Assembly (NCBI RefSeq): GCF_023740735.1
Contig: NZ_JAMRXH010000001.1
Location: 682,001-746,000, forward strand
Length of the DNA: 64,000 bases
From: Nocardia sp. CDC159
GTDB taxonomy: Bacteria > Actinomycetota > Actinomycetes > Mycobacteriales > Mycobacteriaceae
Reading direction: 5' to 3'
Below are positions 1 through 64,000 of this stretch, in pieces. Position 1 is the stretch's first letter; each line of letters opens with the position of its first letter. The position numbers and the translations under genes are program-made. The notes under the pieces are model-generated. The model searched no databases. It worked only from the letters and a program-made list of their open reading frames with translations, and was not told the origin of the DNA.

Positions 1-1397
1 ATGTCGCGGTCGTCTCGCGCGGGCTGCGCACCGCGGTACCCGAATTACTCTCGGCCGCCGTGCTCGTGGGCGTCGCCGTCGCGAGCATGTTCGGGCTGGA
101 CTGGCGGCTCGGCCTGGCCGGTGCGGTGGCGCTGCCCGCGTACGCGCTGGCGCTGCGCTGGTATCTGCCGCGGTCCGCGCCGCTGTATCGCGCGCAGCGC
201 GAGGCCCAGGGCGATCGGGCCGATGTGCTCATCGGCGGGCTGGACGGCATCGACACCATCCGCGCCTACGGTTTGGAGCGGCAGTACCGCGGCCGGGTGA
301 CCGAACAGTCGCTGCGGGTGCGCGATCTGGGCATCCGCAGCTTCCACCTGTTCGGCCGATTCGTCGGGCGGGAGAACCGCGCCGAGCTCATCGGGCTGGC
401 GGCCGTTTTGACGACCGGATTCGCGCTCACCAAGGCGGGCATGGTCACCCTCGGCGCGGCCGCGGCCGCCCCGCTGCTGTTCCATCGGCTGTTCAATCCG
501 CTGGGCATGATCATGTACTGCTTCGACGAGGCGCAAAAGTCCGGCGCCAGCCTGACCCGGCTGGTCGGTGTGCTCGCCGAACCGAGTGACCGGCGGCTGG
601 TGCGCAGCACCGCGGCCGCGTCCGCGCCCGCCACCGCGCTGCGGGTGGCGCTGCGCGGGGTGCGCTACCGCTATGCCGGCAGCGACACCGACGCCGTGCG
701 CGGCATCGATCTCGATATTGCGGCCGGTGCCACCGTGGCACTGGTCGGGGCAAGCGGCGCGGGCAAGTCGACGCTGGCGGCGCTGGTCGCCGGCGTGCTC
801 GCCCCGAATCAGGGCCGAATCAGCCTGGGCGACACCGATATCGGCGAACTCGACGAGGCCGGTGTCCGCGAGCGTGTCGCCCTGTCGACGCAACAGACCC
901 ACGTCTTCGCCGGGACCCTGGCGGCGGATCTGCGGCTGGCGGCGCCCGACGCCGAGGACGACGAACTGCGCGCCGCGCTGGCGGCGGCCGGGGCCGCGGA
1001 CTGGGTGGCCGACCTCCCCGACGGACTCGACACCCGGATCGGCGCGGGCGGGCTCTACCTCGATCCCACCCGGGCGGCCCAATTGGCACTGGCCCGAATC
1101 ATTCTCGGCCGCGCACCGGTGGTCGTGCTCGACGAATCGACCGCGGAGGCGGGCAGCCACGGCGCGGCGGCGCTGGAGCAGGCGGCACGCACGGCCTGCG
1201 CCGGGCGCACGGCCCTGCTGGTCGCGCATCGGCTGACCCAGGCGGTGACCGCCGATCTGGTCGCGGTCATGGACGCGGGGCAGATCGTCGAAATCGGCAC
1301 GCACGACGAATTGCGCCGCGCCGGTGGACATTACGCACGGCTCTGGGCGGCCTGGAGCCAGGACCACAGCGCCGCGGCGGCCCACCGCGTGCACTGA
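1..1397 (+). CDS. cchG: ABC exporter half-transporter (membrane domain + ATPase), 5'-truncated; coelichelin-type exporter CchG
   Basis: The reading frame is already open at base 3, so the N-terminus lies outside the window. What remains is the end of an ABC type-1 exporter membrane domain (hydrophobic segments up to about base 530) and a complete nucleotide-binding domain. Walker A is canonical (GASGAGKST, near base 750), as is Walker B (VVVLDEST, near base 1125), but the LSGGQ signature is replaced by [14 protein letters not shown]. The partner gene after the NRPS has the opposite defects, so the two probably form a heterodimer with one working ATP site. The stop lies 50 bp before the NRPS start, which suggests one operon. 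By position and family it corresponds to cchG, one of two exporters flanking the coelichelin NRPS in Streptomyces. Export of the siderophore is inferred from this context. Confidence 0.85.
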
Positions 1398-1447
1398 CGG
1401 CCGCCACCCGATCTTCCCGGCATTCACAGATTTCAGGAGTACTTCCC

Positions 1448-4400
1448 GTGGCAGCAGCGCCCACCCGACCCATCACCCCCGTCGGCGACTACCCGCCCAG
1501 CGCGTGGAACGACACCGATACCTCCGGCCCGCGGCCGAATGTCATTGTGCGCTTCCGGGATCAGGCTCGGCGCGATCCCGCCGCACCAGCCGTCGTCGAC
1601 GGGCCGCGCACGATCGATTACCGCACCGCGCTCGACCTGTCCAACCAGTTGGCGCATGCGCTGCGCGCGCGGGGGCTGGGCCGCGGCGGGGTCGTCGGCA
1701 TCTCGATGGAGCGCTCGGCCGGTGCCGTCCTGGCCATGCTGGCCACGCTGCAGGCCGGTTGCGCCTTCGTGCCGCTGGATCCGAAATGGCCCGCCCAGCG
1801 CCGCGCCGCGGTGATCGCCGATGCCGCCGTCGCGGTCCAGTTCGCCGCGCCCGGCTCGGCCGCGGTCGATCCGGCGGAGCACGAACCCGAGGTCCTCACC
1901 ATCGATCTCGACAACTGGGGCTATGACGAATACCCCTGCGCCCCCGTGGAATGCGATCCGCACGGCGACGAGATCGCCTACATCCTGTTCACCTCCGGCA
2001 CCACGGGCCGCCCGAAGGGCGCCATGATCCGGCACGAGCCGCTGGCCGACCGCCTGCTGTGGCAGGCCGGTGGGATCATGCCGTTCGGGGCCGACGACGC
2101 GGCATTGTTCAAGGCGCCGTTGACGTTCGACATGTCGGTCAACGAGGTGCTGCTGCCGCTGATCGCGGGCGGGCGGGTGGTGGTGGCCCGGCCCGGCGGT
2201 GAGCGCGATCCCGACTATCTGCTCGACACCATCGCCACGCACCGGGTCACCTTCGTCGACTTCGTCCCGTCGATGCTGGATGTCCTACTCGAGATCGCCG
2301 AGGGCACCGACCGGCTCGAGAGCCTGCGGCATGTGTGGTGCGGCGGTGAGGCGCTGACGCCCGAGCTGTATCTGCGCTTCCGCAAACAGCTCGACGCGCC
2401 GATGTACCACGGCTACGGGCCGACCGAGGCCACGATCGCGGTGTCGCACATCGTGTATCGCGGCGACGACAAGCGCACCTCGACCTCGATCGGATTCCCG
2501 AATCCGAACACCCGCTTCCACGTGCTCGACGAGGCGCTGCGCCCGGTTCCGGTCGGGGCGGCCGGAGAGCTCTACATCGGCGGCCTGCCGCTGGCCCGCG
2601 GCTATGTCGCCGCACCGGGTATCACCGCGCAGCGTTTCGTGGCGAATCCGTTCGACGACAGCGGATCCCGGCTCTATCGCACCGGGGATCTGGTCCGGCA
2701 CCGCCCGGACGGTTCGCTGGACTTCCTCGGCCGGGTCGATTTCCAGGTGAAGATCCGCGGCATCCGGCTGGAGCTCGAGGAGGTCGCCACCGCATTGACC
2801 GCCCATCCGGCGGTGCGGCACAGCTGTGTGATCGACCGGCGCAACGCACACGGCGGAATCCAGTTGGTGGCCTATGTCATTCCCGCACCCGGGCATACCG
2901 AACTGCGACCCAAGCAGGTGCGCGACTGGGCCACCGGCAATCTGCCCGACCATATGGTGCCCGCGCAGGTCGTGGTGCTGGACTCGTTCCCGCTCGCGGC
3001 CAACGGCAAGGTCGACCGGAAGGCCCTGCCCGAACCGGAGATCGAGCCCGCCGCACCGGTGGATGTGTCCGGTACGGCGACCGAGCGCGCGATCGCCGAT
3101 GCCGTCGCCCGGGTGCTCGGACTTCCCGCCGCCGGAATCGACCAGGACTTCTTCGAACTCGGCGGCGACAGCATCATCGCCATCGCGCTGATCGCCCAGC
3201 TGCGCCGCGCGGGTCTGGCGGTGACCTCGACCGATGTCTTCGCCCACCGCACCCCGCGCCGCCTCGCGGCCGTCGCGACCTCCACTCGGCGGGCGATCGA
3301 TACCGCGGATATCCCCGTGGGGCCGATCGGCGGCCTGCCGATCCTGCGCTGGTTCGGCGAAATCACCGATGCCATCGACGGATTCATCCAATCCGTCGTC
3401 GTCGGCACGCCCGACGATCTCACGCCGGAAGCACTCGATACGCTCACCACCGCGCTGCTCGGGACCCATCCGGCCTTGCGCGCCAGGCTTGTTCGCGGGC
3501 GGTCGTGGAGTTTCGATATCCCCGAAGAGGTCTCGACGCGCCGCGCGTGGACGATCAGCGACGCCCCCGTGGCCGACTGCGTCGCCGCCGCGACCGCCGA
3601 ACTGGACCCGGACAGCGGCATCATGTTCCGCGCGGTGTGGCGGCGCGCCGACCGGCAACTCGTGCTGGTCGCCCACCACATCGCGGTGGACGGCGTGTCC
3701 TGGCAGATCATCCTGGACGATCTGGCGCTCGGCGCCGACCAGCTGCGCCGCGGGGAAGCGGTGCGCCTGCCCGCCGAGGGCACCTCGCTGCGCCGGTGGA
3801 CCGAGCTCCTCGAACGCGCCACCCGCGAAGACGACTGGGCCGCCACCGATTCCACTAGCGCCGCACCCGAGGCGGAGGCATGGATCGGCGGCCGCCCACT
3901 CGGCCCGGAGGATACCGTCGCCGCCGAGCGCAGCCTGGTCGTCACGCTCGACCCGGACGCGACCGCGCGCGTGCTCATCCACCTGCCCGCGGCCTTCCAC
4001 ACCACGCCCACGCCCGTACTCGTCACCGCGCTCGCGGTGGCGCTGGCCCGCTGGCACGATGAGCCGGCGCGGACCCGCCTGCGGCTGCATCTGGAGGGGC
4101 ACGGCCGGGAGAGCCGCTTCGTCGCCGGGCCCGATCGCCCGGAACCGGATCTGTCGCGCACGGTGGGCTGGTTCACCACGCTGTGTCCGGTGCTCGTCGA
4201 CCCCGGCACCCAGGCGACGGCCGATCTGGCCACCGCCCTGATGGCCGTGAAGGAACAGCTGGCCGCGGTGCCCCGCAACGGCCTGTCCCACGGTGCGTTG
4301 CGCTATTACGCCGACGAGCCGGTCCGCGACGACGCGATCCCGCAGGTGCTGTTCAACTATCTGGGCCGCTACGGCAGTTCCGCCGATACCGGCCTGGCCT

Positions 4401-7400
4401 GGCGGCTCGTCGGTTCCAGCGGACAGCTCGGGGAGCGCCGCGATCCCGCCATGCGTTTGCCGCACGCGCTGGAATTCAATTCGATCGCCGAACCGGGCGA
4501 CTCCGGTGCCATCGAACTCGCCACCACCATCTCCTGGCCCGCGGATCTGCTCAGCACCGAGCAGGTGAACGAACTCGGCAGGCTCTATCTCGAAGTGCTC
4601 GGCGAACTCGCGCGAGTCGAGGGCGGCGGCCACACCCCCAGCGATTTCCCGTTGGTCGCGTTGAACCAGGAACAGATCGACCGGCTCGAGCAGCCCGGAC
4701 TGCGCGAGATCCTGCCGCTCACCCCGCTGCAGCAGGGCCTGTACTTCCACGCCGTATACAGCGACGAATCCGCGGACAGCTATGTCGAGCAATCGATCCT
4801 CGAAATCGAGGGCGCACTCGATCCGGCCCGGCTGCGCGCGGCCGCGGCCCGGCTGTGCTCGCTGCATCCGCATCTGGCGGCCCGCTTCATCGCGGTGTCC
4901 GACGGTCTGGTCGTGTCGGTGATTCCCGAGAGCGCCGCGCCCGCGGTCGAATCGATCGACGCCACCGCGCTCGACGACGAGGCCGTGCGGGCGTTGATCG
5001 AGGCCGATCGGACCCGCGGATTCGATCCCGCGATCGGTCCGCTGCTGCGGTATCTGCTGATCGATCGCGGAGCCGGACGCCAGCGGCTGGTGCTGACCAT
5101 TCACCACCTCGTCGCCGACGGCTGGTCGGCGCAGCCGCTGCTGACGGATCTGCTGACCGAATACCGGCAGCCGGGGGCCGCGCGCACACGCGGCGACTTC
5201 GCCGACTACGTCCGCTGGCTCACCGAACGCGACGACGCCGCGGCCGAGAAGGTGTGGCGTGAGGTGCTGGCCGACGCCAGGCCGACACTGCTGGCGGGCG
5301 GGATGGAACCGGCCCGCCGCTTCGCCGAACATCTGGTGGAGGCCGATCCCGATATCGACAGCGCGCTGCGCGAGGCGGGCGTCACGCTGAGTACCGCGGT
5401 GCACGCCGCCTGGGCCATGGCGCTCGGGCGCGTAGTGGATCGGCGTGATGTGCTGTTCGGCTCGACCGTCTCGGGCCGCGATGCCGAGGTGCCCGGTATC
5501 GAGGACATGGTCGGCATGTTCATCAATACGATTCCGGTGCGGGTGCGGTGGGACGAAACAAACACCGGCGCGGAAGTACTCGCGCAGGTCGCCGGGCAGC
5601 AGGAGGCGGTGCGTGCGTATCAGCACATGTCGCTGTCGCGGTTGTCGCGGCTGGTGGGCGCCGGGCCGCTGTTCGACACGCTGGTGGTCTTCGACATCGA
5701 TCCCGATATCGGCGCCTTCGCCCATCCGGATGCCGACTTCCGAGTCACCGCCTTCACCGCCGAGGGGGCCGCGGAGTTCCCGCTGACCCTCGTGGTCCTG
5801 CGTCGCGCCGACGGGCGGATCGGATTCCTCGCGATCTACGACACCGGACTGCTGCGCGAGGTGGAGGCGGCCGCGGTCGTGGCGGAGTTCACCGCCGCGC
5901 TGGGTCGCCTGCTCACCGGCCCCGCCCGGCCGCCGCTGGTCGACATCGCGGTCGCCCCGGCCACTTTGGGCGCGCTGTTCGAGACCGCCGCCGCCCGCCA
6001 CGGCACCCGCACCGCGGTGACGCTGCATTGCCTGGACGGCACCGGCGACACCGTGACCTATGCCGAACTCGCCGCCGCCCAACGTGAATTGACCGGCGTG
6101 CTCGCCGCGGCCGGGGTCGGGCCGGAATCCCGTGTCGCCGTGGCGATCCCGCGGTCGGTCGAACAGATCGTCGCCCTGACGGCGGTGGTCGCGGCGGGTG
6201 GGGCGTATGTCCCGCTCGATGTGGCATATCCGGACGCGCGACTGGAATATCTGCTCGCCGACTCCGAACCGGCCGCGGTGCTCGTGACCGCGGAGCTGCG
6301 CGAGCGGGTGGCGGGCCTGATCGACCGGGCGGGCATCGCTACCCGCATCGTCGTCCCCGGCGAACCGGCGCCCACCGCGGCACCGGCCGAGATCACCTGG
6401 GACGCACCGGCATATCTCATGTACACCTCGGGTTCGACGGGTCGGCCCAAGGGTGTGGTCGTCACCCATCGCGCGGTGGTGTCCATGCTCGCCGCCGATC
6501 GTCGCACGGCCCCCTACGGCCCGGACGACGTGTGGATGCAGTTCCACTCCTTTGCCTTCGACGCCGCGGTCTGGGAGATCTGGGGAGCGCTGACCTCGGG
6601 TGGCGCGCTGGTGATTCCGGACTACGCGCTGTCGCGGTCGCCGATCGACTTCCATCGCCTCGTCTGCGACACCGGTGTCACGGTGCTCACCCAGACGCCG
6701 TCCGCGTTCCATCAATTCCTCGACGCGGAGCGCGAGCGGGGCGTGCGCCCGACCGCGCTGCGCCGCGTGGTGCTCGGCGGTGAGGCGCTCATGCCCGCCC
6801 GGCTGCGGGACTGGGCGAGTGAATCGGGCGCACCGGAACTGATCAACGTCTACGGGCCGACCGAGACCACCGAACATGTCACCTACCGCCCGCTGGCCGC
6901 GGACGACCTCGCCGACGACCGCACCAGCCCGATCGGACGCGCGCTGCCCGGAGTTCGCGTGCACCTGCTCGACGATGGGCTGCGGCCCGTCGCGGTCGGC
7001 CAGGTGGGCACGATCTACCTCGCCGGAGACCAGCTGGCGCGCGGCTATCACCGGCGGCCCGGGCTGACCGCGGGGCGCTTCGTGGCGAATCCGTTCGGCC
7101 CCGGCGGTTCTCGGATGTACTGCACCGGCGATGCCGCGCGGCTGCTGCCCGGCGGCGGGCTGGCCTACGCCGGGCGGGTCGACGATCAGATGAAGGTGCG
7201 TGGTTTCCGGATCGAACCGGGCGAGATCGAGTTGGTGCTGCGCGAGCTGGCGGGGGTGCGCGATGTCGCGGTCACCGCGGACCACGAATCCGACTGTCTG
7301 GTGGCACATATCGTCGGCGACGCACCCGCCGATCTCACCGAACTGCTCGCCGCACAGCTGCCCGCACATCTGATTCCCCAGCGCGTGGTCTCACACGGGG

Positions 7401-10400
7401 CACTGCCCCTCACCGTCAATGGCAAGCTCGATCGGCGAGCGTTGGAGCACGCTGTGCCCCAGACGGTTCCGCCGCAGCAGGGTCGTCCCACACCCGACGC
7501 CCCTGCGACCGTGGCGGTGCTGACCGCGGAATTCGCCGCCGTGCTGAACGGCGCGCAGGTCGACGCCGACACCGACTTCTTCCGGGCGGGCGGCGACAGC
7601 ATCATCGCCATCGCCCTGGTGAATCGCGCGCGGGCCCGCGGGCTGACCTTCCTGCCGCGCGATGTGTTCCACGCCCGCACCCCGAGAGCGTTGGCGGCAC
7701 TGGCGGTTTCCGATGCGGCACCGACCGCGCCCGCCACCGAGCCCTCCGACGGGCCGGTCGCGCTCACGCCGATCATCCTGCGCCAGCGCGATATCGGCGA
7801 CCTCCCCGCCGGATTCGCCCAGGCGCGGGTCGTGCCGGTGCCGCCCGGCACCACCCGGGCGAGACTGGACCGCGCGGTGACCGAGATCGTCGCGGCGCAC
7901 CCCATGCTGCGCGCCCGGCTCGTGGCCGACGAGCGCATCTGGCGGCTGGAAACCCTCCCGCCACACGGGATCACCGTGACACCGGTCGTGGGGCACGACA
8001 CCGCCGCCGCGGCGCGCGAGGCCGCCCGGCGACTCGATCCGGCGACCGGCGAGCTCATCGTGTTCACCTGGCTCCCCGACCGCGACGCCCTGGTCGTGGT
8101 GGCGCACCACCTGGTAGTGGACGCGATCTCGTGGGTGATCCTGCTGCACGATCTGGACACCGCGCTGTCCGGTGGCAACCTCCCGCCCGCCACCACCGCG
8201 TACCGCGAATTCGCCGCGGCCCTGGTCCGGCGCGCGCACGACGGCTCCGCGACCGGTTCGCTGCGGCGCTACCTCGACGTACTCACCGCTCCCCCGCTGG
8301 TCGCCGACCTCACCGGTCGCCGCATCCGTATCGCCGTCCTGGAACCGGAGGCGACGGCCCGGCTCGTCCGCCAGGTCGGCGACGACCTGGACGCCACCTC
8401 GATGGTCGTGGGCGCGCTGCGGGTCGCGCTGACCGCCACGCAGCCGCGGCCGTCGGATCTGGTGGTGGAACTCGAGCGGCACGGCCGGGTGCCGCAGGCC
8501 CCCGGGCACGACTACGCCCGCACCGTCGGCTGGTTCACCGCGATCGCCCCGCTGCGCCTGCCGCCCGCCACCGATCCGGTGGCCGCCGCCGCACAGGTGT
8601 CGGCGAACCTACCGAGCGAGGCGCACCACGTCGACTACGGCACCCTGCGCTACCTCGACCCGCAGGCCGCGCCGCTGCTGCGGGAGCTGCCCGCGCCGCA
8701 GATCCTGGTGAACTACCTCGGCCGCGCCACCGAGGACGCCGCGATCGCCCTCGACGATCCGCTGCCGCCGCCGTACGCGATCGAACTCAATGCCTGGATC
8801 GACGCCGCTGGTCGGCTGCGCGGTGAATTCGCCCTGGCCGACGCGGTTCCCGAGACCGTCGTCTCCGGCTGGCAAGCCGCCCTGGAACGCATTGCCGCAC
8901 GGCGTGATTCGAGCGACGGATGGACGCTGCCGCTGTTGGCGCTGCAACGCGGCCTCTACATCCAGTCGGAACTGGCGGCCGCCGCCGAATCCACCGGGGC
9001 CGCGGAGCATTACATCGCGCAGAACTACTTGGAGTTCGATCGGCCGCTATCGCCGGAGACGCTGGCGGACGCCCTGGAGACGGTCATCGCCCGCCATCCC
9101 GCGGTCGGCGCGGGATTCGTCGTCGACCCCGACGACACACCCCGACAAGTCTTCGGCCGCGCCGCCCGACCAACGGTGGCGGTGGTCGACCTCACCCACG
9201 CCGCCGATCCGGCATCCGAGATCGAGGCGATCTGCCGCGCCGATCGCGCCCGGCCGTTCGCCCTGAACGAGCCGCCGCTGATCCGGCTCACCGTGCTGCG
9301 CCTGCCCGGGGGCCACGACGCACTGCTGCTGAGCAACCACCAATTGCTGTGGGACGGGTGGTCGCAGGAGACGGTGCTGCGCGAAATCCTGGCCGCCTAT
9401 GCCGGACATCGGGATGGCAATCCACCGTCGCGGTTGCCCGCCGAACCGGCCATCGGCCCCGTGATCCAGGCCGCCGCGAAGCTGGATACGACCGCGGCAC
9501 AGCGGTTCTGGTCGGATCATCTGGCCGTTCTCACGGCTCCCACGCTGCTGGCCGATCCGGCCACGCCGCAGCTGGCGCCCCGGCAGGTGCGGCGCACCCT
9601 GTCGGCGGCGGACGCCCAGCGCCTGCGGGGGGCGACACGACGGCACGGTGTCACTCTCAACACCGTGTTCACCGCGGCGCTGGGGCTGCTGCTGGGCGCG
9701 CGGACCGGTCAGGACGACGTGGTCTTCGGCATTACGGTCTCCGGTCGCGACGGTTCCGCCCTGGGACTCGGTGATCTGTCCGGAGTCGTTGGCGCGCTGC
9801 TCAATTCGGTGCCGATGCGGGTCCGGGCGCGACCGACGCTCGGTGTCTCGGATTTCCTGTCCACCGTGCAGGCGGAGCGGACCGCGGCCATGCCGCACGA
9901 ACATCTGGGTCTCGGCGAGATCCAGCGCGGCACCGGCCATCCCGCGCTGTTCGACAACCTGTTCGTCCTGCAGAACTTCCTCGACGAGCGGTCCTACGCC
10001 GAGTTGTACGACCGGCACGGCATCGTCGCCGCGCGGTTCGACGATTCGACGCACTACCCCTACACCTGGGTGGTCACCCCGGGCGAGCGGATCACGGTCA
10101 AACTCGAATGCCGCGTCGAATCACACGCGCCGGACGAGCTTCTCGACGACTACATCCGGCTCGTACTCGCCCTGGCCGAGGCCGACACCGCGCTGGGCGC
10201 ACTGCCCCGGCGCGGACCCGCCCCGTCCCGCGCGGAGGTGCGGCCGATCGGCACGGACACGGTCGTGGACGAATTCGATCGGGCGGCGCTGGCCTACCCG
10301 GATCGGACCGCGCTGGTCTGCGGCTCGGACCGGCTCAGCTTCGCCGAACTGCGCGAGCGCAGTAGGCGAATCGCGGGCGCGTTGGCGGCCGCGGGTATCG

Positions 10401-11995
10401 GCACGGGCGACCTTGTCGCCCTGGCGATCCCGCGCTCGATCGACACCGTCGCCGCGCTGTTCGCCGTATTGCGCTGCGGCGCGGCCTATCTGCCGCTGGA
10501 ACTCGATCACCCCGATGCCCGGCTGGCGGCGATCCTCGCCGATGCCCGGCCCGCGCTGATGCTCGGCGTCGGCGCGGTCTCGGCCCGGCTGGCCGGATTC
10601 GGCGTCGAGGTGCTCGAGGTGGACCGGCCGCACACCGACGTCGCACCGGTCACCACCTTCGCACCGGACGATCCGGATCGGTTGCGTCAGCTCGCCTATG
10701 TCATCTACACCTCCGGCTCGACCGGCGCGCCCAAGGGCGTGCTCACCGAGCACGTCGGACTCACCAATATGCTCGCCAACCATCGCCGCAAGATCTTCGC
10801 GCCGATCGCGGCGGGCCGGGTGTTCCGGGTGGCGCACACCGTGTCCTTCGCCTTCGACATGTCCTGGGAGGAGCTGCTGTGGCTCGCCGACGGACACGAG
10901 GTGCACATCTGCGACGAGGATCTGCGCCGGGACTCCGCGCGCCTGGCCGCCTACTGCCGCGACGAGTCCATCGATGTCGTCAATGTGACCCCGAGCTACG
11001 CCCGCCAGCTGCTCGACGACGGGCTGCTCGACGACCCCGCCGCGCGGCCCCCGCTGGTGCTGCTCGGCGGTGAGGCGGTCTCACGCGCGCTGTGGACCCG
11101 GCTGGCCGAGACGCCCGGGACGACCGGCTACAACCTCTACGGACCGACCGAATACACGATCAACACCCTCGGCGCGGGCACCGACGAATGCCCGGACCCG
11201 GTGGTCGGGCTGCCCATCGACAACACCACCGGATTCCTGCTCGACACCTGGCTGCGACCGGTGCCCGACGGCATGGCCGGTGAGCTCTACGTCACCGGCG
11301 CGGGCCTGGCCCGCGGCTACCTCGGGCGACCGGACCTGACCGCGGAACGGTTCGTGGCCTGCCCGTTCGAGGGGCCGGGACGGCTGATGTACCGCACCGG
11401 CGACCTGATGCGGCGGCGGCCCGACGGTCACCTGGAATATCTCGGACGCACCGACGCCCAGGTCAAGATTCGCGGCCACCGGGTCGAACCGGGCGAGATC
11501 GAGGCCGCGTTCGCGGCCCATCCCGCGGTCCGGATCGCGACGGTGCTCGCCCGGCCCGGCGACGGCGGAAACCTCCGCCTGGTGGCCTATCTCGGCCTCG
11601 ACGGCGCCGAGCTCACCGAGGTCGTCGCCGCGGTCGCCGCCGATCTGCCCGAACACCTGGTGCCCAGCGAGTACGCCCTGGTCGACGAGCTCCCGCTGAC
11701 GGTCAACGGGAAGATCGACCTCGCCGCGCTGCCGCCGAGCGGGCCGCTGCGCGCGGTCACCGACCGCGAACCCACCCCGGAGGAGGCCATCATGTGCGAA
11801 TTGTTCGCCGAGGCACTGGATCTCGATCCCGAACAGGTAGGGGTGGCCAGCGACTGGTTCGCCCTCGGCGGCCACTCGCTGCCCGCCGTGCGCCTGATCG
11901 GGTTGGTGCGCGCCGAATTCGGGGCCGCCGTCACGATCCGCGACCTGTTCACCGCGCGGACCCCGGAAGCGATGGTGCGCCGTGTCGCCGGATAG
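1448..11995 (+). CDS. cchH: Three-module NRPS, coelichelin synthetase type (A-PCP-E-C-A-PCP-E-C-A-PCP)
   Basis: The protein is 3515 aa and starts at GTG 1448, with CAGGAG 8 bases upstream. Approximate domains are A1 30-535, PCP1 with Ser575, E1 615-1070 (HH743-744), C1 1085-1530 (HH1219-1220), A2 1545-2010, PCP2 with Ser2051, E2 2090-2540 (HH2220-2221), C2 2555-2980, A3 2995-3440 and PCP3 with Ser3477. There is no thioesterase, as in coelichelin synthetase CchH, which shares this domain order. Hand-read A-domain codes are DMNDWGGIAK (A1), DAWTVGVEHK (A2) and DMENLGLINK (A3). The third is identical to the hydroxyornithine code of coelichelin module 3. The first resembles the formyl-hydroxyornithine code DINYWGGIGK, and the second is not clearly Thr. 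C2 has HQ instead of HH in its active-site motif. The product is inferred to be a hydroxamate tripeptide or tetrapeptide siderophore. Ornithine monooxygenase, acyltransferase and MbtH genes are not in view and may lie upstream. Confidence 0.93.
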
Positions 11996-13628
11996 CGGAC
12001 GGGCGGTGCTGCGAATCGCGGTGTCGCGCAATGCCGGTGCGATGGCCGCGGGCGGTGCGCTGCTGACGCTGTACCAGGCCGCCGAGACCGCGGTACCGGT
12101 GGTGCTCGGCCTCGTCGTCGATCGCGCGATCGTTCCCGGGTCGCTCACCGGACTGATCCTGGGCCTGCTCGCACTGGCCGCGGTGATCGGCACGGTGTCC
12201 TACTCGTGGCGCTTCGGCATGCGAATTCTGCAGCGGGCCAATACGACCGAGGCGCATCGGTGGCGGGTCGCGGTCGCCGACCGGGTACTGCGGCCGGTCC
12301 CGCCCGAGCTGGACCTGCAGTCGGGTGAGACGCTGATCATCGCCACCGACGATGCCGATCAGACCGCCGATATCGTCGAAGTAGTTCCGCAGCTGGTGAG
12401 CTCACTGCTCGCGGTCGCCGTCATCGCCGGGGTGCTGACGGTGCTGAGCCCGCCGCTCGGGCTGCTGGTGGTCGGCGGTACCGCGGCCATCCTGACGATC
12501 CTGGGTCTGATCTCGCGGCGGATCGGCGCCGCCACCGAGGAGCAGCAGGCCCGGATCGCGCGGGCGGGGGCGGCGGTATCGGATCTGGTGGCGGGTCTGC
12601 GTCCGCTGCACGGCTTCGGCGGCAACGCGGCCGCGTACGCGAGTTACCGTCGCCGCAGCGCCGCGGCCACCCACCAGGCGATCACCGTCGCGAACACCAG
12701 CGCGCTGTACACCGGAATCGGCCTGGCGCTCAACGCCGTCCTGACCGCCGCGGTGACCGTCACCGCCGCGTGGCTGGCCTTCGCGGGCACGCTGTCGCTG
12801 GGCCAGTTCGTCATCGCCGTCGGGCTGGCCCAGTTCGTCGCCGAACCGCTGCGCCTGTTCTCGGAGATGCCGAAATACGTGATGCAGGCCCGCGCCAGCG
12901 CCGAGCGGGTGGCCCTGGTACTCGCGGCGCGCCCGGCGTTCGAACCCGGCGAGAAGGACCCGCGCCCAGGCGATCTCGAGGTCGTCGGCGAGCCGTCGTT
13001 CCGCGTGCCGCCCGGTGAGTTCGTGGCGGTGGTCGCCGCGCCGCGGATCGCCGCCGATCTGACCCGGGCGCTGGCGGTCACCACCACCCCGGACGATACG
13101 CTGCGGCTCACCGGACGCCCCTTCGCCGAATTCGATCCGGCCCGGCTGCGTCGGCACGTGCTGGTCAGCCCGCACCACGGCGAGATCTTCGCGGGCACAC
13201 TGCGATCGAATATCGACCCGGCGGATACGGGGGCCGATGTCGAGCGCGCCGCGGACGCCGCGGCGCTGTCGGATCTGGTGCGGATGCACGAGGCGGGCCT
13301 GGATCATCCCGTCGGTGATCGCGGGGCGAATCTGTCCGGCGGACAACGACAACGGCTGTTGCTGGCTCGGGCGCTGGCCGCCGATCCGGAGGTCCTGGTG
13401 CTGCACGATCCCACCACCGCGGTGGACGCGGTGACCGAGGAGCGGATCGCCCGCACTCTCGCCGATCATCGCCGTTCCCGGACCACGCTCGTATTCACCA
13501 GCAGCCCGGCCCTGCTCGATGTCGCCGATCGGGTGCTGGTACTCGACGGCCCCCGCGTGGTCGCCGAGGGCACCCACCGGGCGCTGGTGGCCGAGGATCC
13601 CGCCTACCGGGCGGCGGTGCTGCGGTGA
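11982..13628 (+). CDS. cchI: ABC exporter half-transporter with degenerate Walker A; coelichelin-type exporter CchI
   Basis: GTG 11982 overlaps the NRPS end by 14 bases. The protein is 548 aa: an exporter membrane domain (about 1-310) fused to an ATPase domain. The ATPase has a good signature (NLSGGQRQR, near base 13335) but no Walker A glycine loop; the position reads [12 protein letters not shown]. In the Walker B region the Asp-Glu pair is replaced by His-Asp (VLVLHDPTT). The half-transporter before the NRPS has the reciprocal pattern, so Walker A/B from that protein and LSGGQ from this one would form the single competent ATP site of a heterodimer. In the Streptomyces coelichelin locus the gene after the NRPS, cchI, is also an ABC exporter. 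The last bases form a GTGA overlap with the esterase gene, indicating translational coupling. Confidence 0.85.
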
Positions 13629-14776
13629 CGACCATGGTTTTCGAGGAGTTCGGGATCGGCGCGCGGCCGGGGACCGACGCGTTCTGGACGGAGCTGTCCG
13701 GCGGGCCCCGGGCGGTGCGCTCGCCCGGTGGGTGGCGGATGCTGTTCGTGCGGGGCGAGGGTCCCGCGCTGCTGCGGCTCGAGGGCCGCGCCGATCCGGT
13801 TCGATTGACCGAACACGAGGCCACCGGTTGCTGGTTCACCGTTGTGGAGCTGCCCGAGCGGATGCGGGTGACCTACCATTTCGAGGCCGAGGGGCACGAG
13901 TACGCCGATCCGCTCAATCCGAGCGCGGCCGGACCGCACCGCTCGCTCACCGCCACACCCGATCTGGGGCCGCAACCCTTCTGGCCGGTGCTCGGCCCGG
14001 ACGAGGTCGCGCCGCTGCCACGGCAGCGAATGGTGTGGCGCAGCCGGATACTGGGCGGCAGGCGCACGATCCGGATCCATCGCGGCGCCGCACCGGAATC
14101 GGCCGCGGGACAACCACAACCGGTCGTCCTGCTGCTCGACGGTGACGACTGGCTGTTTCTGCATCCGGCCGCCGCCGCGGTGGACGCCGCGGTCGCGGCG
14201 GGCCGGTTGCCCGCGGTCACCCTCGTCTTCCTTCCGGTGCACGGGGTGCGCGAGGTCGATCTCGCCGAGAATCCGCGCCTGTGGGAGGCGATCGTCGACG
14301 AACTCGTCCCGGAGCTGACCCGATCGATCGAAAACGACGGTGGCGCGGTCGATTGGGACCGGCTCGTGGTGGCCGGACAGAGCCTCGGCGGCCTGTGCGC
14401 CCTCGACGCCGCGCTGCGATATCCGGATGTCGTCCGGCGCATCGCCTGCCAGTCCGGTTCGTTCTGGTGGCCCGAATTCGACGGCCCGTCCGGCGGGCGG
14501 ATCGCCGCGCGGGTGTCCCGGGCCGATCTGAGCGGATTGACCGCGGCCTTCGACGTGGGGCGGCACGAATCGCCGACCATGCACCGGCACTGCGATGAAA
14601 TCGCCCGGCGCGCAGCCGCGGCGGGCGCGCGCGTCCGCTGCGACCGGTCGCCCGCCGGACACGACCGGATCGGCTGGCGCCACGCCCTGCTCCGCGATAT
14701 CGGCTGGTTGCTGACACCCGCGGCCGCGGCCGATCCGACGCGCGAATACCCTTGGGCAGCAGAGGTTTCAGCCTGA
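13625..14776 (+). CDS. cchJ: Fes/IroD-type siderophore esterase (coelichelin CchJ type)
   Basis: The protein is 383 aa and starts at GTG 13625 in a 4-base overlap with the exporter gene; ATG 13634 is an alternative. It has the layout of the enterochelin-esterase family: an N-terminal beta-rich domain (about 1-130) followed by an alpha/beta-hydrolase. The nucleophile elbow is GQSLGGL with Ser253, and the C-terminal GHDRIGWR carries the probable catalytic His, like the GHD..WR motif of Fes and IroD. It has no signal peptide, so it is probably cytoplasmic. In coelichelin biosynthesis the esterase CchJ is encoded at this position and is needed for production, presumably because the NRPS lacks a thioesterase. 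It might instead, or also, open the ferric siderophore to release iron. Confidence 0.85.
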   Translation: MTTMVFEEFGIGARPGTDAFWTELSGGPRAVRSPGGWRMLFVRGEGPALLRLEGRADPVRLTEHEATGCWFTVVELPERMRVTYHFEAEGHEYADPLNPSAAGPHRSLTATPDLGPQPFWPVLGPDEVAPLPRQRMVWRSRILGGRRTIRIHRGAAPESAAGQPQPVVLLLDGDDWLFLHPAAAAVDAAVAAGRLPAVTLVFLPVHGVREVDLAENPRLWEAIVDELVPELTRSIENDGGAVDWDRLVVAGQSLGGLCALDAALRYPDVVRRIACQSGSFWWPEFDGPSGGRIAARVSRADLSGLTAAFDVGRHESPTMHRHCDEIARRAAAAGARVRCDRSPAGHDRIGWRHALLRDIGWLLTPAAAADPTREYPWAAEVSA

Positions 14777-14848
14777 CCATTCGCGATTGCCGAGCGTCCG
14801 GATCGTAATTCCCCATTCGACCGAATCTCCTGCTACATTACTCGCGGG

Positions 14849-14867
14849 TTAGGGAAGGTTTACCTAA
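14849..14867 (+). promoter_or_regulatory. Putative IdeR/DmdR iron box upstream of the porin gene
   Basis: The 19 bases TTAGGGAAGGTTTACCTAA match the actinobacterial iron-box consensus TTAGGTTAGGCTAACCTAA at 15 of 19 positions, and both 5-base ends TTAGG/CCTAA are intact. The site ends 39 bases before the porin ATG, where a repressor of the DtxR/IdeR family would block transcription when iron is plentiful. The siderophore esterase ends 73 bases upstream. Binding is inferred from the sequence match only. Confidence 0.7.
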
Positions 14868-14906
14868 CCAATACGTTTCACCGCTCGACAGAAGAGGATC
14901 CACTCG

Positions 14907-15566
14907 ATGCCATCTCCCATGCCGTACGGACGGCGAATCACCACGACCGGAATCGCCGCGACGGCGACTCTCGGACTGCTGATACACGGTGCGGGGGGTG
15001 CGGCCGCCGACGTGGTGGCCGATAAGACGCGCTCGGTGCAGACCGAGGGCGGCAAGACGCTGACGGTCACCAAGGCCGCCGAGACCCTCGACCGGCACCC
15101 CAATCTGGCCGCGACGCCGTTCACCCGCGAGGGCTTCGTGTCGCTGCGGGCGATCGCCGAAATCGGCGGGGAGAGCGAGGAACCCGTCGATTCGGCCTCG
15201 GTCACCTTCGGCTACTACGTCGGCTGCCAGGTCGACCTCGCCGACGGTATGACGGTGGGCGTCGGCGTCTCCGCGGGCCCGTCCGTCTCGGTCGACGTCT
15301 TCCCGGAGCCGAGCGTCAACCTCGGCCTCAACGCCTCGGTGTCCCCGTCCGTCTCGGTCGACGTGAAGCCCGGCTCGATCAAGATCGTCGAATTCGGCAA
15401 GAAGTCCTTCACCGGCCCCCGCGCCTCGATCACCGCCGACCAGGTCGAGATCAAGGTCGACGCCTGCGCCGGCCCGGTCACCCTGCGCTCCTTCGCCACC
15501 GCCTCCCTCTCCACCCCGAGCGAGGACCACTCGACCACGGTGTACGGCGACCCGATCCCGCTGTGA
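14907..15566 (+). CDS. MspA-family porin, probably iron-regulated
   Basis: The protein is 219 aa and starts at ATG 14907 with AGAGGA upstream. A Sec signal peptide (about 1-35, with a twin Arg near residues 9-10 and a hydrophobic stretch TTTGIAATATLGLLI) precedes the mature protein. The body has MspA-family features: a VGCQVDL strand, a repeated beta motif with SPSVSVDV twice (about 120-160), and a C-terminal Cys before a run of strands ending STTVYGDPIPL. MspA porins form octameric channels in the mycolic-acid outer membrane. The upstream iron box and the siderophore genes suggest a role in passage of iron or siderophore across that membrane. A terminator follows directly. Confidence 0.85.
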   Translation: MPSPMPYGRRITTTGIAATATLGLLIHGAGGAAADVVADKTRSVQTEGGKTLTVTKAAETLDRHPNLAATPFTREGFVSLRAIAEIGGESEEPVDSASVTFGYYVGCQVDLADGMTVGVGVSAGPSVSVDVFPEPSVNLGLNASVSPSVSVDVKPGSIKIVEFGKKSFTGPRASITADQVEIKVDACAGPVTLRSFATASLSTPSEDHSTTVYGDPIPL

Positions 15567-15572
15567 ACCGCC

Positions 15573-15604
15573 CGGGTGGGGTGCGGCCGCCCGCACCCCA
15601 CCCG
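15573..15604. terminator. Bidirectional hairpin between porin and hemerythrin genes
   Basis: A perfect 14-bp inverted repeat (15573-15586 and 15591-15604) with a 4-base loop lies 6 bases after the porin stop and 2 bases from the stop of the convergent hemerythrin gene. There is no long T tract, which is common for terminators in GC-rich actinomycetes. Confidence 0.75.
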
Positions 15605-15606
15605 CC

Positions 15607-16176
15607 TCAATTCCGCTTCAGACTCCCCACGCTCAGCGACCCACTCGGATCGCCCTGCAACTTCTCCTCCACCGCGCGGACATATCCCTCGGGATCCTTG
15701 TCGACCGCCCGGACGCCGGCGTAGTTTCGCGCCTCATAGGCGGCGAAGGCCACGGCCAGCTGATGTCGCCGTGCCAGCCCCGCCAGCCGCCGAAAGTCGG
15801 TGAGCCCCTCCCGCTCCTCCTCGGCCATATGATCGCTGTTGGCCAGATTCGCCGCCGCGACGGCGGCATACCACTCATCGCTGCCGACCCGGTGCCTCGC
15901 CACCTCGGCCACCGCATCCCTGATCTCGTTGTGATCGTGAATGGCATCGAGCGTCTCGTCCTCCACCCCCGCGGTACGCCGCGCCGCGATCCCCACCTCC
16001 AACAGCGCCGGATAGAAAAGCTCCTCCTCCGCCTGCGCGTGCAACTCGAGAAAGGCCGCCAGCCGCTCCCAAATCGCCGACAGCACCTCGACCTCCCCCC
16101 GATCGATCTGCTCCAGCATCGCGAACAGCCGCCGCTGCTCACGATGGTCGTCGAGGATCAGCTCGGTGATGTCCAC
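15607..16176 (-). CDS. Hemerythrin (HHE) domain protein
   Basis: The protein is 189 aa and starts at GTG 16176 with GGAGG 5 bases upstream, giving an N-terminus VDITELILDDH. The four-helix hemerythrin ligands are visible in order: DDHREQ (about 10), ELHAQAEEELFYP (about 46-56), a His-Asp-His before NEIRD (about 84) and SDHMAEEEREG (about 121). Such a set can bind a di-iron centre. Actinobacterial HHE proteins are linked to oxygen, NO or peroxide handling, but the role here is not shown. It is convergent with the porin gene and divergent from the DUF1206 gene. Confidence 0.85.
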   Translation of the reverse strand: MDITELILDDHREQRRLFAMLEQIDRGEVEVLSAIWERLAAFLELHAQAEEELFYPALLEVGIAARRTAGVEDETLDAIHDHNEIRDAVAEVARHRVGSDEWYAAVAAANLANSDHMAEEEREGLTDFRRLAGLARRHQLAVAFAAYEARNYAGVRAVDKDPEGYVRAVEEKLQGDPSGSLSVGSLKRN

Positions 16177-16308
16177 AATTCCTCCCTGACGCGCATTTCC
16201 GGTCGGCACGGGACCCGCTTCCGCACACCAAGGGTAAGGCGCTCGCGATTGCGGCTGCGGCAACGGGGTATTCGCCGCGTGTTCGATGTGAGCGAGAACG
16301 GGGTTCGA

Positions 16309-17136
16309 ATGAGTGTGTTGTCGGGTGGGGGATCGACGTCCGGGGCCGCGAGCCGGGTGGCGCAGAACAGCGTGCTCGAGCGGTTTGCCCGGGCCGGTTT
16401 CGTGATGACCGGAATCGTGCATTTGATCATCGGGTACATCGCGATCCGGATCGCGCTCGGGGGCGCGGGTGGGACGGCCGACCAGGCGGGGGCCATGGCG
16501 GAGCTGGCGGCCCGGCCCGGCGGGCGGATCGCGCTGTGGGCCGGGGTGGTCGCGTTCGTGGCGATGGCGTTGTGGCGGCTTGCGGAGGCCGTGTTCGGCA
16601 GCGCCTCCAAACCCGACAGGGATGATCCGAAGCGCGAGGCGTTCCGGCGCGTCAAGGCACTCGCGCTGGCGGCGATCTACGCGGCGTTCGCGCTGTCGGC
16701 GTTCGGATTCGCCCGTGGCAGCGGCAGATCCAGCGGTGGTGAGAGCGCGGGACTCACCGCGCGGCTGATGCAGCACACGGCCGGGACGATCGCCCTGGTC
16801 GTCGCCGGGCTGGTCATCGTCGCGGTCGGCGGTTACCACGTCTACAAGGGCGCCACCGGTAAGTTCCTCGACGATCTGCGCGGGCCGACCGGCACCTGGG
16901 TGCGCCGCATCGGGGTCGGTGGCTACCTGGCCAAGGGGCTGGCCGTCGGCGCGGTCGGCATCCTGGTGATACTCGCGGTCACCCGCTCCGAGCCGGACAA
17001 GGCCGGCGGCCTGGACGCCGCGCTCAAAACCCTTGGCGCACAGCCGTATGGCGTCGTACTGCTGATCGTGGCCGGGCTGGGCATCATCGTCTACGGCATC
17101 CACTGCTTCGTCATGGCCCGCTTCGCCAAGATGTAG
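16309..17136 (+). CDS. DUF1206 family membrane protein
   Basis: The protein is about 275 aa from ATG 16309; an upstream in-frame GTG is possible. Three copies of a two-helix unit are visible, beginning near FARAGFVMTGIVHLIIGYIA, then VKALALAAIYAAFALSAFGF, then IGVGGYLAKGLAVGAVGILV. This triplicated pattern of six membrane helices is typical of DUF1206 proteins, whose function is unknown. The stop is 3 bases from that of the convergent hydantoinase gene, so this gene marks the left edge of the catabolic island. Confidence 0.8.
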   Translation: MSVLSGGGSTSGAASRVAQNSVLERFARAGFVMTGIVHLIIGYIAIRIALGGAGGTADQAGAMAELAARPGGRIALWAGVVAFVAMALWRLAEAVFGSASKPDRDDPKREAFRRVKALALAAIYAAFALSAFGFARGSGRSSGGESAGLTARLMQHTAGTIALVVAGLVIVAVGGYHVYKGATGKFLDDLRGPTGTWVRRIGVGGYLAKGLAVGAVGILVILAVTRSEPDKAGGLDAALKTLGAQPYGVVLLIVAGLGIIVYGIHCFVMARFAKM

Positions 17137-17138
17137 AC

Positions 17139-18599
17139 CTACCCCGCCCGACGGCGCAGATAGCGACCGTGCGGGGCGTCGTCGATCTTGCCCCCGCGCA
17201 GGATGTGGTGGCCGCGCAGGAAGACGTCGGTGACGCGGGCGGACATCTCGAAACCCTCGAAAGGGGTGTACTCCTGGGCCGATTCGGAGTCGGCGGCGTG
17301 CACGGTCCAGCGGGCGTCGGGATCGATCAGGGCGATGTCGGCGTCGTAGCCGGGGGCGATATCACCCTTGGTGGCCAGGCCGTAGCGGCGGGCGGGGTTG
17401 GCGGAGGTGAGTTCCGCGATGCGCGGCAGCGGCAGACCGCGGCGGCGGCCCTCGCCGACGAGGCCGGGCAGCAGATATTCCGCACCGCCGAATCCGGATT
17501 TGGCGGCGAAGATATCGGCGCGGTCCGGGCCGAACTTCTGCTCGTCGCGACAGCAGGCGTGATCGCTGACCACCCAGTCGATCTCGCCCGCCAGCAGGTG
17601 CCGCCACAACGCCTCCACATCCGCGCGCTCGCGCAGCGGTGGATTCACCTTGCCGCCCAGGCCGTGCGCGGTGTCGACGTCGGCGAGCAGGTGACCGATG
17701 GTGACCTCGCGGCGAAAGTCGATGTGGCCGAACGCCTTCGCCATGGTCAACGCGGCGGCGACGGCCTTGGCCGAGGACAGGTGCAGCAGGTTGATCGCGG
17801 GCAGGCCGGTCTCGTGGGCCAGATAGGACGCGATGGTGATGGCCAGGCCCTCCGAATGCGGTGGGCGCGAGGCGCTGTAGGCTCGCAGGCCGGTCAGCTC
17901 CGGATCTCGCTCCACCAGTGCCGTATAGGCCGCCATGATCTCGGCGGTCTCACAGTGCAGCGACAGCGAGATTCCCGGCCCGAAGCGCTCGCGCGCCCGC
18001 TGCACGCCACGCATGACGAACTCGAAATGGGCCAGGTCATAGCGTTCCCCGGGCGGGATCATCAGGAACTCGGACTGATCGGCCGAGCGCCCGTGCAGCC
18101 CGTGCCCGCCGTAGAACATGAAGATCTTGAACGAGGTGATGCCGAATTCCTCGACCAGACGGGGAATCTCGTCGATGTGCTCGGCGGTCATCGGCGCCAG
18201 ATGCAGGCCGTGATCGACATGCGCGCGCCCGCGCATCCGCTCGAACACCTCGGGCAGGAAGTCCCGGTAGGAGCCGCCACGGTCGAGATAGTAACGCCCG
18301 GTGCGCAGATAACTCAGCGCGGTGGTGACCCCGCCCTGGGCACAGGCGCGGCTCTCGGATTCGGCGTCCTCGCCCAGCTCCCGATAGATCCCCCAGTGCT
18401 GATGCGCGTCCACCACCCCCGGAAACGCCAGCAGCCCATCGGCTTCCACGACGCGGGCCCCCGGGGCGTGCGCCAACCCGCGCCCCACCTCGGTCACCAC
18501 CCCGTCGGCGACGGCGATATCGGTCACATCGGGACTGTCACTGGCGCCACCCGGGCGGACCACCCGGGCGTTTCTGATCAGCAGGTCGGTGGCCGCCAC
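17139..18599 (-). CDS. Hydantoinase/dihydropyrimidinase-type cyclic amidohydrolase (possible imidase)
   Basis: The preferred start is GTG 18599 (MAATDLLIRNARVVRPGG, with CTGGAG upstream), giving about 486 aa. An ATG at 18650 would add 17 residues but has no clear ribosome site. It belongs to the dinuclear-zinc amidohydrolase superfamily: DAHQHWG gives the HxH pair, SFKIFMFYGG the carbamylated Lys, LHCET and LHLSSAKA the further His ligands, and VVSDHA the catalytic Asp. The C-terminal GYDADIALIDPDA closes the beta sandwich. These enzymes open cyclic amides such as hydantoins, dihydropyrimidines, allantoin or cyclic imides. Within this island an imidase role on maleimide-type rings is attractive, but that is inference. 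A GTTTC-N5-GAAAC element lies just upstream of the start, and the 18685 operator further out. Confidence 0.85.
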   Translation of the reverse strand: MAATDLLIRNARVVRPGGASDSPDVTDIAVADGVVTEVGRGLAHAPGARVVEADGLLAFPGVVDAHQHWGIYRELGEDAESESRACAQGGVTTALSYLRTGRYYLDRGGSYRDFLPEVFERMRGRAHVDHGLHLAPMTAEHIDEIPRLVEEFGITSFKIFMFYGGHGLHGRSADQSEFLMIPPGERYDLAHFEFVMRGVQRARERFGPGISLSLHCETAEIMAAYTALVERDPELTGLRAYSASRPPHSEGLAITIASYLAHETGLPAINLLHLSSAKAVAAALTMAKAFGHIDFRREVTIGHLLADVDTAHGLGGKVNPPLRERADVEALWRHLLAGEIDWVVSDHACCRDEQKFGPDRADIFAAKSGFGGAEYLLPGLVGEGRRRGLPLPRIAELTSANPARRYGLATKGDIAPGYDADIALIDPDARWTVHAADSESAQEYTPFEGFEMSARVTDVFLRGHHILRGGKIDDAPHGRYLRRRAG

Positions 18600-18610
18600 G
18601 GCGTGCTCCA

Positions 18611-18625
18611 GTTTCTCTCTGCGAA
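18611..18625. promoter_or_regulatory. GTTTC-N5-GAAAC element in front of the hydantoinase gene
   Basis: The half-sites are 18611-18615 and 18621-18625, 11 bases upstream of the hydantoinase GTG. The half-sites match the island operator, but the spacer is 5 rather than 7 bases, so it may be a variant operator or a coincidence. A second small palindrome, TGCGATCATCGCA, sits at 18640-18652. Confidence 0.4.
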
Positions 18626-18681
18626 ACGGAATTACGATTTCTGCGATCATCGCAGTACGATGCGCTGGTAGTCAACGCCGC

Positions 18682-18704
18682 AATGTTTCTCCATAGGAAA
18701 CATT
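18682..18704. promoter_or_regulatory. Island operator (two half-sites) in the divergent hydantoinase/CoA-transferase promoter
   Basis: A perfect inverted repeat, AATGTTTC and GAAACATT separated by TCCATAG, contains GTTTC-N7-GAAAC at 18685-18701. It ends 20 bases before the CoA-transferase GTG and lies 82 bases from the divergent hydantoinase start. The same geometry recurs before most transcription units of the island. Confidence 0.7.
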
Positions 18705-18724
18705 CGGCGGAGGGGAGTCATATC

Positions 18725-19912
18725 GTGACCGCTGCTCTGGCCGGGATCCGGGTCCTGGACGTCGCCACCCTGTTCGCCGGACCGCTGGCGGCCACCCTGC
18801 TCGGCGATTTCGGCGCCGAGGTGATCAAGATCGAGCACCCGCGCGGCGATCCCGCTCGCGGGCACGGGCCGCAGCGAGAGGGCGCCGGCCTGTGGTGGAA
18901 GATGCTGGGGCGCAACAAGAAATCGGTGACGCTGTATCTCGGTTCGGCCGACGGTCAGCGCATCTTCCGCCGTCTGGTCGCCGATGCCGACGTGGTGATC
19001 GAGAACTTCCGCCCCGGCACCCTGGAGCGCTGGGGTCTGGGTTATCCGGCGCTGCGGGAGATCAATCCGCGCCTGGTGCTGGCCCGGGTGACCGGCTTCG
19101 GCCAGATCGGCCCGCACGCGCACCGCCCGGGTTTCGGCACGCTGGCCGAGGCGATGAGCGGATTCGCGGCCATGACCGGCGAACCGGACGGACCGCCGAC
19201 CCTGCCGCCATTCGGCCTCGCCGACGGCATCGCGGCGCTGACCACCGCGTTCGCCGTGCTGACCGCCCTGCGGGCGCGCGAGCGCGATGGGGTGGGCCAG
19301 CAGGTGGATCTGGCGATCATCGAGCCGATTCTGGCCCTGCTCGGACCGCAGCTCATCGCCTACGACCAACTCGGTGAACTGCCACAGCGACTCGGCAATC
19401 GCTCCTCGAACAACGCCCCGCGCAATGTGTATCGCACCGGCGACGGGGGCTGGGTGGCGGTATCGACCAGCACCGAATCGATCGCCGCGCGCGTCCTGCG
19501 GCTGGTCGGTCGACCCGAACTGGTCGACGAGCCGTGGTTCGCGACCGGCACCGGGCGGGCCGCGCACGCCGACGAGCTCGACGCGGCGGTGAGCCGGTGG
19601 ATCGCCGCGCGCACCACCGACGAGGTGGTGCGCGAATTCGACAAGGCCGAGGCCGCGGTCGCGCCGATCTACACCGCCGCCGACATCTTCGACGATCCGC
19701 AATACCGGGCGCTGGGCACCATCACGGCCCTGCCCGACGACGAACTGGGACAGGTGCGCATGCAGAACGTGCTGTTTCGAATGTCGGGCACCCCGGGCGG
19801 CATCCGCTGGACCGGTCCCGCGCTCGGCGCCCACACCGCGGAGGTGTTGGGGCAGTATGGAGTCGGTGCGGCCGAGCTGAATCGGCTGCGGGCGGCGGGA
19901 GTGGTGCGGTGA
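18725..19912 (+). CDS. CaiB/BaiF family CoA-transferase
   Basis: The start is GTG 18725 (MTAALAGIRVLDVATLFAGP) with GGAGGGGAG upstream; upstream in-frame starts would run through the operator. The protein is 395 aa and of family III CoA-transferase type: LAGIRVLD...LFAGP N-terminus, LLGDFGAEVIKIEHP, GRNKKSVTL, DVVIENFRPGTLERWGL, and the FGLADGIAALT segment with the probable catalytic Asp. The enzyme would move CoA from an acyl-CoA donor to a free acid. It is the first gene of a coupled three-gene operon with the cyclase and MmgE/PrpD genes (GTGA overlap at 19909). Its acid substrate is not evident. Confidence 0.88.
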   Translation: MTAALAGIRVLDVATLFAGPLAATLLGDFGAEVIKIEHPRGDPARGHGPQREGAGLWWKMLGRNKKSVTLYLGSADGQRIFRRLVADADVVIENFRPGTLERWGLGYPALREINPRLVLARVTGFGQIGPHAHRPGFGTLAEAMSGFAAMTGEPDGPPTLPPFGLADGIAALTTAFAVLTALRARERDGVGQQVDLAIIEPILALLGPQLIAYDQLGELPQRLGNRSSNNAPRNVYRTGDGGWVAVSTSTESIAARVLRLVGRPELVDEPWFATGTGRAAHADELDAAVSRWIAARTTDEVVREFDKAEAAVAPIYTAADIFDDPQYRALGTITALPDDELGQVRMQNVLFRMSGTPGGIRWTGPALGAHTAEVLGQYGVGAAELNRLRAAGVVR

Positions 19913-20721
19913 GCGATCCTCTGGTGACGGCCGTGCGGGCCGGCGTGCGGCTGATCGAGCTGGGGCAGCCGTTCTTCACGGGCATGCCCTGCTCACCCAA
20001 CCATCCGGGCTTCCGGATGACGTTGGCGCGCAGGCACGGCGACACGATCCGACCCGACGGCGGGTCGGCGGCCAACGAGATCATCGTGACCGGCGGACAT
20101 GTCGGCACCCACATCGATGCCCTGAGCCATGTCAGCCACGACGGCCGCCTGCACGGCGGGGTGGACGCCCACCGGGCGCAGGCGGGCGGGTCCTTCTCCG
20201 CGCACGGAGCCGAACACCTGCCCGGAATGCTGTGCCGGGGTGTGCTGCTGGATGTGGCGCGCGTGCACGACACCGAGGTGCTGCCGGGCGGGTACGAGAT
20301 CACCGTCGAGGATCTACGGCTCGCGGCCGAACTGGCCGGGGTCACGCCGGAGCCGGGCGATGTGGCGTTGATCCGCACCGGCTGGGCACGGCGGTTCGAC
20401 GATGCCGAGGCCTATCTCGGCAATGGTTGCGGGGTACCCGGCGTCGGCGTCGACGCGGCGAGATGGCTCGTCGCCCAGGGCGTCATCGCCACGGGCGCGG
20501 ATACCACCGCCTACGAACGCATCGCGCCCGGGGCCGGGCATCGCGTACTACCCGTGCACCGGGTGTTGCTGGTCGAGGCGGGCGTGTACATCCTCGAACA
20601 CCTGGCCCTGGAGGAGCTTTCCCGCAGCGGGACAACCGAATTCGTCTTCCTGCTCGCACCGCTGCGCATCGTGGGCGGCACGGGCTCGCCGGTACGGCCG
20701 CTCGCGGCGGTGCGCCGATGA
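19909..20721 (+). CDS. Cyclase / kynurenine-formamidase-like metal hydrolase
   Basis: The protein is 270 aa and starts at GTG 19909, overlapping the CoA-transferase stop by 4 bases. The metal motif HVGTHIDALSH (about 63-73) is the HxGTHxDxxxH signature of the cyclase/KynB family. Further conserved pieces are LIRTGWARRF (about 149) and a GV.GVGVDAARWL segment before the TD-type C-terminal half. Family members hydrolyse formamides, amides or lactones, or cyclise. In this island a deformylase or amide hydrolase is possible. It overlaps the next gene by 4 bases (ATGA at 20718), so the three genes are probably co-translated. Confidence 0.82.
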   Translation: MSDPLVTAVRAGVRLIELGQPFFTGMPCSPNHPGFRMTLARRHGDTIRPDGGSAANEIIVTGGHVGTHIDALSHVSHDGRLHGGVDAHRAQAGGSFSAHGAEHLPGMLCRGVLLDVARVHDTEVLPGGYEITVEDLRLAAELAGVTPEPGDVALIRTGWARRFDDAEAYLGNGCGVPGVGVDAARWLVAQGVIATGADTTAYERIAPGAGHRVLPVHRVLLVEAGVYILEHLALEELSRSGTTEFVFLLAPLRIVGGTGSPVRPLAAVRR

Positions 20722-22133
20722 GCGCGCCCACGATCGTCGCGCGGCTGGCGGCCTTCGCCGAACGGTCCCGCGACCGCGGCATCGGCACCGAACTGCGGTC
20801 CGATGCGGCGCGGCGAGTGCTCGACGTGCTCGGAAACAGTATGGCCGCGGTCGATCTGGCCCCCGCCGCGGCCGTGCGCACCCTGCTGGCCGACCGCGGC
20901 GGCGCCGAACAGTCGACGGCGCTGGGACTGCCCCGTCGCGTACCCGCCGCCGATGCCGCGCTGCTCGGCGGAACGCTCGCCCACGCACTGGATTTCGACG
21001 ACACCCATCTGCCGTCGGTGCTGCACCCGTCGGCCTCGGTGGTGCCCACGGCCCTGGCCGTCGCGGAGGCGCGCGGCGCGAGCGGGGCGGCGCTGTTGGA
21101 CGCGATCGGGGTCGGTATCGAGATCACCGTGCGGCTGGGCCTGGCCGGATACGACGAATCCCTCGGCAACTCGGTCTTTTTCGAGCGCGGCCTGCACGCC
21201 ACCGCGATCTGCGGCGCCCTGGGCGGCGCCGCGGCCGCCGCGATGCTGATGGATCTGGATGCCGCCGGAATCGCCCACGCCATCGGTATCGCCGCCAGCA
21301 TGGGTTCGGGGCTGCTGGAGGCCAACCGCACCGGTGGCACGGTCAAACGGATCCACTGTGGCTGGGCCGCGCACGCCGCGGTCACCGCCGCCGAGCTGGC
21401 CCGGGCCGGGCTGACCGGGCCGCCGACGGTGATCGAGGGCAGATTCGGCCTGCTGCAGGCCTTCTGCGACGATCGCTACGATCTCACCGCGATCACCTCC
21501 GGCCTGGGCTCGGACTGGGAACTGCCGCAGGTGTTCTTCAAGCCCTACCCCTGCAACCACTTCACCCACGCGGGCATCGATGCGGCCCTGCGCCTGCGCG
21601 AGCGCGGTATCGACCCCGCCGACATCGTCGAGCTGGAACTGGGCGCACCCACCGCCGTCCTGCGCACGATCGGCGAACCCGCGGCCGCCAAGGCCGAACC
21701 CGAATCCGGCTATCACGCCGCCTTTTCCGGTCCCTACACCGTCGCCGCGGCCCTGTTGGGCGGCGGCGGACTCGGTGTGTTCCACGAGGACTTCACCGAC
21801 GCGGCCGCCCGCGATCCACACCGCCTCGCACTGGCGGCGCGGGTGCGCTGCATCCCCGATCCGGCCTGCGACGCGATCTTCCCGCACCAGTTCCCCGCCG
21901 TGCTCACCGTCCGCCTGCGCGGCGGCGAGATCCTGACCGAACGCGTCGACGTCAACCGCGGCGGCCCCGACAATCCCCTCTCCCCCGGCGAACTCGCGCG
22001 GAAATTCCACCTCAACACCGCCGCCCGCCTGCCCGAATCCCGGGCGGCACGGCTCAGCGAGATCGTCTACGGCCTCGAGCGCGTCGACGATCTCACCACC
22101 CTGCTCGAACCGCTGCGCGCGGCCGCCACCTGA
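20718..22133 (+). CDS. MmgE/PrpD family protein (dehydratase/decarboxylase/isomerase)
   Basis: The protein is 471 aa from ATG 20718, in a 4-base overlap with the cyclase gene. It shows the MmgE/PrpD pattern: LDVLGNSMAA, LAHALDFDDTH, LHPSASVVPTALA, the helical core GLHATAICGALGGAAAAAML, RTGGTVKRIHCGWAAHAAVTAA, FKPYPCNHFTHAGIDAA, and the GPYTVAAALLGG segment. The family contains 2-methylcitrate dehydratase, cis-aconitate decarboxylase and iminodisuccinate epimerase, so it acts on small branched di- or tricarboxylic acids. That fits breakdown of methyl-substituted C4 diacids. It is the last gene of its operon, and its stop is 2 bases from the end of the convergent HMG-CoA-lyase-like gene. Confidence 0.87.
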   Translation: MSAPTIVARLAAFAERSRDRGIGTELRSDAARRVLDVLGNSMAAVDLAPAAAVRTLLADRGGAEQSTALGLPRRVPAADAALLGGTLAHALDFDDTHLPSVLHPSASVVPTALAVAEARGASGAALLDAIGVGIEITVRLGLAGYDESLGNSVFFERGLHATAICGALGGAAAAAMLMDLDAAGIAHAIGIAASMGSGLLEANRTGGTVKRIHCGWAAHAAVTAAELARAGLTGPPTVIEGRFGLLQAFCDDRYDLTAITSGLGSDWELPQVFFKPYPCNHFTHAGIDAALRLRERGIDPADIVELELGAPTAVLRTIGEPAAAKAEPESGYHAAFSGPYTVAAALLGGGGLGVFHEDFTDAAARDPHRLALAARVRCIPDPACDAIFPHQFPAVLTVRLRGGEILTERVDVNRGGPDNPLSPGELARKFHLNTAARLPESRAARLSEIVYGLERVDDLTTLLEPLRAAAT

Positions 22134-22135
22134 GA

Positions 22136-23038
22136 TCAGGCCGGGGCCGCGCCGGAGGACGGGAAGGCGCCCGCGCGCCCCAGCAGGGCCGGGACCGGAT
22201 TGCCGAGGACCTCCCCCAGCCAGCGCCCGGTCGCCATGACCTGTTCGAGGTCCACCCCCGTGCCCACGCCCATCCGATCCAGCGCGTACAGCAGATCCTC
22301 GGTGGCGATATTGCCGGTGGCGGCCGGAGCGAACGGGCAGCCCCCGATGCCGCCCGTACTGGCGTCCAGGACGTGCGCACCGGCGTCCAGCGCGGCCCAC
22401 GCATTGGCGTAACCGGTATTGCGGGTGTTGTGGAAGTGGCAGCGCACCAATACGTTCGGTGCGATCACGGCAATGGCCGTGACCAGCCGCCGCACCCGAT
22501 CCGGCGTACCCACCCCGATGGTGTCGGCCAGGGCGATCTCCTCCGGTTCGGCCGCCGCCACCCGCCGGACGAGCTCGGCCACCCACCGCTGCGAGACCTC
22601 CCCCTCGAACGGGCAGCCGAAGGCCGCGGCGATGGTGACCGTGCGCCACAGCCCCGCCGTCCGGGCCCGCTCGGCCAGCCGTTCCCACCGCTCGATGCCC
22701 ACCTCGGTCGTACAGCCCTGATTGCGGCGACTGAACGTATCGGTCGCCACCACCACGACATTGATCTCGTCCACCCCGGCCGCCAGCGCCCGGTCCAGTC
22801 CGCGCTCGTTGAAAACCAGCCCGGCGTAGGAGATCTCCGCCGCGCGCGGCACACCCGCCATTACCGCCTCGGCATCGGCCAGCTGCGGCACCGCCTTCGG
22901 ACTGACGAAGCTCACCGCCTCGATCCGCCGCGACCCCGCCGCCACACTGCGGCGGATCAGCTCGATCTTCGTATCGGTGGACACGAGCTCCGGCTCGTTC
23001 TGCAATCCGTCCCGTGGGGCGACCTCGACCAGATGCAC
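22136..23038 (-). CDS. Hydroxymethylglutaryl-CoA lyase family protein
   Basis: The protein is 300 aa from GTG 23038 (MHLVEVAPRDGLQNE). It is an HMGL-type TIM barrel: VAPRDGLQNEP at the N-terminus, EAVSFVSPKAVPQLADA, FGCPFEGEV, ALADTIGVGTP, FHNTRNTGYANAWAALDAG with the metal His pair, and the catalytic loop GGIGGCPFAPAATGNIATED with the essential Cys. The enzyme cleaves a 3-hydroxy-3-alkylglutaryl-CoA-type thioester to acetyl-CoA plus a keto acid. It is transcribed alone, divergently from the CoA-transferase at 23122. With that CoA-transferase it may form a CoA-activation and cleavage pair. The true substrate may be a related branched acid. Confidence 0.87.
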   Translation of the reverse strand: MHLVEVAPRDGLQNEPELVSTDTKIELIRRSVAAGSRRIEAVSFVSPKAVPQLADAEAVMAGVPRAAEISYAGLVFNERGLDRALAAGVDEINVVVVATDTFSRRNQGCTTEVGIERWERLAERARTAGLWRTVTIAAAFGCPFEGEVSQRWVAELVRRVAAAEPEEIALADTIGVGTPDRVRRLVTAIAVIAPNVLVRCHFHNTRNTGYANAWAALDAGAHVLDASTGGIGGCPFAPAATGNIATEDLLYALDRMGVGTGVDLEQVMATGRWLGEVLGNPVPALLGRAGAFPSSGAAPA

Positions 23039-23067
23039 GAATCCTCCTCGGCGCGATCTTGTTTAGC

Positions 23068-23092
23068 GTTTCGCTGTGGGATACATTGTATC
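23068..23092. promoter_or_regulatory. Imperfect island operator between the HMG-CoA-lyase and CoA-transferase genes
   Basis: The reading is GTTTC-N7-GATAC-N3-GTATC, the mirror form of the island operator with one change in each of two half-sites. It includes the perfect repeat GGATAC-ATT-GTATCC (23079-23093). It lies 29 bases from each of the divergent start codons (23038 and 23122). Confidence 0.55.
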
Positions 23093-23121
23093 CATTCAAC
23101 GCCGGGACAGGGAGTAACCGC

Positions 23122-24333
23122 ATGGCAGAGCAGAGCACACCGCCCGGGCCGCTGGCCGATCTGCGCGTGATCGAAATGGGACAGCTGCTGGCCGGTCCGT
23201 TCTGCGGGCAGCTGCTGGGCGACCTCGGCGCGGAGGTCATCAAATTGGAATCGCCGGGTCAGGGCGATCCGATGCGGGAGTGGGGCCGGGAGAAGCCGTA
23301 CGGGCGGTCGCTGTGGTGGCCGGTGGTGGCGCGCAACAAGAAATCGGTGACCTGCAATCTGCGCACCGAGCGCGGTCAGCAGCTGGCCCGCGAGCTCATC
23401 GCCCAGTCCGATATCGTGGTGGAGAACTTCCGGCCCGGCACGCTGGAACGCTGGGGCCTGGACTTCGACACCCTGCGCGCGGACAATCCGGGCCTGATCC
23501 TGGTGCGCGTCACCGGATACGGCCAGCACGGCCCCTATGCCCCGCGCGCCGGATACGGCTCGATCGGCGAGGCCATGGGCGGAATCCGCTACATCACCGG
23601 CGATCCCGACCACCCGCCCGCGAGAACCGGTATCTCCCTGGGCGATTCGCTGGCGGCAGTCTTCGCCACCATCGGCGCCCTGGCCGCGGTCCATCACCGC
23701 CGCGGCACCGGCCGCGGGCAGATCGTGGATTCGGCCATCTACGAGGCGGTGCTGGCGATGATGGAATCGCTGCTGCCGGAGTGGGCCGTGGCGGGCTATC
23801 AGCGCGAGCGCACGGGCGCGGTGCTGCCCAACGTCTCCCCCAGCAATGTCTATCCGACCGCCGACGAGGAGATGATCCTCATCGCCGCCAATCAGGACAG
23901 CGTCTTCGGCCGGCTCGCCACCGTCATGGGACGACCCGAACTGGCCACGACCGAGCGCTTCGCCACCCACGCCGCCCGCGGCGAGAACATGGCCGAGCTG
24001 GACGACCTCATCGCCGCCTGGACGCGCACCCTCGCCGCCGAACCACTGCTGCGACTGCTGCACGGCGCCGGGGTGCCCGCGGGCCGGATCTACACCGCCC
24101 GCGACATGTTCGCCGATCCGCATTTCGCCGCCCGCGACGCCATCGTGCGGCTGGCCCATCCGGAATTCGGCGAGATCCCCATGCAGAACGTCTTCCCCAA
24201 ACTGAGCGAAACCCCCGGCGCGGTGCGGCATATCGGCCCCGAACTGGGCGAGCACACCGACCAGGTGTTGCGGGAGCTGCTCGGCCTGGACACCGCGCGG
24301 CTGGCCGAACTCGCCGAAAAGGGCGTCATCTGA
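23122..24333 (+). CDS. CaiB/BaiF family CoA-transferase (second copy)
   Basis: The protein is 403 aa from ATG 23122, preceded by GGACAGGGAG. Family III CoA-transferase features are IEMGQLLAGPFCGQLLGDLG, EVIKLESPGQGDPMREWG, ARNKKSVTCNLR, DIVVENFRPGTLERWGLDF, and ISLGDSLAAVF with the probable catalytic Asp. It is clearly related to, but not identical with, the copy at 18725. Homologues of this subtype activate itaconate, mesaconate or succinate-like acids, which fits a diacid branch of the island, but the substrate is not proven. It heads an operon with the amidase and a membrane protein; the gap to the amidase gene is 11 bases. Confidence 0.88.
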   Translation: MAEQSTPPGPLADLRVIEMGQLLAGPFCGQLLGDLGAEVIKLESPGQGDPMREWGREKPYGRSLWWPVVARNKKSVTCNLRTERGQQLARELIAQSDIVVENFRPGTLERWGLDFDTLRADNPGLILVRVTGYGQHGPYAPRAGYGSIGEAMGGIRYITGDPDHPPARTGISLGDSLAAVFATIGALAAVHHRRGTGRGQIVDSAIYEAVLAMMESLLPEWAVAGYQRERTGAVLPNVSPSNVYPTADEEMILIAANQDSVFGRLATVMGRPELATTERFATHAARGENMAELDDLIAAWTRTLAAEPLLRLLHGAGVPAGRIYTARDMFADPHFAARDAIVRLAHPEFGEIPMQNVFPKLSETPGAVRHIGPELGEHTDQVLRELLGLDTARLAELAEKGVI

Positions 24334-24344
24334 GGGGGTTTCGC

Positions 24345-24971
24345 ATGACGGACCTGGCCGACGACTATCGCCGCCACGGCTTCGCCGCCACCCTCGGCCC
24401 CGGCGACTCGCCCGCGGTGCTGGTGGTCGACATCTGCGCCGCCTATCTCACCGACGGCTCGCCGTTGCGCGCCCCGGTCGAGGACGCCGTGCGCGCCGCC
24501 GCCACCCTGGTGGCCCATGCCCGCGACCACGGCCGCCCGGTGCTGTTCACCCGCGTGGCCTACCGGCCCGGCACCGCCGACGGCGGCCTGTTTCGCCGCA
24601 AGGTCCCGGCCCTCGCGGTATTCGAGGAGGGCAATCCGCTGGGGGCCTTCCTCGACGATCCCGCGCCGCGTCCGGCGGAGGTGGTGATCACCAAGCAGTA
24701 CGCCAGCGCCTTCCACGGCACCTCGCTCGCGGCCACGCTCACCGCCGCGCGCATCGACACCGTCTGCATCGTCGGCCTCACCACCAGCGGCTGCGTCCGG
24801 GCCACCGCCACCGACGCGCTGCAGCACGGCTTCCGGCCGCTGGTGGTGGCCGATGCCTGCGGTGATCGCGACCCGCGGCTGCACGAGGCCAATCTGCTCG
24901 ATCTAGGCGCGAAATACGCCGACGTACTCGACCTGCGAGCGGCGCTGGCCGTGCTGCGCCGACCCGGCTGA
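24345..24971 (+). CDS. Isochorismatase-family amidohydrolase (maleamate / N-carbamoylsarcosine amidase type)
   Basis: The protein is 208 aa from ATG 24345 with GAGGGGG upstream. It is a cysteine hydrolase of the isochorismatase fold: PAVLVVDICAAY with the catalytic Asp, VVITKQYASAFHGTSLAATL with the catalytic Lys and a cis-peptide region, and VCIVGLTTSGCVRATATDA with the nucleophilic Cys. The FRRKVPAL and SAFHGT segments resemble N-carbamoylsarcosine amidase and maleamate amidase (NicF) rather than pyrazinamidase. Release of ammonia from a maleamic acid formed by imide ring opening would fit the neighbouring hydantoinase. This is inference. Confidence 0.83.
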   Translation: MTDLADDYRRHGFAATLGPGDSPAVLVVDICAAYLTDGSPLRAPVEDAVRAAATLVAHARDHGRPVLFTRVAYRPGTADGGLFRRKVPALAVFEEGNPLGAFLDDPAPRPAEVVITKQYASAFHGTSLAATLTAARIDTVCIVGLTTSGCVRATATDALQHGFRPLVVADACGDRDPRLHEANLLDLGAKYADVLDLRAALAVLRRPG

Positions 24972-24988
24972 CAGACAAGGAATTTCGT

Positions 24989-25696
24989 ATGGGCCCGCAT
25001 CCGCACGGGTGGTGGATTCTGCTGCATCTGGTGCTGTTCGTGTTCTGGCTGGGCGGTGATCTGGGCGTGTTCTACTCCAGTCGCTTCGTCATCGACCCGG
25101 CCCTGACCCCCGCGGCCCGCTCCACCGCGCTGGCCGTCATGAGCGGATTGGACCTCGGCCCGAAGATCTGTCTGGTGCTGTTCCTGCCCAGCGGCCTCAC
25201 GCTGATGGCCCTCGAACCGCACGGGGCGAGCCTGTTCGGAATCGCCCTGTTCCCTTGGTGGTCGGTCGTTTTGGTGTGGCTGTTCGCGGCGGTATGGCTG
25301 GCGCTGACCGTCGCCGCCCATCGCACCCACGGGCGCTTCCCGATCGTGGTGCGCGCCGATCTCGCCATCCGCTTCGCGGTGATCCTCGGCATGGGCGGTG
25401 CGGGTCTGTACGCCCTGATCGCCACCGAGCCGTTCGGCGTGACGACCAACCCGCGCTGGCTCGGCGCCAAGATCCTGCTCTATACCGCCGCGATCGCCGC
25501 CGGACTCGGCATCCGAATGACCCTGCGCCCCTTCGGATCCGCGTTGGCAGCGCTGCTGACCACCGGATCCGACGAGCGGATCGAGACCGTCCTGCGCCGC
25601 AGCGTGAACGGCTGCCTGCCGTATGTCTGGGTGATCTGGGGCAGCGTGCTCGGCGCGGCGGCGCTGGGAGTGTTCAAACCCGGAGCGCTGCTGTGA
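24989..25696 (+). CDS. Integral membrane protein of unknown function
   Basis: The protein is 235 aa from ATG 24989, with about six hydrophobic helices (near residues 8-28, 55-73, 83-108, 126-145, 160-175 and 210-230). It has no catalytic motif I recognise. An N-terminal His-rich start (GPHPHGWWILLH) and an early GGDLGVFYSS segment recall small actinobacterial CopD-like or DUF2269-like membrane proteins, but this is weak. It lies 17 bases after the amidase gene and ends 4 bases before the convergent IclR gene, so it is the last gene of that operon. Confidence 0.6.
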   Translation: MGPHPHGWWILLHLVLFVFWLGGDLGVFYSSRFVIDPALTPAARSTALAVMSGLDLGPKICLVLFLPSGLTLMALEPHGASLFGIALFPWWSVVLVWLFAAVWLALTVAAHRTHGRFPIVVRADLAIRFAVILGMGGAGLYALIATEPFGVTTNPRWLGAKILLYTAAIAAGLGIRMTLRPFGSALAALLTTGSDERIETVLRRSVNGCLPYVWVIWGSVLGAAALGVFKPGALL

Positions 25697-25700
25697 GTCG

Positions 25701-26486
25701 TCAGCCGCTGTAACCCAATTGGGCCGACAGGGCGCCGGAGGCCTTGAGCAGCATGGGAACACAGTCCATCATGCGCGGCTCGAAGCGCGACAGCGGACCG
25801 CACACGCTGATCGAGGCCATCACGCCGCCGTCGTGATCGAAGACCGGCGCGGCAATGGACGCGGCCCCGATCTGGCGCTCCCCCAGCGAGATCGCGTAGC
25901 CGCGCTCCTTGACCTCCTTGAGATCCGCGCGCAGCCTGCGGACCTTGGTGATGGTGGCATCGGTGAGCGGAGTCAGCTCGTGGCGCGCCAGATATTCGTC
26001 GATCTCCTCCTTGCGCAGGAACGCCAGGATCGCCTTCGACGAACTGCCCGCGTACAGCGGATACGGCTGACCGAGCGCCACCTCCATGCGCAATTCCTGG
26101 TCCGGCACAACCTGATCGGCGTACATCCGGGTGTCGCCGCGGCGGATCGACAGCGTCGCGGTCTCACCGGTCACCGCCGACAACCGGCGCAGCTCCGGGG
26201 CGGCCATCACCCGCAGATCCGTGCGCGCCAGATACGCCCGGCCCAGCGCGATGGCGGCGTGCCCCAGCGCGTAGCGACGGGTGGTCGGCTCGAGCACGAT
26301 GAGATCTCGGCTGCGCAGCGCGGTCAGGATACGGTGCACGGCCGCCTTGGTGATGCCGAGTTCGGTGGCGATCTCGGTCACGCCGAGGTCGGGGCGGCCG
26401 CTGCGGCCGAACAGCAGCAACACGTCCATCGCGCGCTCGACCGCGGCGATCGACCGGCTCTGGTTGTCGGAATCGGTTTCGGGCAC
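25701..26486 (-). CDS. IclR-family transcriptional regulator, probable regulator of the island
   Basis: The protein is about 261 aa if GTG 26486 is used (VPETDSDNQSRSIAAVERAM). Longer starts at 26516 or 26528 run into the operator and are less likely. The N-terminal winged helix is clear (about 15-75: LGVTEIATELGITKAAVHRILTALRSRDLI), followed by the IclR effector domain with RRGDTRMYADQVV, YAGSSSKAILAFL, and ISLGERQIGAASIAAPVFDHDGGVMASISVCGP. It is the only regulator gene inside the 17-46 kb island, and its own promoter carries a version of the operator. It is therefore the best candidate to bind the GTTTC-N7-GAAAC sites, probably as a repressor relieved by a pathway intermediate. Confidence 0.9.
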   Translation of the reverse strand: MPETDSDNQSRSIAAVERAMDVLLLFGRSGRPDLGVTEIATELGITKAAVHRILTALRSRDLIVLEPTTRRYALGHAAIALGRAYLARTDLRVMAAPELRRLSAVTGETATLSIRRGDTRMYADQVVPDQELRMEVALGQPYPLYAGSSSKAILAFLRKEEIDEYLARHELTPLTDATITKVRRLRADLKEVKERGYAISLGERQIGAASIAAPVFDHDGGVMASISVCGPLSRFEPRMMDCVPMLLKASGALSAQLGYSG

Positions 26487-26506
26487 GCGGCAAGTGTAGG
26501 CGGCGG

Positions 26507-26523
26507 ATTTCCCCATGGGAAAC
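26507..26523. promoter_or_regulatory. Island operator variant before the IclR gene
   Basis: The reading is ATTTC-N7-GAAAC, one base off the GTTTC-N7-GAAAC pattern. It begins 20 bases upstream of the proposed IclR start and suggests autoregulation. Confidence 0.5.
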
Positions 26524-26566
26524 ACCATCCGCTTGCGCGACCCGAAGCCGGCCCGTTACCGTGTGC

Positions 26567-26591
26567 GTAACAGCGTTTCCACTAACGAAAC
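26567..26591. promoter_or_regulatory. Island operator before the flavin reductase operon
   Basis: The reading is GTAAC-N3-GTTTC-N7-GAAAC, three half-sites with one mismatch in the first. It ends 10 bases before the GTG start at 26602 and overlaps the start of the ribosome site CGGAGGG, a position suited to repression. Confidence 0.65.
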
Positions 26592-26601
26592 GGAGGGCGC
26601 T

Positions 26602-27084
26602 GTGGATTCCCACCAACTCCGCACGGTGCTGGCCCAGTGGGCGACCGGTGTCGTCGTGGTGACCACCGTGCGCCCGGACGGCGGCCGCCACGGGATGACG
26701 GCGAGCTCCTTCACCAGTGTGGCGCTGGACCCACCGCTCGTCTCGGTCTGCCTGGCCTCCGCGGGAACGACCTGCCGGACCGTCCGGCGCAGCGGGGTGT
26801 TCGCGGTCAACGTGCTCGGCCACGATCACGAGGAACTGGGCCGCCGCTTCGCCGGAAGTCCGGGCGAGACCGATCGTTTCGCACTCGGCCGGTGGGATAC
26901 GGCGGCTACCGGCTGCCCGGTGCTGACCGATGCGGTGGCCTGGCTGGACTGCGTGGTCGCGGCCTGTCATCCGGCCGGTGACCACACCATCGTGCTGGGT
27001 CTGGTGCGCGACGCCGCCACGCCGCGTCCGGCCGCTCCGCTCATCTATCACGACCGCACTTTCTACGAGGGGATAGCCCGATGA
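26602..27084 (+). CDS. Flavin reductase (FMN-binding split barrel), partner of a two-component monooxygenase
   Basis: The protein is 160 aa from GTG 26602 (MDSHQLRTVLAQWATGVVVVTT) with CGGAGGG upstream; upstream starts would pass through the operator. It has the flavin-reductase-like fold: WATGVVVVTTVRPDGGRHGMTASSFTSVALDPPLVSVCL, then FAVNVLGHDHEELGRRFAG and an acidic C-terminal part with DCVVAACHPAGDHTIVLGLV. Such proteins supply reduced FMN or FAD to a separate oxygenase. The 4-base ATGA overlap with the acyl-CoA-dehydrogenase-like gene points to that protein as the partner. It is the first gene of a five-gene coupled operon. Confidence 0.88.
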   Translation: MDSHQLRTVLAQWATGVVVVTTVRPDGGRHGMTASSFTSVALDPPLVSVCLASAGTTCRTVRRSGVFAVNVLGHDHEELGRRFAGSPGETDRFALGRWDTAATGCPVLTDAVAWLDCVVAACHPAGDHTIVLGLVRDAATPRPAAPLIYHDRTFYEGIAR

Positions 27085-28352
27085 TCGGTGAACAGCTCGT
27101 CGAGGACATGACCGACGCCGAACGCGAGCGGGCGCGACGGGTGGAGTCGGTGCTGCCCGCCCTGCGCGCGGCCGCCGAGGAGGCCGACCGCACCGCCACC
27201 TTCCCCGCCTCCCATGTGGCACTGCTGCGCGCGGCCGGACTGCTGGGTCTGGTGGTGCCGGAGAAGTTCGGCGGACTCGGCGGCACGCTGCGCGATCTCG
27301 CCGCCGCCACCTACGCCATGGGAACCGCCTGCCCGTCAACGGCTTTGGCGTACTTCTTCCACAACACCAGCGCCTCACGCGGACTGCTGCCGCTGGAGGC
27401 CATCGATGCCGGGCTGTTCGCCGAGGAGGAGATTCCGATCGTGCGCGCCTTCGCCGAGAAGGTGCTCACCCGCATGGCGAGCGGAACCTGGCTGGCCAAT
27501 TTCGCCTCCGAATCGGTGAAGACCGAACAGGCCAACATCACCATCGCCACCACCGCCCGCAAGGTGGACGGCGGCTGGATTCTGCACGGCGAGAAGTCCT
27601 TCGGCTGCGCCACCGGCGTCGCCGACTACTACCTCACCTCCGCGAAGCTCGAAAACTACGACACCGCCGAGGGTTTGGCGACCTTCTTCGTCCCCCGCGA
27701 CGCCGCGGGCGTGAGCGTGCGCGCGCCCTGGGACGGGCTGGGCATGCGCGCCACCGCCAACAACGGCATCCGGCTGGAGGAGGTGTTCATCCCCGACGAC
27801 GAGGCACTAACCGTCCCGGGCGCGTTCACCAAAATGCTGCGCATGAGCCGGGGATCGTTCGTCGGCAATCAACTGGCCATCGCCGCCGTCTACACCGGCT
27901 GCGCCCAGCGCGTCTACGACGAGACGCTGGCCGCCACGACCGCGAAGACGTTCGCCGACACCGGAAAGCCGATCGCGTCGGCACCCGTGCACCAGCTGCT
28001 CATCGGTGAGATGACCCGCCACCTGCACACCGCCTACCTGTGGCTGCGCTATCAGCTGGCGATCGAGACCTGCGAGCCGCCGATCAAATCCAAACAGGAG
28101 GTGTTCGCGCAGTGGCGGCTCGGCAAGGGCGCGGTCACCGAGGCCTGCTTCCAGGTCGCGCTCGGCGCGTTCAAGGCGGGCGGCACCTCCGCCGCGGCCA
28201 TGCACGGCATCGCCGGACGAGCCCTGCGCGATCTGGCAATGGGATTGGTCATGACGTTCCCCGCCGAACGCGGCATGCTCGAGGTGGCCCGCATCGTCAC
28301 CGACGCCAAGGCCAACGAATTGTTCACCACCGCGCCGGAGGCCGCCCGATGA
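27081..28352 (+). CDS. Acyl-CoA-dehydrogenase-fold protein, probable flavin-dependent monooxygenase
   Basis: The protein is 423 aa from ATG 27081, overlapping the flavin reductase gene by 4 bases. The three acyl-CoA dehydrogenase domains are visible: an N-terminal helical part with AGLLGLVVPEKFGGLGG, a central beta part with GGWILHGEKSFGCATGVADYYLTSA and WDGLGMRATANNGIRLEEVFIPDD, and a C-terminal helical part with GTSAAAMHGIAGRALRDLAM. Coupling to a flavin reductase suggests the monooxygenase subgroup (HsaA, DszC or HpaB-like) rather than a true dehydrogenase. I could not identify the usual catalytic Glu of the dehydrogenases with confidence. The substrate is unknown; a pyrrole or imide intermediate is possible. 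Confidence 0.82.
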   Translation: MIGEQLVEDMTDAERERARRVESVLPALRAAAEEADRTATFPASHVALLRAAGLLGLVVPEKFGGLGGTLRDLAAATYAMGTACPSTALAYFFHNTSASRGLLPLEAIDAGLFAEEEIPIVRAFAEKVLTRMASGTWLANFASESVKTEQANITIATTARKVDGGWILHGEKSFGCATGVADYYLTSAKLENYDTAEGLATFFVPRDAAGVSVRAPWDGLGMRATANNGIRLEEVFIPDDEALTVPGAFTKMLRMSRGSFVGNQLAIAAVYTGCAQRVYDETLAATTAKTFADTGKPIASAPVHQLLIGEMTRHLHTAYLWLRYQLAIETCEPPIKSKQEVFAQWRLGKGAVTEACFQVALGAFKAGGTSAAAMHGIAGRALRDLAMGLVMTFPAERGMLEVARIVTDAKANELFTTAPEAAR

Positions 28353-29734
28353 GCGTCGAATTTCCACCGATCGCCGACCTGATCGACGGCGCCTGGGGCA
28401 CCCCGTCGGCGCATCTCGCCGTCTCCCTGGAGGATCCCGCCACCGGCGCCGCGCTGCGCCCGGCCGTGGCCACGACGCCGGACCGGATCGAGCGGGCCCT
28501 GTCGACGGCCGAACGCGCGAGCGGTGAGATCACCCCCGAGATGCTCGACGCCATCGCCGACGCCCTCGAGCCCCGGCTGGAGCGGATCGCCGAACTGGAC
28601 GCCGCCGCCACGGGCGTGCCGATCACCCAGACCCGGCCGCTGACGGCCATCGTCACCGGCTCGTTCCGCTTGGCGGCCGGGCAGATTCGCACCGGCGCGC
28701 GCCGCGCGGATCGCGACGGCGTGCAGGTGCATCGGCTGCCGCTGGGTCCGGCGCTGTGCCTGGTGCCGTGGAACGCCCCCGCCCCGATGGCGGCGCACAA
28801 GGTCGCCAACGCACTGGCCGCGAACTGTCCGGTCATCCTCAAAGTGAGCGAACTCGCGCCCTACAGCGCGGGCGTACTGGCCGAGGCGATCGCCGACCAG
28901 GTGCCCGCGGGCATGTTCCAGTTGGTGCAGGGCGGCGCGGCAACCGGCGCCCAGCTGGTGTCGGATCCGCGGATCAAGGCGGTCTCGTTCACCGGCGGCC
29001 TCGGCGGCGGACGCTCGGTGGCCGCCGCCTCCGCGCCGCTGTTCCGGCCGTGCCAGCTCGAATTGGGCGGCAACAACCCGCTGGTCGTACTGCCCGACGC
29101 CGATCTCGACACCGCCGCCCGCATGGCCGCGGAACTGCTCACCACCCTCAACGGCCAATGGTGCCGGGCGCTGGGGCGTTTGATCGTGCCCGCCGATCGG
29201 CGCGCCGAACTGCTGGAGGCCATCGGCAAGCGGCTCGAGACCCTGCGGGTGGGTCCGCCACTGGACCCGGAGACCGAATTCGGGCCGCTGATCCACTCCC
29301 GGCAGGTGCGAACGGTACGGGCCGCGCTCGATCCGGGGCACCGAAGCTTCGGCATTCCAAGGGATTCCGGTAACTACTTCCCGCCGACCCTGCTCGGATC
29401 GGATCTCGCCGACGAGGTGTTCGGCCCGGTGGCCGGGGTGGTCGCCTACGAGACGGTGGAGCAGGCCGTGGCGCTGGCCAATGCGGTGCCCTACGGACTG
29501 GAGGGCTATGTGTGCGGCGCCGACGAGGAATTCGCCCTGACCGTGGCCCGGGGGATTCGGGCGGGCGAGGTGAAGGTGAACGGGTCCTCGATCATGAGCC
29601 TGCACCTGATGACGCCGCGCCCGGCGTGGGGGCTGTCCGGACTGGGCGAGGAGGGAACGGCGGAAACGCTGCGATTCTTCACCGGCGCACGGGTTGTCGG
29701 CGTGGAGGGGCGCTTCGCCCTGCACACGTCATGA
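28349..29734 (+). CDS. Aldehyde dehydrogenase
   Basis: The protein is 461 aa from ATG 28349, overlapping the previous gene by 4 bases. NAD(P)-aldehyde dehydrogenase motifs are present: CLVPWNAPAPMAAHKVANAL, KVSELAPYSAG, VSFTGGLGGG, LELGGNNPLVVL with the general base, and TLNGQWCRALGRLIV with the catalytic Cys. The C-terminal part has FGPVAGVVAYETVEQAVALANAVPYGLEG. It is somewhat shorter than typical members (about 480-500 aa) but intact. The product probably oxidises an aldehyde released by one of the adjacent oxygenases. ATGA coupling to the FAD monooxygenase gene follows at 29731. Confidence 0.9.
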   Translation: MSVEFPPIADLIDGAWGTPSAHLAVSLEDPATGAALRPAVATTPDRIERALSTAERASGEITPEMLDAIADALEPRLERIAELDAAATGVPITQTRPLTAIVTGSFRLAAGQIRTGARRADRDGVQVHRLPLGPALCLVPWNAPAPMAAHKVANALAANCPVILKVSELAPYSAGVLAEAIADQVPAGMFQLVQGGAATGAQLVSDPRIKAVSFTGGLGGGRSVAAASAPLFRPCQLELGGNNPLVVLPDADLDTAARMAAELLTTLNGQWCRALGRLIVPADRRAELLEAIGKRLETLRVGPPLDPETEFGPLIHSRQVRTVRAALDPGHRSFGIPRDSGNYFPPTLLGSDLADEVFGPVAGVVAYETVEQAVALANAVPYGLEGYVCGADEEFALTVARGIRAGEVKVNGSSIMSLHLMTPRPAWGLSGLGEEGTAETLRFFTGARVVGVEGRFALHTS

Positions 29735-30873
29735 CGCGCGTGGTGGTGGCGGGCGCGGGGCCGGTCGGGCTGACCGCCGCGCTCGTGCTGGCCCGGCGCG
29801 GGGTGGCGGTGACGGTGCTGGAGCAGGGCGATGCGCTGGCCGGCGAATCGCGCGCCTCGACGTTCCATCCGCCGACGCTCGAGATGCTGGCGCGGCTCGG
29901 GGTGCTGAATGCCTTGCTGGACAGGGGAATTGTCGCGTCGACCTTCCAGTACCGGGAGCGGGGCGGCGGGCCGATCGCGACGCTGGATCTCGGCGTGCTC
30001 GCCGAGGACACGCGCTTTCCGTTCCGTGTGCAGTGCGAGCAGAGCAAGCTCACCCCGATCCTGGTGGACGCCCTGCCTGCGCACGCCGAGGTGCGTTTCG
30101 GGCATCGGGTCGAGGGCGTACGCGCCGACGATTCCGGCGTGACCGTGTCGACCGCGCGCGGCACGGTGCGCGGGGACTGGTTGATCGGCGCGGACGGTGC
30201 GCATTCGGCCGTCCGCGCGAGCATCGGAGCCGGATTCGACGGCAGCACCTATCCGGAACGATTTCTGGTGGCCTCGGTGGCGGAGGACCTCGCCGCGGCC
30301 CTGCCCGATATCGCGCCGATCAACTATGTCTTCGATCCGATCGAATGGCTGGTGCTGCTGCGCACGCCCGAACACTGGCGGGTGCTGCTGCCCACCCCGG
30401 ACGGCACCCCCGACGAGCACGAATTGCGCCGTCTGCCACGGCGTTTGGCCGGCGTCGCCGAGCTGGGGCGGCCCTGGCGGTTGCTGCACGCCTCGCTGTA
30501 TCGGGTGCACCAGCGCGTCACCGAACGGTTCCGGGCCGGGCGGGTGGTGCTGATGGGCGATGCGGCGCATGTCAACAATCCGCTCGGCGGACTGGGCATG
30601 AACAGCGGCATTCACGACGCGGTGGCCCTGGCCCAGGCGCTGGCCGCGGTCCTCGAGGGCGGACCGGAAGCCATGCTGGATGCCGCCGCGGCGCACCGCC
30701 GCCGGGTCGCGGTGGAGCATGTCCAGGCCACCAGCCACGCCAACTACCACCGCCTGCGCGGCGACGCCGATGAGTTCCGCCGCCAGGTCCGCGCACTGGC
30801 CGCCGATCCGGCGTCGGCGCGGGCCTACCTGCGACGGGCGTGCCTGATCGATTCCCTGGGGAGTGCGCGGTGA
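29731..30873 (+). CDS. FAD-dependent aromatic/heterocycle monooxygenase (class A, PHBH fold)
   Basis: The protein is 380 aa from ATG 29731. Class A flavoprotein hydroxylase motifs are clear: the N-terminal GAGPVGLTAALVLARRG for FAD binding, the DG motif DWLIGADGAHSAVRASIG, and the GD motif VVLMGDAAHVNNPLGGLGMNSGIHDA. The central part (PINYVFDPIEWLVLLRTPEHW) forms the substrate pocket. These single-component enzymes hydroxylate phenols, hydroxypyridines or related rings using NAD(P)H. The island context suggests a pyrrole- or lactam-type substrate, but the sequence does not say which. It is fourth in the coupled operon; its end overlaps the second aldehyde dehydrogenase gene by 4 bases. Confidence 0.88.
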   Translation: MTRVVVAGAGPVGLTAALVLARRGVAVTVLEQGDALAGESRASTFHPPTLEMLARLGVLNALLDRGIVASTFQYRERGGGPIATLDLGVLAEDTRFPFRVQCEQSKLTPILVDALPAHAEVRFGHRVEGVRADDSGVTVSTARGTVRGDWLIGADGAHSAVRASIGAGFDGSTYPERFLVASVAEDLAAALPDIAPINYVFDPIEWLVLLRTPEHWRVLLPTPDGTPDEHELRRLPRRLAGVAELGRPWRLLHASLYRVHQRVTERFRAGRVVLMGDAAHVNNPLGGLGMNSGIHDAVALAQALAAVLEGGPEAMLDAAAAHRRRVAVEHVQATSHANYHRLRGDADEFRRQVRALAADPASARAYLRRACLIDSLGSAR

Positions 30874-32309
30874 CCGAAACCGCCGCGGGCGAGCACGACT
30901 GGATCGAGCGGGAGAATCCGGCGCGTCCCCGGGAGATCGTGGGGCGGGTCCCGGTGACCGCGCCGGAGCGGATCGACGACGTGGTGCACGCGGCGCATCG
31001 CTGGTTTCGGGACTGGTCGGAGGTGCCGCTGGCGCTGCGGTTGCGGCGGCTGTCGGAGGCGGCGGTGAGGCTGGACGCCGGACGGGCGGAGCTGGCCGCG
31101 CTGCTGGCCCGGGAGTCGGGCAAGCCGATCGCCGACTGCCGCGGTGAAATAGCCTTCGCCGCGACATATCTGCGTTGGGTCTGCGAGCACGCGCCCGCCG
31201 TGTGCGCGGCGCGCGAGCTCGCCGACGAGCAGGGGCGGCTGGTGCTGGCGCCGAAGCCGTACGGGGTGGTCGCGGCCGTCACCCCGTGGAACGCCCCGAT
31301 CATCCTGTCGATGATCAAGCTCGGTCCCGCCCTGGCGGCCGGAAATACGGTGGTGCTCAAGCCTTCTCCGCTCGCCCCGCTCGCGGTCACGCGGGCGGCG
31401 CAGTCGCTGCCCGGGGTCGCGGTCGTGCACGGCGGACCCGACCTGGTCCGCGCGCTGGTGGCACACCCGCTGGTGCGCAAGGTCGCCTTCACCGGCGGCG
31501 AGCAGGCGGGTGGCAGTATCGCGGCAACGGCCGGACGGGCGATCAAGCCGGTGACGCTCGAACTCGGCGGCAACGATCCCGCCGTATTCCTCGACGACTT
31601 CGCGCTCGCGCCCGCCGATTACGAGCGGCTGGTGCTCGCCTCCTTCGCCACCGCCGGCCAGGTCTGCATGGCGGCCAAACGCCTGTACGTGCCCCAGGGG
31701 CGGGCCGCGGAATTCACCGAGGCGTATCTCGCCGCGGCACGGCGGGTCCTGCTTGTCGGCGATCCGTCCGACGAGGCGGTCACGATGGGCCCGGTGGTGA
31801 CCCGCGCCGCCGCCGAACGCATGACCGCACTCGTCGACGACGCCCGCCGCCGCGGCGGTCGCATCGTCGAATTGGCGAACAGCCCCGGCGGGGAGGGCTA
31901 TTTCGTCGATCCGGTGCTCGCGACGCATCTGCCCGACGACGCGGAGCTGGTGTGTCGCGAGCAATTCGGACCGGTCGTGCCGCTGCTGACCTACCGCGAC
32001 GAGGCCGAGGTCCTCGCCCGCGCCAATGCGAGCGAACTGGGTCTGGGCGCCTCGGTCTGGTCCGCGGACGAGGATCGCGCCGTCGCCTTCGCCGCACGGC
32101 TGGAAGCGGGCTTCACCTTCGTCAATACCCACAACCGCACCGGAATGTCGCTGCGCGCCCCCTTCGGCGGCATCAAGCGCAGCGGCTTCGGGCGCGAGTA
32201 TGCCGAGGAGGGCCTGCGCGAATACCTTCAGACCACCGTCGTGCACGCCCCCGCGGCCTTCCGCCCCGGCGGTTCGGGCATGCCCGTCCGGGCCTACCCC
32301 GGGCAGTGA
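30870..32309 (+). CDS. Aldehyde dehydrogenase (second copy)
   Basis: The protein is 479 aa from GTG 30870, overlapping the FAD monooxygenase gene by 4 bases. Standard motifs are present: AVTPWNAPIILSMIKLGPALAAGN, KVAFTGGEQAGG, VTLELGGNDPAVFL with the general base Glu, FATAGQVCMAAKRLYV with the catalytic Cys, FGPVVPLLTYRDEAEVLARAN, and PFGGIKRSGFGREYAEEGL near the C-terminus. It is not a close duplicate of the first aldehyde dehydrogenase. It is the last gene of the operon; its stop is 8 bases from that of the convergent operon. Confidence 0.9.
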   Translation: MTETAAGEHDWIERENPARPREIVGRVPVTAPERIDDVVHAAHRWFRDWSEVPLALRLRRLSEAAVRLDAGRAELAALLARESGKPIADCRGEIAFAATYLRWVCEHAPAVCAARELADEQGRLVLAPKPYGVVAAVTPWNAPIILSMIKLGPALAAGNTVVLKPSPLAPLAVTRAAQSLPGVAVVHGGPDLVRALVAHPLVRKVAFTGGEQAGGSIAATAGRAIKPVTLELGGNDPAVFLDDFALAPADYERLVLASFATAGQVCMAAKRLYVPQGRAAEFTEAYLAAARRVLLVGDPSDEAVTMGPVVTRAAAERMTALVDDARRRGGRIVELANSPGGEGYFVDPVLATHLPDDAELVCREQFGPVVPLLTYRDEAEVLARANASELGLGASVWSADEDRAVAFAARLEAGFTFVNTHNRTGMSLRAPFGGIKRSGFGREYAEEGLREYLQTTVVHAPAAFRPGGSGMPVRAYPGQ

Positions 32310-32317
32310 CCGCCGCG

Positions 32318-32773
32318 TCACGGCTCGACGGTCCACCCCTGTGCCAGTCGGCTCAGCAACTGGCCGACAGGCCGACGGTGGTCACCCGTGGCGACATTTC
32401 GCAACTCGGGGGCGGCGGCACGCACCCGATCCATGATCGCCGCGGTGACCTCCACCGACCCGGCGGAAGGGTCGTCGTGGCTGTCGAATTCGGGTTCGGG
32501 CCGGAAACTGCCCCACCAGTCCAGTAGCGCGTCGAGCGCAAGCGCGCGCGGCTCGCCGGTCCGCCGCAGGATCACCCGCAGCAATATGTCCACGGCCGGG
32601 ACCGCGGCCGGATACAGCGTTCCCGCATGGTCGTTGCTCACCGCGTACCGTAGCTCCGCCACCGCCCGACCGGCCCGGAGTTCCGTTGTCGCCGCGGCCA
32701 GCGCTCGCTCGGCCGCCGCTGCCTGCTCGGGCCGGTAGTACCGCGGCCCCCGAATGCGCTCCCATGCCACCAC
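32318..32773 (-). CDS. Hypothetical protein, last gene of the neocarzinostatin-like operon
   Basis: A start at GTG 32773 or 32770 gives about 151 aa (VAWERIRGPRYYRPEQAAAAERAL). The reading frame stays open further upstream into the Dabb gene, so the start is uncertain. The protein is helical and soluble, with no signal peptide or membrane segment. Conserved-looking pieces are RYAVSNDHAGTLYPAAVPAV and ALDALLDWWGSFRPEPEF, which recall HEAT-like immunity or armadillo proteins only loosely. I do not recognise a function. It lies 17 bases after the Dabb stop and is probably co-transcribed. Confidence 0.6.
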   Translation of the reverse strand: MVAWERIRGPRYYRPEQAAAAERALAAATTELRAGRAVAELRYAVSNDHAGTLYPAAVPAVDILLRVILRRTGEPRALALDALLDWWGSFRPEPEFDSHDDPSAGSVEVTAAIMDRVRAAAPELRNVATGDHRRPVGQLLSRLAQGWTVEP

Positions 32774-32790
32774 CGCAACGATTGTGCGCC

Positions 32791-33075
32791 TCAGGTGTGG
32801 TAGTCCACCACCGCGCGGGCGGCCAGCCGGGGCACCAGCCACGCCGCGAGCTCCCGGTGCGCCGGATGGTGTTGGTAGCCGGTGAGTTCGGCCTGCGAGT
32901 CGTGGGTGGTGGTCAGGCACAGGTCGTAGGAGACCTCGGTGCCGAGTTCGTCCAGCGCCACGTGCAGGGTGCGGATGTCCGGGATGCGGTCGGGCAGGCC
33001 GCCGAGGAGTTCGGCGGCCTGCTTCGCGTCCGTGCGGTCGCGGAATTTCATGAGCACGACGTGGGTCAGGCTCAT
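32791..33075 (-). CDS. Dabb (stress-responsive alpha/beta barrel) family protein
   Basis: The protein is 94 aa from ATG 33075, overlapping the upstream neocarzinostatin-like gene by 4 bases. The Dabb pattern is clear: THVVLMKFRDRT at the N-terminus, LPDRIPDIRTLHVALDE in the middle, and SYDLCLTTTHDSQAELTGYQHHPAHREL toward the C-terminus. Family members are dimeric ferredoxin-like barrels; some are cyclases or bind hydrophobic ring compounds in degradation pathways. Placement in the island operon suggests an accessory catalytic or binding role. Confidence 0.85.
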   Translation of the reverse strand: MSLTHVVLMKFRDRTDAKQAAELLGGLPDRIPDIRTLHVALDELGTEVSYDLCLTTTHDSQAELTGYQHHPAHRELAAWLVPRLAARAVVDYHT

Positions 33076-33656
33076 CGAGTGCGCCTGCGCCGCGCCAGGA
33101 TCAGCCCCGCGATCGCGCCGAGCACGACCACCGCCGCGGCCGCGATACCGATGACGAGCGCGGTGTTACCGGAGTCGGAGTCCTCGGCGGCGGCGGTCGA
33201 ATCCTGCACCGGGGCAGGGGTTGTCGTGGCGGCGGCGGATGTGAAGTTCAGCGGCACCGAGGTCAGGATCTGGGCCGGGTTCATCAGGCTGGTCACCGCG
33301 AGCGTGCAGGCGCCGGGGGCCGCGGTGCAGTCGACGCCGCCGACCGTGGCGGTCAGCGTCACGCTGGTGGCGCCGTTCAACGAGCGCCACGCGCCCTGCG
33401 CGTCGGCGTTGCCGAGTAGCGATCCGGTGAGGTTGCAGTCGCCCGGGGTCGTGATCTGTGGTTTGCACTGCCCGACCGCCACCTGCGGCATATTGGGCGG
33501 CAGGCCGTCGAGACTGATCGAGATCGCCTGTCCGACGGTCACCTTGTCGGTCTGGCTGGGTCGCAACTCGGGTGCGGCCGCGGCCGAGGGGGCGAGCGCC
33601 ACGAGGGCGGTCGCGGTCGCGCAGACGAGTCCTGTTGATACAGCGAGGGTTTTCAT
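33072..33656 (-). CDS. Membrane-anchored neocarzinostatin-fold protein (copy 2)
   Basis: The protein is 194 aa from ATG 33656. A signal peptide (about 1-28, ending SAAAA) is followed by one beta-sandwich domain with neocarzinostatin-family spacing: VTVGQAISISLDGLPPN, VAVGQCKPQITTPGDCNL and DCTAAPGACTLAVTSL, giving two disulfide-sized Cys pairs. A Thr/Ala/Pro-rich linker leads to a C-terminal membrane helix (about 165-187) and RRRRTR. It is therefore tethered to the outside of the cell membrane. Neocarzinostatin-type apoproteins bind a polycyclic chromophore. In this regulon it may bind pigment or degradation products, which is inference. The upstream sister gene is similar. Confidence 0.8.
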   Translation of the reverse strand: MKTLAVSTGLVCATATALVALAPSAAAAPELRPSQTDKVTVGQAISISLDGLPPNMPQVAVGQCKPQITTPGDCNLTGSLLGNADAQGAWRSLNGATSVTLTATVGGVDCTAAPGACTLAVTSLMNPAQILTSVPLNFTSAAATTTPAPVQDSTAAAEDSDSGNTALVIGIAAAAVVVLGAIAGLILARRRRTR

Positions 33657-33801
33657 AGTTCATCCGAAGGTCGATGGCAGCCGGGGATCGGTGCCGGGAA
33701 GTGTGTGCAGCGATGCGAGCGACCTGCCGCGATCACGGCCCCGAGTGGTCGGCTCCGGCCGTGGCTCGAATCATGGTTTCCTCCTGGGCGGTTCGCGGGG
33801 G

Positions 33802-34506
33802 CTACAGACGCCGCCGGTCGACAAGGGCCACACCGGCGAAGACGGTCAGCAGGGCAGCGGTCACCGACCACAGCACGATCGACGGCCCGCCGGTCTCGGT
33901 GGCCGGAGCGGTCGCGGTGACGGTGGGCGCGGCAGTGGGCGCGGGCAGCGTGGATCCGGCGAAATCTACCGGCACCGCCGCGGAATTGGCGGCGATCACG
34001 GCCGCGGGCTCGGTGCCGGGCAGCGGCGCGGCGGCGATGACGCAGCGCTGCCGCAGGCAGTCGATATCGTTGAAGCGCGGGCGTGCGGTGAGCGTGACGG
34101 TCGGGAACGTGCCGTCGCCGCCGATATTGACGAAGGTCGCCCCGCCGTCCAGATCGCAGTCGCGCAGCCCGCTGGTGAAGCCCTCGCGGCACAGTCCCAC
34201 GGCCACCGCCGCCAGGCCGGGCCGGAACCCGCTGCCGTCTACCGTGATCCGCTGCCCCTCGGTGAGTCCGGTGCTCGCACTGACCCGCAGTGCGGCCGCA
34301 TTCTCGGGAGCGCCACCAGCAGCCGCGGGTGCGAGCATGACCCACGCCACGACCGATATCGCGAGAGCGGACAGTTGACACCGCGAGAGGCGCACGGCGG
34401 ATCGCCCCCCGGTCTCCTGCATCGGTGACGGAAGCCTTGGATGCGGTTGATCGGTCACGGTGGCCCGCTGGCAATAATCGCGGTGGGGGTCGGATACGGA
34501 ATTCAT
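33802..34506 (-). CDS. Membrane-anchored neocarzinostatin-fold protein (copy 1)
   Basis: The start at ATG 34506 overlaps the MFS-like gene stop by 4 bases and has GAGAGGA upstream, giving 234 aa. An internal ATG (MQETGGRSAV) is an alternative. A signal-like hydrophobic segment (LSALAISVVAWVMLAPAAAG) precedes a neocarzinostatin-type domain: VSASTGLTEGQRITVDGSGF, VAVGLCREGFTSGLRDCDL, and FNDIDCLRQRCVIAAAPL with two Cys pairs. A Thr/Pro-rich linker and a C-terminal helix (IVLWSVTAALLTVFAGVALV) follow. Like its sister at 33072 it should sit on the outer face of the membrane. A gap of 145 bp separates the two. Confidence 0.8.
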   Translation of the reverse strand: MNSVSDPHRDYCQRATVTDQPHPRLPSPMQETGGRSAVRLSRCQLSALAISVVAWVMLAPAAAGGAPENAAALRVSASTGLTEGQRITVDGSGFRPGLAAVAVGLCREGFTSGLRDCDLDGGATFVNIGGDGTFPTVTLTARPRFNDIDCLRQRCVIAAAPLPGTEPAAVIAANSAAVPVDFAGSTLPAPTAAPTVTATAPATETGGPSIVLWSVTAALLTVFAGVALVDRRRL

Positions 34507-35624
34507 CGTGTCCTCTCGGTGATCGCCAACCGGCCGGTGGTCGCGTCGGGCGCGGGCATCGCCATTCGTCGGCCCGTCAGCACGGCGAGGCCGCCCACGG
34601 TGACGGCGAAAAGTGTTAGGGCTGAGCCGGTTCCCCAGACCCGGCCGACCCCGGCGACCGAGCCGAGACCGGCCAGGCCGCCGCAGGCGGTGATCAAGGC
34701 ACCGGCGGCCGAGAGCCGCACACTCGGCGCTGCGGCGGCGACCGCGACGGCGTCGTCCAGGGTCGCCAGTGCGCGGGCCGTCGCGGCCACCGTCACCGCC
34801 AGACCGATGGCCAGGGCCACCGGACCCGGCGCGGTCGCCACCAGGATTCCGCCCCCCGCCGCCAGGATCAGCAGCGGCGCCACCGCGGCGGGGTCGCGCC
34901 GCACCAGCACCAGCACCCCCGCGGGCACGCACGCCGAGGCCAGCCAGGGCCACTGCTCGGCGTCGAGCACATTCCAGCGGAACAGCAGCAGATGCAGTGC
35001 CGGAAGGACGACGTGACCGGCGGCGAGTCCGGCGGCGAAATATCCGGGGACCACGGGCCACAGCGCTGCCATCGGTGGATCGGTGTGTATCACCGAACGA
35101 AAACGCCCGAACAGCAGGAGGATTCCGAAGACGGCCGCGGTGCCGCCGACGACGAGCAGGGCCAGGCCCGGACGCCGCGCGCACGCACCGGCCAGCGCCG
35201 ACCCGATCGCCAGCCCGGCGGCCATGAGCGCGTACCAGATCCCGGCCGCGCGATCGCGGCCGAGCGGCATCGCCCGGCCCACCACCAGCAGCGGCCCCGC
35301 CGCGATTCCGGCGATCAGTATCCCCGGGGAGAAGGCGGCCACCCCGGGCACGGCCGCGGCGAGGATCAGCGCGCCGCCCGCGACGAGTGCGCATGCCCCG
35401 GCGAAGGCGGACGACACCCCGCCCCGAATCCGCAGACATCCGGCCGCGGCGAGACAGCCGAGCACGAAGGCCGACAGGCTCACGTACCAGCTCACCGCAC
35501 CCGGAATCCCGGCCACCCCCGCCAGCGGTTTCGCCAGCAGCACCAGCACCGCACCCGCGACAGGTCCGACCACCACACCCGCGAGGACCACCGCCCACCC
35601 GACCGATGTCGATGATTTCCGCAC
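34503..35624 (-). CDS. Multi-spanning membrane protein, MFS-like transporter
   Basis: The protein is 373 aa from GTG 35624, with GGAGG 7 bases upstream. It has about 11-12 hydrophobic helices with short loops. AGRIR-type and R-rich cytoplasmic turns occur at the expected places (LRIRGGVSS, GRAMPLGRDRAAG, FGRFRSV), but there is no strong signature. Length and topology suggest a small major-facilitator-like transporter. It heads the five-gene minus-strand operon that includes both neocarzinostatin-fold proteins, and a perfect island operator lies 17 bases upstream of the start. Uptake of a pigment fragment or efflux of an intermediate are both possible. Confidence 0.65.
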   Translation of the reverse strand: MRKSSTSVGWAVVLAGVVVGPVAGAVLVLLAKPLAGVAGIPGAVSWYVSLSAFVLGCLAAAGCLRIRGGVSSAFAGACALVAGGALILAAAVPGVAAFSPGILIAGIAAGPLLVVGRAMPLGRDRAAGIWYALMAAGLAIGSALAGACARRPGLALLVVGGTAAVFGILLLFGRFRSVIHTDPPMAALWPVVPGYFAAGLAAGHVVLPALHLLLFRWNVLDAEQWPWLASACVPAGVLVLVRRDPAAVAPLLILAAGGGILVATAPGPVALAIGLAVTVAATARALATLDDAVAVAAAAPSVRLSAAGALITACGGLAGLGSVAGVGRVWGTGSALTLFAVTVGGLAVLTGRRMAMPAPDATTGRLAITERTR

Positions 35625-35641
35625 GGGCCTACCTCCAAGGC

Positions 35642-35666
35642 GTTTCCCTATAGGAAACGCGGTTTC
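35642..35666. promoter_or_regulatory. Island operator (perfect three half-sites) before the minus-strand MFS/neocarzinostatin operon
   Basis: On the plus strand the site reads GTTTC-N7-GAAAC-N3-GTTTC; on the minus strand it reads GAAAC-N3-GTTTC-N7-GAAAC toward the gene. It lies 17 bases upstream of the GTG at 35624. The first two half-sites extend to a longer palindrome from 35641. Confidence 0.75.
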
Positions 35667-35815
35667 GCAGTTGCCTTATTGAACCCGGAGCAACCACCAG
35701 CGTCAAGGGTGATCACTGGCCGTAACCGCCTGGAAACGACCGGGATTCATCCGGCCCGCAATATCGGGCGAACCCTGGACATATCGCCCCCCCGGGTACA
35801 GAATCTCCGTTATTG

Positions 35816-35840
35816 GAAACATCGTTTCGATGTACGAAAC
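35816..35840. promoter_or_regulatory. Island operator (perfect three half-sites) before the RCCR/PAO operon
   Basis: The site reads GAAAC-ATC-GTTTC-GATGTAC-GAAAC. The last two half-sites extend to ATCGTTTC/GAAACGAT (35821-35843). It ends 20 bases before the nitrilase-like ATG and just before the ribosome site GGAGGAGG. A 149-bp gap separates it from the divergent operator at 35642. Confidence 0.78.
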
Positions 35841-35860
35841 GATGTCGATGGGAGGAGGCG

Positions 35861-37483
35861 ATGCCGATGACCCGGGTCGCGGCCGCACAACTCGCCGCCG
35901 GTACCGATGTCGCGGACAATCTCGCCGCGTGCCTCCGGATGATCGACGCCGCCGCCTCGGTCGGCGCCGAACTGGTGGTCCTGCCGGAGTTCTGTAATCA
36001 CCTATCGTGGTACGCCGATCGCGCCCATGCGCACCGAATGGCCTGCACGGCCGGGGATTTCTTCCTGACCGCCATCGCCGAGCGCGCCGCGCGGCACGCC
36101 ATGCTCGTGAAGATCGGCGTGACCATGGCCCGCCCCGACGGCCGCACCACCGGCACCGGACTGCTGTTCGGCCCCGGCGGTGCGCTGCTCGGCGAGTCCG
36201 ACAAGCAGATCCTGATGGGGGCCGAGAACGACCATCTCGACCCCGGCTCGGCCGACTCCCCGGTGGTCACGACGCGGTTGGGCCGCATCGGCATGTACGC
36301 CTGTATGGAGGGGGTGATCCCGGAGGTCGCCCGCTCGCTGGCGGCGCGCGGCGCACAGCTGCTGCTCAACAGCCTCAACTCCTTCGCCATCGATGAGGCG
36401 AGCCTGCACATTCCGGTGCGGGCGGCGGAGAACAAGGTGTGGGTGGTGGCCGCCAACAAGGTGGGCCCGCTGCTGCCGGAGGACCTGCTGCCCACCGTCG
36501 CCGAACGCCTCGGAGTTCCGGCGGACCGGCTGTACGGGGCGGGTGAGAGTCAGATCGTGGCCCCCGACGGCACGGTGCTCGCCAAGGCGCCCGCTACCGG
36601 CGAGGCCATCGTGGTCACCGATGTCGACCTCACCCTCGCCGACGACAAACACCGCCCCGACGGCACGGATCTGTTTCGGGCCCGACGCCCGGAGCTGTAC
36701 CGGCCGCTGGCCCATCCCGCGCGCCGCCGCGCACCGGCCGGTGCCGAATCGGTGTCCGCGGCGGTGGTCGCTCCCGATGCGGAGGCGGTGCGGACCGCGG
36801 TCGCCGCCGGAGCCCGATTGATCGCGCTACCCGAACTCGCGGCCGTACCGGTTCCGGATGTCGTGGCGGCCCTGCGCGATTCCGACGCCCACGCGGTCCT
36901 GACCGTGCGCGACCGCGACCGGCACACCGGACTGCTGCTGGCCGCCGACGGCATCGTGGGACGCCAGGATCAACTGCACCGCACCGAACGCCACCCCTGG
37001 CTGCACGAAGTCGGTAGCGAACTGGCGGTTTTCACCCTTCCCTGGGGTCGGCTGGCCATCGTGGTGGGCGACGACGCCCTGTTTCCGGAGACCTTCCGCC
37101 TGGCCGCCATCGCCGACGCCGATGTGGCGGTCGTATGCCACACCCCCGCCGAGCCGTGGGAGCAGGCCCTCGGCCTGCCCGAGCGCTCGGCGGAGAACCG
37201 CCTCAACGTGGTCGCCGCCGGACTCGGTCCCACCGGCGAATCGACCGGAGCCATCCACGCATTGAGCCCCGATTTCACGCTGTGGACGCAATGGCGGGGC
37301 CCGTTCACCGGGGTGATCAGCCACCCCGTCACCACCGTCGTCCCACCCGGCACGACCTGTGTGCAGGCCGATATCCGCCCCGCCGAGGCCGTCAACCGCG
37401 CCGTATCCAGGGGCACCGACCTCCTCGCCGACCGGCCACCCGCCGCGCTGGCGAATCTGATCAGAGAACTGGAGCTTCGATGA
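35861..37483 (+). CDS. Tandem carbon-nitrogen hydrolase (nitrilase superfamily), second domain degenerate
   Basis: The protein is 540 aa from ATG 35861; ATG 35867 is also possible, and both have GGAGGAGG nearby. The first domain (about 1-275) is a complete nitrilase-fold amidase with the triad Glu43 (VLPEF), Lys115 (SDKQILMG) and Cys148 (GMYACMEGVIPE). The second domain (about 285-540) repeats the fold but lacks the Lys and has Gly in place of Cys (VVGDDALFPE); only the Glu (ALPELA) is kept. The second half may be structural. The active half would hydrolyse an amide or N-carbamoyl compound. It is the first gene of the eight-gene operon and overlaps the RCCR gene by 4 bases. Confidence 0.83.
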   Translation: MPMTRVAAAQLAAGTDVADNLAACLRMIDAAASVGAELVVLPEFCNHLSWYADRAHAHRMACTAGDFFLTAIAERAARHAMLVKIGVTMARPDGRTTGTGLLFGPGGALLGESDKQILMGAENDHLDPGSADSPVVTTRLGRIGMYACMEGVIPEVARSLAARGAQLLLNSLNSFAIDEASLHIPVRAAENKVWVVAANKVGPLLPEDLLPTVAERLGVPADRLYGAGESQIVAPDGTVLAKAPATGEAIVVTDVDLTLADDKHRPDGTDLFRARRPELYRPLAHPARRRAPAGAESVSAAVVAPDAEAVRTAVAAGARLIALPELAAVPVPDVVAALRDSDAHAVLTVRDRDRHTGLLLAADGIVGRQDQLHRTERHPWLHEVGSELAVFTLPWGRLAIVVGDDALFPETFRLAAIADADVAVVCHTPAEPWEQALGLPERSAENRLNVVAAGLGPTGESTGAIHALSPDFTLWTQWRGPFTGVISHPVTTVVPPGTTCVQADIRPAEAVNRAVSRGTDLLADRPPAALANLIRELELR

Positions 37484-38289
37484 GCGAAACCGTGCAACAC
37501 GTCGAGCAGATGGTCGACGCGACCGCACGCACCGACGTCACCGAGACCTTCGAGGAGTGGCAGCGGCTGCTGGCCGCCCTCAAAACACGCATCGACGAGC
37601 GTTTCGAACTGCACCGCGACCCCTCCACCGCGGATCTGGAGTCCTACGGCGACCCGGAGCAGGGTGCGTCGGGGCGGCTGGCCGCCTATTCCGGCCCGGA
37701 GATCGACTGGCTGGTGCACTCCTGGATCGGCGATCCCCGAACCGGTTTCGTCAATATGCACCTGACCGCGTGGCTGGGCCCGCACATCCGCGTCCCGCAT
37801 CTGGGCTGCGCGCTGCTGCTGTGGCCGCAGGGCTGGTTCTACGTCGACGCCATCGCGCGCGCGGATCTGATCGGCGAGGCCGACTACTACGACCGCTACT
37901 ACCTCGACGCCGACGAGCCGTGGCTGTCGTTCAAGGCCGATCATCCCGACTTCACCTGGTTCACCAGCCGGACCGGTTTCATCCGTGCCAGCCTCTCGCC
38001 CACCGCCTACTGCTATTCCTTCCCGCCCACGCGCCCGAACCTCGACACCGTCGCCGAAATCCTCACCGCCCGGGTCGATCAGTGGCTGGGCTGGGTCGAC
38101 GCCGCCGAACCCGTGCCCGCCGCCGAACGCCCGGCCCTGGCCGCGCGCGATCTGGCCATCCGCCGCAATATCGCCGAACGCGATCCCGCGAATGTGATGG
38201 GGCGGCGCATGTTCGGCGACGAGCTCACCGACCGCCTCGTGCGCGGGCTCTGGGGCGGGGATCGCGTCCTGGAAAGGCCCGCGTCATGA
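37480..38289 (+). CDS. Red chlorophyll catabolite reductase (RCCR) homologue
   Basis: The protein is 269 aa from ATG 37480, overlapping the previous gene by 4 bases. It parallels plant RCCR from about residue 70 to the end: IDWLVHSWIGDPRTG (plant IDFVIGSWIHCKIPTG), ARADLIGEADYYDRYY (HRKDLVLNPDYLKEYY), GFIRASLSPTAYCYSF (LFVRSAFSPTASMLKI), and ARDLAIRRNIAE followed by RRMFGDELTDRLV (RRDKSFRRKSIE, PRMFGEEVSSRVV). The plant sequence is from memory. Plant RCCR, a ferredoxin-dependent bilin reductase relative, reduces red chlorophyll catabolite made by pheophorbide a oxygenase. A Rieske oxygenase of that class is encoded two genes downstream. There is no transit or signal peptide, so it is probably cytoplasmic. 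The actual substrate is inferred. Confidence 0.82.
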   Translation: MSETVQHVEQMVDATARTDVTETFEEWQRLLAALKTRIDERFELHRDPSTADLESYGDPEQGASGRLAAYSGPEIDWLVHSWIGDPRTGFVNMHLTAWLGPHIRVPHLGCALLLWPQGWFYVDAIARADLIGEADYYDRYYLDADEPWLSFKADHPDFTWFTSRTGFIRASLSPTAYCYSFPPTRPNLDTVAEILTARVDQWLGWVDAAEPVPAAERPALAARDLAIRRNIAERDPANVMGRRMFGDELTDRLVRGLWGGDRVLERPAS

Positions 38290-39230
38290 GCATTGTTCGC
38301 TCCCTGTGGTGGTCGGTGCGCACCGACGGTGACGCGCCGTTCGACACCGCGCACCTGAAGATCTACTACCCGGCGACGGTGTCCGGCGACGACACCGAAC
38401 GGCTCACCGGGGTGTTCGCCCCGGACCCGGCCGGTGCGCCGTACCCGGTGGCGCTGTTCCTGTCCGGTGTCAATGTCGCACAGGACAGCTACCGCCGCTT
38501 CGCCACCGCGGTCGCCGCGGCCGGTTTCGCCGTCGTCACCTTCGATCGGGTCGCCGAATTGTTCGGCGGGCAGGTCGGTCTCACGCCGGGGGTGGATCTG
38601 GAGGCGGCCAAGCCCGCCACCTACGGCACCCGGCCCACCTGTCCCACCATCGGCGCGATCCTCGAGGCCCTGGCCGAGCTGAACGCCAGCGGCCCCCTGC
38701 GGGGCGCGCTCGACCTCACCCGAGTCGCCCTCGGCGGGCATTCGGCCGGGGGCACCGTCGTCCTGCAGTCGGCGCGGTTCTTCCCGTCGGTCGCCGCGGT
38801 TTTCGCGTGGGGCGCGCACACCATGGTGGCGACGATGCTCGGCTGGGAGCCGGGCACGGTGGTGCCCGCACAGGTGAACTGCCCGGTGCTGCTGGGCGTC
38901 GGCACCAACGACGGCGTGATCCAGGGCAGTGCCGACCGCTACGGCGAGGACGGCGCCGACCGCCCGGATCCGGTGCGGCGCACCTTCGACGAGGCGCTAC
39001 CCGACGGTGATCATCTGCTCGCGGTCGTGCTCGGCGCCAATCATTTCGGCATCGCCGACGCCGACCCGACCGCGGCGCGCGCGTTTCTCGACGGCCCGGG
39101 CCACATCTCGGCGCTGGAGCCGTTCGCCCGACTGACCGCGGCATTCCTGCGCACCCACCTGCTCGGCTCGTCACCGGCTCGCGCCGAACTGAGCGCCTTC
39201 GACGACGGCCTGCTGCTGCAGCGGCGATAG
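38286..39230 (+). CDS. Chlorophyllase-like / dienelactone-hydrolase-like alpha/beta hydrolase
   Basis: The protein is 314 aa from ATG 38286, overlapping the RCCR gene by 4 bases. It has an alpha/beta-hydrolase fold with YPVALFLSGVNVAQDSYRRF before the first helix and a nucleophile elbow ALGGHSAGG with Ser153, comparable to the GHSRGG elbow of chlorophyllases. VLLGVGTNDGVIQG should carry the acid and ANHFGIAD the His. There is no signal peptide. Plant chlorophyllases split phytol from chlorophyll; here the position between RCCR and the Rieske gene suggests ester cleavage on a chlorophyll-type substrate or catabolite (phytyl or methyl ester). The fold is clear, the substrate is inference. Confidence 0.78.
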   Translation: MSIVRSLWWSVRTDGDAPFDTAHLKIYYPATVSGDDTERLTGVFAPDPAGAPYPVALFLSGVNVAQDSYRRFATAVAAAGFAVVTFDRVAELFGGQVGLTPGVDLEAAKPATYGTRPTCPTIGAILEALAELNASGPLRGALDLTRVALGGHSAGGTVVLQSARFFPSVAAVFAWGAHTMVATMLGWEPGTVVPAQVNCPVLLGVGTNDGVIQGSADRYGEDGADRPDPVRRTFDEALPDGDHLLAVVLGANHFGIADADPTAARAFLDGPGHISALEPFARLTAAFLRTHLLGSSPARAELSAFDDGLLLQRR

Positions 39231-39238
39231 GAGATCCG

Positions 39239-40360
39239 ATGCTCAAGAACTTCTGGTACGCACTGGAATTCGCCGACCGAGTGGGCCGCGATCCGCGCAA
39301 GGTCACCTGCCTGGGCCAGGATTTCGTGCTGTACCGCACCGAGGCGGGTGCGCCGGTGTGCCTGTCGGATCTGTGTGTGCACCGCGGTGGCGCGCTGTCG
39401 ATGGGCAGGCTCTCCGGCGACTGCATCACCTGCCCGTACCACGGCTGGCAGTACGACGCGGAAGGCAAATGCGTTCGCATACCGGCCAATTCGGCCGAAC
39501 GCAATATTCCGCGCAAGGCGCGGGTCGACTCCTATCCGACGCTGGAGCGCTACGGCATGGTGTGGGCCTTTCTCGGCGATCTACCGGAGGAGCAGCGCCC
39601 GCCCGTTCCACAGATCCCGCAGCACGACGATCCGAGTTTCCGGGCCGTGCAATACGAAATGGTCATCGACGCGAACTACGAGCGGACCTTCGAGAATGTC
39701 GTCGACGCGGCGCACACGCCGTTCGTGCACGGCACCTCCTTCGGCAATCCGGTCAAGCCGGAGATCCCCGATTTCCGCGTCCAGCAGACGGATTGGTCGG
39801 CCGAGGCCGATATCCGGCTCAGCCCGCCACCGCCGAAGGGACTGTGGGGTCTGCTGGCCCGGCGGCGGCCCCGCCCGGACTACGTCACCGTCACCAACGG
39901 CTGGTATCTGCCCAACATCGTCAAATTGCATGTACGGCTGCCGATCGGCGACATGATCCTCTACGACTTCAATATCCCGCTCTCCCAGGACCGCACCCTG
40001 GTCAAGATCCTCGGCTACCGCAACTTCTTCACCGGCGCGTGGGCCGATGCCAACGCCCGCAAACGGATCGAGAAGATCCTGCTCGAGGACCGCCCCGTGG
40101 TCGAATCCCAACGCCCCGAACTGCTGCCCTTCGACCTGTCCGACGAACTGCACGTGCGCAGCGACGCCCTGCAGGTCGCCTATCGCCGTCGCCGCGCTCA
40201 GCTGATCAAGGACGGCTGGTGGGTCGACGGCGACGACATCATCACCGGCGATGTGCCCCGGCGCACCGCCACCGTCATCGCCTCACCCGCGCGCCGCGAC
40301 AATCCCGAACTGGCCAGCGCGTGGGTGCACAAGGCCCGCACCGGAGGAGAGCCGCGATGA
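39239..40360 (+). CDS. Rieske non-heme iron oxygenase, pheophorbide a oxygenase (PAO) class
   Basis: The protein is 373 aa from ATG 39239 with TAGGAGA upstream. The Rieske cluster ligands are Cys46-x-His48 (LCVHRGG) and Cys65-x2-His68 (CPYHGW). The mononuclear iron site is Asp156, His159 and His164 in NVVDAAHTPFVHGTS. The C-terminal half has LPIGDMILYDFNIP, a stretch of Leu-Val-Lys, then YRNFF, which parallels FNIP...ARNFF of plant PAO (from memory). Plant PAO is about 540 aa with C-terminal membrane helices and a CxxC; those are absent here, so this is a soluble core enzyme. PAO opens the pheophorbide macrocycle between two pyrroles. The flanking RCCR-like genes support this role. The reductase and ferredoxin partners are not in the operon. 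Confidence 0.82.
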   Translation: MLKNFWYALEFADRVGRDPRKVTCLGQDFVLYRTEAGAPVCLSDLCVHRGGALSMGRLSGDCITCPYHGWQYDAEGKCVRIPANSAERNIPRKARVDSYPTLERYGMVWAFLGDLPEEQRPPVPQIPQHDDPSFRAVQYEMVIDANYERTFENVVDAAHTPFVHGTSFGNPVKPEIPDFRVQQTDWSAEADIRLSPPPPKGLWGLLARRRPRPDYVTVTNGWYLPNIVKLHVRLPIGDMILYDFNIPLSQDRTLVKILGYRNFFTGAWADANARKRIEKILLEDRPVVESQRPELLPFDLSDELHVRSDALQVAYRRRRAQLIKDGWWVDGDDIITGDVPRRTATVIASPARRDNPELASAWVHKARTGGEPR

Positions 40361-41046
40361 GCCTGCCCGCCACGCTGTGTGAGCGCACCCTGAACACGTT
40401 GCGCGACAAATTGAATCTGAACGTCGCCACCGATATCCCCCTGGTGTCGCAGATGTCACCGGTTCCGGTCGGCAGGCTGCGCGTGCTGCGCGGCGGGCCG
40501 ATCGACAAGGTGGTGACCGTCGACCTGGTGGTGCCGCCGATCGGGCTGGACAGCCACATGATCTTCGCATTCCTGCCCTCCGGCAGCGCGATTCCGCATT
40601 TCACCCTCGATTCGGTGCATGCGAGCGAGCATTTCGCGATGCATCTGGATCTGATACCGCGGGTGGATCTGGCGGTGCACCTGGACTACCTCGACGCGGC
40701 CTTCCTGCCGCTGACACCGCTGCTGGAGGCGGCCTGGCAGATCGCGGGCGTGTCCCCCGCCGCCGTCGGGCCCCGGCAGCGCGCCATGATGTCGCCGTGG
40801 ATGGTCGTCTGCCGCGCCAGCGAGGCGGCGTTCGGCGAGCTCGGCGGCACCGTCGACGCCTATCTGCGGCACTGGCTCACTCTGGTCGACAAGGGAGTTC
40901 CCGCGGTCGACGTCGACGTGGCCGCCCGCGATCGGGTCAATCGGGCGAATCTGTTCAGTCCCCAGGTGGATCCGGTCTGGGCGCAGGTCACCCGGCTGCT
41001 CGGCCAGGAGCAGTCCGAGCGGGTGCGAGGGGAGCTGCTGGCATGA
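40357..41046 (+). CDS. RCCR / ferredoxin-dependent bilin reductase-like protein (second)
   Basis: The protein is 229 aa from ATG 40357, overlapping the Rieske gene by 4 bases. The central segment IPHFTLDSVHASEHFAMHLD followed by LIPRVDLAVHLDYLDAAF has the order of the RCCR/bilin-reductase core (P.F..E......L.LDLP.RKDLV..PDYL..YY). A later MMSPWMVVCRAS segment and ARDRVNRANLFSP near the C-terminus fit the same fold. It is more distant from plant RCCR than the product of 37480 and lacks the MFGEE-type ending. It may reduce the same bilin at another position or act as a chaperone for the Rieske enzyme. The family call is moderately sure, the function unknown. Confidence 0.6.
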   Translation: MSLPATLCERTLNTLRDKLNLNVATDIPLVSQMSPVPVGRLRVLRGGPIDKVVTVDLVVPPIGLDSHMIFAFLPSGSAIPHFTLDSVHASEHFAMHLDLIPRVDLAVHLDYLDAAFLPLTPLLEAAWQIAGVSPAAVGPRQRAMMSPWMVVCRASEAAFGELGGTVDAYLRHWLTLVDKGVPAVDVDVAARDRVNRANLFSPQVDPVWAQVTRLLGQEQSERVRGELLA

Positions 41047-41960
41047 CCACCTCCCCCGCGCCCAGCGCCTGGCAGCAACGCATCGCCGGGGAATGGGTGG
41101 GTCGCCCGTCGCTGTTCGACGCCCAGGGCACCTGGCTGGGCTTCGAGGACATCCGCCGCTCCTCGGTGTTCGCCGACGGCGTCACCACCTATTACATGAA
41201 CGGCGGGCTGACCGGCGGCGGCCCGCTGGCCGGGCGGTTCGCCCTCGGCGCGCCGTTCGCCTTCGGCGTCACCGACTCCGACGCGGATCGGATCTACACC
41301 GGACCGGACTTCTACGGGTCCGGTCAGCCCTACGGCGGATTCGTCGACGCGCACTATTACGGCCCCGGCTGGCAGGTTTCGCTCAACACCTGGAACCAGA
41401 CCATCGACGACACCCAGGTGTACTCCTCGGTGCTGTCCCAGGGACCGGCCGTGATCGGGGTGTTCAACGGCGTCTACACCCGTGATCCCAACCTCGTCGA
41501 CGACCGCGTCGCCACCGAAACCCGGTGCGGTACCGCATGCTTCGTGCTGCCGACCAAGGACGAGAGCCGATACGCGGGCGAGTTGGAGGTATGGGAAGCG
41601 GCGCAGCGTCGCGTGGGCAGCGCACGGATGACGCTGACGGTCGATCCGCTGAGCCTGCTCAGCGCCGAGCACCACGTGCGGCTGTCCGGTGCGCTGGAGC
41701 TGGACACCCGCGCCACCGTCCGGCGCGACGGGACGCGCGGCTTCCACGAGGGTCCCGGACTCTGGGGCAACGCCACCGCCTACGGCCGGGCCAACTATCC
41801 CACCCTGCACCTGACCGACGGGCGGCGAATCCTGGGCCGGGAGTTCATGATCGACGCCGAACCCGGTATGGGGGCGGGCTCGACACTCGCGGTGGTCTAT
41901 CAGCTGTTCGAGCACAACCGCCTGGCGACGGTGCTGCACGGCGTGCTGGAGCGGTCGTGA
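41043..41960 (+). CDS. Hypothetical beta-rich protein of the chlorophyll-type catabolic operon
   Basis: The protein is 305 aa from ATG 41043, overlapping the previous gene by 4 bases. It has no signal peptide or membrane helix. It is rich in Gly, Tyr and Trp with regular strands: QRIAGEWVGRPSLFDAQG, GVTTYYMNGGLTGGGPLAGR, GGFVDAHYYGPGWQVSLNTW, then VIGVFNGVYTRD. This pattern suggests a lipocalin- or calycin-like barrel that could hold a pigment, similar in spirit to DUF3598 proteins, but the likeness is weak. I do not recognise a defined family. Coupling on both sides shows it belongs to the pathway. Confidence 0.65.
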   Translation: MTTSPAPSAWQQRIAGEWVGRPSLFDAQGTWLGFEDIRRSSVFADGVTTYYMNGGLTGGGPLAGRFALGAPFAFGVTDSDADRIYTGPDFYGSGQPYGGFVDAHYYGPGWQVSLNTWNQTIDDTQVYSSVLSQGPAVIGVFNGVYTRDPNLVDDRVATETRCGTACFVLPTKDESRYAGELEVWEAAQRRVGSARMTLTVDPLSLLSAEHHVRLSGALELDTRATVRRDGTRGFHEGPGLWGNATAYGRANYPTLHLTDGRRILGREFMIDAEPGMGAGSTLAVVYQLFEHNRLATVLHGVLERS

Positions 41961-42742
41961 GCACGGTCGCGATCACCGGCGGTACCCGCGGTATCGGACT
42001 GGGCATGGCCCGCGCCCTGCTCGAGCGCGGGCACCGGGTCGCGCTGTGCGGCAGCGGCTTCGAGCGCGTCGAGCGGCTGCGCCTGGAACTGCCCGACACG
42101 GCGCTGGTGGTGGCGGCCGACGTGACCGATCGCCAACAGGTGCAGAAGTTCTGGAACGCGGCGGTCGAGCGATTCGGGGCGGTCGACATCTGGATCAACA
42201 ACGCCGGTATCAGCCATGACCGGAAGCCGCTGTGGCAGTTGCCCGACCGCGACGCGCGCGCGGTGCTCGACACCAATTTGGTCGGCGTGCTCAACGGCTG
42301 CGCGGTGGCCATCGCCGGAATGGCCGCGAACGGCGGCGGACATGTGTGGAATATGGAGGGTCTGGGCAGCGACGGGCGCACCGTCGCGGGCCTGTCGGTG
42401 TACGGGGCGAGCAAACGGGCCGTCACCTACCTCACCCGAGCCCTGGCGAAGGAGGTACCCGCCGGGGTGTCGGTCGGACTGCTCAGCCCCGGCATGGTCG
42501 CCACCGATCTGCTCACTCACGGCTACGCCGACGACGAATGGGCCAGGGCGCGCAGGATATTCGACATTCTGGCCGACCGGGTGGAGACGGTCGCGCCCTG
42601 GCTCGCCGAGCGCGCGGTCGCCCGCACCCGCAACGGGGCGCAGGTGCGCTGGCTGACCGGCCCCAAGATCATGAGCCGATTCGCGCTGGCTCCCTTCCGT
42701 CAGCGTCATATCTTCGACGACAAGGAGTTACCCGGTGCCTGA
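41957..42742 (+). CDS. Short-chain dehydrogenase similar to chlorophyll b reductase (NYC1/NOL)
   Basis: The protein is 261 aa from GTG 41957, overlapping the previous gene by 4 bases. The SDR core is intact: TGGTRGIG at the N-terminus, NNAG, and the catalytic Tyr149-x3-Lys153 (VYGASKRA). It follows plant NYC1/NOL beyond the general SDR pattern: DIWINNAG, GGHVWNMEGLGSDG (plant GGHIFNMDGAGSGG), VGLLSPGMVATDLL (VGLHTASPGMVLTELL), IFDILADRVETVAPWL (MFNIICELPETVARTL), VRWLTGPKI, and a final FDD. The plant strings are from memory. NYC1/NOL reduce the C7 formyl of chlorophyll b, the first step of chlorophyll b breakdown. That role here is inferred from likeness plus the RCCR and PAO neighbours. Confidence 0.8.
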   Translation: MSTVAITGGTRGIGLGMARALLERGHRVALCGSGFERVERLRLELPDTALVVAADVTDRQQVQKFWNAAVERFGAVDIWINNAGISHDRKPLWQLPDRDARAVLDTNLVGVLNGCAVAIAGMAANGGGHVWNMEGLGSDGRTVAGLSVYGASKRAVTYLTRALAKEVPAGVSVGLLSPGMVATDLLTHGYADDEWARARRIFDILADRVETVAPWLAERAVARTRNGAQVRWLTGPKIMSRFALAPFRQRHIFDDKELPGA

Positions 42743-43478
42743 CGTGCTGGGCTGGCGAGCGAAATTCGGGGTGCTCGCGCCCTCGACCAATACCGTGGTG
42801 GAACCGGACTTCGCGCGCATGGGCGTGCCGGGGGTCACCGCACATTTCGGTCGCATCCACATCCGCGACCAGAACATGGGCGACGACGCGGGCATGGGCC
42901 GACTGCTCGAACAGATTCGCGCCGAGATCGCCGCCGCCTGCGAGCGGGTCATGACCTGCGAACCGGATTACATGGTCATGGGCATGTCGGCGGAGACCTT
43001 CTGGGGTGGTGTGGAAGGCAATCAGCGATTCGTCCGGCAGATCCAGGACCTGACCGGGTTGCGGGTGGCCACCGGGGCCGAGGCGTGCCGCCGCGCGCTG
43101 GAGCTGTACGGCGCCAAGCGCATCGGCGTGGTCACGCCGTATCAACCGGTCGGCGACGAGAACGTGGTGCGGTTCTTCGGCGAACTCGGCTTCGAGGTGG
43201 CCGCGATCAAGGGATTGCGGTGCCCCACCGCGGTTTCCATCGCCCATGTCACCGAAGACGAACTGCGCCAGGCCCTGCGCGCGGTGGACGGCGAACAGGT
43301 GGACGCGCTGGTGCAGTGCGGCACCAACCTGTCGATGGTCCGGCTCGCCGACGAGGCGGAGCGCTGGCTGGCCAAGCCGGTGCTCGCCATCAACGCCGCC
43401 ACCTGGTGGATGGCGCTGCGCGACAACGGCATCAGCGACCGGGTCGAGGGCGCGGGCGCGCTGCTGCGCGAGCATTGA
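42735..43478 (+). CDS. Maleate isomerase / arylmalonate decarboxylase family protein
   Basis: The protein is 247 aa from GTG 42735, with AAGGAG 7 bases upstream and an 8-base overlap with the SDR gene. It is an Asp/Glu-racemase superfamily two-lobe fold: GVLAPSTNTVVEPDF at the N-terminus, the first-lobe loop MGMSAETFWGG, TGAEACRRALELYGAKRIGVVTPYQP, and the second-lobe loop VQCGTNLS with the catalytic Cys. The first-lobe position where maleate isomerase has its other Cys holds Ser or Met here, so only one catalytic Cys is seen, as in arylmalonate decarboxylase. It may isomerise a substituted maleate or decarboxylate a malonate-type acid. It is the last gene of the eight-gene operon. Confidence 0.8.
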   Translation: MPDVLGWRAKFGVLAPSTNTVVEPDFARMGVPGVTAHFGRIHIRDQNMGDDAGMGRLLEQIRAEIAAACERVMTCEPDYMVMGMSAETFWGGVEGNQRFVRQIQDLTGLRVATGAEACRRALELYGAKRIGVVTPYQPVGDENVVRFFGELGFEVAAIKGLRCPTAVSIAHVTEDELRQALRAVDGEQVDALVQCGTNLSMVRLADEAERWLAKPVLAINAATWWMALRDNGISDRVEGAGALLREH

Positions 43479-43481
43479 AGC

Positions 43482-44297
43482 TCAGCCGTCGAGCAGGCGA
43501 CGGGCGGCGCGGATGACGGCGAGGTCGACCATGCGGCCGCGCTCGTCGAGCACGACGCCGCCGTCGGCGCGCTCGAAGCGGTCGACCAGGGCGCGGGCGG
43601 CCGCGAGCCGATCGGGTGTCGGCGTGAACACCTCGTTGACGATCGGCACCTGGGTGGGGTGAATACAGGCGCGGCCGCGAAAACCCAAGCGGGCCATGGC
43701 GAGAGTCGACGCGCGCAGGGCCTCGAGATCGACGAAGTCGGTGCGCACCGGGGCCAGCGGCGGCTCGATTCCGGCCGCGGCGCTGACCAAAACGATGTGG
43801 GTCCGGATGGCGAGCATTTCCGGTTCCCCGGGTCCGGGCTCGATACCGGTGTCGGCGCGCAGATCCGCCTCACCGAGCTGCAGCCGCCGCACCCGTGGCG
43901 CGTGCGCGATCTCACCGGCCGCGAGTACGGCCGCCGCGCTTTCCAGCAGCGGACAGACCCGCACGACGCCGGGCCGGGGAGCGTGCGCGTGCACGAGCGC
44001 GTCCACGGCGCGAACCTGTTGCGCGGATTCGGTTTTGGCCAGGCAGATCGTCGCCGCACCGGCGGCGAGAACAGCGCGCAGGTCTTCCTGCCCGAGCTCG
44101 CCGGAGTTGATCCGCACCCAGATCCGTTGCGGCTGGGCGCCGGTGCGCAGCCGGGCGGCCACCTCGGAGCGGGCCGCCGATTTGTCCCGCATCGGGACGG
44201 CATCCTCGAGGTCGAGCAGGATCACATCGGCCGGACCGGCCAGCGCCTTGTCGAACAGCTCGGGTCGATTGCCGGGAACATACAGCGCCGATCGCAC
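43482..44297 (-). CDS. HpcH/HpaI-CitE family lyase (citramalyl/malyl-CoA lyase-like)
   Basis: The protein is 271 aa from GTG 44297, with AGGAGG 6 bases upstream. CitE-type motifs are RSALYVPGNRPELFDKAL at the start, DVILLDLEDAVP with metal-binding acids, RIWVRINS with the substrate Arg, LLESAAAVLAA with the metal Glu, LQLGEADLRAD, and GRACIHPTQVPIVNEVF. These TIM-barrel enzymes make or cleave malyl-, citramalyl- or citryl-CoA type bonds. In this island it could split a citramalyl-CoA-like intermediate into pyruvate or a keto acid and acetyl-CoA. It is transcribed alone against the main operon, with an island operator 13 bases upstream of its start. Confidence 0.87.
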   Translation of the reverse strand: MRSALYVPGNRPELFDKALAGPADVILLDLEDAVPMRDKSAARSEVAARLRTGAQPQRIWVRINSGELGQEDLRAVLAAGAATICLAKTESAQQVRAVDALVHAHAPRPGVVRVCPLLESAAAVLAAGEIAHAPRVRRLQLGEADLRADTGIEPGPGEPEMLAIRTHIVLVSAAAGIEPPLAPVRTDFVDLEALRASTLAMARLGFRGRACIHPTQVPIVNEVFTPTPDRLAAARALVDRFERADGGVVLDERGRMVDLAVIRAARRLLDG

Positions 44298-44310
44298 CAG
44301 CCACCTCCTC

Positions 44311-44335
44311 GAAACATTGTTTCTCAGAAGGAAAC
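44311..44335. promoter_or_regulatory. Island operator (perfect three half-sites) at the CitE-like promoter
   Basis: The site reads GAAAC-ATT-GTTTC-TCAGAAG-GAAAC on the plus strand. It begins 13 bases upstream of the CitE-like start (minus strand) and lies 152 bases before the secreted hydrolase, so it may serve both divergent units. Confidence 0.75.
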
Positions 44336-44439
44336 TTATCGACCTATCAACCCTGCTGTCCAGCACGAACGAATTTCCGCTGCAAATCTCGAGGTTGACA
44401 GCCGGGCAGGCTTACCCACTAATGAGACCCATCAGTTGA

Positions 44440-44464
44440 GAAACGCCATTCCATCCATGGAAAC
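44440..44464. promoter_or_regulatory. Degenerate island operator before the first secreted hydrolase
   Basis: The reading is GAAAC-GCC-ATTCC-ATCCATG-GAAAC: the outer half-sites are perfect, spacings of 3 and 7 are kept, and the middle half-site is changed. It ends 22 bases before the ATG at 44487. Confidence 0.5.
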
Positions 44465-44486
44465 GGCACCGCCCCTTGGAGTCGCC

Positions 44487-45431
44487 ATGGGCACGAAGGA
44501 TTCGGTTCTGGCCGCCCTGGCCGCCGCTGCCGCGCTCACCCTTTCCGCCACCATCCCGGCCGCCGCCGACGGCCTGCCGGGTGCCATCGAGATACCCTGC
44601 GCCGCCGACGTTCTCCAGCAGAGCGTCGACTGGTTCGTCCCGGACGGACCGGCGCGCGGCCTGATCTGGCTGCAGCACGGATTCGCTCGCACCCACGCCA
44701 ATGTCGCCGAGCTGGCACAAACGTTCGCGGATGCGGGCCATCTGGTGTTCGTGCCGAGCCTGCCGTTCATGAATCTGTCCGGCTGCACGCTGCAGAGCCT
44801 GGGCGACAACACCGCCTTCCTGAACAATGTCGCCGCCCTGCTGTCCGGCGATCGAGCCGGTGCGCTGCGGGCCAGCCTCGCCGCGGCTCTCGGGCCGGAC
44901 CGCGAAATCCCCGCGATCCCAGAGCAGTTTGTGTTCGTCGGGCACTCCGCGGGCGCGGAGGCGGTGGAATACGTCGCCTACCGCATGCAGGCCAGCGCAC
45001 CACGGGTGTGGGCGGGGCTGCGCGGGCTGGTGCTGCTCGATCCGGTGCGATCGTTCCTGGGCGACAACACCGATCGCGCCCTGGCCGCACTCGACCCGAC
45101 CGGCCTGCCGATCCTGGCGGTGTCGAGCCCGCCGTCGTGGTGCAACACCTTCGGCACCGGCACCGACGCGCTGCAACGCCATCTGCACCGGCCCTTCGTC
45201 GGCGTCCGGCTGGCCGACGGGGCGCACACCGACGCCGAGGGCAACAGCTCCGATCCGGTCGGCGAATCGCTCTGCGGCACACCGCGACCGGCGAACGTAG
45301 CCACCCTGCACAGGCTGGTGCTGGGCTGGATCGGCGACTTCTTCGCCGGAACGACCACCCCGGACTACTATCCGACCACCGCGGGCACGATACCCGCCGC
45401 CCCGGAGGTCCAGATTCTGCACGGCGCCTGA
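44487..45431 (+). CDS. Secreted serine hydrolase (alpha/beta hydrolase), copy 1
   Basis: The protein is 314 aa from ATG 44487 with TTGGAG 6 bases upstream; earlier in-frame starts would cross the operator. A Sec signal peptide (about 1-28, ending IPAAADG) shows it is exported. The hydrolase core has RGLIWLQHGFARTHANV, VFVPSLPFMNLSGCTL, the elbow FVGHSAGAEAV with Ser154, and LRGLVLLDPVRSFLGDN; four Cys could form disulfides. It is clearly paralogous to the product of 45585. Both carry island operators, so an outside-the-cell ester cleavage, for example of a phytyl or methyl ester, would be the first step. The substrate is inference. Confidence 0.82.
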   Translation: MGTKDSVLAALAAAAALTLSATIPAAADGLPGAIEIPCAADVLQQSVDWFVPDGPARGLIWLQHGFARTHANVAELAQTFADAGHLVFVPSLPFMNLSGCTLQSLGDNTAFLNNVAALLSGDRAGALRASLAAALGPDREIPAIPEQFVFVGHSAGAEAVEYVAYRMQASAPRVWAGLRGLVLLDPVRSFLGDNTDRALAALDPTGLPILAVSSPPSWCNTFGTGTDALQRHLHRPFVGVRLADGAHTDAEGNSSDPVGESLCGTPRPANVATLHRLVLGWIGDFFAGTTTPDYYPTTAGTIPAAPEVQILHGA

Positions 45432-45548
45432 GCATTTCGCGCGAGATCGCCACGCCCGGGTGCCGAGACACGAGCCTGCGACAACCGTCTTTGGGCCCCG
45501 GTATTGACTCATACGCGTTTCCGACTCCTAATGAAGTTTGTGAGAAAT

Positions 45549-45573
45549 GAAACACTGTTTCTCACAGAGAAAC
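45549..45573. promoter_or_regulatory. Island operator (perfect three half-sites) before the second secreted hydrolase
   Basis: The site reads GAAAC-ACT-GTTTC-TCACAGA-GAAAC, ends 11 bases before the proposed TTG start, and abuts the ribosome site TAGGAG. Confidence 0.78.
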
Positions 45574-45584
45574 TAGGAGTCACG

Positions 45585-46565
45585 TTGGGTACCCGACGTC
45601 TGGCCGCCGCGAGTTCCATCGCCGCCGCCATCACCGCATTCACTTTGTTCACCGGCTCCCCCGCGAGCGCCGACTCGGCGGTCACCAAGGTGGAGAACAC
45701 GGTGGAGATCCGCTGCGCGTTCACCATCCTGCGCCAGAGCAGTGACTGGTACTTCCCCACCGGCACGCCCAAGGCCCTGTTCTGGCTGCAGCACGGCTTC
45801 GCCAGCGCCAACGACGCGCTCACCGACACCGCGAACAAGCTTGCCGCGCAGGGCTTCCTGGTCTTCGCGCCCACCCTCCCGACCGCCAACACCTTCGGCT
45901 GCACGGTGGAGAACCTCGGCAACAACACCAACTTCCTGCACAATGTGGCCGATCTGTTCGGCAAGGCCGCCGACCCCAAGGACAAATTGGGTCGCAGCTT
46001 CGCCGACGCCAAGGCCAAGGCGGGGCGTCCCGAACTCGCCCTGCCGAACGCCTTCGTCTTCGCCGGACACTCCGCCGGCGGGGAAGCGGTTGCCTACGTG
46101 ACCCAGGTGTTGCGCGCCGACTACGCCGCCGCCTTCGCGAAGGTCCGCGGCGCGATCCTGTTCGACCCGGTCAAGAGCTTCGTCGGTAACAACCTCAGCA
46201 GCTCGCTGAACCATCTGAGCAACAGCACACTGCCGGTGTTCGCGATCTCCGCACCGCCCTACAGCTGCAACCGCAGCGGCTCCGGCACCAACGAGGTCAT
46301 CGAGCAACTACCACGTCCGTTCCTCGGTGTCCGACTCACCACCGGCTCGCACGTCGACGTCGAGGGATCCAGCGCGACGGGACCGGACAAGCGGCTCTGC
46401 GGCACCCCGCAGGACAAGAACGTGGCAGCACTGCAGCGGTTGACCGCCGCCTGGGCCGCGGACTTCGTCACCGGCACCCGCACCGCCGACTACTACCCCG
46501 GCGGCGGCTACTACGAGAGCCAGCGCACGGCCGGAACCATCCAGACACTCGCCTCGGGCACGTAG
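45585..46565 (+). CDS. Secreted serine hydrolase (alpha/beta hydrolase), copy 2
   Basis: The start is probably TTG 45585 (TAGGAG 5 bases upstream), giving 326 aa. ATG or GTG starts further upstream would place the operator inside the coding region. A Sec signal peptide ends near GSPASADS. The core repeats that of the 44487 product: KALFWLQHGFASANDAL, LVFAPTLPTANTFGCTV, the elbow FAGHSAGGEAVAYV with Ser163, and VRGAILFDPVKSFVGNN. The C-terminal TADYYPGG is shared too. The pair arose by duplication and has diverged. A strong hairpin terminator follows 13 bases after the stop and marks the right edge of the island. Confidence 0.82.
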   Translation: MGTRRLAAASSIAAAITAFTLFTGSPASADSAVTKVENTVEIRCAFTILRQSSDWYFPTGTPKALFWLQHGFASANDALTDTANKLAAQGFLVFAPTLPTANTFGCTVENLGNNTNFLHNVADLFGKAADPKDKLGRSFADAKAKAGRPELALPNAFVFAGHSAGGEAVAYVTQVLRADYAAAFAKVRGAILFDPVKSFVGNNLSSSLNHLSNSTLPVFAISAPPYSCNRSGSGTNEVIEQLPRPFLGVRLTTGSHVDVEGSSATGPDKRLCGTPQDKNVAALQRLTAAWAADFVTGTRTADYYPGGGYYESQRTAGTIQTLASGT

Positions 46566-46578
46566 GCGACCGATATCA

Positions 46579-46606
46579 CGGCGGCCACCGCATGCGGTGG
46601 CCGCCG
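46579..46606. terminator. Hairpin terminator at the right edge of the catabolic island
   Basis: A perfect 12-bp inverted repeat (46579-46590 and 46595-46606) with loop CATG forms a fully palindromic 28-base block starting 13 bases after the hydrolase stop. The 91 bases that follow, up to the MerR gene end, hold no feature I can see. Confidence 0.75.
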
Positions 46607-46697
46607 CGCACCCGGGCCTGGTGCGCCTTCGCCACCCTGCTGTCGGCGAGCATCTGGCGGCGCGACGGCAACGGCGGCACGCGAACCGGAATCGCCC

Positions 46698-47123
46698 CTA
46701 GCGACCGGTCGTATCGGTGGTGAAAGGCACCGGGCAGGAAGGCGTTCGGCTGCACGCGAGCAGGTCGTCACAGCCCGCCGCCAGGGCCGCGGCCAGCGTG
46801 TCACGCCTGGCGGTGAGTGCGGTGAGTTCGGAGTCGATCTCGGCCAGCTTCACCCGGACCTGCGCCCGCAACCCCGCGCGGGGGCGGCGTGCGGGGCCGA
46901 GCCGGGCGGCCTCGAGCAGGTCGGCGATTTCGTCGAGGGTGAAACCCAGCCGCTGGGCCGCCTTGATCAGTCGCAGCACGGTGACCGCCCGTTCCGGATA
47001 GACGCGATGCCCGCCCAGGGAGCGGTCCGGCTCGGCCAGCAGACCCCGCCGCTCGTAGTACCGCAACGTCTGGATGTTCACCCCGGCGGCCGCGGCCAGC
47101 TGTCCGGTCCGCAGCCCGCTCAT
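46698..47123 (-). CDS. MerR-family transcriptional regulator with C-terminal Cys cluster
   Basis: The protein is 141 aa from ATG 47123, overlapping the upstream gene by 4 bases. The N-terminal MerR winged helix is clear (RTGQLAAAAGVNIQTLRYYERRGLL, about 4-28), followed by the coiled-coil dimer helix (AQVRVKLAEIDSELTALTARRDTL). The C-terminal AAGCDDLLACSRTPSCPVPF has three Cys that could bind a soft metal such as mercury or zinc. It is the second gene of a two-gene operon behind a promoter with the long 19-bp spacer typical of MerR control, so it is probably autoregulated. Confidence 0.88.
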   Translation of the reverse strand: MSGLRTGQLAAAAGVNIQTLRYYERRGLLAEPDRSLGGHRVYPERAVTVLRLIKAAQRLGFTLDEIADLLEAARLGPARRPRAGLRAQVRVKLAEIDSELTALTARRDTLAAALAAGCDDLLACSRTPSCPVPFTTDTTGR

Positions 47124-47512
47124 GCGGGCCCGCCCGCGATCGCACGGGCGGCCAGCCCGTCGAGCACCTCGGTCCGGGCGGGCGGCACGTCGATGTCCAT
47201 GTGCACCAGATCCGTTCCCGCAGCGGTGAATCCGAAGGTGAAGAACGAGCAGCAGCTCGACTCCCGCGCCGCCAGCTCCCGCGCCCACGCCTCGGCCCCG
47301 GCAACCAGATCCAGGCGCAGCCGCGTCGCCGACACCCGATCCACCCCCCGCACCGCCGCGCGGAACAGCGCGTCGAACTCCGCCACCCGCACCGGCTGCT
47401 GCTCGGTGGGCAGGGTGCACGCCTCCACCGACACCCACGCCTGCCCCACCGCATTCTCGTCACCTCGATCGCCACCGACCCCGGCGACCCGCGCACCGGT
47501 CGACTCGGCCAT
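47120..47512 (-). CDS. Hypothetical protein with a CC motif, coupled to MerR
   Basis: The protein is 130 aa from ATG 47512, with AGGAGG 8 bases upstream; ATG 47533 is an alternative. It contains VEACTLPTEQQPVRVAEFD near the N-terminus and ARESSCCSFFTFGFTAAG in the second half. The single Cys and the Cys-Cys pair could bind metal. I do not know a function, but I have the impression that such proteins occur beside MerR genes in actinobacteria. The stop overlaps the MerR start by 4 bases, suggesting that this protein is the sensor partner or the effector of that regulator. Confidence 0.65.
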   Translation of the reverse strand: MAESTGARVAGVGGDRGDENAVGQAWVSVEACTLPTEQQPVRVAEFDALFRAAVRGVDRVSATRLRLDLVAGAEAWARELAARESSCCSFFTFGFTAAGTDLVHMDIDVPPARTEVLDGLAARAIAGGPA

Positions 47513-47563
47513 GACCTGCACCTCCTTATTCATGAGGGCCCTCGCAACGGCCGCTCTCACCCG

Positions 47564-47595
47564 AGGCTAAGCCTGTACCCGGGTACCGGATGCAA
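47564..47595 (-). promoter_or_regulatory. MerR-type promoter with palindromic operator in an over-long spacer
   Basis: On the minus strand, TTGCAT (plus 47590-47595) and TTAGCC (plus 47565-47570) are separated by 19 bases that contain the perfect palindrome GTACCCGGGTAC (47575-47586). An extended spacer holding the operator is the hallmark of MerR-activated promoters. It lies about 52 bases upstream of the first gene of the MerR operon. Confidence 0.65.
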
Positions 47596-47612
47596 CCCCG
47601 AATCCGCCACCG

Positions 47613-48371
47613 TCATTTCTCGTAGCCGACCGCGGCGGCGCGCACCCGGTCGACATAGGCGTCGGAGTGGTTGTATGCCAGCACCGCGCGACGCCACCCC
47701 TGGGCCGTGGCCAGGTCGCCGCCGGCGGCGCACAGGTAGCGGCCCGCGCTCAACGCGGCATCGTCGATATCGTCCGGGCTGCCCGGAAGATCGCTGGTGG
47801 CAAGGGGATTGCTACTCGCGAGTCGGTCGATCAGGGTACGAGCGTCCGTATCGGCCCGCACACCCCAGCGTGTCCAGGTGTCCGGGATGAACTGGAACGG
47901 GCCCATCGCTCGCGCGTATCCGGTGCGCCCCGCCGGACCGCTCGCATCGACGATCAGCGCATTACCGCCGGTGCCGTCGAGCGCGACACCGCGGATCGAT
48001 GGCCGCACCACACCGTCTGCCGCCACGGTCGCTCCCCCGTGTCGGCCGTGATCGCTTTCCACTCGCGCGATCCCGGCCAGGGTGGTCCAGCCCAGATGGC
48101 ACGATGGTCGCGCCTGCGCCAGCAGCACCGTCGCATAGCCGTATGCCCGCAGCGCCCGCGCTGGAATACCGTGCTGGCGCGCCCGGATCCGCGCCCACTC
48201 ATCCAGCGGATCGGCCTTGTGGTCGACTCTGTCCAGCCGGATCACCGGCACCGGACCATCGGCGCCGGGTGGGGCGGACGCGGGGGTCCGCGGGGTCTCC
48301 CCGCCGCATGCCGCGGTTGCCATCAGCACCAGCAGCACCAAGCCGCCGGTGTGATACACATGTCTCGCCAT
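47613..48371 (-). CDS. Lytic murein transglycosylase lipoprotein
   Basis: The protein is 252 aa from ATG 48371. A lipoprotein signal peptide ends with the lipobox LMATAACGG (Cys about 22). The catalytic part resembles MltB-type soluble transglycosylases: GWTTLAGIARVESDHGRHGG with the catalytic Glu, YARAMGPFQFIPDTWTRWG, and DIDDAALSAGRYLCAAGGDLATAQGWRRAVLAYNHSDAYVDRV. It would cleave peptidoglycan in the cell envelope, perhaps in cell division or growth. It lies 37 bases downstream of the Ser/Thr-rich membrane protein gene on the same strand, so the two may be co-transcribed. Confidence 0.88.
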   Translation of the reverse strand: MARHVYHTGGLVLLVLMATAACGGETPRTPASAPPGADGPVPVIRLDRVDHKADPLDEWARIRARQHGIPARALRAYGYATVLLAQARPSCHLGWTTLAGIARVESDHGRHGGATVAADGVVRPSIRGVALDGTGGNALIVDASGPAGRTGYARAMGPFQFIPDTWTRWGVRADTDARTLIDRLASSNPLATSDLPGSPDDIDDAALSAGRYLCAAGGDLATAQGWRRAVLAYNHSDAYVDRVRAAAVGYEK

Positions 48372-48408
48372 CTCGAATCCCGCTGTCGCAGCGAGCTTCA
48401 GCCTTCGA

Positions 48409-49194
48409 TCAAGCGCACGCGCGAGTGGTCGGCGCGGGCGGCTTGGTCGTCGTGGTGGGCGACTGCCGCGAAGTGCCGGTCGGTGGGTGCGCGATCGACG
48501 GCTGCGCCGACGGCGTCACCGACTTCTTCGCGGCTCCGGTCGGGGCGGCGCAGGTGCTCGTCATCGATGTGGTGGTCGGCGTCGTCCTCGTGGTCGACGG
48601 GGCCGTCGAGGCGGGTGCCGACGTCGTCCTCGTGGCAGACGGGGCCGTCGAGCGAGTGGTGGTCACCGTCTCGGTCGGCGGGGCAACCACCGTCACCGTG
48701 GTGGTCACGGGATCCCCGGCAGGTCGAGCGGTCGCCTGCACCGAGAAACTCGCGCTGGCGCTGGCACTCATACTGAACGAGAAACTGGGACCGCCCGGCG
48801 CGGCGAGGACGTCCGGGGAAACGTTCGGTACGCCGGTGGGCTCGGCCGCGACGGTCGGTTCCCCGGCCTCGATCGGCTGCCCCGCATCTTCGACCGCCGC
48901 GATCGGTTCGCCGATGCCACCACCGCTCGGCATCCCATCCTCAGGCACCGGCACGTCCCTCGGCATCTCCGGGTCCGCGGCGATGTCGCCGGCCCGAATA
49001 TCGGTGGATATCCCTGCCGCACTCGGTGATTCGTACTCCCCCGACGTGGCCATGACCGCACCCTGCCGATCACTGCGCGTAGCCCCCGCGCCGATCACGA
49101 CGGCCACGACAAGACCGATCACCACCGCGGTACCCGCCGCATGGGGAAGGTGTCGCCGCAGATCGCGGCCGGATGTGTTGTCGAGCGATTCCAC
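48409..49194 (-). CDS. Membrane-anchored Ser/Thr/Pro-rich protein
   Basis: The proposed start is GTG 49194 (261 aa); the frame stays open upstream, so a start as far as 49332 is possible. A short cytoplasmic part with RDLRRHLPHAAG is followed by one membrane helix (AVVIGLVVAVVIGAG, about 22-40) and a long extracellular low-complexity tail: FSFSMSASASASFSVQ in the middle and Thr/Pro/Ser repeats to the end (TVTVVAPPTETVTTTRS). There is no enzyme domain. It may be a cell-wall-spanning stalk or a glycosylated anchor for envelope proteins. The transglycosylase gene follows. Confidence 0.6.
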   Translation of the reverse strand: MESLDNTSGRDLRRHLPHAAGTAVVIGLVVAVVIGAGATRSDRQGAVMATSGEYESPSAAGISTDIRAGDIAADPEMPRDVPVPEDGMPSGGGIGEPIAAVEDAGQPIEAGEPTVAAEPTGVPNVSPDVLAAPGGPSFSFSMSASASASFSVQATARPAGDPVTTTVTVVAPPTETVTTTRSTAPSATRTTSAPASTAPSTTRTTPTTTSMTSTCAAPTGAAKKSVTPSAQPSIAHPPTGTSRQSPTTTTKPPAPTTRACA

Positions 49195-49505
49195 CAGCAG
49201 TTGCTTTCTTCTCCGTATCGAGCCGTTGCGGATACCGGAGGGGGACTGTGCAGGACGGACGACCAGCCCGCAAATCCCCGCACCGGGCCGCAGCACGGCC
49301 CGAACAGACCGAGCGACCAGACAGCGAACCAAGCGCTACGGCCACGATGCCGGCGTGAACTCTTCGATCACCCAAACAGCAAGCATCCAGCGACCTCGGC
49401 CGCATCACCCGGGGGGCGGGACCGTTCCCACCCACCCACGAGTTCGAAACCCTTTTCCCGACAACCTTTTTCGACCGACCGACGCCAGCGCTCGACCACT
49501 CGACC
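49195..49505. other. Intergenic stretch without recognisable gene
   Basis: About 310 bases lie between the Ser/Thr-rich gene and the lactate 2-monooxygenase end. I see no tRNA, hairpin or convincing coding frame, except the possible N-terminal extension of the Ser/Thr-rich gene up to 49332. Confidence 0.4.
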
Positions 49506-49536
49506 GGACCGGGGGTGACACAATTTGTGCCGGTCC
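49506..49536 (-). terminator. Hairpin after the lactate 2-monooxygenase gene
   Basis: GGACCGG (49506-49512) and CACAA (49519-49523) pair with TTGTG (49525-49529) and CCGGTCC (49530-49536) around a single-base loop, with a 6-base bulge on one side. It lies 3 bases beyond the stop codon of the minus-strand gene. Confidence 0.5.
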
Positions 49537-49539
49537 CCG

Positions 49540-50715
49540 CTACGAGACTGCGGTCACCCGCCGCATGTTGGCACGAACCGACGCGATATCCGGATACCCG
49601 TTGACGGCCATCAGCAGGTCGGCCTCGGCCAGCATCATGCGCAACACGTGCTCGACTCCCGATGCGCCGCCCAGTGCCAGTCCGTACACATACGGCCTGC
49701 CGACGCCGACCATGGTCGCGCCGAGTCCGAGCGCCTTGATCAGGTCGGTGCCCGACCGCACACCGGAGTCGAACAGCACCGGTACCCGGCCGTCGCACGC
49801 CTCGACGATGCCGGGCAGGCATTCGAGGGTGCTGAGCCCGCCATTGGCTTGGCGCCCACCGTGATTGGAGCAGTAGATGCCGTCGACACCGTGATCGATC
49901 GCACGGCGGGCGTCGTCGGGATGACAGATGCCCTTGAGCACGAGCGGCAGATCGGTCAGCGCGCGCAGCCATTCCAGATCGGACCAGGACAGGGAATTGC
50001 CGAACATCGGAGCCCAGACCGGCACGACATCGCGCGGGTCGTCGGAGTCGACCAGGGTCCGGAACACCGGGTCGCTGGTGTAGTTCCTCAGCACGTGCCC
50101 GCGCAGTTGCGGGAAGTTGCCGGTGGCCAGATCGCGGGGACGCCAGCCGGTGATCCAGGCGTCCAGCGTGACCGCGATGGCCCGATATCCCGCCCGCTCG
50201 GCGCGGCCGACCAGGCTCGCCGCGACGTCCCGATTCTTGGGGGTGTAGAGCTGGAAGAAGGCAGGGGTGTCGCCGGTGTGGGCGATCACCTCTTCGAGCG
50301 GATCCTCCATCAGGGTGGAGAACATCGCTGGCACACCGGTTTTCGCGGCCGCCCGCGCGACGGCGATATCCCCGTGGTGGTCCTCGGGCACCAGTCCGAT
50401 GACCCCGACCGGCGCCATGAACAGCGGGCTTGCGTAGGTGTGCCCGAACAGCTCCACCGTCAGATCGCGCTGGGTCGCCCCCGCCAGCATGCGCGGTACC
50501 AGCCCCCACTCGGCGAATGCCTCGACATTGCGCCGCTGGGTGAACTCATCACCCGCACCGCCACCGATGAACGACTGCAACGAGGCGGGCAGCGCGGCCA
50601 CGGCCTTGGCCTCCAGCTCCGCGTAGGCCATCGGAAACTCGGGCGGATTACCGCTGAGCGCCTGCAGGTAGATCCCATTCTGATAGTCGGCGAAAGGCAC
50701 GGACCCTCCCATCAT
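49540..50715 (-). CDS. L-lactate 2-monooxygenase / FMN-dependent alpha-hydroxy acid oxidase
   Basis: The protein is 391 aa from ATG 50715 (alternative ATG one codon later). It follows the mycobacterial lactate 2-monooxygenase pattern in length and sequence: FADYQNGIYLQALSG, EFPMAYAELEAKA, FIGGGAGDEFTQRRNVEAF, APVGVIGLVPEDHHGD, FFQLYTPKNRDVA, LDAWITGWRPRDL, LKGICHPDDARRAIDHGVDGIY, and SNHGGRQANGGLSTL with the catalytic His and an Arg that binds the substrate carboxylate. The enzyme oxidises L-lactate with O2 to acetate, CO2 and water. It stands alone, with a hairpin terminator behind it. Confidence 0.9.
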   Translation of the reverse strand: MMGGSVPFADYQNGIYLQALSGNPPEFPMAYAELEAKAVAALPASLQSFIGGGAGDEFTQRRNVEAFAEWGLVPRMLAGATQRDLTVELFGHTYASPLFMAPVGVIGLVPEDHHGDIAVARAAAKTGVPAMFSTLMEDPLEEVIAHTGDTPAFFQLYTPKNRDVAASLVGRAERAGYRAIAVTLDAWITGWRPRDLATGNFPQLRGHVLRNYTSDPVFRTLVDSDDPRDVVPVWAPMFGNSLSWSDLEWLRALTDLPLVLKGICHPDDARRAIDHGVDGIYCSNHGGRQANGGLSTLECLPGIVEACDGRVPVLFDSGVRSGTDLIKALGLGATMVGVGRPYVYGLALGGASGVEHVLRMMLAEADLLMAVNGYPDIASVRANMRRVTAVS

Positions 50716-50978
50716 CGATGACGCGAGAACGCTGCGGATCCCTCACAGTCCGAAACAGCCGAAAGTAGCGCCGAACACAACCCGGGTGAACACCGGCTAG
50801 AACAGAAGTCTGGGCAACAGAATATCCCGCCAGTTCACCACTCCGCTGTAGGCGCCGGGGGCGAGGAAGGTGGCGTAGCGCGAAACCAGCAGGATCATCG
50901 AATACAGGGCGACGTACCGGTGTGCGCGAATCGTGAAGCCGCCGTGATCTTGGCGGCGCAAGCGACTCTCAGTCGATA

Positions 50979-51335
50979 TCAGCCGAGGGGGCCAGCGGCC
51001 GTGCCGACGGTGGCGCGGGGCAGGTCTCGTTCGGCCCATTCGGCCATCGTGGCCAGCACCACGTCCAGGCGACGACCGGCGGGAGTGAGTTCGTATTCCA
51101 CCCGCGGTGGGATCTCCGCGTAGGCGGTGCGGATCACCAGGCCGGTCTCCTGGAAGCGCTGCAGGCGCGAGGACAGGGTCTTCGGGCTGATGCCCGGCAG
51201 CGCGGCGCGCAGCTGGGTGAACCGTTTGGGGCCGGTCAGCAGTTCGCGCACGATCAGGGTGGCCCACGGGCCATCGAGCACGGTCAGGAACCGCGCGATC
51301 GGGCACTCCGGTAATTCGTGGTCGACGTCACTCAC
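50979..51335 (-). CDS. HxlR-family transcriptional regulator
   Basis: The protein is 118 aa from GTG 51335. The HxlR winged helix is evident: CPIARFLTVLDGPWATLIVRELL, KRFTQLRAALPGISPKTLSSRLQRFQETGLV, and PPRVEYELTPAGRRLDVVL. The N-terminal Cys (PECPIARFL) is the redox- or electrophile-sensing position in many relatives. It is divergent from the SnoaL-like gene at 51425 and probably controls it through the inverted repeat between them. The 263 bases downstream (50716-50978), up to the lactate oxygenase start, hold no gene I can support. Confidence 0.88.
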   Translation of the reverse strand: MSDVDHELPECPIARFLTVLDGPWATLIVRELLTGPKRFTQLRAALPGISPKTLSSRLQRFQETGLVIRTAYAEIPPRVEYELTPAGRRLDVVLATMAEWAERDLPRATVGTAAGPLG

Positions 51336-51345
51336 CGCGGCTCCA

Positions 51346-51384
51346 ATAGTTCATTTGAAGTAACTGATTCCCAAAGGGAACTAT
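51346..51384. promoter_or_regulatory. Putative HxlR operator between divergent genes
   Basis: The inverted repeat ATAGTTC (51346-51352) and GAACTAT (51378-51384), with a further AGTT...AACT pair inside (51348-51365), lies in the 89-bp gap between the HxlR and SnoaL-like starts. Confidence 0.5.
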
Positions 51385-51424
51385 AGCGGTCACGCCCCTA
51401 CCGGCAAATCCGAAGGAGAAGATC

Positions 51425-51898
51425 ATGACCGATACCGTGACCGTCGACATCGACCCGCGGGCCAATACCTCGCGCGAGATGGCCCGCACGGCCGCGACCG
51501 CCGCGCTGCGGGTCGCCAACCGCAACTACGAGCTCTACGACACCGGCGATGTCGCGGGCGTCGACGAGGTCTTCGCCGTCGACCTCGTCGATCACAACCC
51601 CGTGCCCGGGGCGGCCAGCGCGATCGAGGGCATGCGGTATCTCATCGCGGAGGTCCGCGACGGATTCACCGATACCGAGCACCGGATCCTGTTCCAGGCC
51701 GAGCTGCCCGACGGCTGGGTGATCAACCACTGGCAGATGACCGCCCGCCACACCGGCGACGCATTCGGAGTGAGCGCCACCGGAAAGCCCGTGGCGTTCA
51801 ACGGAACCGACATCGTCCGCGTCGTCGGCGGCAGGATCACCGAGATCTACCACGTCGAGGAGCTTCTCCAGATGACCCGGCAGCTCACCACCGCCTGA
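51425..51898 (+). CDS. SnoaL-like polyketide cyclase / ester cyclase family protein
   Basis: The protein is 157 aa from ATG 51425 with AAGGAGAAG upstream. The NTF2-like fold is seen in ANRNYELYDTGDVAGVDEVFAVDLVDHNPVPGA (the FAxDhVDH motif, about 40-60), IEGMRYLIAEVRDGFTDTEH, and VINHWQMTARHTGDAFGVSATGKPV followed by GGRITEIYHVEELLQM. These are typical of the SnoaL-like subgroup with Asp and His in the pocket. Its substrate is unknown. Divergence from an HxlR gene suggests induction by a small reactive compound. Confidence 0.85.
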   Translation: MTDTVTVDIDPRANTSREMARTAATAALRVANRNYELYDTGDVAGVDEVFAVDLVDHNPVPGAASAIEGMRYLIAEVRDGFTDTEHRILFQAELPDGWVINHWQMTARHTGDAFGVSATGKPVAFNGTDIVRVVGGRITEIYHVEELLQMTRQLTTA

Positions 51899-51960
51899 CC
51901 CGAACTCGACCGGCCGGGTGCGGTCCCTCGCGCGACCGCCCCCGGCCCTGTCCCCCGACG

Positions 51961-52170
51961 ATCTCAGGAGCTGTCAGGAAAACCCGTACCGCCCAACTGA
52001 TCCACGTCTTCGATGCCTACTGCGGCTGGTGCTATGGATTCACCCCGCGGCCGCGTCGCGCCGTGGCCGAAAGACCACATCTGCACACCATGGGAGCCCA
52101 GCTCGACCTCCACCTCGCTACGACACTCGCGATGACCGCAGTGATTCGGTCACCGGCGTCCCCGCGATGA
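51961..52170 (+). pseudogene. Truncated DsbA/FrnE-family thioredoxin-fold remnant
   Basis: The frame reads RTAQLIHVFDAYCGWCYGFT (51985-52044), the first strand and CxxC active site of a DsbA-family oxidoreductase. The following residues no longer resemble the family, and a stop comes at 52168-52170. There is no good start codon: an AGGAG at 51966 is followed by GTC where GTG might be expected. A functional relative would be about 200 aa. The end overlaps the convergent enoyl-CoA hydratase gene, so it appears to be a degraded fragment next to a rearrangement. Confidence 0.5.
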
Positions 52171-53089
52171 GGGCGGCCAGGTATTTGTCGGCGAAGTCCT
52201 CGACGCCGCCGCCCTGCTCGAGGTGTTGGCGGACCAGGGCGAGGTAGGCGGTGATCGCGTGCTGGGTGTCGGTGCGGCTGGCGAGGGAAAGTAGTTGTGC
52301 GCGTTCGTATTCCAGGCCTCGACCGATCGACTGGCTGCCGTATCGGTATACCGCGTGTTTGATGGCCTTGACGGCGGCCGGTGAGCGGGTCGCCAGGCGG
52401 GCGGCGATCCCCTGCGCCTCTTCGAGCAGCGCCTCGGGGGCCACGACCCGGTGGACCAGGCCGCAGGCCGCGGCCTGTGCCGGGGTCAGCGGACGTCCCT
52501 CCAAGGCGAGTTCGACCGTGCGCCCGGCGCCGATCGCGCGCGTGAGCAGCTGCGTGCCGCCCCCGCCGGGTACGAGTCCGAGCAGCACTTCGGGCTGACC
52601 GATCCCGTGCGGCCCCTCGGCCATCAGGCGGATATCGCAGGCCAGCGCGAGTTCACAGCCGCCGCCGAGGGCCATGCCGCCGATCGCGGCCACACATACC
52701 AGGTCGGAATCTCGCATCCGCTCGGTCAATCTGTGGAAACGCAGCAGGGTGACGATGCCGGCGGCCGGGGTCCGCTCGAGCAACCGCCGCATCGCCCGGC
52801 CCCGGTTCACCGCACGAACCAGGCTCGCCCCCCAGCGGGTGAGCATCGGGCCGACGGTGACGCCGACGCGCCGCGCGCCCTCGAGGATTTCCGCGACGTC
52901 GTAGTGACTGACGAATGCCCCGGGCACCGCGCTGGTCAGCACGACGGCGCGAATCGCCGGATCGGCCTCGGCCTCATCGAGCAAAGCGTCGAGTTCGTCG
53001 ACGAGTGCGCTGGTGAGGAAGTTGAAGGGCGGATTGTTCATCGCGGCGGTGACGACCGCGCCGTCACGGTGGATGTCGAGCAGTGCCAT
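52118..53089 (-). CDS. Enoyl-CoA hydratase/isomerase family protein
   Basis: The protein is 323 aa from ATG 53089. Crotonase-fold motifs are NNPPFNFLTSALVDELDALLDEAE, RAVVLTSAVPGAFVSHYDVAEIL, VAAIGGMALGGGCELALACDIRLMAEG with the oxyanion loop, and IGQPEVLLGLVPGGGGTQLLTRAIG. The usual second catalytic Glu position is kept in QPEVLLG. An insertion of about 40 residues (GVTVGPMLTRWGASLVRAVNRG) makes it longer than typical hydratases of 260 aa. It lies downstream of a TetR gene on the same strand, 107 bases away, and is probably controlled by it. Confidence 0.88.
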   Translation of the reverse strand: MALLDIHRDGAVVTAAMNNPPFNFLTSALVDELDALLDEAEADPAIRAVVLTSAVPGAFVSHYDVAEILEGARRVGVTVGPMLTRWGASLVRAVNRGRAMRRLLERTPAAGIVTLLRFHRLTERMRDSDLVCVAAIGGMALGGGCELALACDIRLMAEGPHGIGQPEVLLGLVPGGGGTQLLTRAIGAGRTVELALEGRPLTPAQAAACGLVHRVVAPEALLEEAQGIAARLATRSPAAVKAIKHAVYRYGSQSIGRGLEYERAQLLSLASRTDTQHAITAYLALVRQHLEQGGGVEDFADKYLAALIAGTPVTESLRSSRVS

Positions 53090-53196
53090 CGGCTGACCTC
53101 CCGTTCAGGACAGGTGAGACAGATTTCGTATCCGTGTCTCGAGATGAAGGTAGCATCCGGTAATGCAGGTGAACAAGCGTCACGGTTATGGGTAGC

Positions 53197-53862
53197 TCAC
53201 CAGCGGCCGTCGAGAAGCATCGGGGCCAGATAGGTCCGGGCGAATTCGCGCGCCTGTTCGGCGGTGTCGAGCGGGATCGACGTGTGCTCGCCGAGGATGA
53301 ACGACAGCGTGATTCGAATGTGCAGCTCGGCGACCGTGCGCAGATGCTGCTCGCGCTCTTCGGATATCGGTGTGTCCCCGGCCAATTCGCGCCGCCACAC
53401 CGCCACGCAGAATTCGCGCACCAGATCCAGCAGCGGGCCGGAGTGGGTGGTCAGGGCGGGGAGCACGGATTCGGGTTCGGTTTCCAGCAGCCTGCGCAGC
53501 ACCCGATGCCCCCGCAGGAATTCCATGGTGTGGGCGGCGCTTTCGGCGATCCGGTCGGCGACGGTCGGTTGCGCCGACACCGCGGCGGTGCTGTCGGCCA
53601 GATACTTGCGCACCTCCGCCAGCACGACCGCGTCCAGCAGTGCCTGCCGCGTTGGAAACTTCCGATACACCGTCGCGCGGCCCAGCCGGGCGCGCCGGGC
53701 CACGTCGTCCATCGTGCAGCGCCGCCACCCCACCACCGCCATCTGCTCGTAGGCGGCGGCCACGATCCGGGCCGTGACCTCATCGCCGTCCCCGAGGTGG
53801 CGAACCAATTCGGCATCGGGCGCGACCAGAGCGGTCAGCGCATTCACCACGGCCTCGGTCAC
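53197..53862 (-). CDS. TetR-family transcriptional regulator
   Basis: The protein is 221 aa from GTG 53862 with GGGGAGA upstream. The DNA-binding helices are clear: EVTARIVAAAYEQMAVVGWRRCTMDDVARRARLGRATVYRKFPTRQALLDAVV (about 27-80). The C-terminal ligand domain is helical and not assignable. The downstream enoyl-CoA hydratase gene is the likely target. A GAGACA...TGTCTC repeat (53116-53140) in the gap before that gene could be its operator. Confidence 0.88.
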   Translation of the reverse strand: MTEAVVNALTALVAPDAELVRHLGDGDEVTARIVAAAYEQMAVVGWRRCTMDDVARRARLGRATVYRKFPTRQALLDAVVLAEVRKYLADSTAAVSAQPTVADRIAESAAHTMEFLRGHRVLRRLLETEPESVLPALTTHSGPLLDLVREFCVAVWRRELAGDTPISEEREQHLRTVAELHIRITLSFILGEHTSIPLDTAEQAREFARTYLAPMLLDGRW

Positions 53863-54103
53863 GGGCTCTCCCCCTGTCAGCGCTCGGCATACGCTCGAAA
53901 CAAATCGGCACTCATCGTCTCACGAACAAGAGCCGCGCCCGTAAATATTCGCCGCGCGCAATCCGCGGCGAATCCACGCGGAGAAGTCATCCACGCAGCT
54001 CAGCGGCATCGCCGGAACGTAAAGTGACACGGGTCATACTCCAGCAAATGCCTGGCAATTAACCCTTATGGCGTGGGCTCACCTCCGCCAGGAAGGAATG
54101 ATC

Positions 54104-54847
54104 GTGAAGGTCCTACTCCCCCTACCGGATACCGATTTCGACGTCACCGAGGTCGCGGTCCCCTGGCACATCCTGACCACCGCCGGACACCGGGTCGTAT
54201 TCGCGACCGAACACCGCGGGACGTGGCCCGCCGCCGATCCCCTGCTGTTGACCGGCGTACTCTTCGGCCGACTCGGCGCGAAACCCGAGGCCAAAAAACT
54301 CTATCGCCGCCTGCAACTCAGTAGCGAGTTCGCCGACACCATCGCGTGGGAGGACATCGATCCCATCGAATACGACGGACTCCTCCTGCCCGGCGGACAC
54401 GCCTCCGGTGTTCGCCAATACCTCGAATCCACTGTCCTGCAACAGAGGATCGCCGCCTTCTGGCAACTGCACCGCCCCGTCGGCGCGATCTGCCACGGCG
54501 TGGTCCTGCTGGCCCGCGCCATCGACCCCGGCACCGGCCACAGCGTCCTGCACGACCGCAAGACAACCTGTCTCCCGAAATACCTCGAACGAACCGGCTA
54601 TTTCCTCACCGCCTGGCGGCGCGGCCGCTACTACCGCACCTACCCCGCGTACGTCGAAGACGAGGTCCGCACCGCCCTCGCCGACGACAGCCAATTCGTC
54701 CGCGGCAAACCCGTCCTGACCCGGCACGGCACCGCCACCGACCACACCGGAGCCTTCATCGTCCGGGACCGCAACTATCTGTCCGCCCGATGGCCCGGCG
54801 ACGCATACCTGTTCGCTCAACACTTCGAGGCGATGCTCACCGCCTGA
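54104..54847 (+). CDS. DJ-1/PfpI family protein
   Basis: The start is GTG 54104 (AGGAAGGA 6 bases upstream) or ATG 54098, which touches the ribosome site; the protein is about 247 aa. The DJ-1/PfpI fold shows VKVLLPLPDTDFDVTEVAVPWHIL, GLLLPGGHASGVRQYLES, and the nucleophile elbow GAICHGVVLLARAI with the reactive Cys. A long insertion (about 60-90) and the C-terminal RDRNYLSARWPGDAYLF follow the pattern of glyoxalase III or YajL-like members. The exact activity (deglycase, hydratase or chaperone) is not deducible. Confidence 0.85.
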   Translation: MKVLLPLPDTDFDVTEVAVPWHILTTAGHRVVFATEHRGTWPAADPLLLTGVLFGRLGAKPEAKKLYRRLQLSSEFADTIAWEDIDPIEYDGLLLPGGHASGVRQYLESTVLQQRIAAFWQLHRPVGAICHGVVLLARAIDPGTGHSVLHDRKTTCLPKYLERTGYFLTAWRRGRYYRTYPAYVEDEVRTALADDSQFVRGKPVLTRHGTATDHTGAFIVRDRNYLSARWPGDAYLFAQHFEAMLTA

Positions 54848-54851
54848 TCCG

Positions 54852-54871
54852 CGGGCCGGCGGCACGGCCCG
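54852..54871. terminator. Possible hairpin terminator
   Basis: CGGGCCG and CGGCCCG (54852-54858, 54865-54871) form a 7-bp stem with a 6-base loop, 4 bases after the DJ-1 gene stop. Confidence 0.45.
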
Positions 54872-54959
54872 GGCGGCGGAAGGGTTCACTTCGCGCCGCT
54901 GGCCTATGCTCGTCCCGGAGCCGTGGTCGTGGACGTGGGTCGTGCGAAAGGAGCAGGGC

Positions 54960-55565
54960 GTGACACGGTACGGTCTGCTGATCTTCGACGATGTCGAGGA
55001 GCTCGACTTCGTCGGCCCGTGGGAGGTGTTCACCTCGTCGGCGGCGGTGCGCGACGGGGCCGACAGCGCCGTGCTGATCGCCGAGCGATCCGATCCGGTG
55101 CGCTGCGTCCGCGGCATGCGGGTGCTACCCGATCACACCCTCGACGACCACCCGCCGCTGGACGTGCTGCTGGTGCCGGGCGGCAAAGGCGTCAAGCGAG
55201 AGCTCGGCAACTCCGCGACCCTGGAGTGGATCGCCAGGACCGCTGCGGCGGCCGAGTGGATCACCAGCGTCTGCACCGGCGTGCAGCTGCTGTGCGAGGC
55301 GGGTCCGGCCCGCGGCCATCGCGTCGCCACGCATCACATGTTCGAGGAGTCCGTGCGCGCCAGGGGCGATGTCACGCTGGTCTCGGACGCCCGGTATGTC
55401 ATCGAGGGGAATCTCGCTACCAGCCAAGGGGTTTCGGCGGGCATCGATATGGCGCTGTGGCTGGTGGGGCAGCTACACGGCCGCGACCACGCCCGCGAGG
55501 TGATGCGCTACATGCAGTACGAGCCCGCCCCGCCGTACCAGGCCGACGAGCCGGGCGTCCGCTGA
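54960..55565 (+). CDS. DJ-1/PfpI family protein (isonitrile hydratase-like)
   Basis: The protein is 201 aa from GTG 54960 with AAGGAG 6 bases upstream. The fold is MTRYGLLIFDDVEELDFVGPWEVF at the start, LDVLLVPGGKGVKREL, SVCTGVQLLCEAG with the nucleophilic Cys, the HHMFEE segment, and GVSAGIDMALWLVGQLHG near the end. These details match the isonitrile hydratase/AraC-sensor-like subgroup of DJ-1 proteins. It lies about 110 bases after the other DJ-1 gene, with a hairpin between them, so the two may be separately expressed. Confidence 0.85.
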   Translation: MTRYGLLIFDDVEELDFVGPWEVFTSSAAVRDGADSAVLIAERSDPVRCVRGMRVLPDHTLDDHPPLDVLLVPGGKGVKRELGNSATLEWIARTAAAAEWITSVCTGVQLLCEAGPARGHRVATHHMFEESVRARGDVTLVSDARYVIEGNLATSQGVSAGIDMALWLVGQLHGRDHAREVMRYMQYEPAPPYQADEPGVR

Positions 55566-55590
55566 GCGCCCGAAGCCGTGCACGTCGCCG

Positions 55591-55980
55591 TCAGCCTCGG
55601 TCGGCTTCGGGGGTGACCCCGAGCTGTCGCGCGTGCTCCCAGGTCAGGGTGGTCGGGTCCGCGACCGGGTTGGCGGTGATCGTGAACGTCCCCCGTTGCG
55701 GCGCGACGTTCGGATCGTCGGGATTGGTCAGCTGCTGGACGAAACTTACTGTGCGACAGTCGAATCGCAGTTCGTGTCGCACCGCCCTGCCGTTCCAATC
55801 GGCCGACGGCAAGGAGATGAAGTCGATCTCGAACTCGTCGTGACCGAAGTCGCCGCGGCCGATGACGTAGGTGCCGTAATGGTTTTCACCTTCGGACAGG
55901 ATCGCGTACAGCCCGTTGTCATAGAACAGCAGCGTCGCGTCCGGAAAAGGCTTGGGACCGTACAAATCCCGATACCGCAA
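55591..55980 (-). CDS. Hypothetical protein, possibly 5'-truncated
   Basis: The open frame gives 129 aa from a TTG at 55980, with no good ribosome site, so the true start is uncertain. Visible pieces are YGPKPFPDATLLFYDNGLYAIL, GTYVIGRGDFGHDEFEIDFISLP, and VRHELRFDCRTVSFVQQLTNPDD. It is beta-rich and soluble with no signal peptide. I do not recognise the family. It is convergent with the DJ-1 gene. The 269 bases between it and the porin gene at 56250 hold nothing I can assign. Confidence 0.5.
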   Translation of the reverse strand: MRYRDLYGPKPFPDATLLFYDNGLYAILSEGENHYGTYVIGRGDFGHDEFEIDFISLPSADWNGRAVRHELRFDCRTVSFVQQLTNPDDPNVAPQRGTFTITANPVADPTTLTWEHARQLGVTPEADRG

Positions 55981-56249
55981 GCATCAGCTTCGTCGGCGCA
56001 CCGAAGAAGACCGTAATCGAGGCCCGCATTCGCACCCGCCTTTGCCCCACTCCTGCCTACCCGTCCGGCAAGCGTAGTCCGACAGCCCGACTCACCGGCT
56101 GTTACCCCGCCCGCGGATGACGACATGCGGGATCGAGTCCCGGGCGTCTTCAATCACTTTCGCCGCGTCCGGTTGTAGCATCGGACCCTGCGATCCAAGG
56201 CGCGGGCGTCACGAACCAGGTGAGTGGAATCTACTCAGGAGAATGCACT

Positions 56250-56873
56250 GTGCGACGGTGGGCGGCAATAGGACTGTGCGCATGCTGGGCCGTCGGCGGC
56301 GGGGCGCCGCTGCCGAATACGGCGGGCCCGGCGTACGCCGCCGACGCCTCGGTGACGGGGGCCGGGGTCGACCTGATCGCCTCGGTCGACGAGATCTTCT
56401 GGGCACCGGCGGGCAACCGCCTGCCCAGCGGCGTTCCGTTCGCGCACGGGGCCGATGTCGGTGGCCGCTATTCGGTCACCGTTTCCGGTGCTCCGATTCA
56501 GGAGGGAATCGTCACGGCCGGATTCATCGTCGGCTGCGGGGTGAGCGCGAGCGGCGGTGTCAGCGTGGGCCTGTCACCCAACCAGAGCTTGACGGTCGCC
56601 ATCGCCCCGGCCCCCGGCGTCAGCGTCGGAGCGGGCGTGTCGGAATCGCTGTCGATCACCCTGACACCGGGACAGGTGGCGCCGATGGCCCTCGCCTCCG
56701 CACCCATGAACAGTCGATCCGAATTTCCGTACAGCGTCACCGTCAACCATGCCGCCCTCGACGTCGGGCAGTGCATGTCCCCGGTCTCCGCCGTGCCGTT
56801 CGTCAGTGCCTCGGTGACCACGGCCACCGGCACCGTCCAGACCGCCGCCTACGGCGACCAGTTCACCTTCTGA
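56250..56873 (+). CDS. MspA-family porin-like protein (second copy)
   Basis: The start is GTG 56250 (AGGAGA upstream), giving 207 aa. A signal peptide ends near GPAYAADA. The mature part shares the MspA outline with the first porin: GIVTAGFIVGCGVSASGGVSVGLS, the Val/Ser/Gly-rich VSVGAGVSESLSITLTPG, and a C-terminal Cys (DVGQCMSPVS) followed by SASVTTATGTVQTAAYGDQF. No iron box is seen upstream. It would form or modulate an outer-membrane channel. The end is 2 bases from that of a small convergent secreted protein gene. Confidence 0.8.
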   Translation: MRRWAAIGLCACWAVGGGAPLPNTAGPAYAADASVTGAGVDLIASVDEIFWAPAGNRLPSGVPFAHGADVGGRYSVTVSGAPIQEGIVTAGFIVGCGVSASGGVSVGLSPNQSLTVAIAPAPGVSVGAGVSESLSITLTPGQVAPMALASAPMNSRSEFPYSVTVNHAALDVGQCMSPVSAVPFVSASVTTATGTVQTAAYGDQFTF

Positions 56874-56875
56874 CG

Positions 56876-57103
56876 TCACGGGAACGGAGGATCGTACGCG
56901 GGCGGATGATCGGGCACGCCGTCGCTGGGAAAGACATCCGAGTGCTCGTCCTCGGGCGGTGGGCAGTACGGATCGCCCGTGGGCAGGGCCGGGTTCGGGC
57001 ACACATCCATATCCGGCGGATCGCCCACGGCACCGCTCGCCGTGACACCCCAGCCACCGATGATCAGAGCAGCGAGAATTCCGACAAGACCCTTTCTTCG
57101 CAT
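56876..57103 (-). CDS. Small secreted Pro/Asp-rich protein
   Basis: The protein is 75 aa from ATG 57103, with GAAGGAGG 8 bases upstream. The signal peptide MRRKGLVGILAALIIGGWGV ends near ASGA. The mature 45 residues are acidic and Pro-rich with two Cys (DVCPNPALPTGDPYCPPPED), likely a disulfide. No family is recognised. Confidence 0.65.
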   Translation of the reverse strand: MRRKGLVGILAALIIGGWGVTASGAVGDPPDMDVCPNPALPTGDPYCPPPEDEHSDVFPSDGVPDHPPAYDPPFP

Positions 57104-57326
57104 GAAGATCGCCTCCTTCAGCAAACTCTCGGCCTGCGACAACAGAGCCTACTCTCGTAGACCCGAACTCGGTCACCGAAGCGCGTCGGGTGAACAGCAC
57201 GCGAGATACTGGTCAAAATCCCGTAACAAGAATCCGCGCGCGGATAACCGGTCGACTCCGCCCGGACCGAAATCCATGACATCGCAGCTACGCTCCAGCT
57301 ACAGCAATGGTGCGAGGCGGTGGCGA

Positions 57327-58472
57327 ATGTTCGACGAATCGTTGCTTCGAACCTGGTGGCACGACCGGGTCGATTACCGCGGGCTGGTCGCCGTGCTCGA
57401 GTTCCATTCGGCGGTGCGACCGGTGAAATTCATGATCGGCGCCGGGGGCGCGGTGATGTCACTGGTGACCATCCTGTCGATGATGTCGCACATCGGGCCG
57501 CGCAACGCGTTCTTCGCGGCGGGATGCACCCTCATCGTGGCATTGACGGCGATGTGGGCGCTGCGCTGGTGGTTGCTGCCGTGGCCGGGTCGAGCCGAAT
57601 CACTGCTCTGGTGCGCCGGTGCGGACCTCGCCATCACCTTCGGTGCGGTGGCTGCCGAGAACCGGCTCTACGGCGCCTTGGTGACCACCCTGCTGGCGGT
57701 CCCGGGACTGTACGTGGGCGCATTCCACGGGCAGCGGGTGCTGGCCGCGCATGTCGGCTGGACGTCGGTATCGATACTTGCGCTGGTCGTCCTGCTGGCC
57801 ATCGACGATCCGGCGCATACCGGCGCCGCGGCCGGTGATTATCGGCTCGGCGCCGCCATTGTGCTGATCTCGGTCTCGCTGAACGTGATCGGGTTGCCGA
57901 CGGCCCAGTTCTGCCGCTGGCTGTGGCGGCTCAACGCGCTGATCGACCCGCTCACCATGCTGCTGAACCGACGCGGGCTCGACTACTACCTGTGGCGGTA
58001 CCTCACCCCCGGCGCGAACGGCTCGGTCTACGCCGCCACGCTGGACCTGGACCGATTCAAGATCGTGAACGACACCTTCGGCCACCCGGCCGGCGACGAG
58101 GTCCTGCGGCGGGCCGCGGCGCATCTGCGCGCGGCGGCCGACGCCGACTCCCTCGTGGCGCGTACCGGTGGCGAGGAATTCGTGGTCGTCGGCCGCCTGC
58201 GCGAGGAGCCCGCGGTCGCGGTCGCCGATCGATTGCGCCGCGCCGTCGAGACGATGCCCGGGCTGCCGATCACGATCACCGCCAGCGTGGGAATCGCGGT
58301 CGTCGATACCTCGCACACCGACGACCCGAGTACCGGCCACCGCGTGCTGCGCTGCTCCGACGCCGCGATGTATCGAGCGAAACGCCGGGGCGGCAACGCC
58401 GTGGCGGTCGCCGAACCGAACGAGTGGGCGGAGGATATCGGCGGCGGAAGGACCGAGCACGGGGCCGCGTGA
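57327..58472 (+). CDS. Membrane-bound diguanylate cyclase (GGDEF domain)
   Basis: The protein is 381 aa from ATG 57327; an earlier ATG at 57276 is possible. About six membrane helices (about 35-205) precede a complete GGDEF domain (about 215-365): DPLTMLLNRRGLDYYL, LDLDRFKIVNDTFGHPAGDEVL, VARTGGEEFVVVGRL with the active GGEEF loop, and ITASVGIAV followed by RCSDAAMYRAKRRGGN. It should make cyclic di-GMP. No RxxD inhibitory site is evident four or five residues before the GGEEF. The membrane part has no known sensor signature. Confidence 0.9.
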   Translation: MFDESLLRTWWHDRVDYRGLVAVLEFHSAVRPVKFMIGAGGAVMSLVTILSMMSHIGPRNAFFAAGCTLIVALTAMWALRWWLLPWPGRAESLLWCAGADLAITFGAVAAENRLYGALVTTLLAVPGLYVGAFHGQRVLAAHVGWTSVSILALVVLLAIDDPAHTGAAAGDYRLGAAIVLISVSLNVIGLPTAQFCRWLWRLNALIDPLTMLLNRRGLDYYLWRYLTPGANGSVYAATLDLDRFKIVNDTFGHPAGDEVLRRAAAHLRAAADADSLVARTGGEEFVVVGRLREEPAVAVADRLRRAVETMPGLPITITASVGIAVVDTSHTDDPSTGHRVLRCSDAAMYRAKRRGGNAVAVAEPNEWAEDIGGGRTEHGAA

Positions 58473-58638
58473 TGAACGGTTCACCGAAGCGCCGTAAACG
58501 GTCCGTCACGGTCATCGACAAGCACACCGATCGACGACGAAAGCCCATGACCGACAACCCGATCGCGGCCCGCGCCGTTTACCCGCCCATTCATCCAGTC
58601 GGCCAATATAATTGCCCCCTGCCCATCTGGAGATCGCC

Positions 58639-59979
58639 ATGACATCGGAGCCGGCTGCTGCCACCACATCGGATCAGCGGAAGCTGCGTAAACTCATGGC
58701 CGCGGGCCTGATCGGCAGCTCGATCGAGTGGTACGACTTCTTCATCTACGGCACCGCCGCGGCCCTGGTCTTCGGCACGCTGTTCTTCCCCGGCTCCTCC
58801 CCGCTGGTGGGAACGCTGTTGTCCTTCAGCACCTTCTGGGCGGGATTCATCGCCCGGCCATTGGGCGGACTGATCTTCGGGCACATCGGCGACAGGGTCG
58901 GACGCAAGCCCGCGCTCGTCACCTGTCTGGCCCTGGTCGCGGCGGCGACCTGCGCCATCGGCCTGCTGCCGACCGCCGCGACGATCGGGACGGCGGCGCC
59001 GATCCTGTTGGTGACCTTGCGATTTCTGCAGGGCATCGCGGTGGGCGGCCAATGGGGCGGAGTCACCCTGCTGCTCACCGAGACCACCCGGCCCGACCGC
59101 CGGGGCCGGGCCGGCACCTTCGGACAGCTGGGCGTGCCCTTCGGGCTGTTGCTGGGCACCGGGGCCTTCCTGCTCGTGGGACGGCTGGTCTCCGGCCCGG
59201 CCTTCCTCCAATGGGGTTGGCGCATACCGTTTCTGGCCAGCGTCCTGCTGTTCCCCGTGGTGTTGTTCATCCAGCTCCGGATCGAGGACTCGCCGGAGTT
59301 CCGCCGACTGCGGGCGCGCGCCCTCGACGCCTCGAACGCCGTGGCCCAGGCGCCCGTTCTCGAAGTACTGAGCAGACATTGGAAGCGGGTGCTGCTCGGC
59401 GCGGCCCTGCTGTTCAGCGGCAACGCCAGCTTCTACATCAGCGTCGCGGGCCTGCTCGACTACGGCGTCCGCGAACTCGGACTGGCCCGGGACGAGCTGC
59501 TGACGGTATCGATGCTCTCCTCTGCCGCGTCCGCTCCGGTCTGCTACCTCGCCGGATCGCTGTCCGACCGGTACGGCCGCCGCCCGCTCATGCTGGCCGG
59601 TGCGGCGATCATGACCGTCTGGGCCTTTCCCTACTTCTGGCTAGTGAACACCGGCTCGTTTGTCGCCATCGTGCTGGCGACACTGGTCGGTAGCGGTATC
59701 GGCGGCGGTCTGCTGTACGGGCCGGTGGCCGCGTTCCTGGCCGAGATGTTCGAGCCGCGGATCCGCTATTCGGGCATTACCCTGGCCTATCAGCTGGCCG
59801 CGATCCTGGTCAGCGGCGGCACCCCATTCCTGATGACCGCGCTGCTGGCCGCGACCGGCGGCACGGCGGCGGTATCCGGATTCCTGATGCTCATGGCCCT
59901 GTGCACGCTGGCCAGCGTCTGGGTGCTGCCGGAGACCGTGACGCGGCGGCCGCTCGGTTCGATGCCCGCACAGCCCTGA
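58639..59979 (+). CDS. MFS transporter, metabolite:H+ symporter (MHS) family
   Basis: The protein is 446 aa from ATG 58639 with TGGAG 6 bases upstream. Twelve membrane helices and MHS signatures are present: GSSIEWYDFFIYGTAAALVF at helix 1, ARPLGGLIFGHIGDRVGRKPAL after helix 2, RFLQGIAVGGQWGG at helix 4, and SDRYGRRPLMLAG in the second half. MHS members import dicarboxylates, aromatic acids or compatible solutes with protons. The substrate cannot be read. It stands alone. Confidence 0.9.
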   Translation: MTSEPAAATTSDQRKLRKLMAAGLIGSSIEWYDFFIYGTAAALVFGTLFFPGSSPLVGTLLSFSTFWAGFIARPLGGLIFGHIGDRVGRKPALVTCLALVAAATCAIGLLPTAATIGTAAPILLVTLRFLQGIAVGGQWGGVTLLLTETTRPDRRGRAGTFGQLGVPFGLLLGTGAFLLVGRLVSGPAFLQWGWRIPFLASVLLFPVVLFIQLRIEDSPEFRRLRARALDASNAVAQAPVLEVLSRHWKRVLLGAALLFSGNASFYISVAGLLDYGVRELGLARDELLTVSMLSSAASAPVCYLAGSLSDRYGRRPLMLAGAAIMTVWAFPYFWLVNTGSFVAIVLATLVGSGIGGGLLYGPVAAFLAEMFEPRIRYSGITLAYQLAAILVSGGTPFLMTALLAATGGTAAVSGFLMLMALCTLASVWVLPETVTRRPLGSMPAQP

Positions 59980-60048
59980 TCACCCCCGTCCTCCCTGGTG
60001 GGCAACGGGTGCGCGCGCTCCCCTGAGTCCCCGACGAGTTCCTGGACG

Positions 60049-60675
60049 TCACACCTCACCCAGCGCGAGCCGGGCGCCGAGGGCGATGAGTACCGTGCCG
60101 GTGACCCGCTCCAGCCCTTGCCGCACCCGTGCTCGCGTGAAGAAGGCGCGGGCACGGCCGACGAACGTGGCGACCACCAGGAACCACACGGTGTCGATGA
60201 CGACATGCAGCAGTCCGAGCAGCAGGGTGGTGGTGAGGATATCCGCTCCCGCGGTGACGAACTGCGGATAGAAGGCGAAGGCGAAGACCGCGACCTTCGG
60301 ATTCGTCAGATTGGTGAGCAGCCCGGTGGAGACGGCACGCCACATCGTCGCGCCGACGGCACGCTCGTCCACCGCTTCGGCGACCGGATGCCGGGCCGCA
60401 CGCCAGGCCTGTACGCCCAGCACGACCAACACCACCGCCCCCACGATCCGGATCACCACGAACGCGGCACTGCTCGCCGCGACCAGTGCCGACAATCCGA
60501 GCGCCGAGGCAACGACCCACCCGTAGATGCCGATCTCCATCCCGCCGATGATCGGCACCGCCGCCCGCGCACCACCGAGTGCGCTGCGTCGAATCACCAG
60601 GGCGGTGGTAGGACCGGGCACCATCGCCGCCAACGTCACCGCCAGCACGAATCCACTCAGAATCGACCACGTCAT
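60049..60675 (-). CDS. LysE/RhtB family amino-acid exporter
   Basis: The protein is 208 aa from ATG 60675. Six helices with the family outline are present: LSGFVLAVTLAAMVPGPTTALVIRRSALGG with the PGP motif, GVQAWRAARHPVAEA, STGLLTNLTNPKVAVFAFAFYPQF with the NP-K motif, and FVGRARAFFTRARVRQGLERVTG. It probably exports an amino acid or related metabolite. It is divergent from the M4 protease gene, and the repeat array in between may regulate either gene. Confidence 0.9.
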   Translation of the reverse strand: MTWSILSGFVLAVTLAAMVPGPTTALVIRRSALGGARAAVPIIGGMEIGIYGWVVASALGLSALVAASSAAFVVIRIVGAVVLVVLGVQAWRAARHPVAEAVDERAVGATMWRAVSTGLLTNLTNPKVAVFAFAFYPQFVTAGADILTTTLLLGLLHVVIDTVWFLVVATFVGRARAFFTRARVRQGLERVTGTVLIALGARLALGEV

Positions 60676-60771
60676 CGGCCGAGCATCGCACGGAACCATC
60701 CGGTCGTCATCCTGGCCGACAAGTGGTCGGGTCGCCGAAGGCGGCCGCTCCGCCCGATCGCCTCCGTCGGA

Positions 60772-60830
60772 GGTTTACCTTCCAGGTAAACCACGGTAGG
60801 CGGGGTAAACCAGCCGGTTTTCCGTAAACC
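60772..60830. promoter_or_regulatory. Operator array of GGTAAACC half-sites upstream of the M4 protease gene
   Basis: GGTAAACC occurs as direct repeats at 60785, 60804 and (with one change) 60823, spaced exactly 19 bases apart. Inverted copies lie at 60772 (GGTTTACC) and 60816 (GGTTTTCC). GTTGT-ACC-ACAAC (60831-60843) follows. The array ends 41 bases before the protease start and lies 96 bases from the divergent LysE gene. Confidence 0.6.
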
Positions 60831-60871
60831 GTTGTACCACAACATATTTCGAACCCAGTTCCGCTGCTCCC

Positions 60872-62521
60872 ATGATTCCATCTAGCAGTATGGATCCCAG
60901 AAAGCGGGCGGCACGCTACACCGCCCTCTCCGTAATCATGCTGGCCACAACGATTTTCGTGTCGACGAGCGCCTACGGCGAGCCGCCCACGCCCCCGCCG
61001 CACAGTTCGGATCTGATCGCCGTTCCCAAAGCGGTACTGCAGGATCCGGAGGGCACGACCCAGCAGGTGGTGCCCCAGCAGCCGCTCCCGGTCCCGTCCG
61101 GCACTCCGCGCGAGGCCCCCGCCGCCGCCCGGGCCCACGCCCCGGGCGTGGCGAAGATGTTCACCGGCCGCCAGATCGGCACCCTGGTGGTCGACCAGGT
61201 TTTGCCCGTGGGTGCGGGCGCCACCGTCCGGTTGCGCCAGGAGATCGACTCGGTGCCGGTATTCGGCGCCTCGGTCGCACAGCTGCTGGCCGAGGACGGC
61301 TCGCTGGTCTCGGCCGCCGGGTCGCTGACCCAGAGGTCGCAGGGCCGCTTCGCCACCACCGAACCCTCGCGGGCGGTGGCGGAGACGGCGGTGCGGGCGA
61401 TCGCCGAGCGAGCCAAGACCTCGCCCGGCAAGCTGACTCCCGGTGCGATCGAGCCCTATTGGTACGACGCGAAGCTGGCGGCCGCACCGGACGGCACGGG
61501 CGTCGCCGTGCCCGCGTTCAAGGTCGAGGTCGAGGGCGACAAAGTCGGCCGATTCGTCGTTTTCGTCGATGCCACCGACACCGGCAGGGTGCTCGACAGT
61601 TGGGACACCACAATGCATCTCACCCGGGTGGTGTGCGATGCCGAGAACAAGCCGCCCGATCCGAATGGGCCGAAAGACCCCGTATGCGGCGGCCCGAACG
61701 GTGTGACACCCGCCCGTGTGGAGGGCCAGTCACCGACCGGCATCAAGGACGTCGACGAGGTGTACGACTACCTCGGCAACACCGACGGGTTCTACCGCAA
61801 GCACACCCAGCTGAAGGATCTCACCGCACTCCTCGGCACCGACGCCGGTGATGAGCACGGCAAGGCCCTGCGTGCCACCGTCCGGGTCAACGCCATGTGG
61901 CGGGGCGGGACCATGGCCTTCGCCGAGGGCATGGCCACCGAGGACATCGTCGGCCACGAGCTCACCCACGGCGTCACCCAGCACACCAGCGGGCTGGTCT
62001 ACCGCAACGAGCCCGGCGCCATCAACGAGTCGATGTCCGACATCTTCGGCGAACTCGTCTTCCTCACCGACACCGCGAACAAATGCAACACCCCGGCCAA
62101 CCGGTGGAAGCTCGGCGCCTGCAGTGCCGCGGGAGTCGTCCGGGACATGAAGAACCCCAAGGCACACCGCCAGCCCGATACCTACCGGGGCGCCTACTGG
62201 TACACCGGTACCGCCGACAGCGGTGGTGTGCACACCAACAGCGGCGTCGGCAACAAGGCCGCCCAGCTCATGGTCGACGGCGGAAAACACAACGGCGTCA
62301 CCGTATCCGGTATCGGCATCGAAAAGGCCGCCGCACTGTACTGGACCACCCAGACGATGCTGACCGCCAACGCGACCTACCGCACCCTGGGCAGCACGCT
62401 GACCAGTGCGTGCAGGGCCAACGTGACCAACAGGGTCGCGGGCACCACCGAGGCCGACTGCACCGAGGTCGCCAACGCCGTCAAGGCGGTCAAGATGCCG
62501 ACCCTGAACACCGCGGGCTAG
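60872..62521 (+). CDS. Secreted M4 (thermolysin-type) zinc metalloprotease
   Basis: The protein is 549 aa from ATG 60872; ATG 60890 is an alternative. A signal peptide (to about STSAYGEP) and a propeptide (FTP/PepSY type, about 85-235) precede the catalytic domain. The zinc site is His362-Glu363-x2-His366 (GHELTHGV), with the second Glu in GAINESMSDIFGE. The second half has SGGVHTNSGVGNKAAQLM with the catalytic His. Its DIVGHELTHGVTQHTSGLVY matches family M4. It would digest proteins outside the cell. The repeat array upstream suggests tight regulation, and a hairpin terminator follows. Confidence 0.9.
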   Translation: MIPSSSMDPRKRAARYTALSVIMLATTIFVSTSAYGEPPTPPPHSSDLIAVPKAVLQDPEGTTQQVVPQQPLPVPSGTPREAPAAARAHAPGVAKMFTGRQIGTLVVDQVLPVGAGATVRLRQEIDSVPVFGASVAQLLAEDGSLVSAAGSLTQRSQGRFATTEPSRAVAETAVRAIAERAKTSPGKLTPGAIEPYWYDAKLAAAPDGTGVAVPAFKVEVEGDKVGRFVVFVDATDTGRVLDSWDTTMHLTRVVCDAENKPPDPNGPKDPVCGGPNGVTPARVEGQSPTGIKDVDEVYDYLGNTDGFYRKHTQLKDLTALLGTDAGDEHGKALRATVRVNAMWRGGTMAFAEGMATEDIVGHELTHGVTQHTSGLVYRNEPGAINESMSDIFGELVFLTDTANKCNTPANRWKLGACSAAGVVRDMKNPKAHRQPDTYRGAYWYTGTADSGGVHTNSGVGNKAAQLMVDGGKHNGVTVSGIGIEKAAALYWTTQTMLTANATYRTLGSTLTSACRANVTNRVAGTTEADCTEVANAVKAVKMPTLNTAG

Positions 62522-62534
62522 CGCCCGAGAAGCC

Positions 62535-62574
62535 CGGCCACCGCCTCGCGCCCTGGACGAGGGGGCGGTGGCCG
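62535..62574. terminator. Hairpin terminator after the M4 protease gene
   Basis: CGGCCACCGCC (62535-62545) pairs with GGCGGTGGCCG (62564-62574), an 11-bp perfect stem with an 18-base loop, 13 bases past the protease stop. Confidence 0.65.
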
Positions 62575-62630
62575 TGGTTCGCGCGCATTGCCTGCCTCCC
62601 AACGCTTTCGGAAGGCAGGCGTGAACTCCG

Positions 62631-63593
62631 ATGCACGAAAGGGAGCGATTCATGCGATGTTCGATCTGCCCCGACTCGACGTGGGAATGGGCCTCCGCCC
62701 GCCCGCATCCCCGGTTGTCGCCCGGGGTGCTGGGCTACCGGGGATTCCGGTTCGATCTGGAGAAAGGGAGGCGACGGTGGGACGCTCCCGACGGCGTGGT
62801 GTCGCTGTGGCTGTTCGACGAGAACCTGTCGGTGCGCCTGGCCGGCCATCGTGGCGGCGGTCGAATCCAAGGGCCCGCGATCGGTGGATTGCGCACCGGC
62901 GCAAGGGTTTCCGAGCACAATGGCCGACTGGCGGGCGTGGAGGTGATGCTGGAGCCCTGGGCGGCCTATTCGCTGTTTTCCGACCCCATGTACGAGCTGG
63001 CCGACCGACTGGTGGCGCCCCGCGGCCGGGTCCGGGAACTGGCGGAGCGACTCACCGAAACCCGTTCCTGGGCCGAGCGATTCGCACTCGTGGACGCCAC
63101 GCTCCTGCGCTGGTTCGAGCACGCCCCGCGGTGCGCGCCCCAGATCGAGTGGGCCTGGCGCCTGCTGGCCGCGAGCGGCGGGACCATACCGATCCGCCGC
63201 CTCGCCGACCGCACCGGCTGGGGCTGGCGGCAGTTGGACAACCGGTTCCGCGAACAGATCGGCCTGAGTCCCAAGACCGCGGCCCGGGTGCTGCGCCTGC
63301 GCCGCACCCTGTTCGAACTCGACCGCACCGCCGAACCCGCCGCCGCGGCCATGGCCTGCGGCTTCAGCGATCAGGCGCATCTGTCTCGCGAGATGCGGGC
63401 CATGGTGGGGCGCACCCCGCGCCAGCATCTCGCCGCCCGCGCCCTGGTCACCCGCGAGCCCGCCTGGCATCGGGCCTGCGCGGCCGCGACTACCACACTT
63501 TCGGACCTGGAACCGGCTGTCGCCGTTGCGAATTCCTTCAATACTCGGCCGGATATTGCGGGCAACGTTGTTGATGTCACCCAGGCGGGTTGA
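62631..63593 (+). CDS. AraC-family transcriptional regulator
   Basis: The protein is 320 aa from ATG 62631; an ATG seven codons later is possible. The N-terminal part (about 20-150) is a cupin-like ligand domain of the DUF6597/AraC type: GYRGFRFDLEKGRRRWDAPDGVVSLWLF. The C-terminal double helix-turn-helix is clear: TIPIRRLADRTGWGWRQLDNRFREQIGLSPKTAARVLRLRR and PAAAAMACGFSDQAHLSREMRAMVGRTPRQHL. It precedes the Cys-rich peptide gene by 25 bases and may be co-transcribed with it or control it. Confidence 0.88.
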   Translation: MHERERFMRCSICPDSTWEWASARPHPRLSPGVLGYRGFRFDLEKGRRRWDAPDGVVSLWLFDENLSVRLAGHRGGGRIQGPAIGGLRTGARVSEHNGRLAGVEVMLEPWAAYSLFSDPMYELADRLVAPRGRVRELAERLTETRSWAERFALVDATLLRWFEHAPRCAPQIEWAWRLLAASGGTIPIRRLADRTGWGWRQLDNRFREQIGLSPKTAARVLRLRRTLFELDRTAEPAAAAMACGFSDQAHLSREMRAMVGRTPRQHLAARALVTREPAWHRACAAATTTLSDLEPAVAVANSFNTRPDIAGNVVDVTQAG

Positions 63594-63618
63594 CGGAAAT
63601 GAGACAAGGAGATTCCGA

Positions 63619-63804
63619 ATGTTGAAGGCGATCGAGAATCTGGGGGCCACACTCCTCGGCAAGTTCGTGCCCGCGGTCGAGGCCGAGGCCATGGAGGCCA
63701 AGTGTTGGCCGGGCAGCTGGAAGAAGTGCTGGCAGTGCAACGGCCGGCCGTGCACCGGGGTTTGCTGCGACACCGGTAGCTGCTACGACATCCGCTGCCT
63801 GTAA
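63619..63804 (+). CDS. Small Cys-rich peptide with leader-like N-terminus
   Basis: The peptide is 61 aa from ATG 63619, with AAGGAG 7 bases upstream. The first 27 residues (MLKAIENLGATLLGKFVPAV, then EAEAMEA) are Cys-free and amphipathic with an acidic end, like a leader. The last 34 carry eight Cys: KCWPGSWKKCWQCNGRPC followed by TGVCCDTGSCYDIRC. There is no classical signal peptide. The next gene begins like MauE, a membrane protein needed to form disulfides in methylamine dehydrogenase. A ribosomally made, disulfide-rich or otherwise modified peptide is plausible but unproven. Confidence 0.75.
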   Translation: MLKAIENLGATLLGKFVPAVEAEAMEAKCWPGSWKKCWQCNGRPCTGVCCDTGSCYDIRCL

Positions 63805-63815
63805 TCGCGAACTCT

Positions 63816-63862
63816 CGGGTTGGGCCGTGGCTACCGGCGCGGTTTCGATGCGGCCCAACCCG
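63816..63862 (+). terminator. Hairpin between the Cys-rich peptide gene and the MauE-like gene
   Basis: CGGGTTGGGCCG (63816-63827) pairs perfectly with CGGCCCAACCCG (63851-63862), a 12-bp stem with a 23-base loop. Its place between a small peptide gene and its probable partner suggests a partial terminator that keeps the peptide transcript more abundant. Confidence 0.65.
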
Positions 63863-63890
63863 GGACGGAAATCTATCGAGAGGTGTACCG

Positions 63891-64000
63891 GTGCAGTATC
63901 TGGCTATCGGGGTGAATTGTCTGATCGGAACGATCTTCCTCGTGTCGGCATTCGGCAAGCTCGCGCGGCGCGGATCGCTCGCGGCATTCACCGAGTCGGT
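63891..64000 (+). CDS. MauE/DoxX-like membrane protein, truncated by the window end
   Basis: GTG 63891 (GAGAGGT about 7 bases upstream) opens a frame to the end of the window. The visible 36 residues, beginning VQYLAIGVNCLIGTIFLVSA and continuing FGKLARRGSLAAFTESV, match the first helix and the FLVSAxxKL turn of MauE/DoxX-type four-helix membrane proteins. MauE homologues help form disulfides or quinone-linked redox steps. The neighbouring Cys-rich peptide is the likely target. Confidence 0.6.
   Translation, partial: MQYLAIGVNCLIGTIFLVSAFGKLARRGSLAAFTES

Follow-up and report, generated by a model that had tools for sequence, protein, structure and literature searches.

Does an actinomycete carry its own version of the plant pathway of chlorophyll breakdown? 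This question is raised by a locus of Nocardia sp. CDC159 (GTDB lineage Bacteria; Actinomycetota; Actinomycetes; Mycobacteriales; Mycobacteriaceae), which was analysed in a window of 64,000 nucleotides (assembly GCF_023740735.1, contig NZ_JAMRXH010000001.1, positions 682,001-746,000 of the forward strand). A preliminary description had proposed a translationally coupled operon at 35861-43478, resembling the plant PAO/RCCR pathway. The operon was confirmed: eight plus-strand genes, designated g1 to g8, are joined by ATGA/GTGA or longer overlaps, except for an 8-base gap between g3 and g4. Its reading as a chlorophyll pathway stood in part, as tetrapyrrole breakdown and the RCCR homology were retained, but the Rieske oxygenase fell outside PaO and the chlorophyllase match stayed below the cut-off. 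The products of g6 (41043) and g8 (42735) and a wider regulon, left undescribed at that stage, are included here. From sequence comparison and structural models, good support exists for an operon of tetrapyrrole breakdown in an actinomycete, since two proteins of the RCCR superfamily accompany a Rieske oxygenase in several bacterial groups, and chlorophyll is the substrate that we infer.

35861..37483, plus strand: g1, CN-hydrolase of the nitrilase superfamily with two domains, a predicted half-amidase; possible start at 35870
37480..38289, plus strand: g2, RCC-reductase-family protein (PF06405, AtRCCR match)
38286..39230, plus strand: g3, alpha/beta hydrolase, chlorophyllase/PETase-like (PF07224 just under cut-off)
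39239..40360, plus strand: g4, Rieske oxygenase forming its own clade, predicted macrocycle-opening enzyme (PF00355, PF19112, tree)
40357..41046, plus strand: g5, second, divergent RCCR-superfamily protein (PF06405 under cut-off, fold)
41043..41960, plus strand: g6, two-barrel protein of DUF3598/BFA1-like fold, predicted tetrapyrrole carrier
41957..42742, plus strand: g7, short-chain dehydrogenase/reductase (PF00106, E 9.2e-42)
42735..43478, plus strand: g8, arylmalonate decarboxylase/maleate isomerase superfamily, AMDase-type active-site pattern (PF17645, 3dtv alignment)

Two RCCR-superfamily proteins in one operon

The RCCR homologue proposed at 37480 was borne out by a profile search, in which g2 matched PF06405 with 52.7 bits (E 4.4e-14; cut-off 24.9), and by its match to Arabidopsis RCCR (3agb; E 4.2e-8, residues 30-257). 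The next PDB match after RCCR was Guillardia PebB (E 3.7e-6), and PF05996 gave no match in g2 at E<=1 in the profile search. The second RCCR-like protein, proposed at 40357, held as a divergent member: g5 scored 21.5 bits against PF06405, below the cut-off of 24.9, but its predicted fold was closest to AtRCCR. The top nine PDB matches of its AlphaFold2 model (pLDDT 94.6) were all Arabidopsis RCCR chains (E 8.4e-12 to 3.1e-10); PebA and PebB equalled RCCR on Z, and matches extended to HY2 and PebA-type bilin reductases. Within the g5 family, 15 of the 30 members scanned matched PF06405 at E<=0.01. The RCCR family search returned 376 proteins at E<=0.001, the window's own included, and all 120 of the matches listed carried PF06405. 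In the whole 7.86 Mb genome, PF06405 had a single match passing the E limit and PF19112 a single match, and the two genes lie some 1 kb from each other.

In a tree, g2, g5 and AtRCCR, the last as a single long branch, were separated from eight cyanobacterial bilin reductases (FDBR) at 100/100. None of four clade tests run without row L108, a g5 protein, rejected its grouping (p 0.147 to 0.283), among them that of AtRCCR with FDBR (p 0.278). Glu154 and Asp291 are acidic residues of AtRCCR. In the alignment, the position of Glu154 is occupied by Ala in g2 and Asp in g5, while Asp lies within one column of the Asp291 position in both, where gap placement is unsure.

The Rieske oxygenase and the remaining operon enzymes

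The preliminary description had read PAO-like motifs in the C-terminus of g4 and pointed to PAO trees for its placement. The protein carries PF00355 and PF19112, the latter matched nowhere else in the genome. Up to E 1 the PaO domain PF08417 did not match g4, where VanA_C was found instead, nor did it match elsewhere in the genome (G000). A tree with 12 rows each for g4 and cyanobacterial PaO, built without plant PAO, placed the two in separate groups, each supported by at least 99/98. The assignment of g4 as PAO was rejected on these three grounds; it belongs to a clade of its own outside the cyanobacterial PaO proteins. Opening of the macrocycle by this non-PAO Rieske enzyme is likely.

Among the other products, g1 matched PF00795 with E 2.6e-44, and its cysteine motif [M/L]YACMEG was kept in 40 of 51 orthologues. 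The suggested chlorophyllase-like nature of g3 survived as a likeness to Chlorophyllase PF07224 of 24.7 bits, but this is below the cut-off of 26 and covers residues 43-85 only (43 residues). The predicted structure of g6 is a DUF3598-like two-barrel fold whose structural matches include nitrobindin and CpeS, and g6 is a predicted carrier of tetrapyrrole pigment. For g7, the libraries returned generic SDR families, and neither NYC1 nor NOL was named in the best 120 of 4810 matches. For g8 (PF17645, E 2.1e-19), the top PDB matches were maleate isomerases. In the alignment with arylmalonate decarboxylase 3dtv, Gly74 and Cys188, presumably functional residues of that enzyme, were both matched; VMGMS was present in 41/41 orthologues and VQCGTN in 37/41. 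Because of this AMDase pattern, maleate isomerase was set aside as first choice and a decarboxylase is the preferred assignment for g8, with an isomerase as the alternative.

A probable palindrome-marked regulon and its distribution

The palindrome GTTTC-N7-GAAAC occurs at 11 sites in the 7.86-Mb genome, seven of them inside 27 kb of the window, where a control pattern gave 0. The sites and the genes around the operon are as follows.

17139..18650, minus strand: u0, hydrolase of cyclic amides of the hydantoinase/allantoinase type, an imidase predicted to open maleimides; start unsure
18611..18627: palindrome between u0 and the CaiB gene
18683..19912, plus strand: CaiB-type CoA-transferase (PF02515); real start probably 18725
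18685..18701: palindrome before the CaiB gene
19909..20721, plus strand: PF04199 cyclase/arylformamidase-like hydrolase
20718..22133, plus strand: MmgE/PrpD dehydratase-family protein
22136..23038, minus strand: HMG-CoA-lyase-like C-C lyase (PF00682; NF004283 309 bits, above the cut-off of 246)
23014..24333, plus strand: second CaiB-type CoA-transferase (PF02515)
25701..26528, minus strand: IclR-family protein, candidate regulator of the regulon (PF01614, PF09339)
26515..27084, plus strand: flavin reductase (PF01613); start probably near 26602
26575..26591: palindrome between the IclR and flavin reductase genes
27081..28352, plus strand: acyl-CoA-dehydrogenase-fold monooxygenase (nitrososynthase/DszC-like)
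28349..29734, plus strand: aldehyde dehydrogenase
29731..30873, plus strand: FAD_binding_3 monooxygenase
30840..32309, plus strand: aldehyde dehydrogenase
34503..35624, minus strand: gene with a palindrome in front
35642..35658: palindrome before the gene 34503-35624
35824..35840: palindrome before g1
43482..44366, minus strand: g9, HpcH/HpaI (CitE/RipC-like) C-C lyase (PF03328); the real start probably lies below the 44319 palindrome
44319..44335: palindrome between g9 and d0
44457..45431, plus strand: d0, hydrolase-like paralogue of d1 (from translation); start unsure
45504..46565, plus strand: d1, second hydrolase-like protein of the d0 kind; start unsure
45557..45573: palindrome at the front of d1

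The palindrome joins the operon to the hydantoinase-type hydrolase, CoA-transferases, C-C lyases, flavin monooxygenases, the IclR protein and two secreted-looking hydrolases, and the operon is likely the core of a co-regulated catabolic gene set at 17-47 kb. The u0 protein matched allantoinase TIGR03178 (E 8e-68) with 229 bits, below the cut-off of 357.85, and a PDB allantoinase with E 8e-44; g9 matched NF038242 RipC with 159 bits, below the cut-off of 375. The N-terminus of d0 is signal-peptide-like as judged by eye, and the profile search gave it no Pfam match, while d1 had weak Hydrolase_4 and Abhydrolase_3 matches, both below cut-off; the d0 and d1 queries matched the identical 31 of 81 loci. 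Of the four palindromes outside the window, one lies at an FMO-like gene, one at an nSTAND1 gene and two where no Pfam match was obtained.

The arrangement RCCR-Rieske-RCCR2-barrel is kept in Nocardia, other Actinomycetes and Acidimicrobiia-type MAGs, and in part in Anaerolineae. All of g1-g8 were kept in 28/28 Nocardia loci, the order g2-g3-g4-g5-g6 in 11 of 14 loci of other Actinomycetes, and g2-g4-g5-g6 side by side in 10/10 Acidimicrobiia-type MAG loci; g2, g4, g5 and g6 were also present in both further actinomycete genomes examined. ORF clustering, full of antisense frames, served for finding neighbours and yielded no counts. The gene layout of locus L041, titled Rhodospirillaceae, is almost identical to that of L043 (Acidimicrobiaceae); mis-binning is possible, and we therefore claim no proteobacterial carrier. 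Plasmid carriage of the core gene g2 was rejected on 0 matches among 72,556 plasmid records.

The palindrome stands ahead of g1 in 26/28 Nocardia loci and, counting sites before g1 only, in 0/23 loci outside Nocardia (one of the 23, L048, has no upstream sequence). In Actinomadura/Nonomuraea, it precedes d1 in all six loci (L030, L032, L033, L036, L038 and L053), and there d1 lies directly upstream of g1. The IclR-side palindrome recurs in seven other Actinomycete loci. No palindrome of this kind was found in 9/10 MAG loci; an IclR gene is directly ahead of g1 in 8/10 of the MAG loci, the CaiB/cyclase/MmgE set is present in 7/10 and u0 in 4/10. The Nocardia loci carry 10-kb flanks, beyond which the u0/CaiB/MmgE set lies, so that for Nocardia this linkage is seen in the present window only.

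Proposed pathway, alternatives and comparison with known systems

On balance, we consider it probable that the regulon breaks down a chlorophyll-derived tetrapyrrole for carbon and nitrogen, by reactions read from the enzyme classes. The secreted-looking d0/d1 together with g3 would cut ester groups (phytyl, methyl), the AMDase-type g8 would take off the activated carboxyl of ring E and a carbonyl would be reduced by the SDR g7. The macrocycle would be opened by g4, a step performed in plants by another protein, PAO, and the linear product reduced by g2 and g5 with ferredoxin electrons, paired or successively, while g6 carries the pigment. Cleavage to single-ring maleimides, intermediates suggested by the enzyme classes, may then be the work of the flavin monooxygenases and aldehyde dehydrogenases; u0 would open the imide, g1 would release ammonia, and the CoA-transferases, MmgE/PrpD protein and C-C lyases would channel dicarboxylates to central metabolism. 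Ala at the Glu154 position of g2, the non-PAO Rieske enzyme, the heme oxygenase of G000, the u0/CaiB/MmgE linkage seen for Nocardia in this window only and the 9/10 MAG loci without palindrome temper this probability. The Staygreen Mg-dechelatase PF12638 matched 0/12 carriers, in a search that matched no control genome either and is not taken as a sign of absence. Full mineralisation of chlorophyll, with extracellular de-esterification, the new Rieske clade, paired RCCR, maleimides from four pyrrole rings and control by one dedicated IclR regulator, is a more tentative proposal that we hold possible but doubtful.

Another tetrapyrrole may be broken down instead, such as heme-derived biliverdin or bilirubin, phycobilins or a porphyrin; the RCCR pair would then serve as bilin reductases, and the Rieske enzyme would attack a ring or side chain. 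We regard this as rather unlikely. The matches of g5 to HY2 and PebA-type enzymes and of g2 to Guillardia PebB fit it, as does the occurrence of heme oxygenase PF01126 in 4/4 Actinomycetes searched, G000 among them with the gene outside the cluster. Five of the ten genomes searched had PF01126, the fifth being the one Nostocales genome. However, PF01126 was found in 0/5 Acidimicrobiia, Rhodospirillaceae and Anaerolineae carriers (all MAG records, which may be incomplete) and in none of the cluster genes scanned, g2 matches PF06405 but not PF05996, and an AMDase-type decarboxylase and an esterase would suit chlorophyll ring E better. Recruitment of RCCR-fold proteins to another job in a non-tetrapyrrole N-heteroaromatic pathway seems clearly improbable. 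Flavin monooxygenases, aldehyde dehydrogenases, cyclic-amide hydrolases and CoA-transferases, all present in the cluster, are frequent in aromatic catabolism, and g2 is without Glu154; against this stand two separate RCCR/bilin-reductase-superfamily proteins and a nitrobindin/CpeS-like barrel beside one Rieske enzyme. Tetrapyrroles are the substrates of the superfamily members that are known (PMC10151467).

The regulon might also serve turnover of the cell's own phototoxic porphyrins, without a nutritional role. Plants use the PAO/RCCR pair largely for detoxification, but the patchy presence in the genus (35/148 genomes), the secreted-looking hydrolases, and the presence of the same palindrome at genes for lyases and CoA-transferases indicate an outside substrate, which makes this reading very improbable. 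The true plant pathway with homologues of PAO, chlorophyllase and NYC1/NOL, proposed in the preliminary description, has the RCCR homology in its favour; with PF08417 absent from g4 and G000, a separate Rieske clade and a chlorophyllase match below cut-off, it is hardly credible. Breakdown of a chlorophyll-derived tetrapyrrole is the reading that we retain.

The Nocardia set resembles the plant PAO/RCCR pathway in that a Rieske oxygenase and an RCC reductase family protein work alongside a hydrolase and an SDR, but differs in its non-PaO Rieske enzyme, its two RCCR-type proteins, its single bacterial operon, and its link to imide hydrolysis and C-C lyases, which are not known from the plant pathway. 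From the ferredoxin-dependent bilin reductases (PcyA, PebA/B, HY2), g2 differs in being without PF05996, and g2 and g5 stand apart from the eight cyanobacterial members in the tree. Cyclic imide catabolism proceeds through an imidase and a half-amidase to a dicarboxylate; the presence of u0, of hydantoinase type, and of the CN-hydrolase g1 within a single stretch marked by the palindrome resembles it, whereas the substrate in Nocardia would be alkyl maleimides from pyrrole rings.

In the open-licence PMC literature, we found no account of a bacterial RCCR-Rieske cluster and no paper naming bacterial genes that take chlorophyll breakdown to its end. The conserved RCCR-Rieske-RCCR2-barrel arrangement and the predicted palindrome-marked regulon are new. 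Chlorophyll turnover is estimated at a billion tons a year (PMC12930011). If the proposal is true, it would give named genes for chlorophyll recycling, a sequence marker for metagenomes in the RCCR-Rieske-RCCR2-barrel run, a case of a bacterial PAO counterpart and a new view on the origin of plant RCCR; if mineralisation is true, RCCR would be at root a bacterial catabolic enzyme common to plants, instead of one that arose in plants and reached cyanobacteria from there. Cyanobacterial RCCR homologues in Nostoc and Anabaena have already been published (PMC2716323). Cyanobacterial homologues belong to the Pfam family of g2 and have 42-49% identity to it across 26 loci. Unlike in Nocardia, the g4-g5-g6 run is present in 0/26 of these cyanobacterial loci, and a g1-type CN-hydrolase and/or aldehyde dehydrogenase match lies nearby in 22/26, with Pfam families checked in L058 only.

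The eight-gene run and its RCC-reductase-like proteins

On the + strand of the window, which belongs to a genome of 7.86 Mb (G000), eight genes form a run with ends overlapping or nearly in contact. The Pfam assignments are as follows.

35861-43478, + strand: run of eight genes, g1 to g8
g1: CN-hydrolase
g2 (37480): RCC reductase
g3: chlorophyllase-type hydrolase, weak match
g4 (39239): Rieske oxygenase
g5 (40357): RCC reductase, sub-threshold
g6: two-barrel protein, no Pfam family named
g7: SDR
g8: arylmalonate decarboxylase-family protein

The preliminary description had taken g2 for a homologue of red chlorophyll catabolite reductase (RCCR), and this was borne out. g2 widely exceeded the cut-off of PF06405 (RCC reductase), and in a PDB search it aligned with Arabidopsis RCCR over 228 residues (E 4.2e-8), the second match being the bilin reductase PebB (E 3.7e-6). 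Among the matches listed, the nearest named relatives were from Nocardia, with identity up to 90%. The family label is not new, because some of the relatives listed are already named 'Red chlorophyll catabolite reductase' in public databases. The RCCR likeness claimed for the much more divergent g5 was upheld by its predicted structure, although not by its sub-threshold profile match: the top nine PDB matches of its AlphaFold2 model (pLDDT 94.6) were all Arabidopsis RCCR, which was level with PebA and PebB in VIA-align Z. In the g5 family, PF06405 was found at E <= 0.01 in 15 of the 30 members scanned, and PF05996 (bilin reductase) in 2 of the 30. A tree placed g2, g5 and Arabidopsis RCCR on one side and eight cyanobacterial bilin reductases on the other with full support; Arabidopsis RCCR is its only plant row, on a long branch, and the exact placement of this row is tentative. 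At one alignment position, which we take to be Glu154 of Arabidopsis RCCR, Ala is found in g2 but Asp in g5, and on this ground we guess that the two proteins may work as a pair.

Among the papers listed in searches of the open-licence PMC literature, none described a bacterial RCCR-Rieske cluster. In a study by Rockwell and co-workers, RCCRs 'and related sequences' served as the outgroup, and Candidatus Schekmanbacteria proteins were placed there (PMC10151467). RCCR homologues of Nostoc and Anabaena were published in 2009, and that report suggests acquisition from the plant host as likelier than the reverse direction (PMC2716323).

The Rieske oxygenase and conservation of the core

g4 contains VanA_C and Rieske domains, with no PaO domain at E <= 1 in Pfam, and its nearest solved structures were SxtDIOX/SxtT and NdmA. 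A whole-genome profile search found PF08417 (PaO, pheophorbide a oxygenase) nowhere in G000; it was over cut-off in 5/5 cyanobacterial genomes searched, and one Acidimicrobiia genome had a sub-threshold match. A tree was built from 34 Rieske proteins; the 12 g4 sequences in it, one from the window and 11 from its 53 orthologues, grouped apart from the 12 PaO proteins of cyanobacteria, and both groups were supported. From the 15 PaO loci, L085 and L087 were left out for want of a suitable reading frame, and L090, with sub-threshold PF08417, was included but not counted as PaO. Membership of g4 in the PAO family, as the preliminary description had proposed, is therefore rejected. A PAO-like job, as distinct from membership, would be compatible with these sequence results.

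The species-genome scan for g2 gave 104 encoding stretches, and the best 80 loci were kept. By taxon label, Nocardia account for 28 of these, other Actinomycetes for 14, Cyanobacteria for 26 and Anaerolineae for 2; the remaining 10 are MAGs labelled Acidimicrobiia and similar, with 'Actinomycetota', 'marine group bacterium Sva0996' and 'Rhodospirillaceae' once each. All of g1-g8 were present in 28/28 Nocardia loci, g2-g3-g4-g5-g6 stood in this order in 11 of the 14 loci of other Actinomycetes, and g2-g4-g5-g6 were adjacent in all 10 MAG loci. g4 and g5 were found in one of the two Anaerolineae loci and g6 in neither, and the g4-g5-g6 run in 0/26 cyanobacterial loci. Two further actinomycete genomes hold g1, g2, g4, g5, g6 and a g9-type (CitE-type) lyase within 20 kb. 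PF06405 occurred in 35 of 148 genomes of the genus and 3 of 396 of the phylum sample, both counts including G000. The find is larger than first described, namely a conserved RCCR-Rieske-RCCR2-barrel core inside a palindrome-marked catabolic stretch. The original observation stands for the RCCR-family g2 in its eight-gene run and fails for the PAO identity of g4, and its interpretation as a plant-like chlorophyll breakdown operon is supported in part.

Near the cyanobacterial RCCR homologues (L054, L058, L060 and others; about 10001-13400), a CN-hydrolase and/or aldehyde dehydrogenase match was seen in 22/26 loci, and two RCCR copies lie close together in L057, L058, L059 and L080. In Anaerolineae (L055:855-4031, L051:1793-5212) the RCCR gene lies downstream of a gene run without Pfam match and, in L055, also of one DUF3891 gene; related genes recur near Acidimicrobiia-type clusters.

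The palindrome GTTTC-N7-GAAAC

G000 has 11 copies of this palindrome, each readable on both strands, and none of its reversed control. Seven of the 11 lie within window positions 18611-45573; assuming even placement, a fixed 27-kb stretch would contain 7 of the 11 with a probability of about 2e-15, which becomes 5e-13 when corrected for choosing the stretch. With at most one mismatch, the window holds 10 against 0.54 expected, and 0/100 shuffles reached 10. The window palindromes are found at the front of the gene pairs u0/CaiB, IclR/flavin reductase and g9 (43482-44366, - strand)/d0, and of the single genes 34503-35624, g1 and d1. Further genes of the stretch are listed here.

17139-18650, - strand: u0, hydantoinase/allantoinase-type hydrolase
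CaiB CoA-transferases, two copies
PF04199 hydrolase (cyclase) and MmgE/PrpD protein
C-C lyases, one HMG-CoA-lyase-type and one CitE-type
flavin reductase with nitrososynthase/DszC-like partner
FAD monooxygenase and two aldehyde dehydrogenases
44457-46565, + strand: d0 and d1, hydrolase-like proteins, signal-like N-termini as judged by eye

Among Nocardia loci, a palindrome was present <=400 bases upstream of g1 in 26/28 and at least one somewhere in the locus in 27/28; among the 52 others it was found in 10, of which one is a MAG and 9 belong to the 14 loci of other Actinomycetes. In six of these 10 (L030, L032, L033, L036, L038, L053) d1 directly precedes g1 and the palindrome stands at the front of d1; in seven (L027, L030-L033, L036, L038) it is also present in front of the IclR gene. 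IclR is directly ahead of g1 in 8/10 MAG loci. From its gene position, IclR is a candidate binder of the palindrome, whose sites would mark a regulon.

Divergent from g1 behind a palindrome, gene 34503-35624 (- strand) encodes a hydrophobic protein, possibly a transporter, with no Pfam match and with kin in many Nocardia loci. Directly behind one of the four out-of-window palindromes lies an FMO-like flavoprotein gene (L130, G000:C1:68400-72500, at 2031-3541), which may be a distant regulon member.

Candidate substrates

A linear tetrapyrrole is the natural guess, because there are two RCCR-superfamily proteins. Heme as its source would agree with the presence of PF01126 (heme oxygenase) in all four Actinomycete carriers searched, G000 among them, and in the single Nostocales genome searched; it is made less likely by the lack of PF01126 in all five Acidimicrobiia, Rhodospirillaceae and Anaerolineae carriers searched, a soft absence since all five are MAGs. 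Phycobilins and other tetrapyrroles are possible, and chlorophyll, pheophytin or pheophorbide is the preferred candidate.

Maleimides have been named as products that arise when tetrapyrrole pigments, in that case bacteriochlorophylls, are degraded (PMC8669743). Alkyl maleimides from the pyrrole rings could undergo imide opening, amide hydrolysis, CoA activation and C-C cleavage by enzymes of the stretch, whose classes would fit such a chain. The CaiB/cyclase/MmgE set was found at 50-59% identity in 7/10 MAG loci (L041-L047), and u0 in four of them at 59-62%; L041 additionally has hydantoinase B and a PEP-mutase/isocitrate-lyase-family protein. In the Nocardia loci the 10-kb flanks end short of the u0/CaiB/cyclase/MmgE part.

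Elsewhere in the window, the product of a gene at 33072-33656 (- strand) barely passes the cut-off of the neocarzinostatin family (25.7 against 25 bits), and the gene adjoins a Dabb-domain gene at 32791. The reading frame at 1448-11995 (+ strand) is very long (3515 aa), and 60872-62521 (+ strand) encodes a thermolysin-type M4 metallopeptidase.
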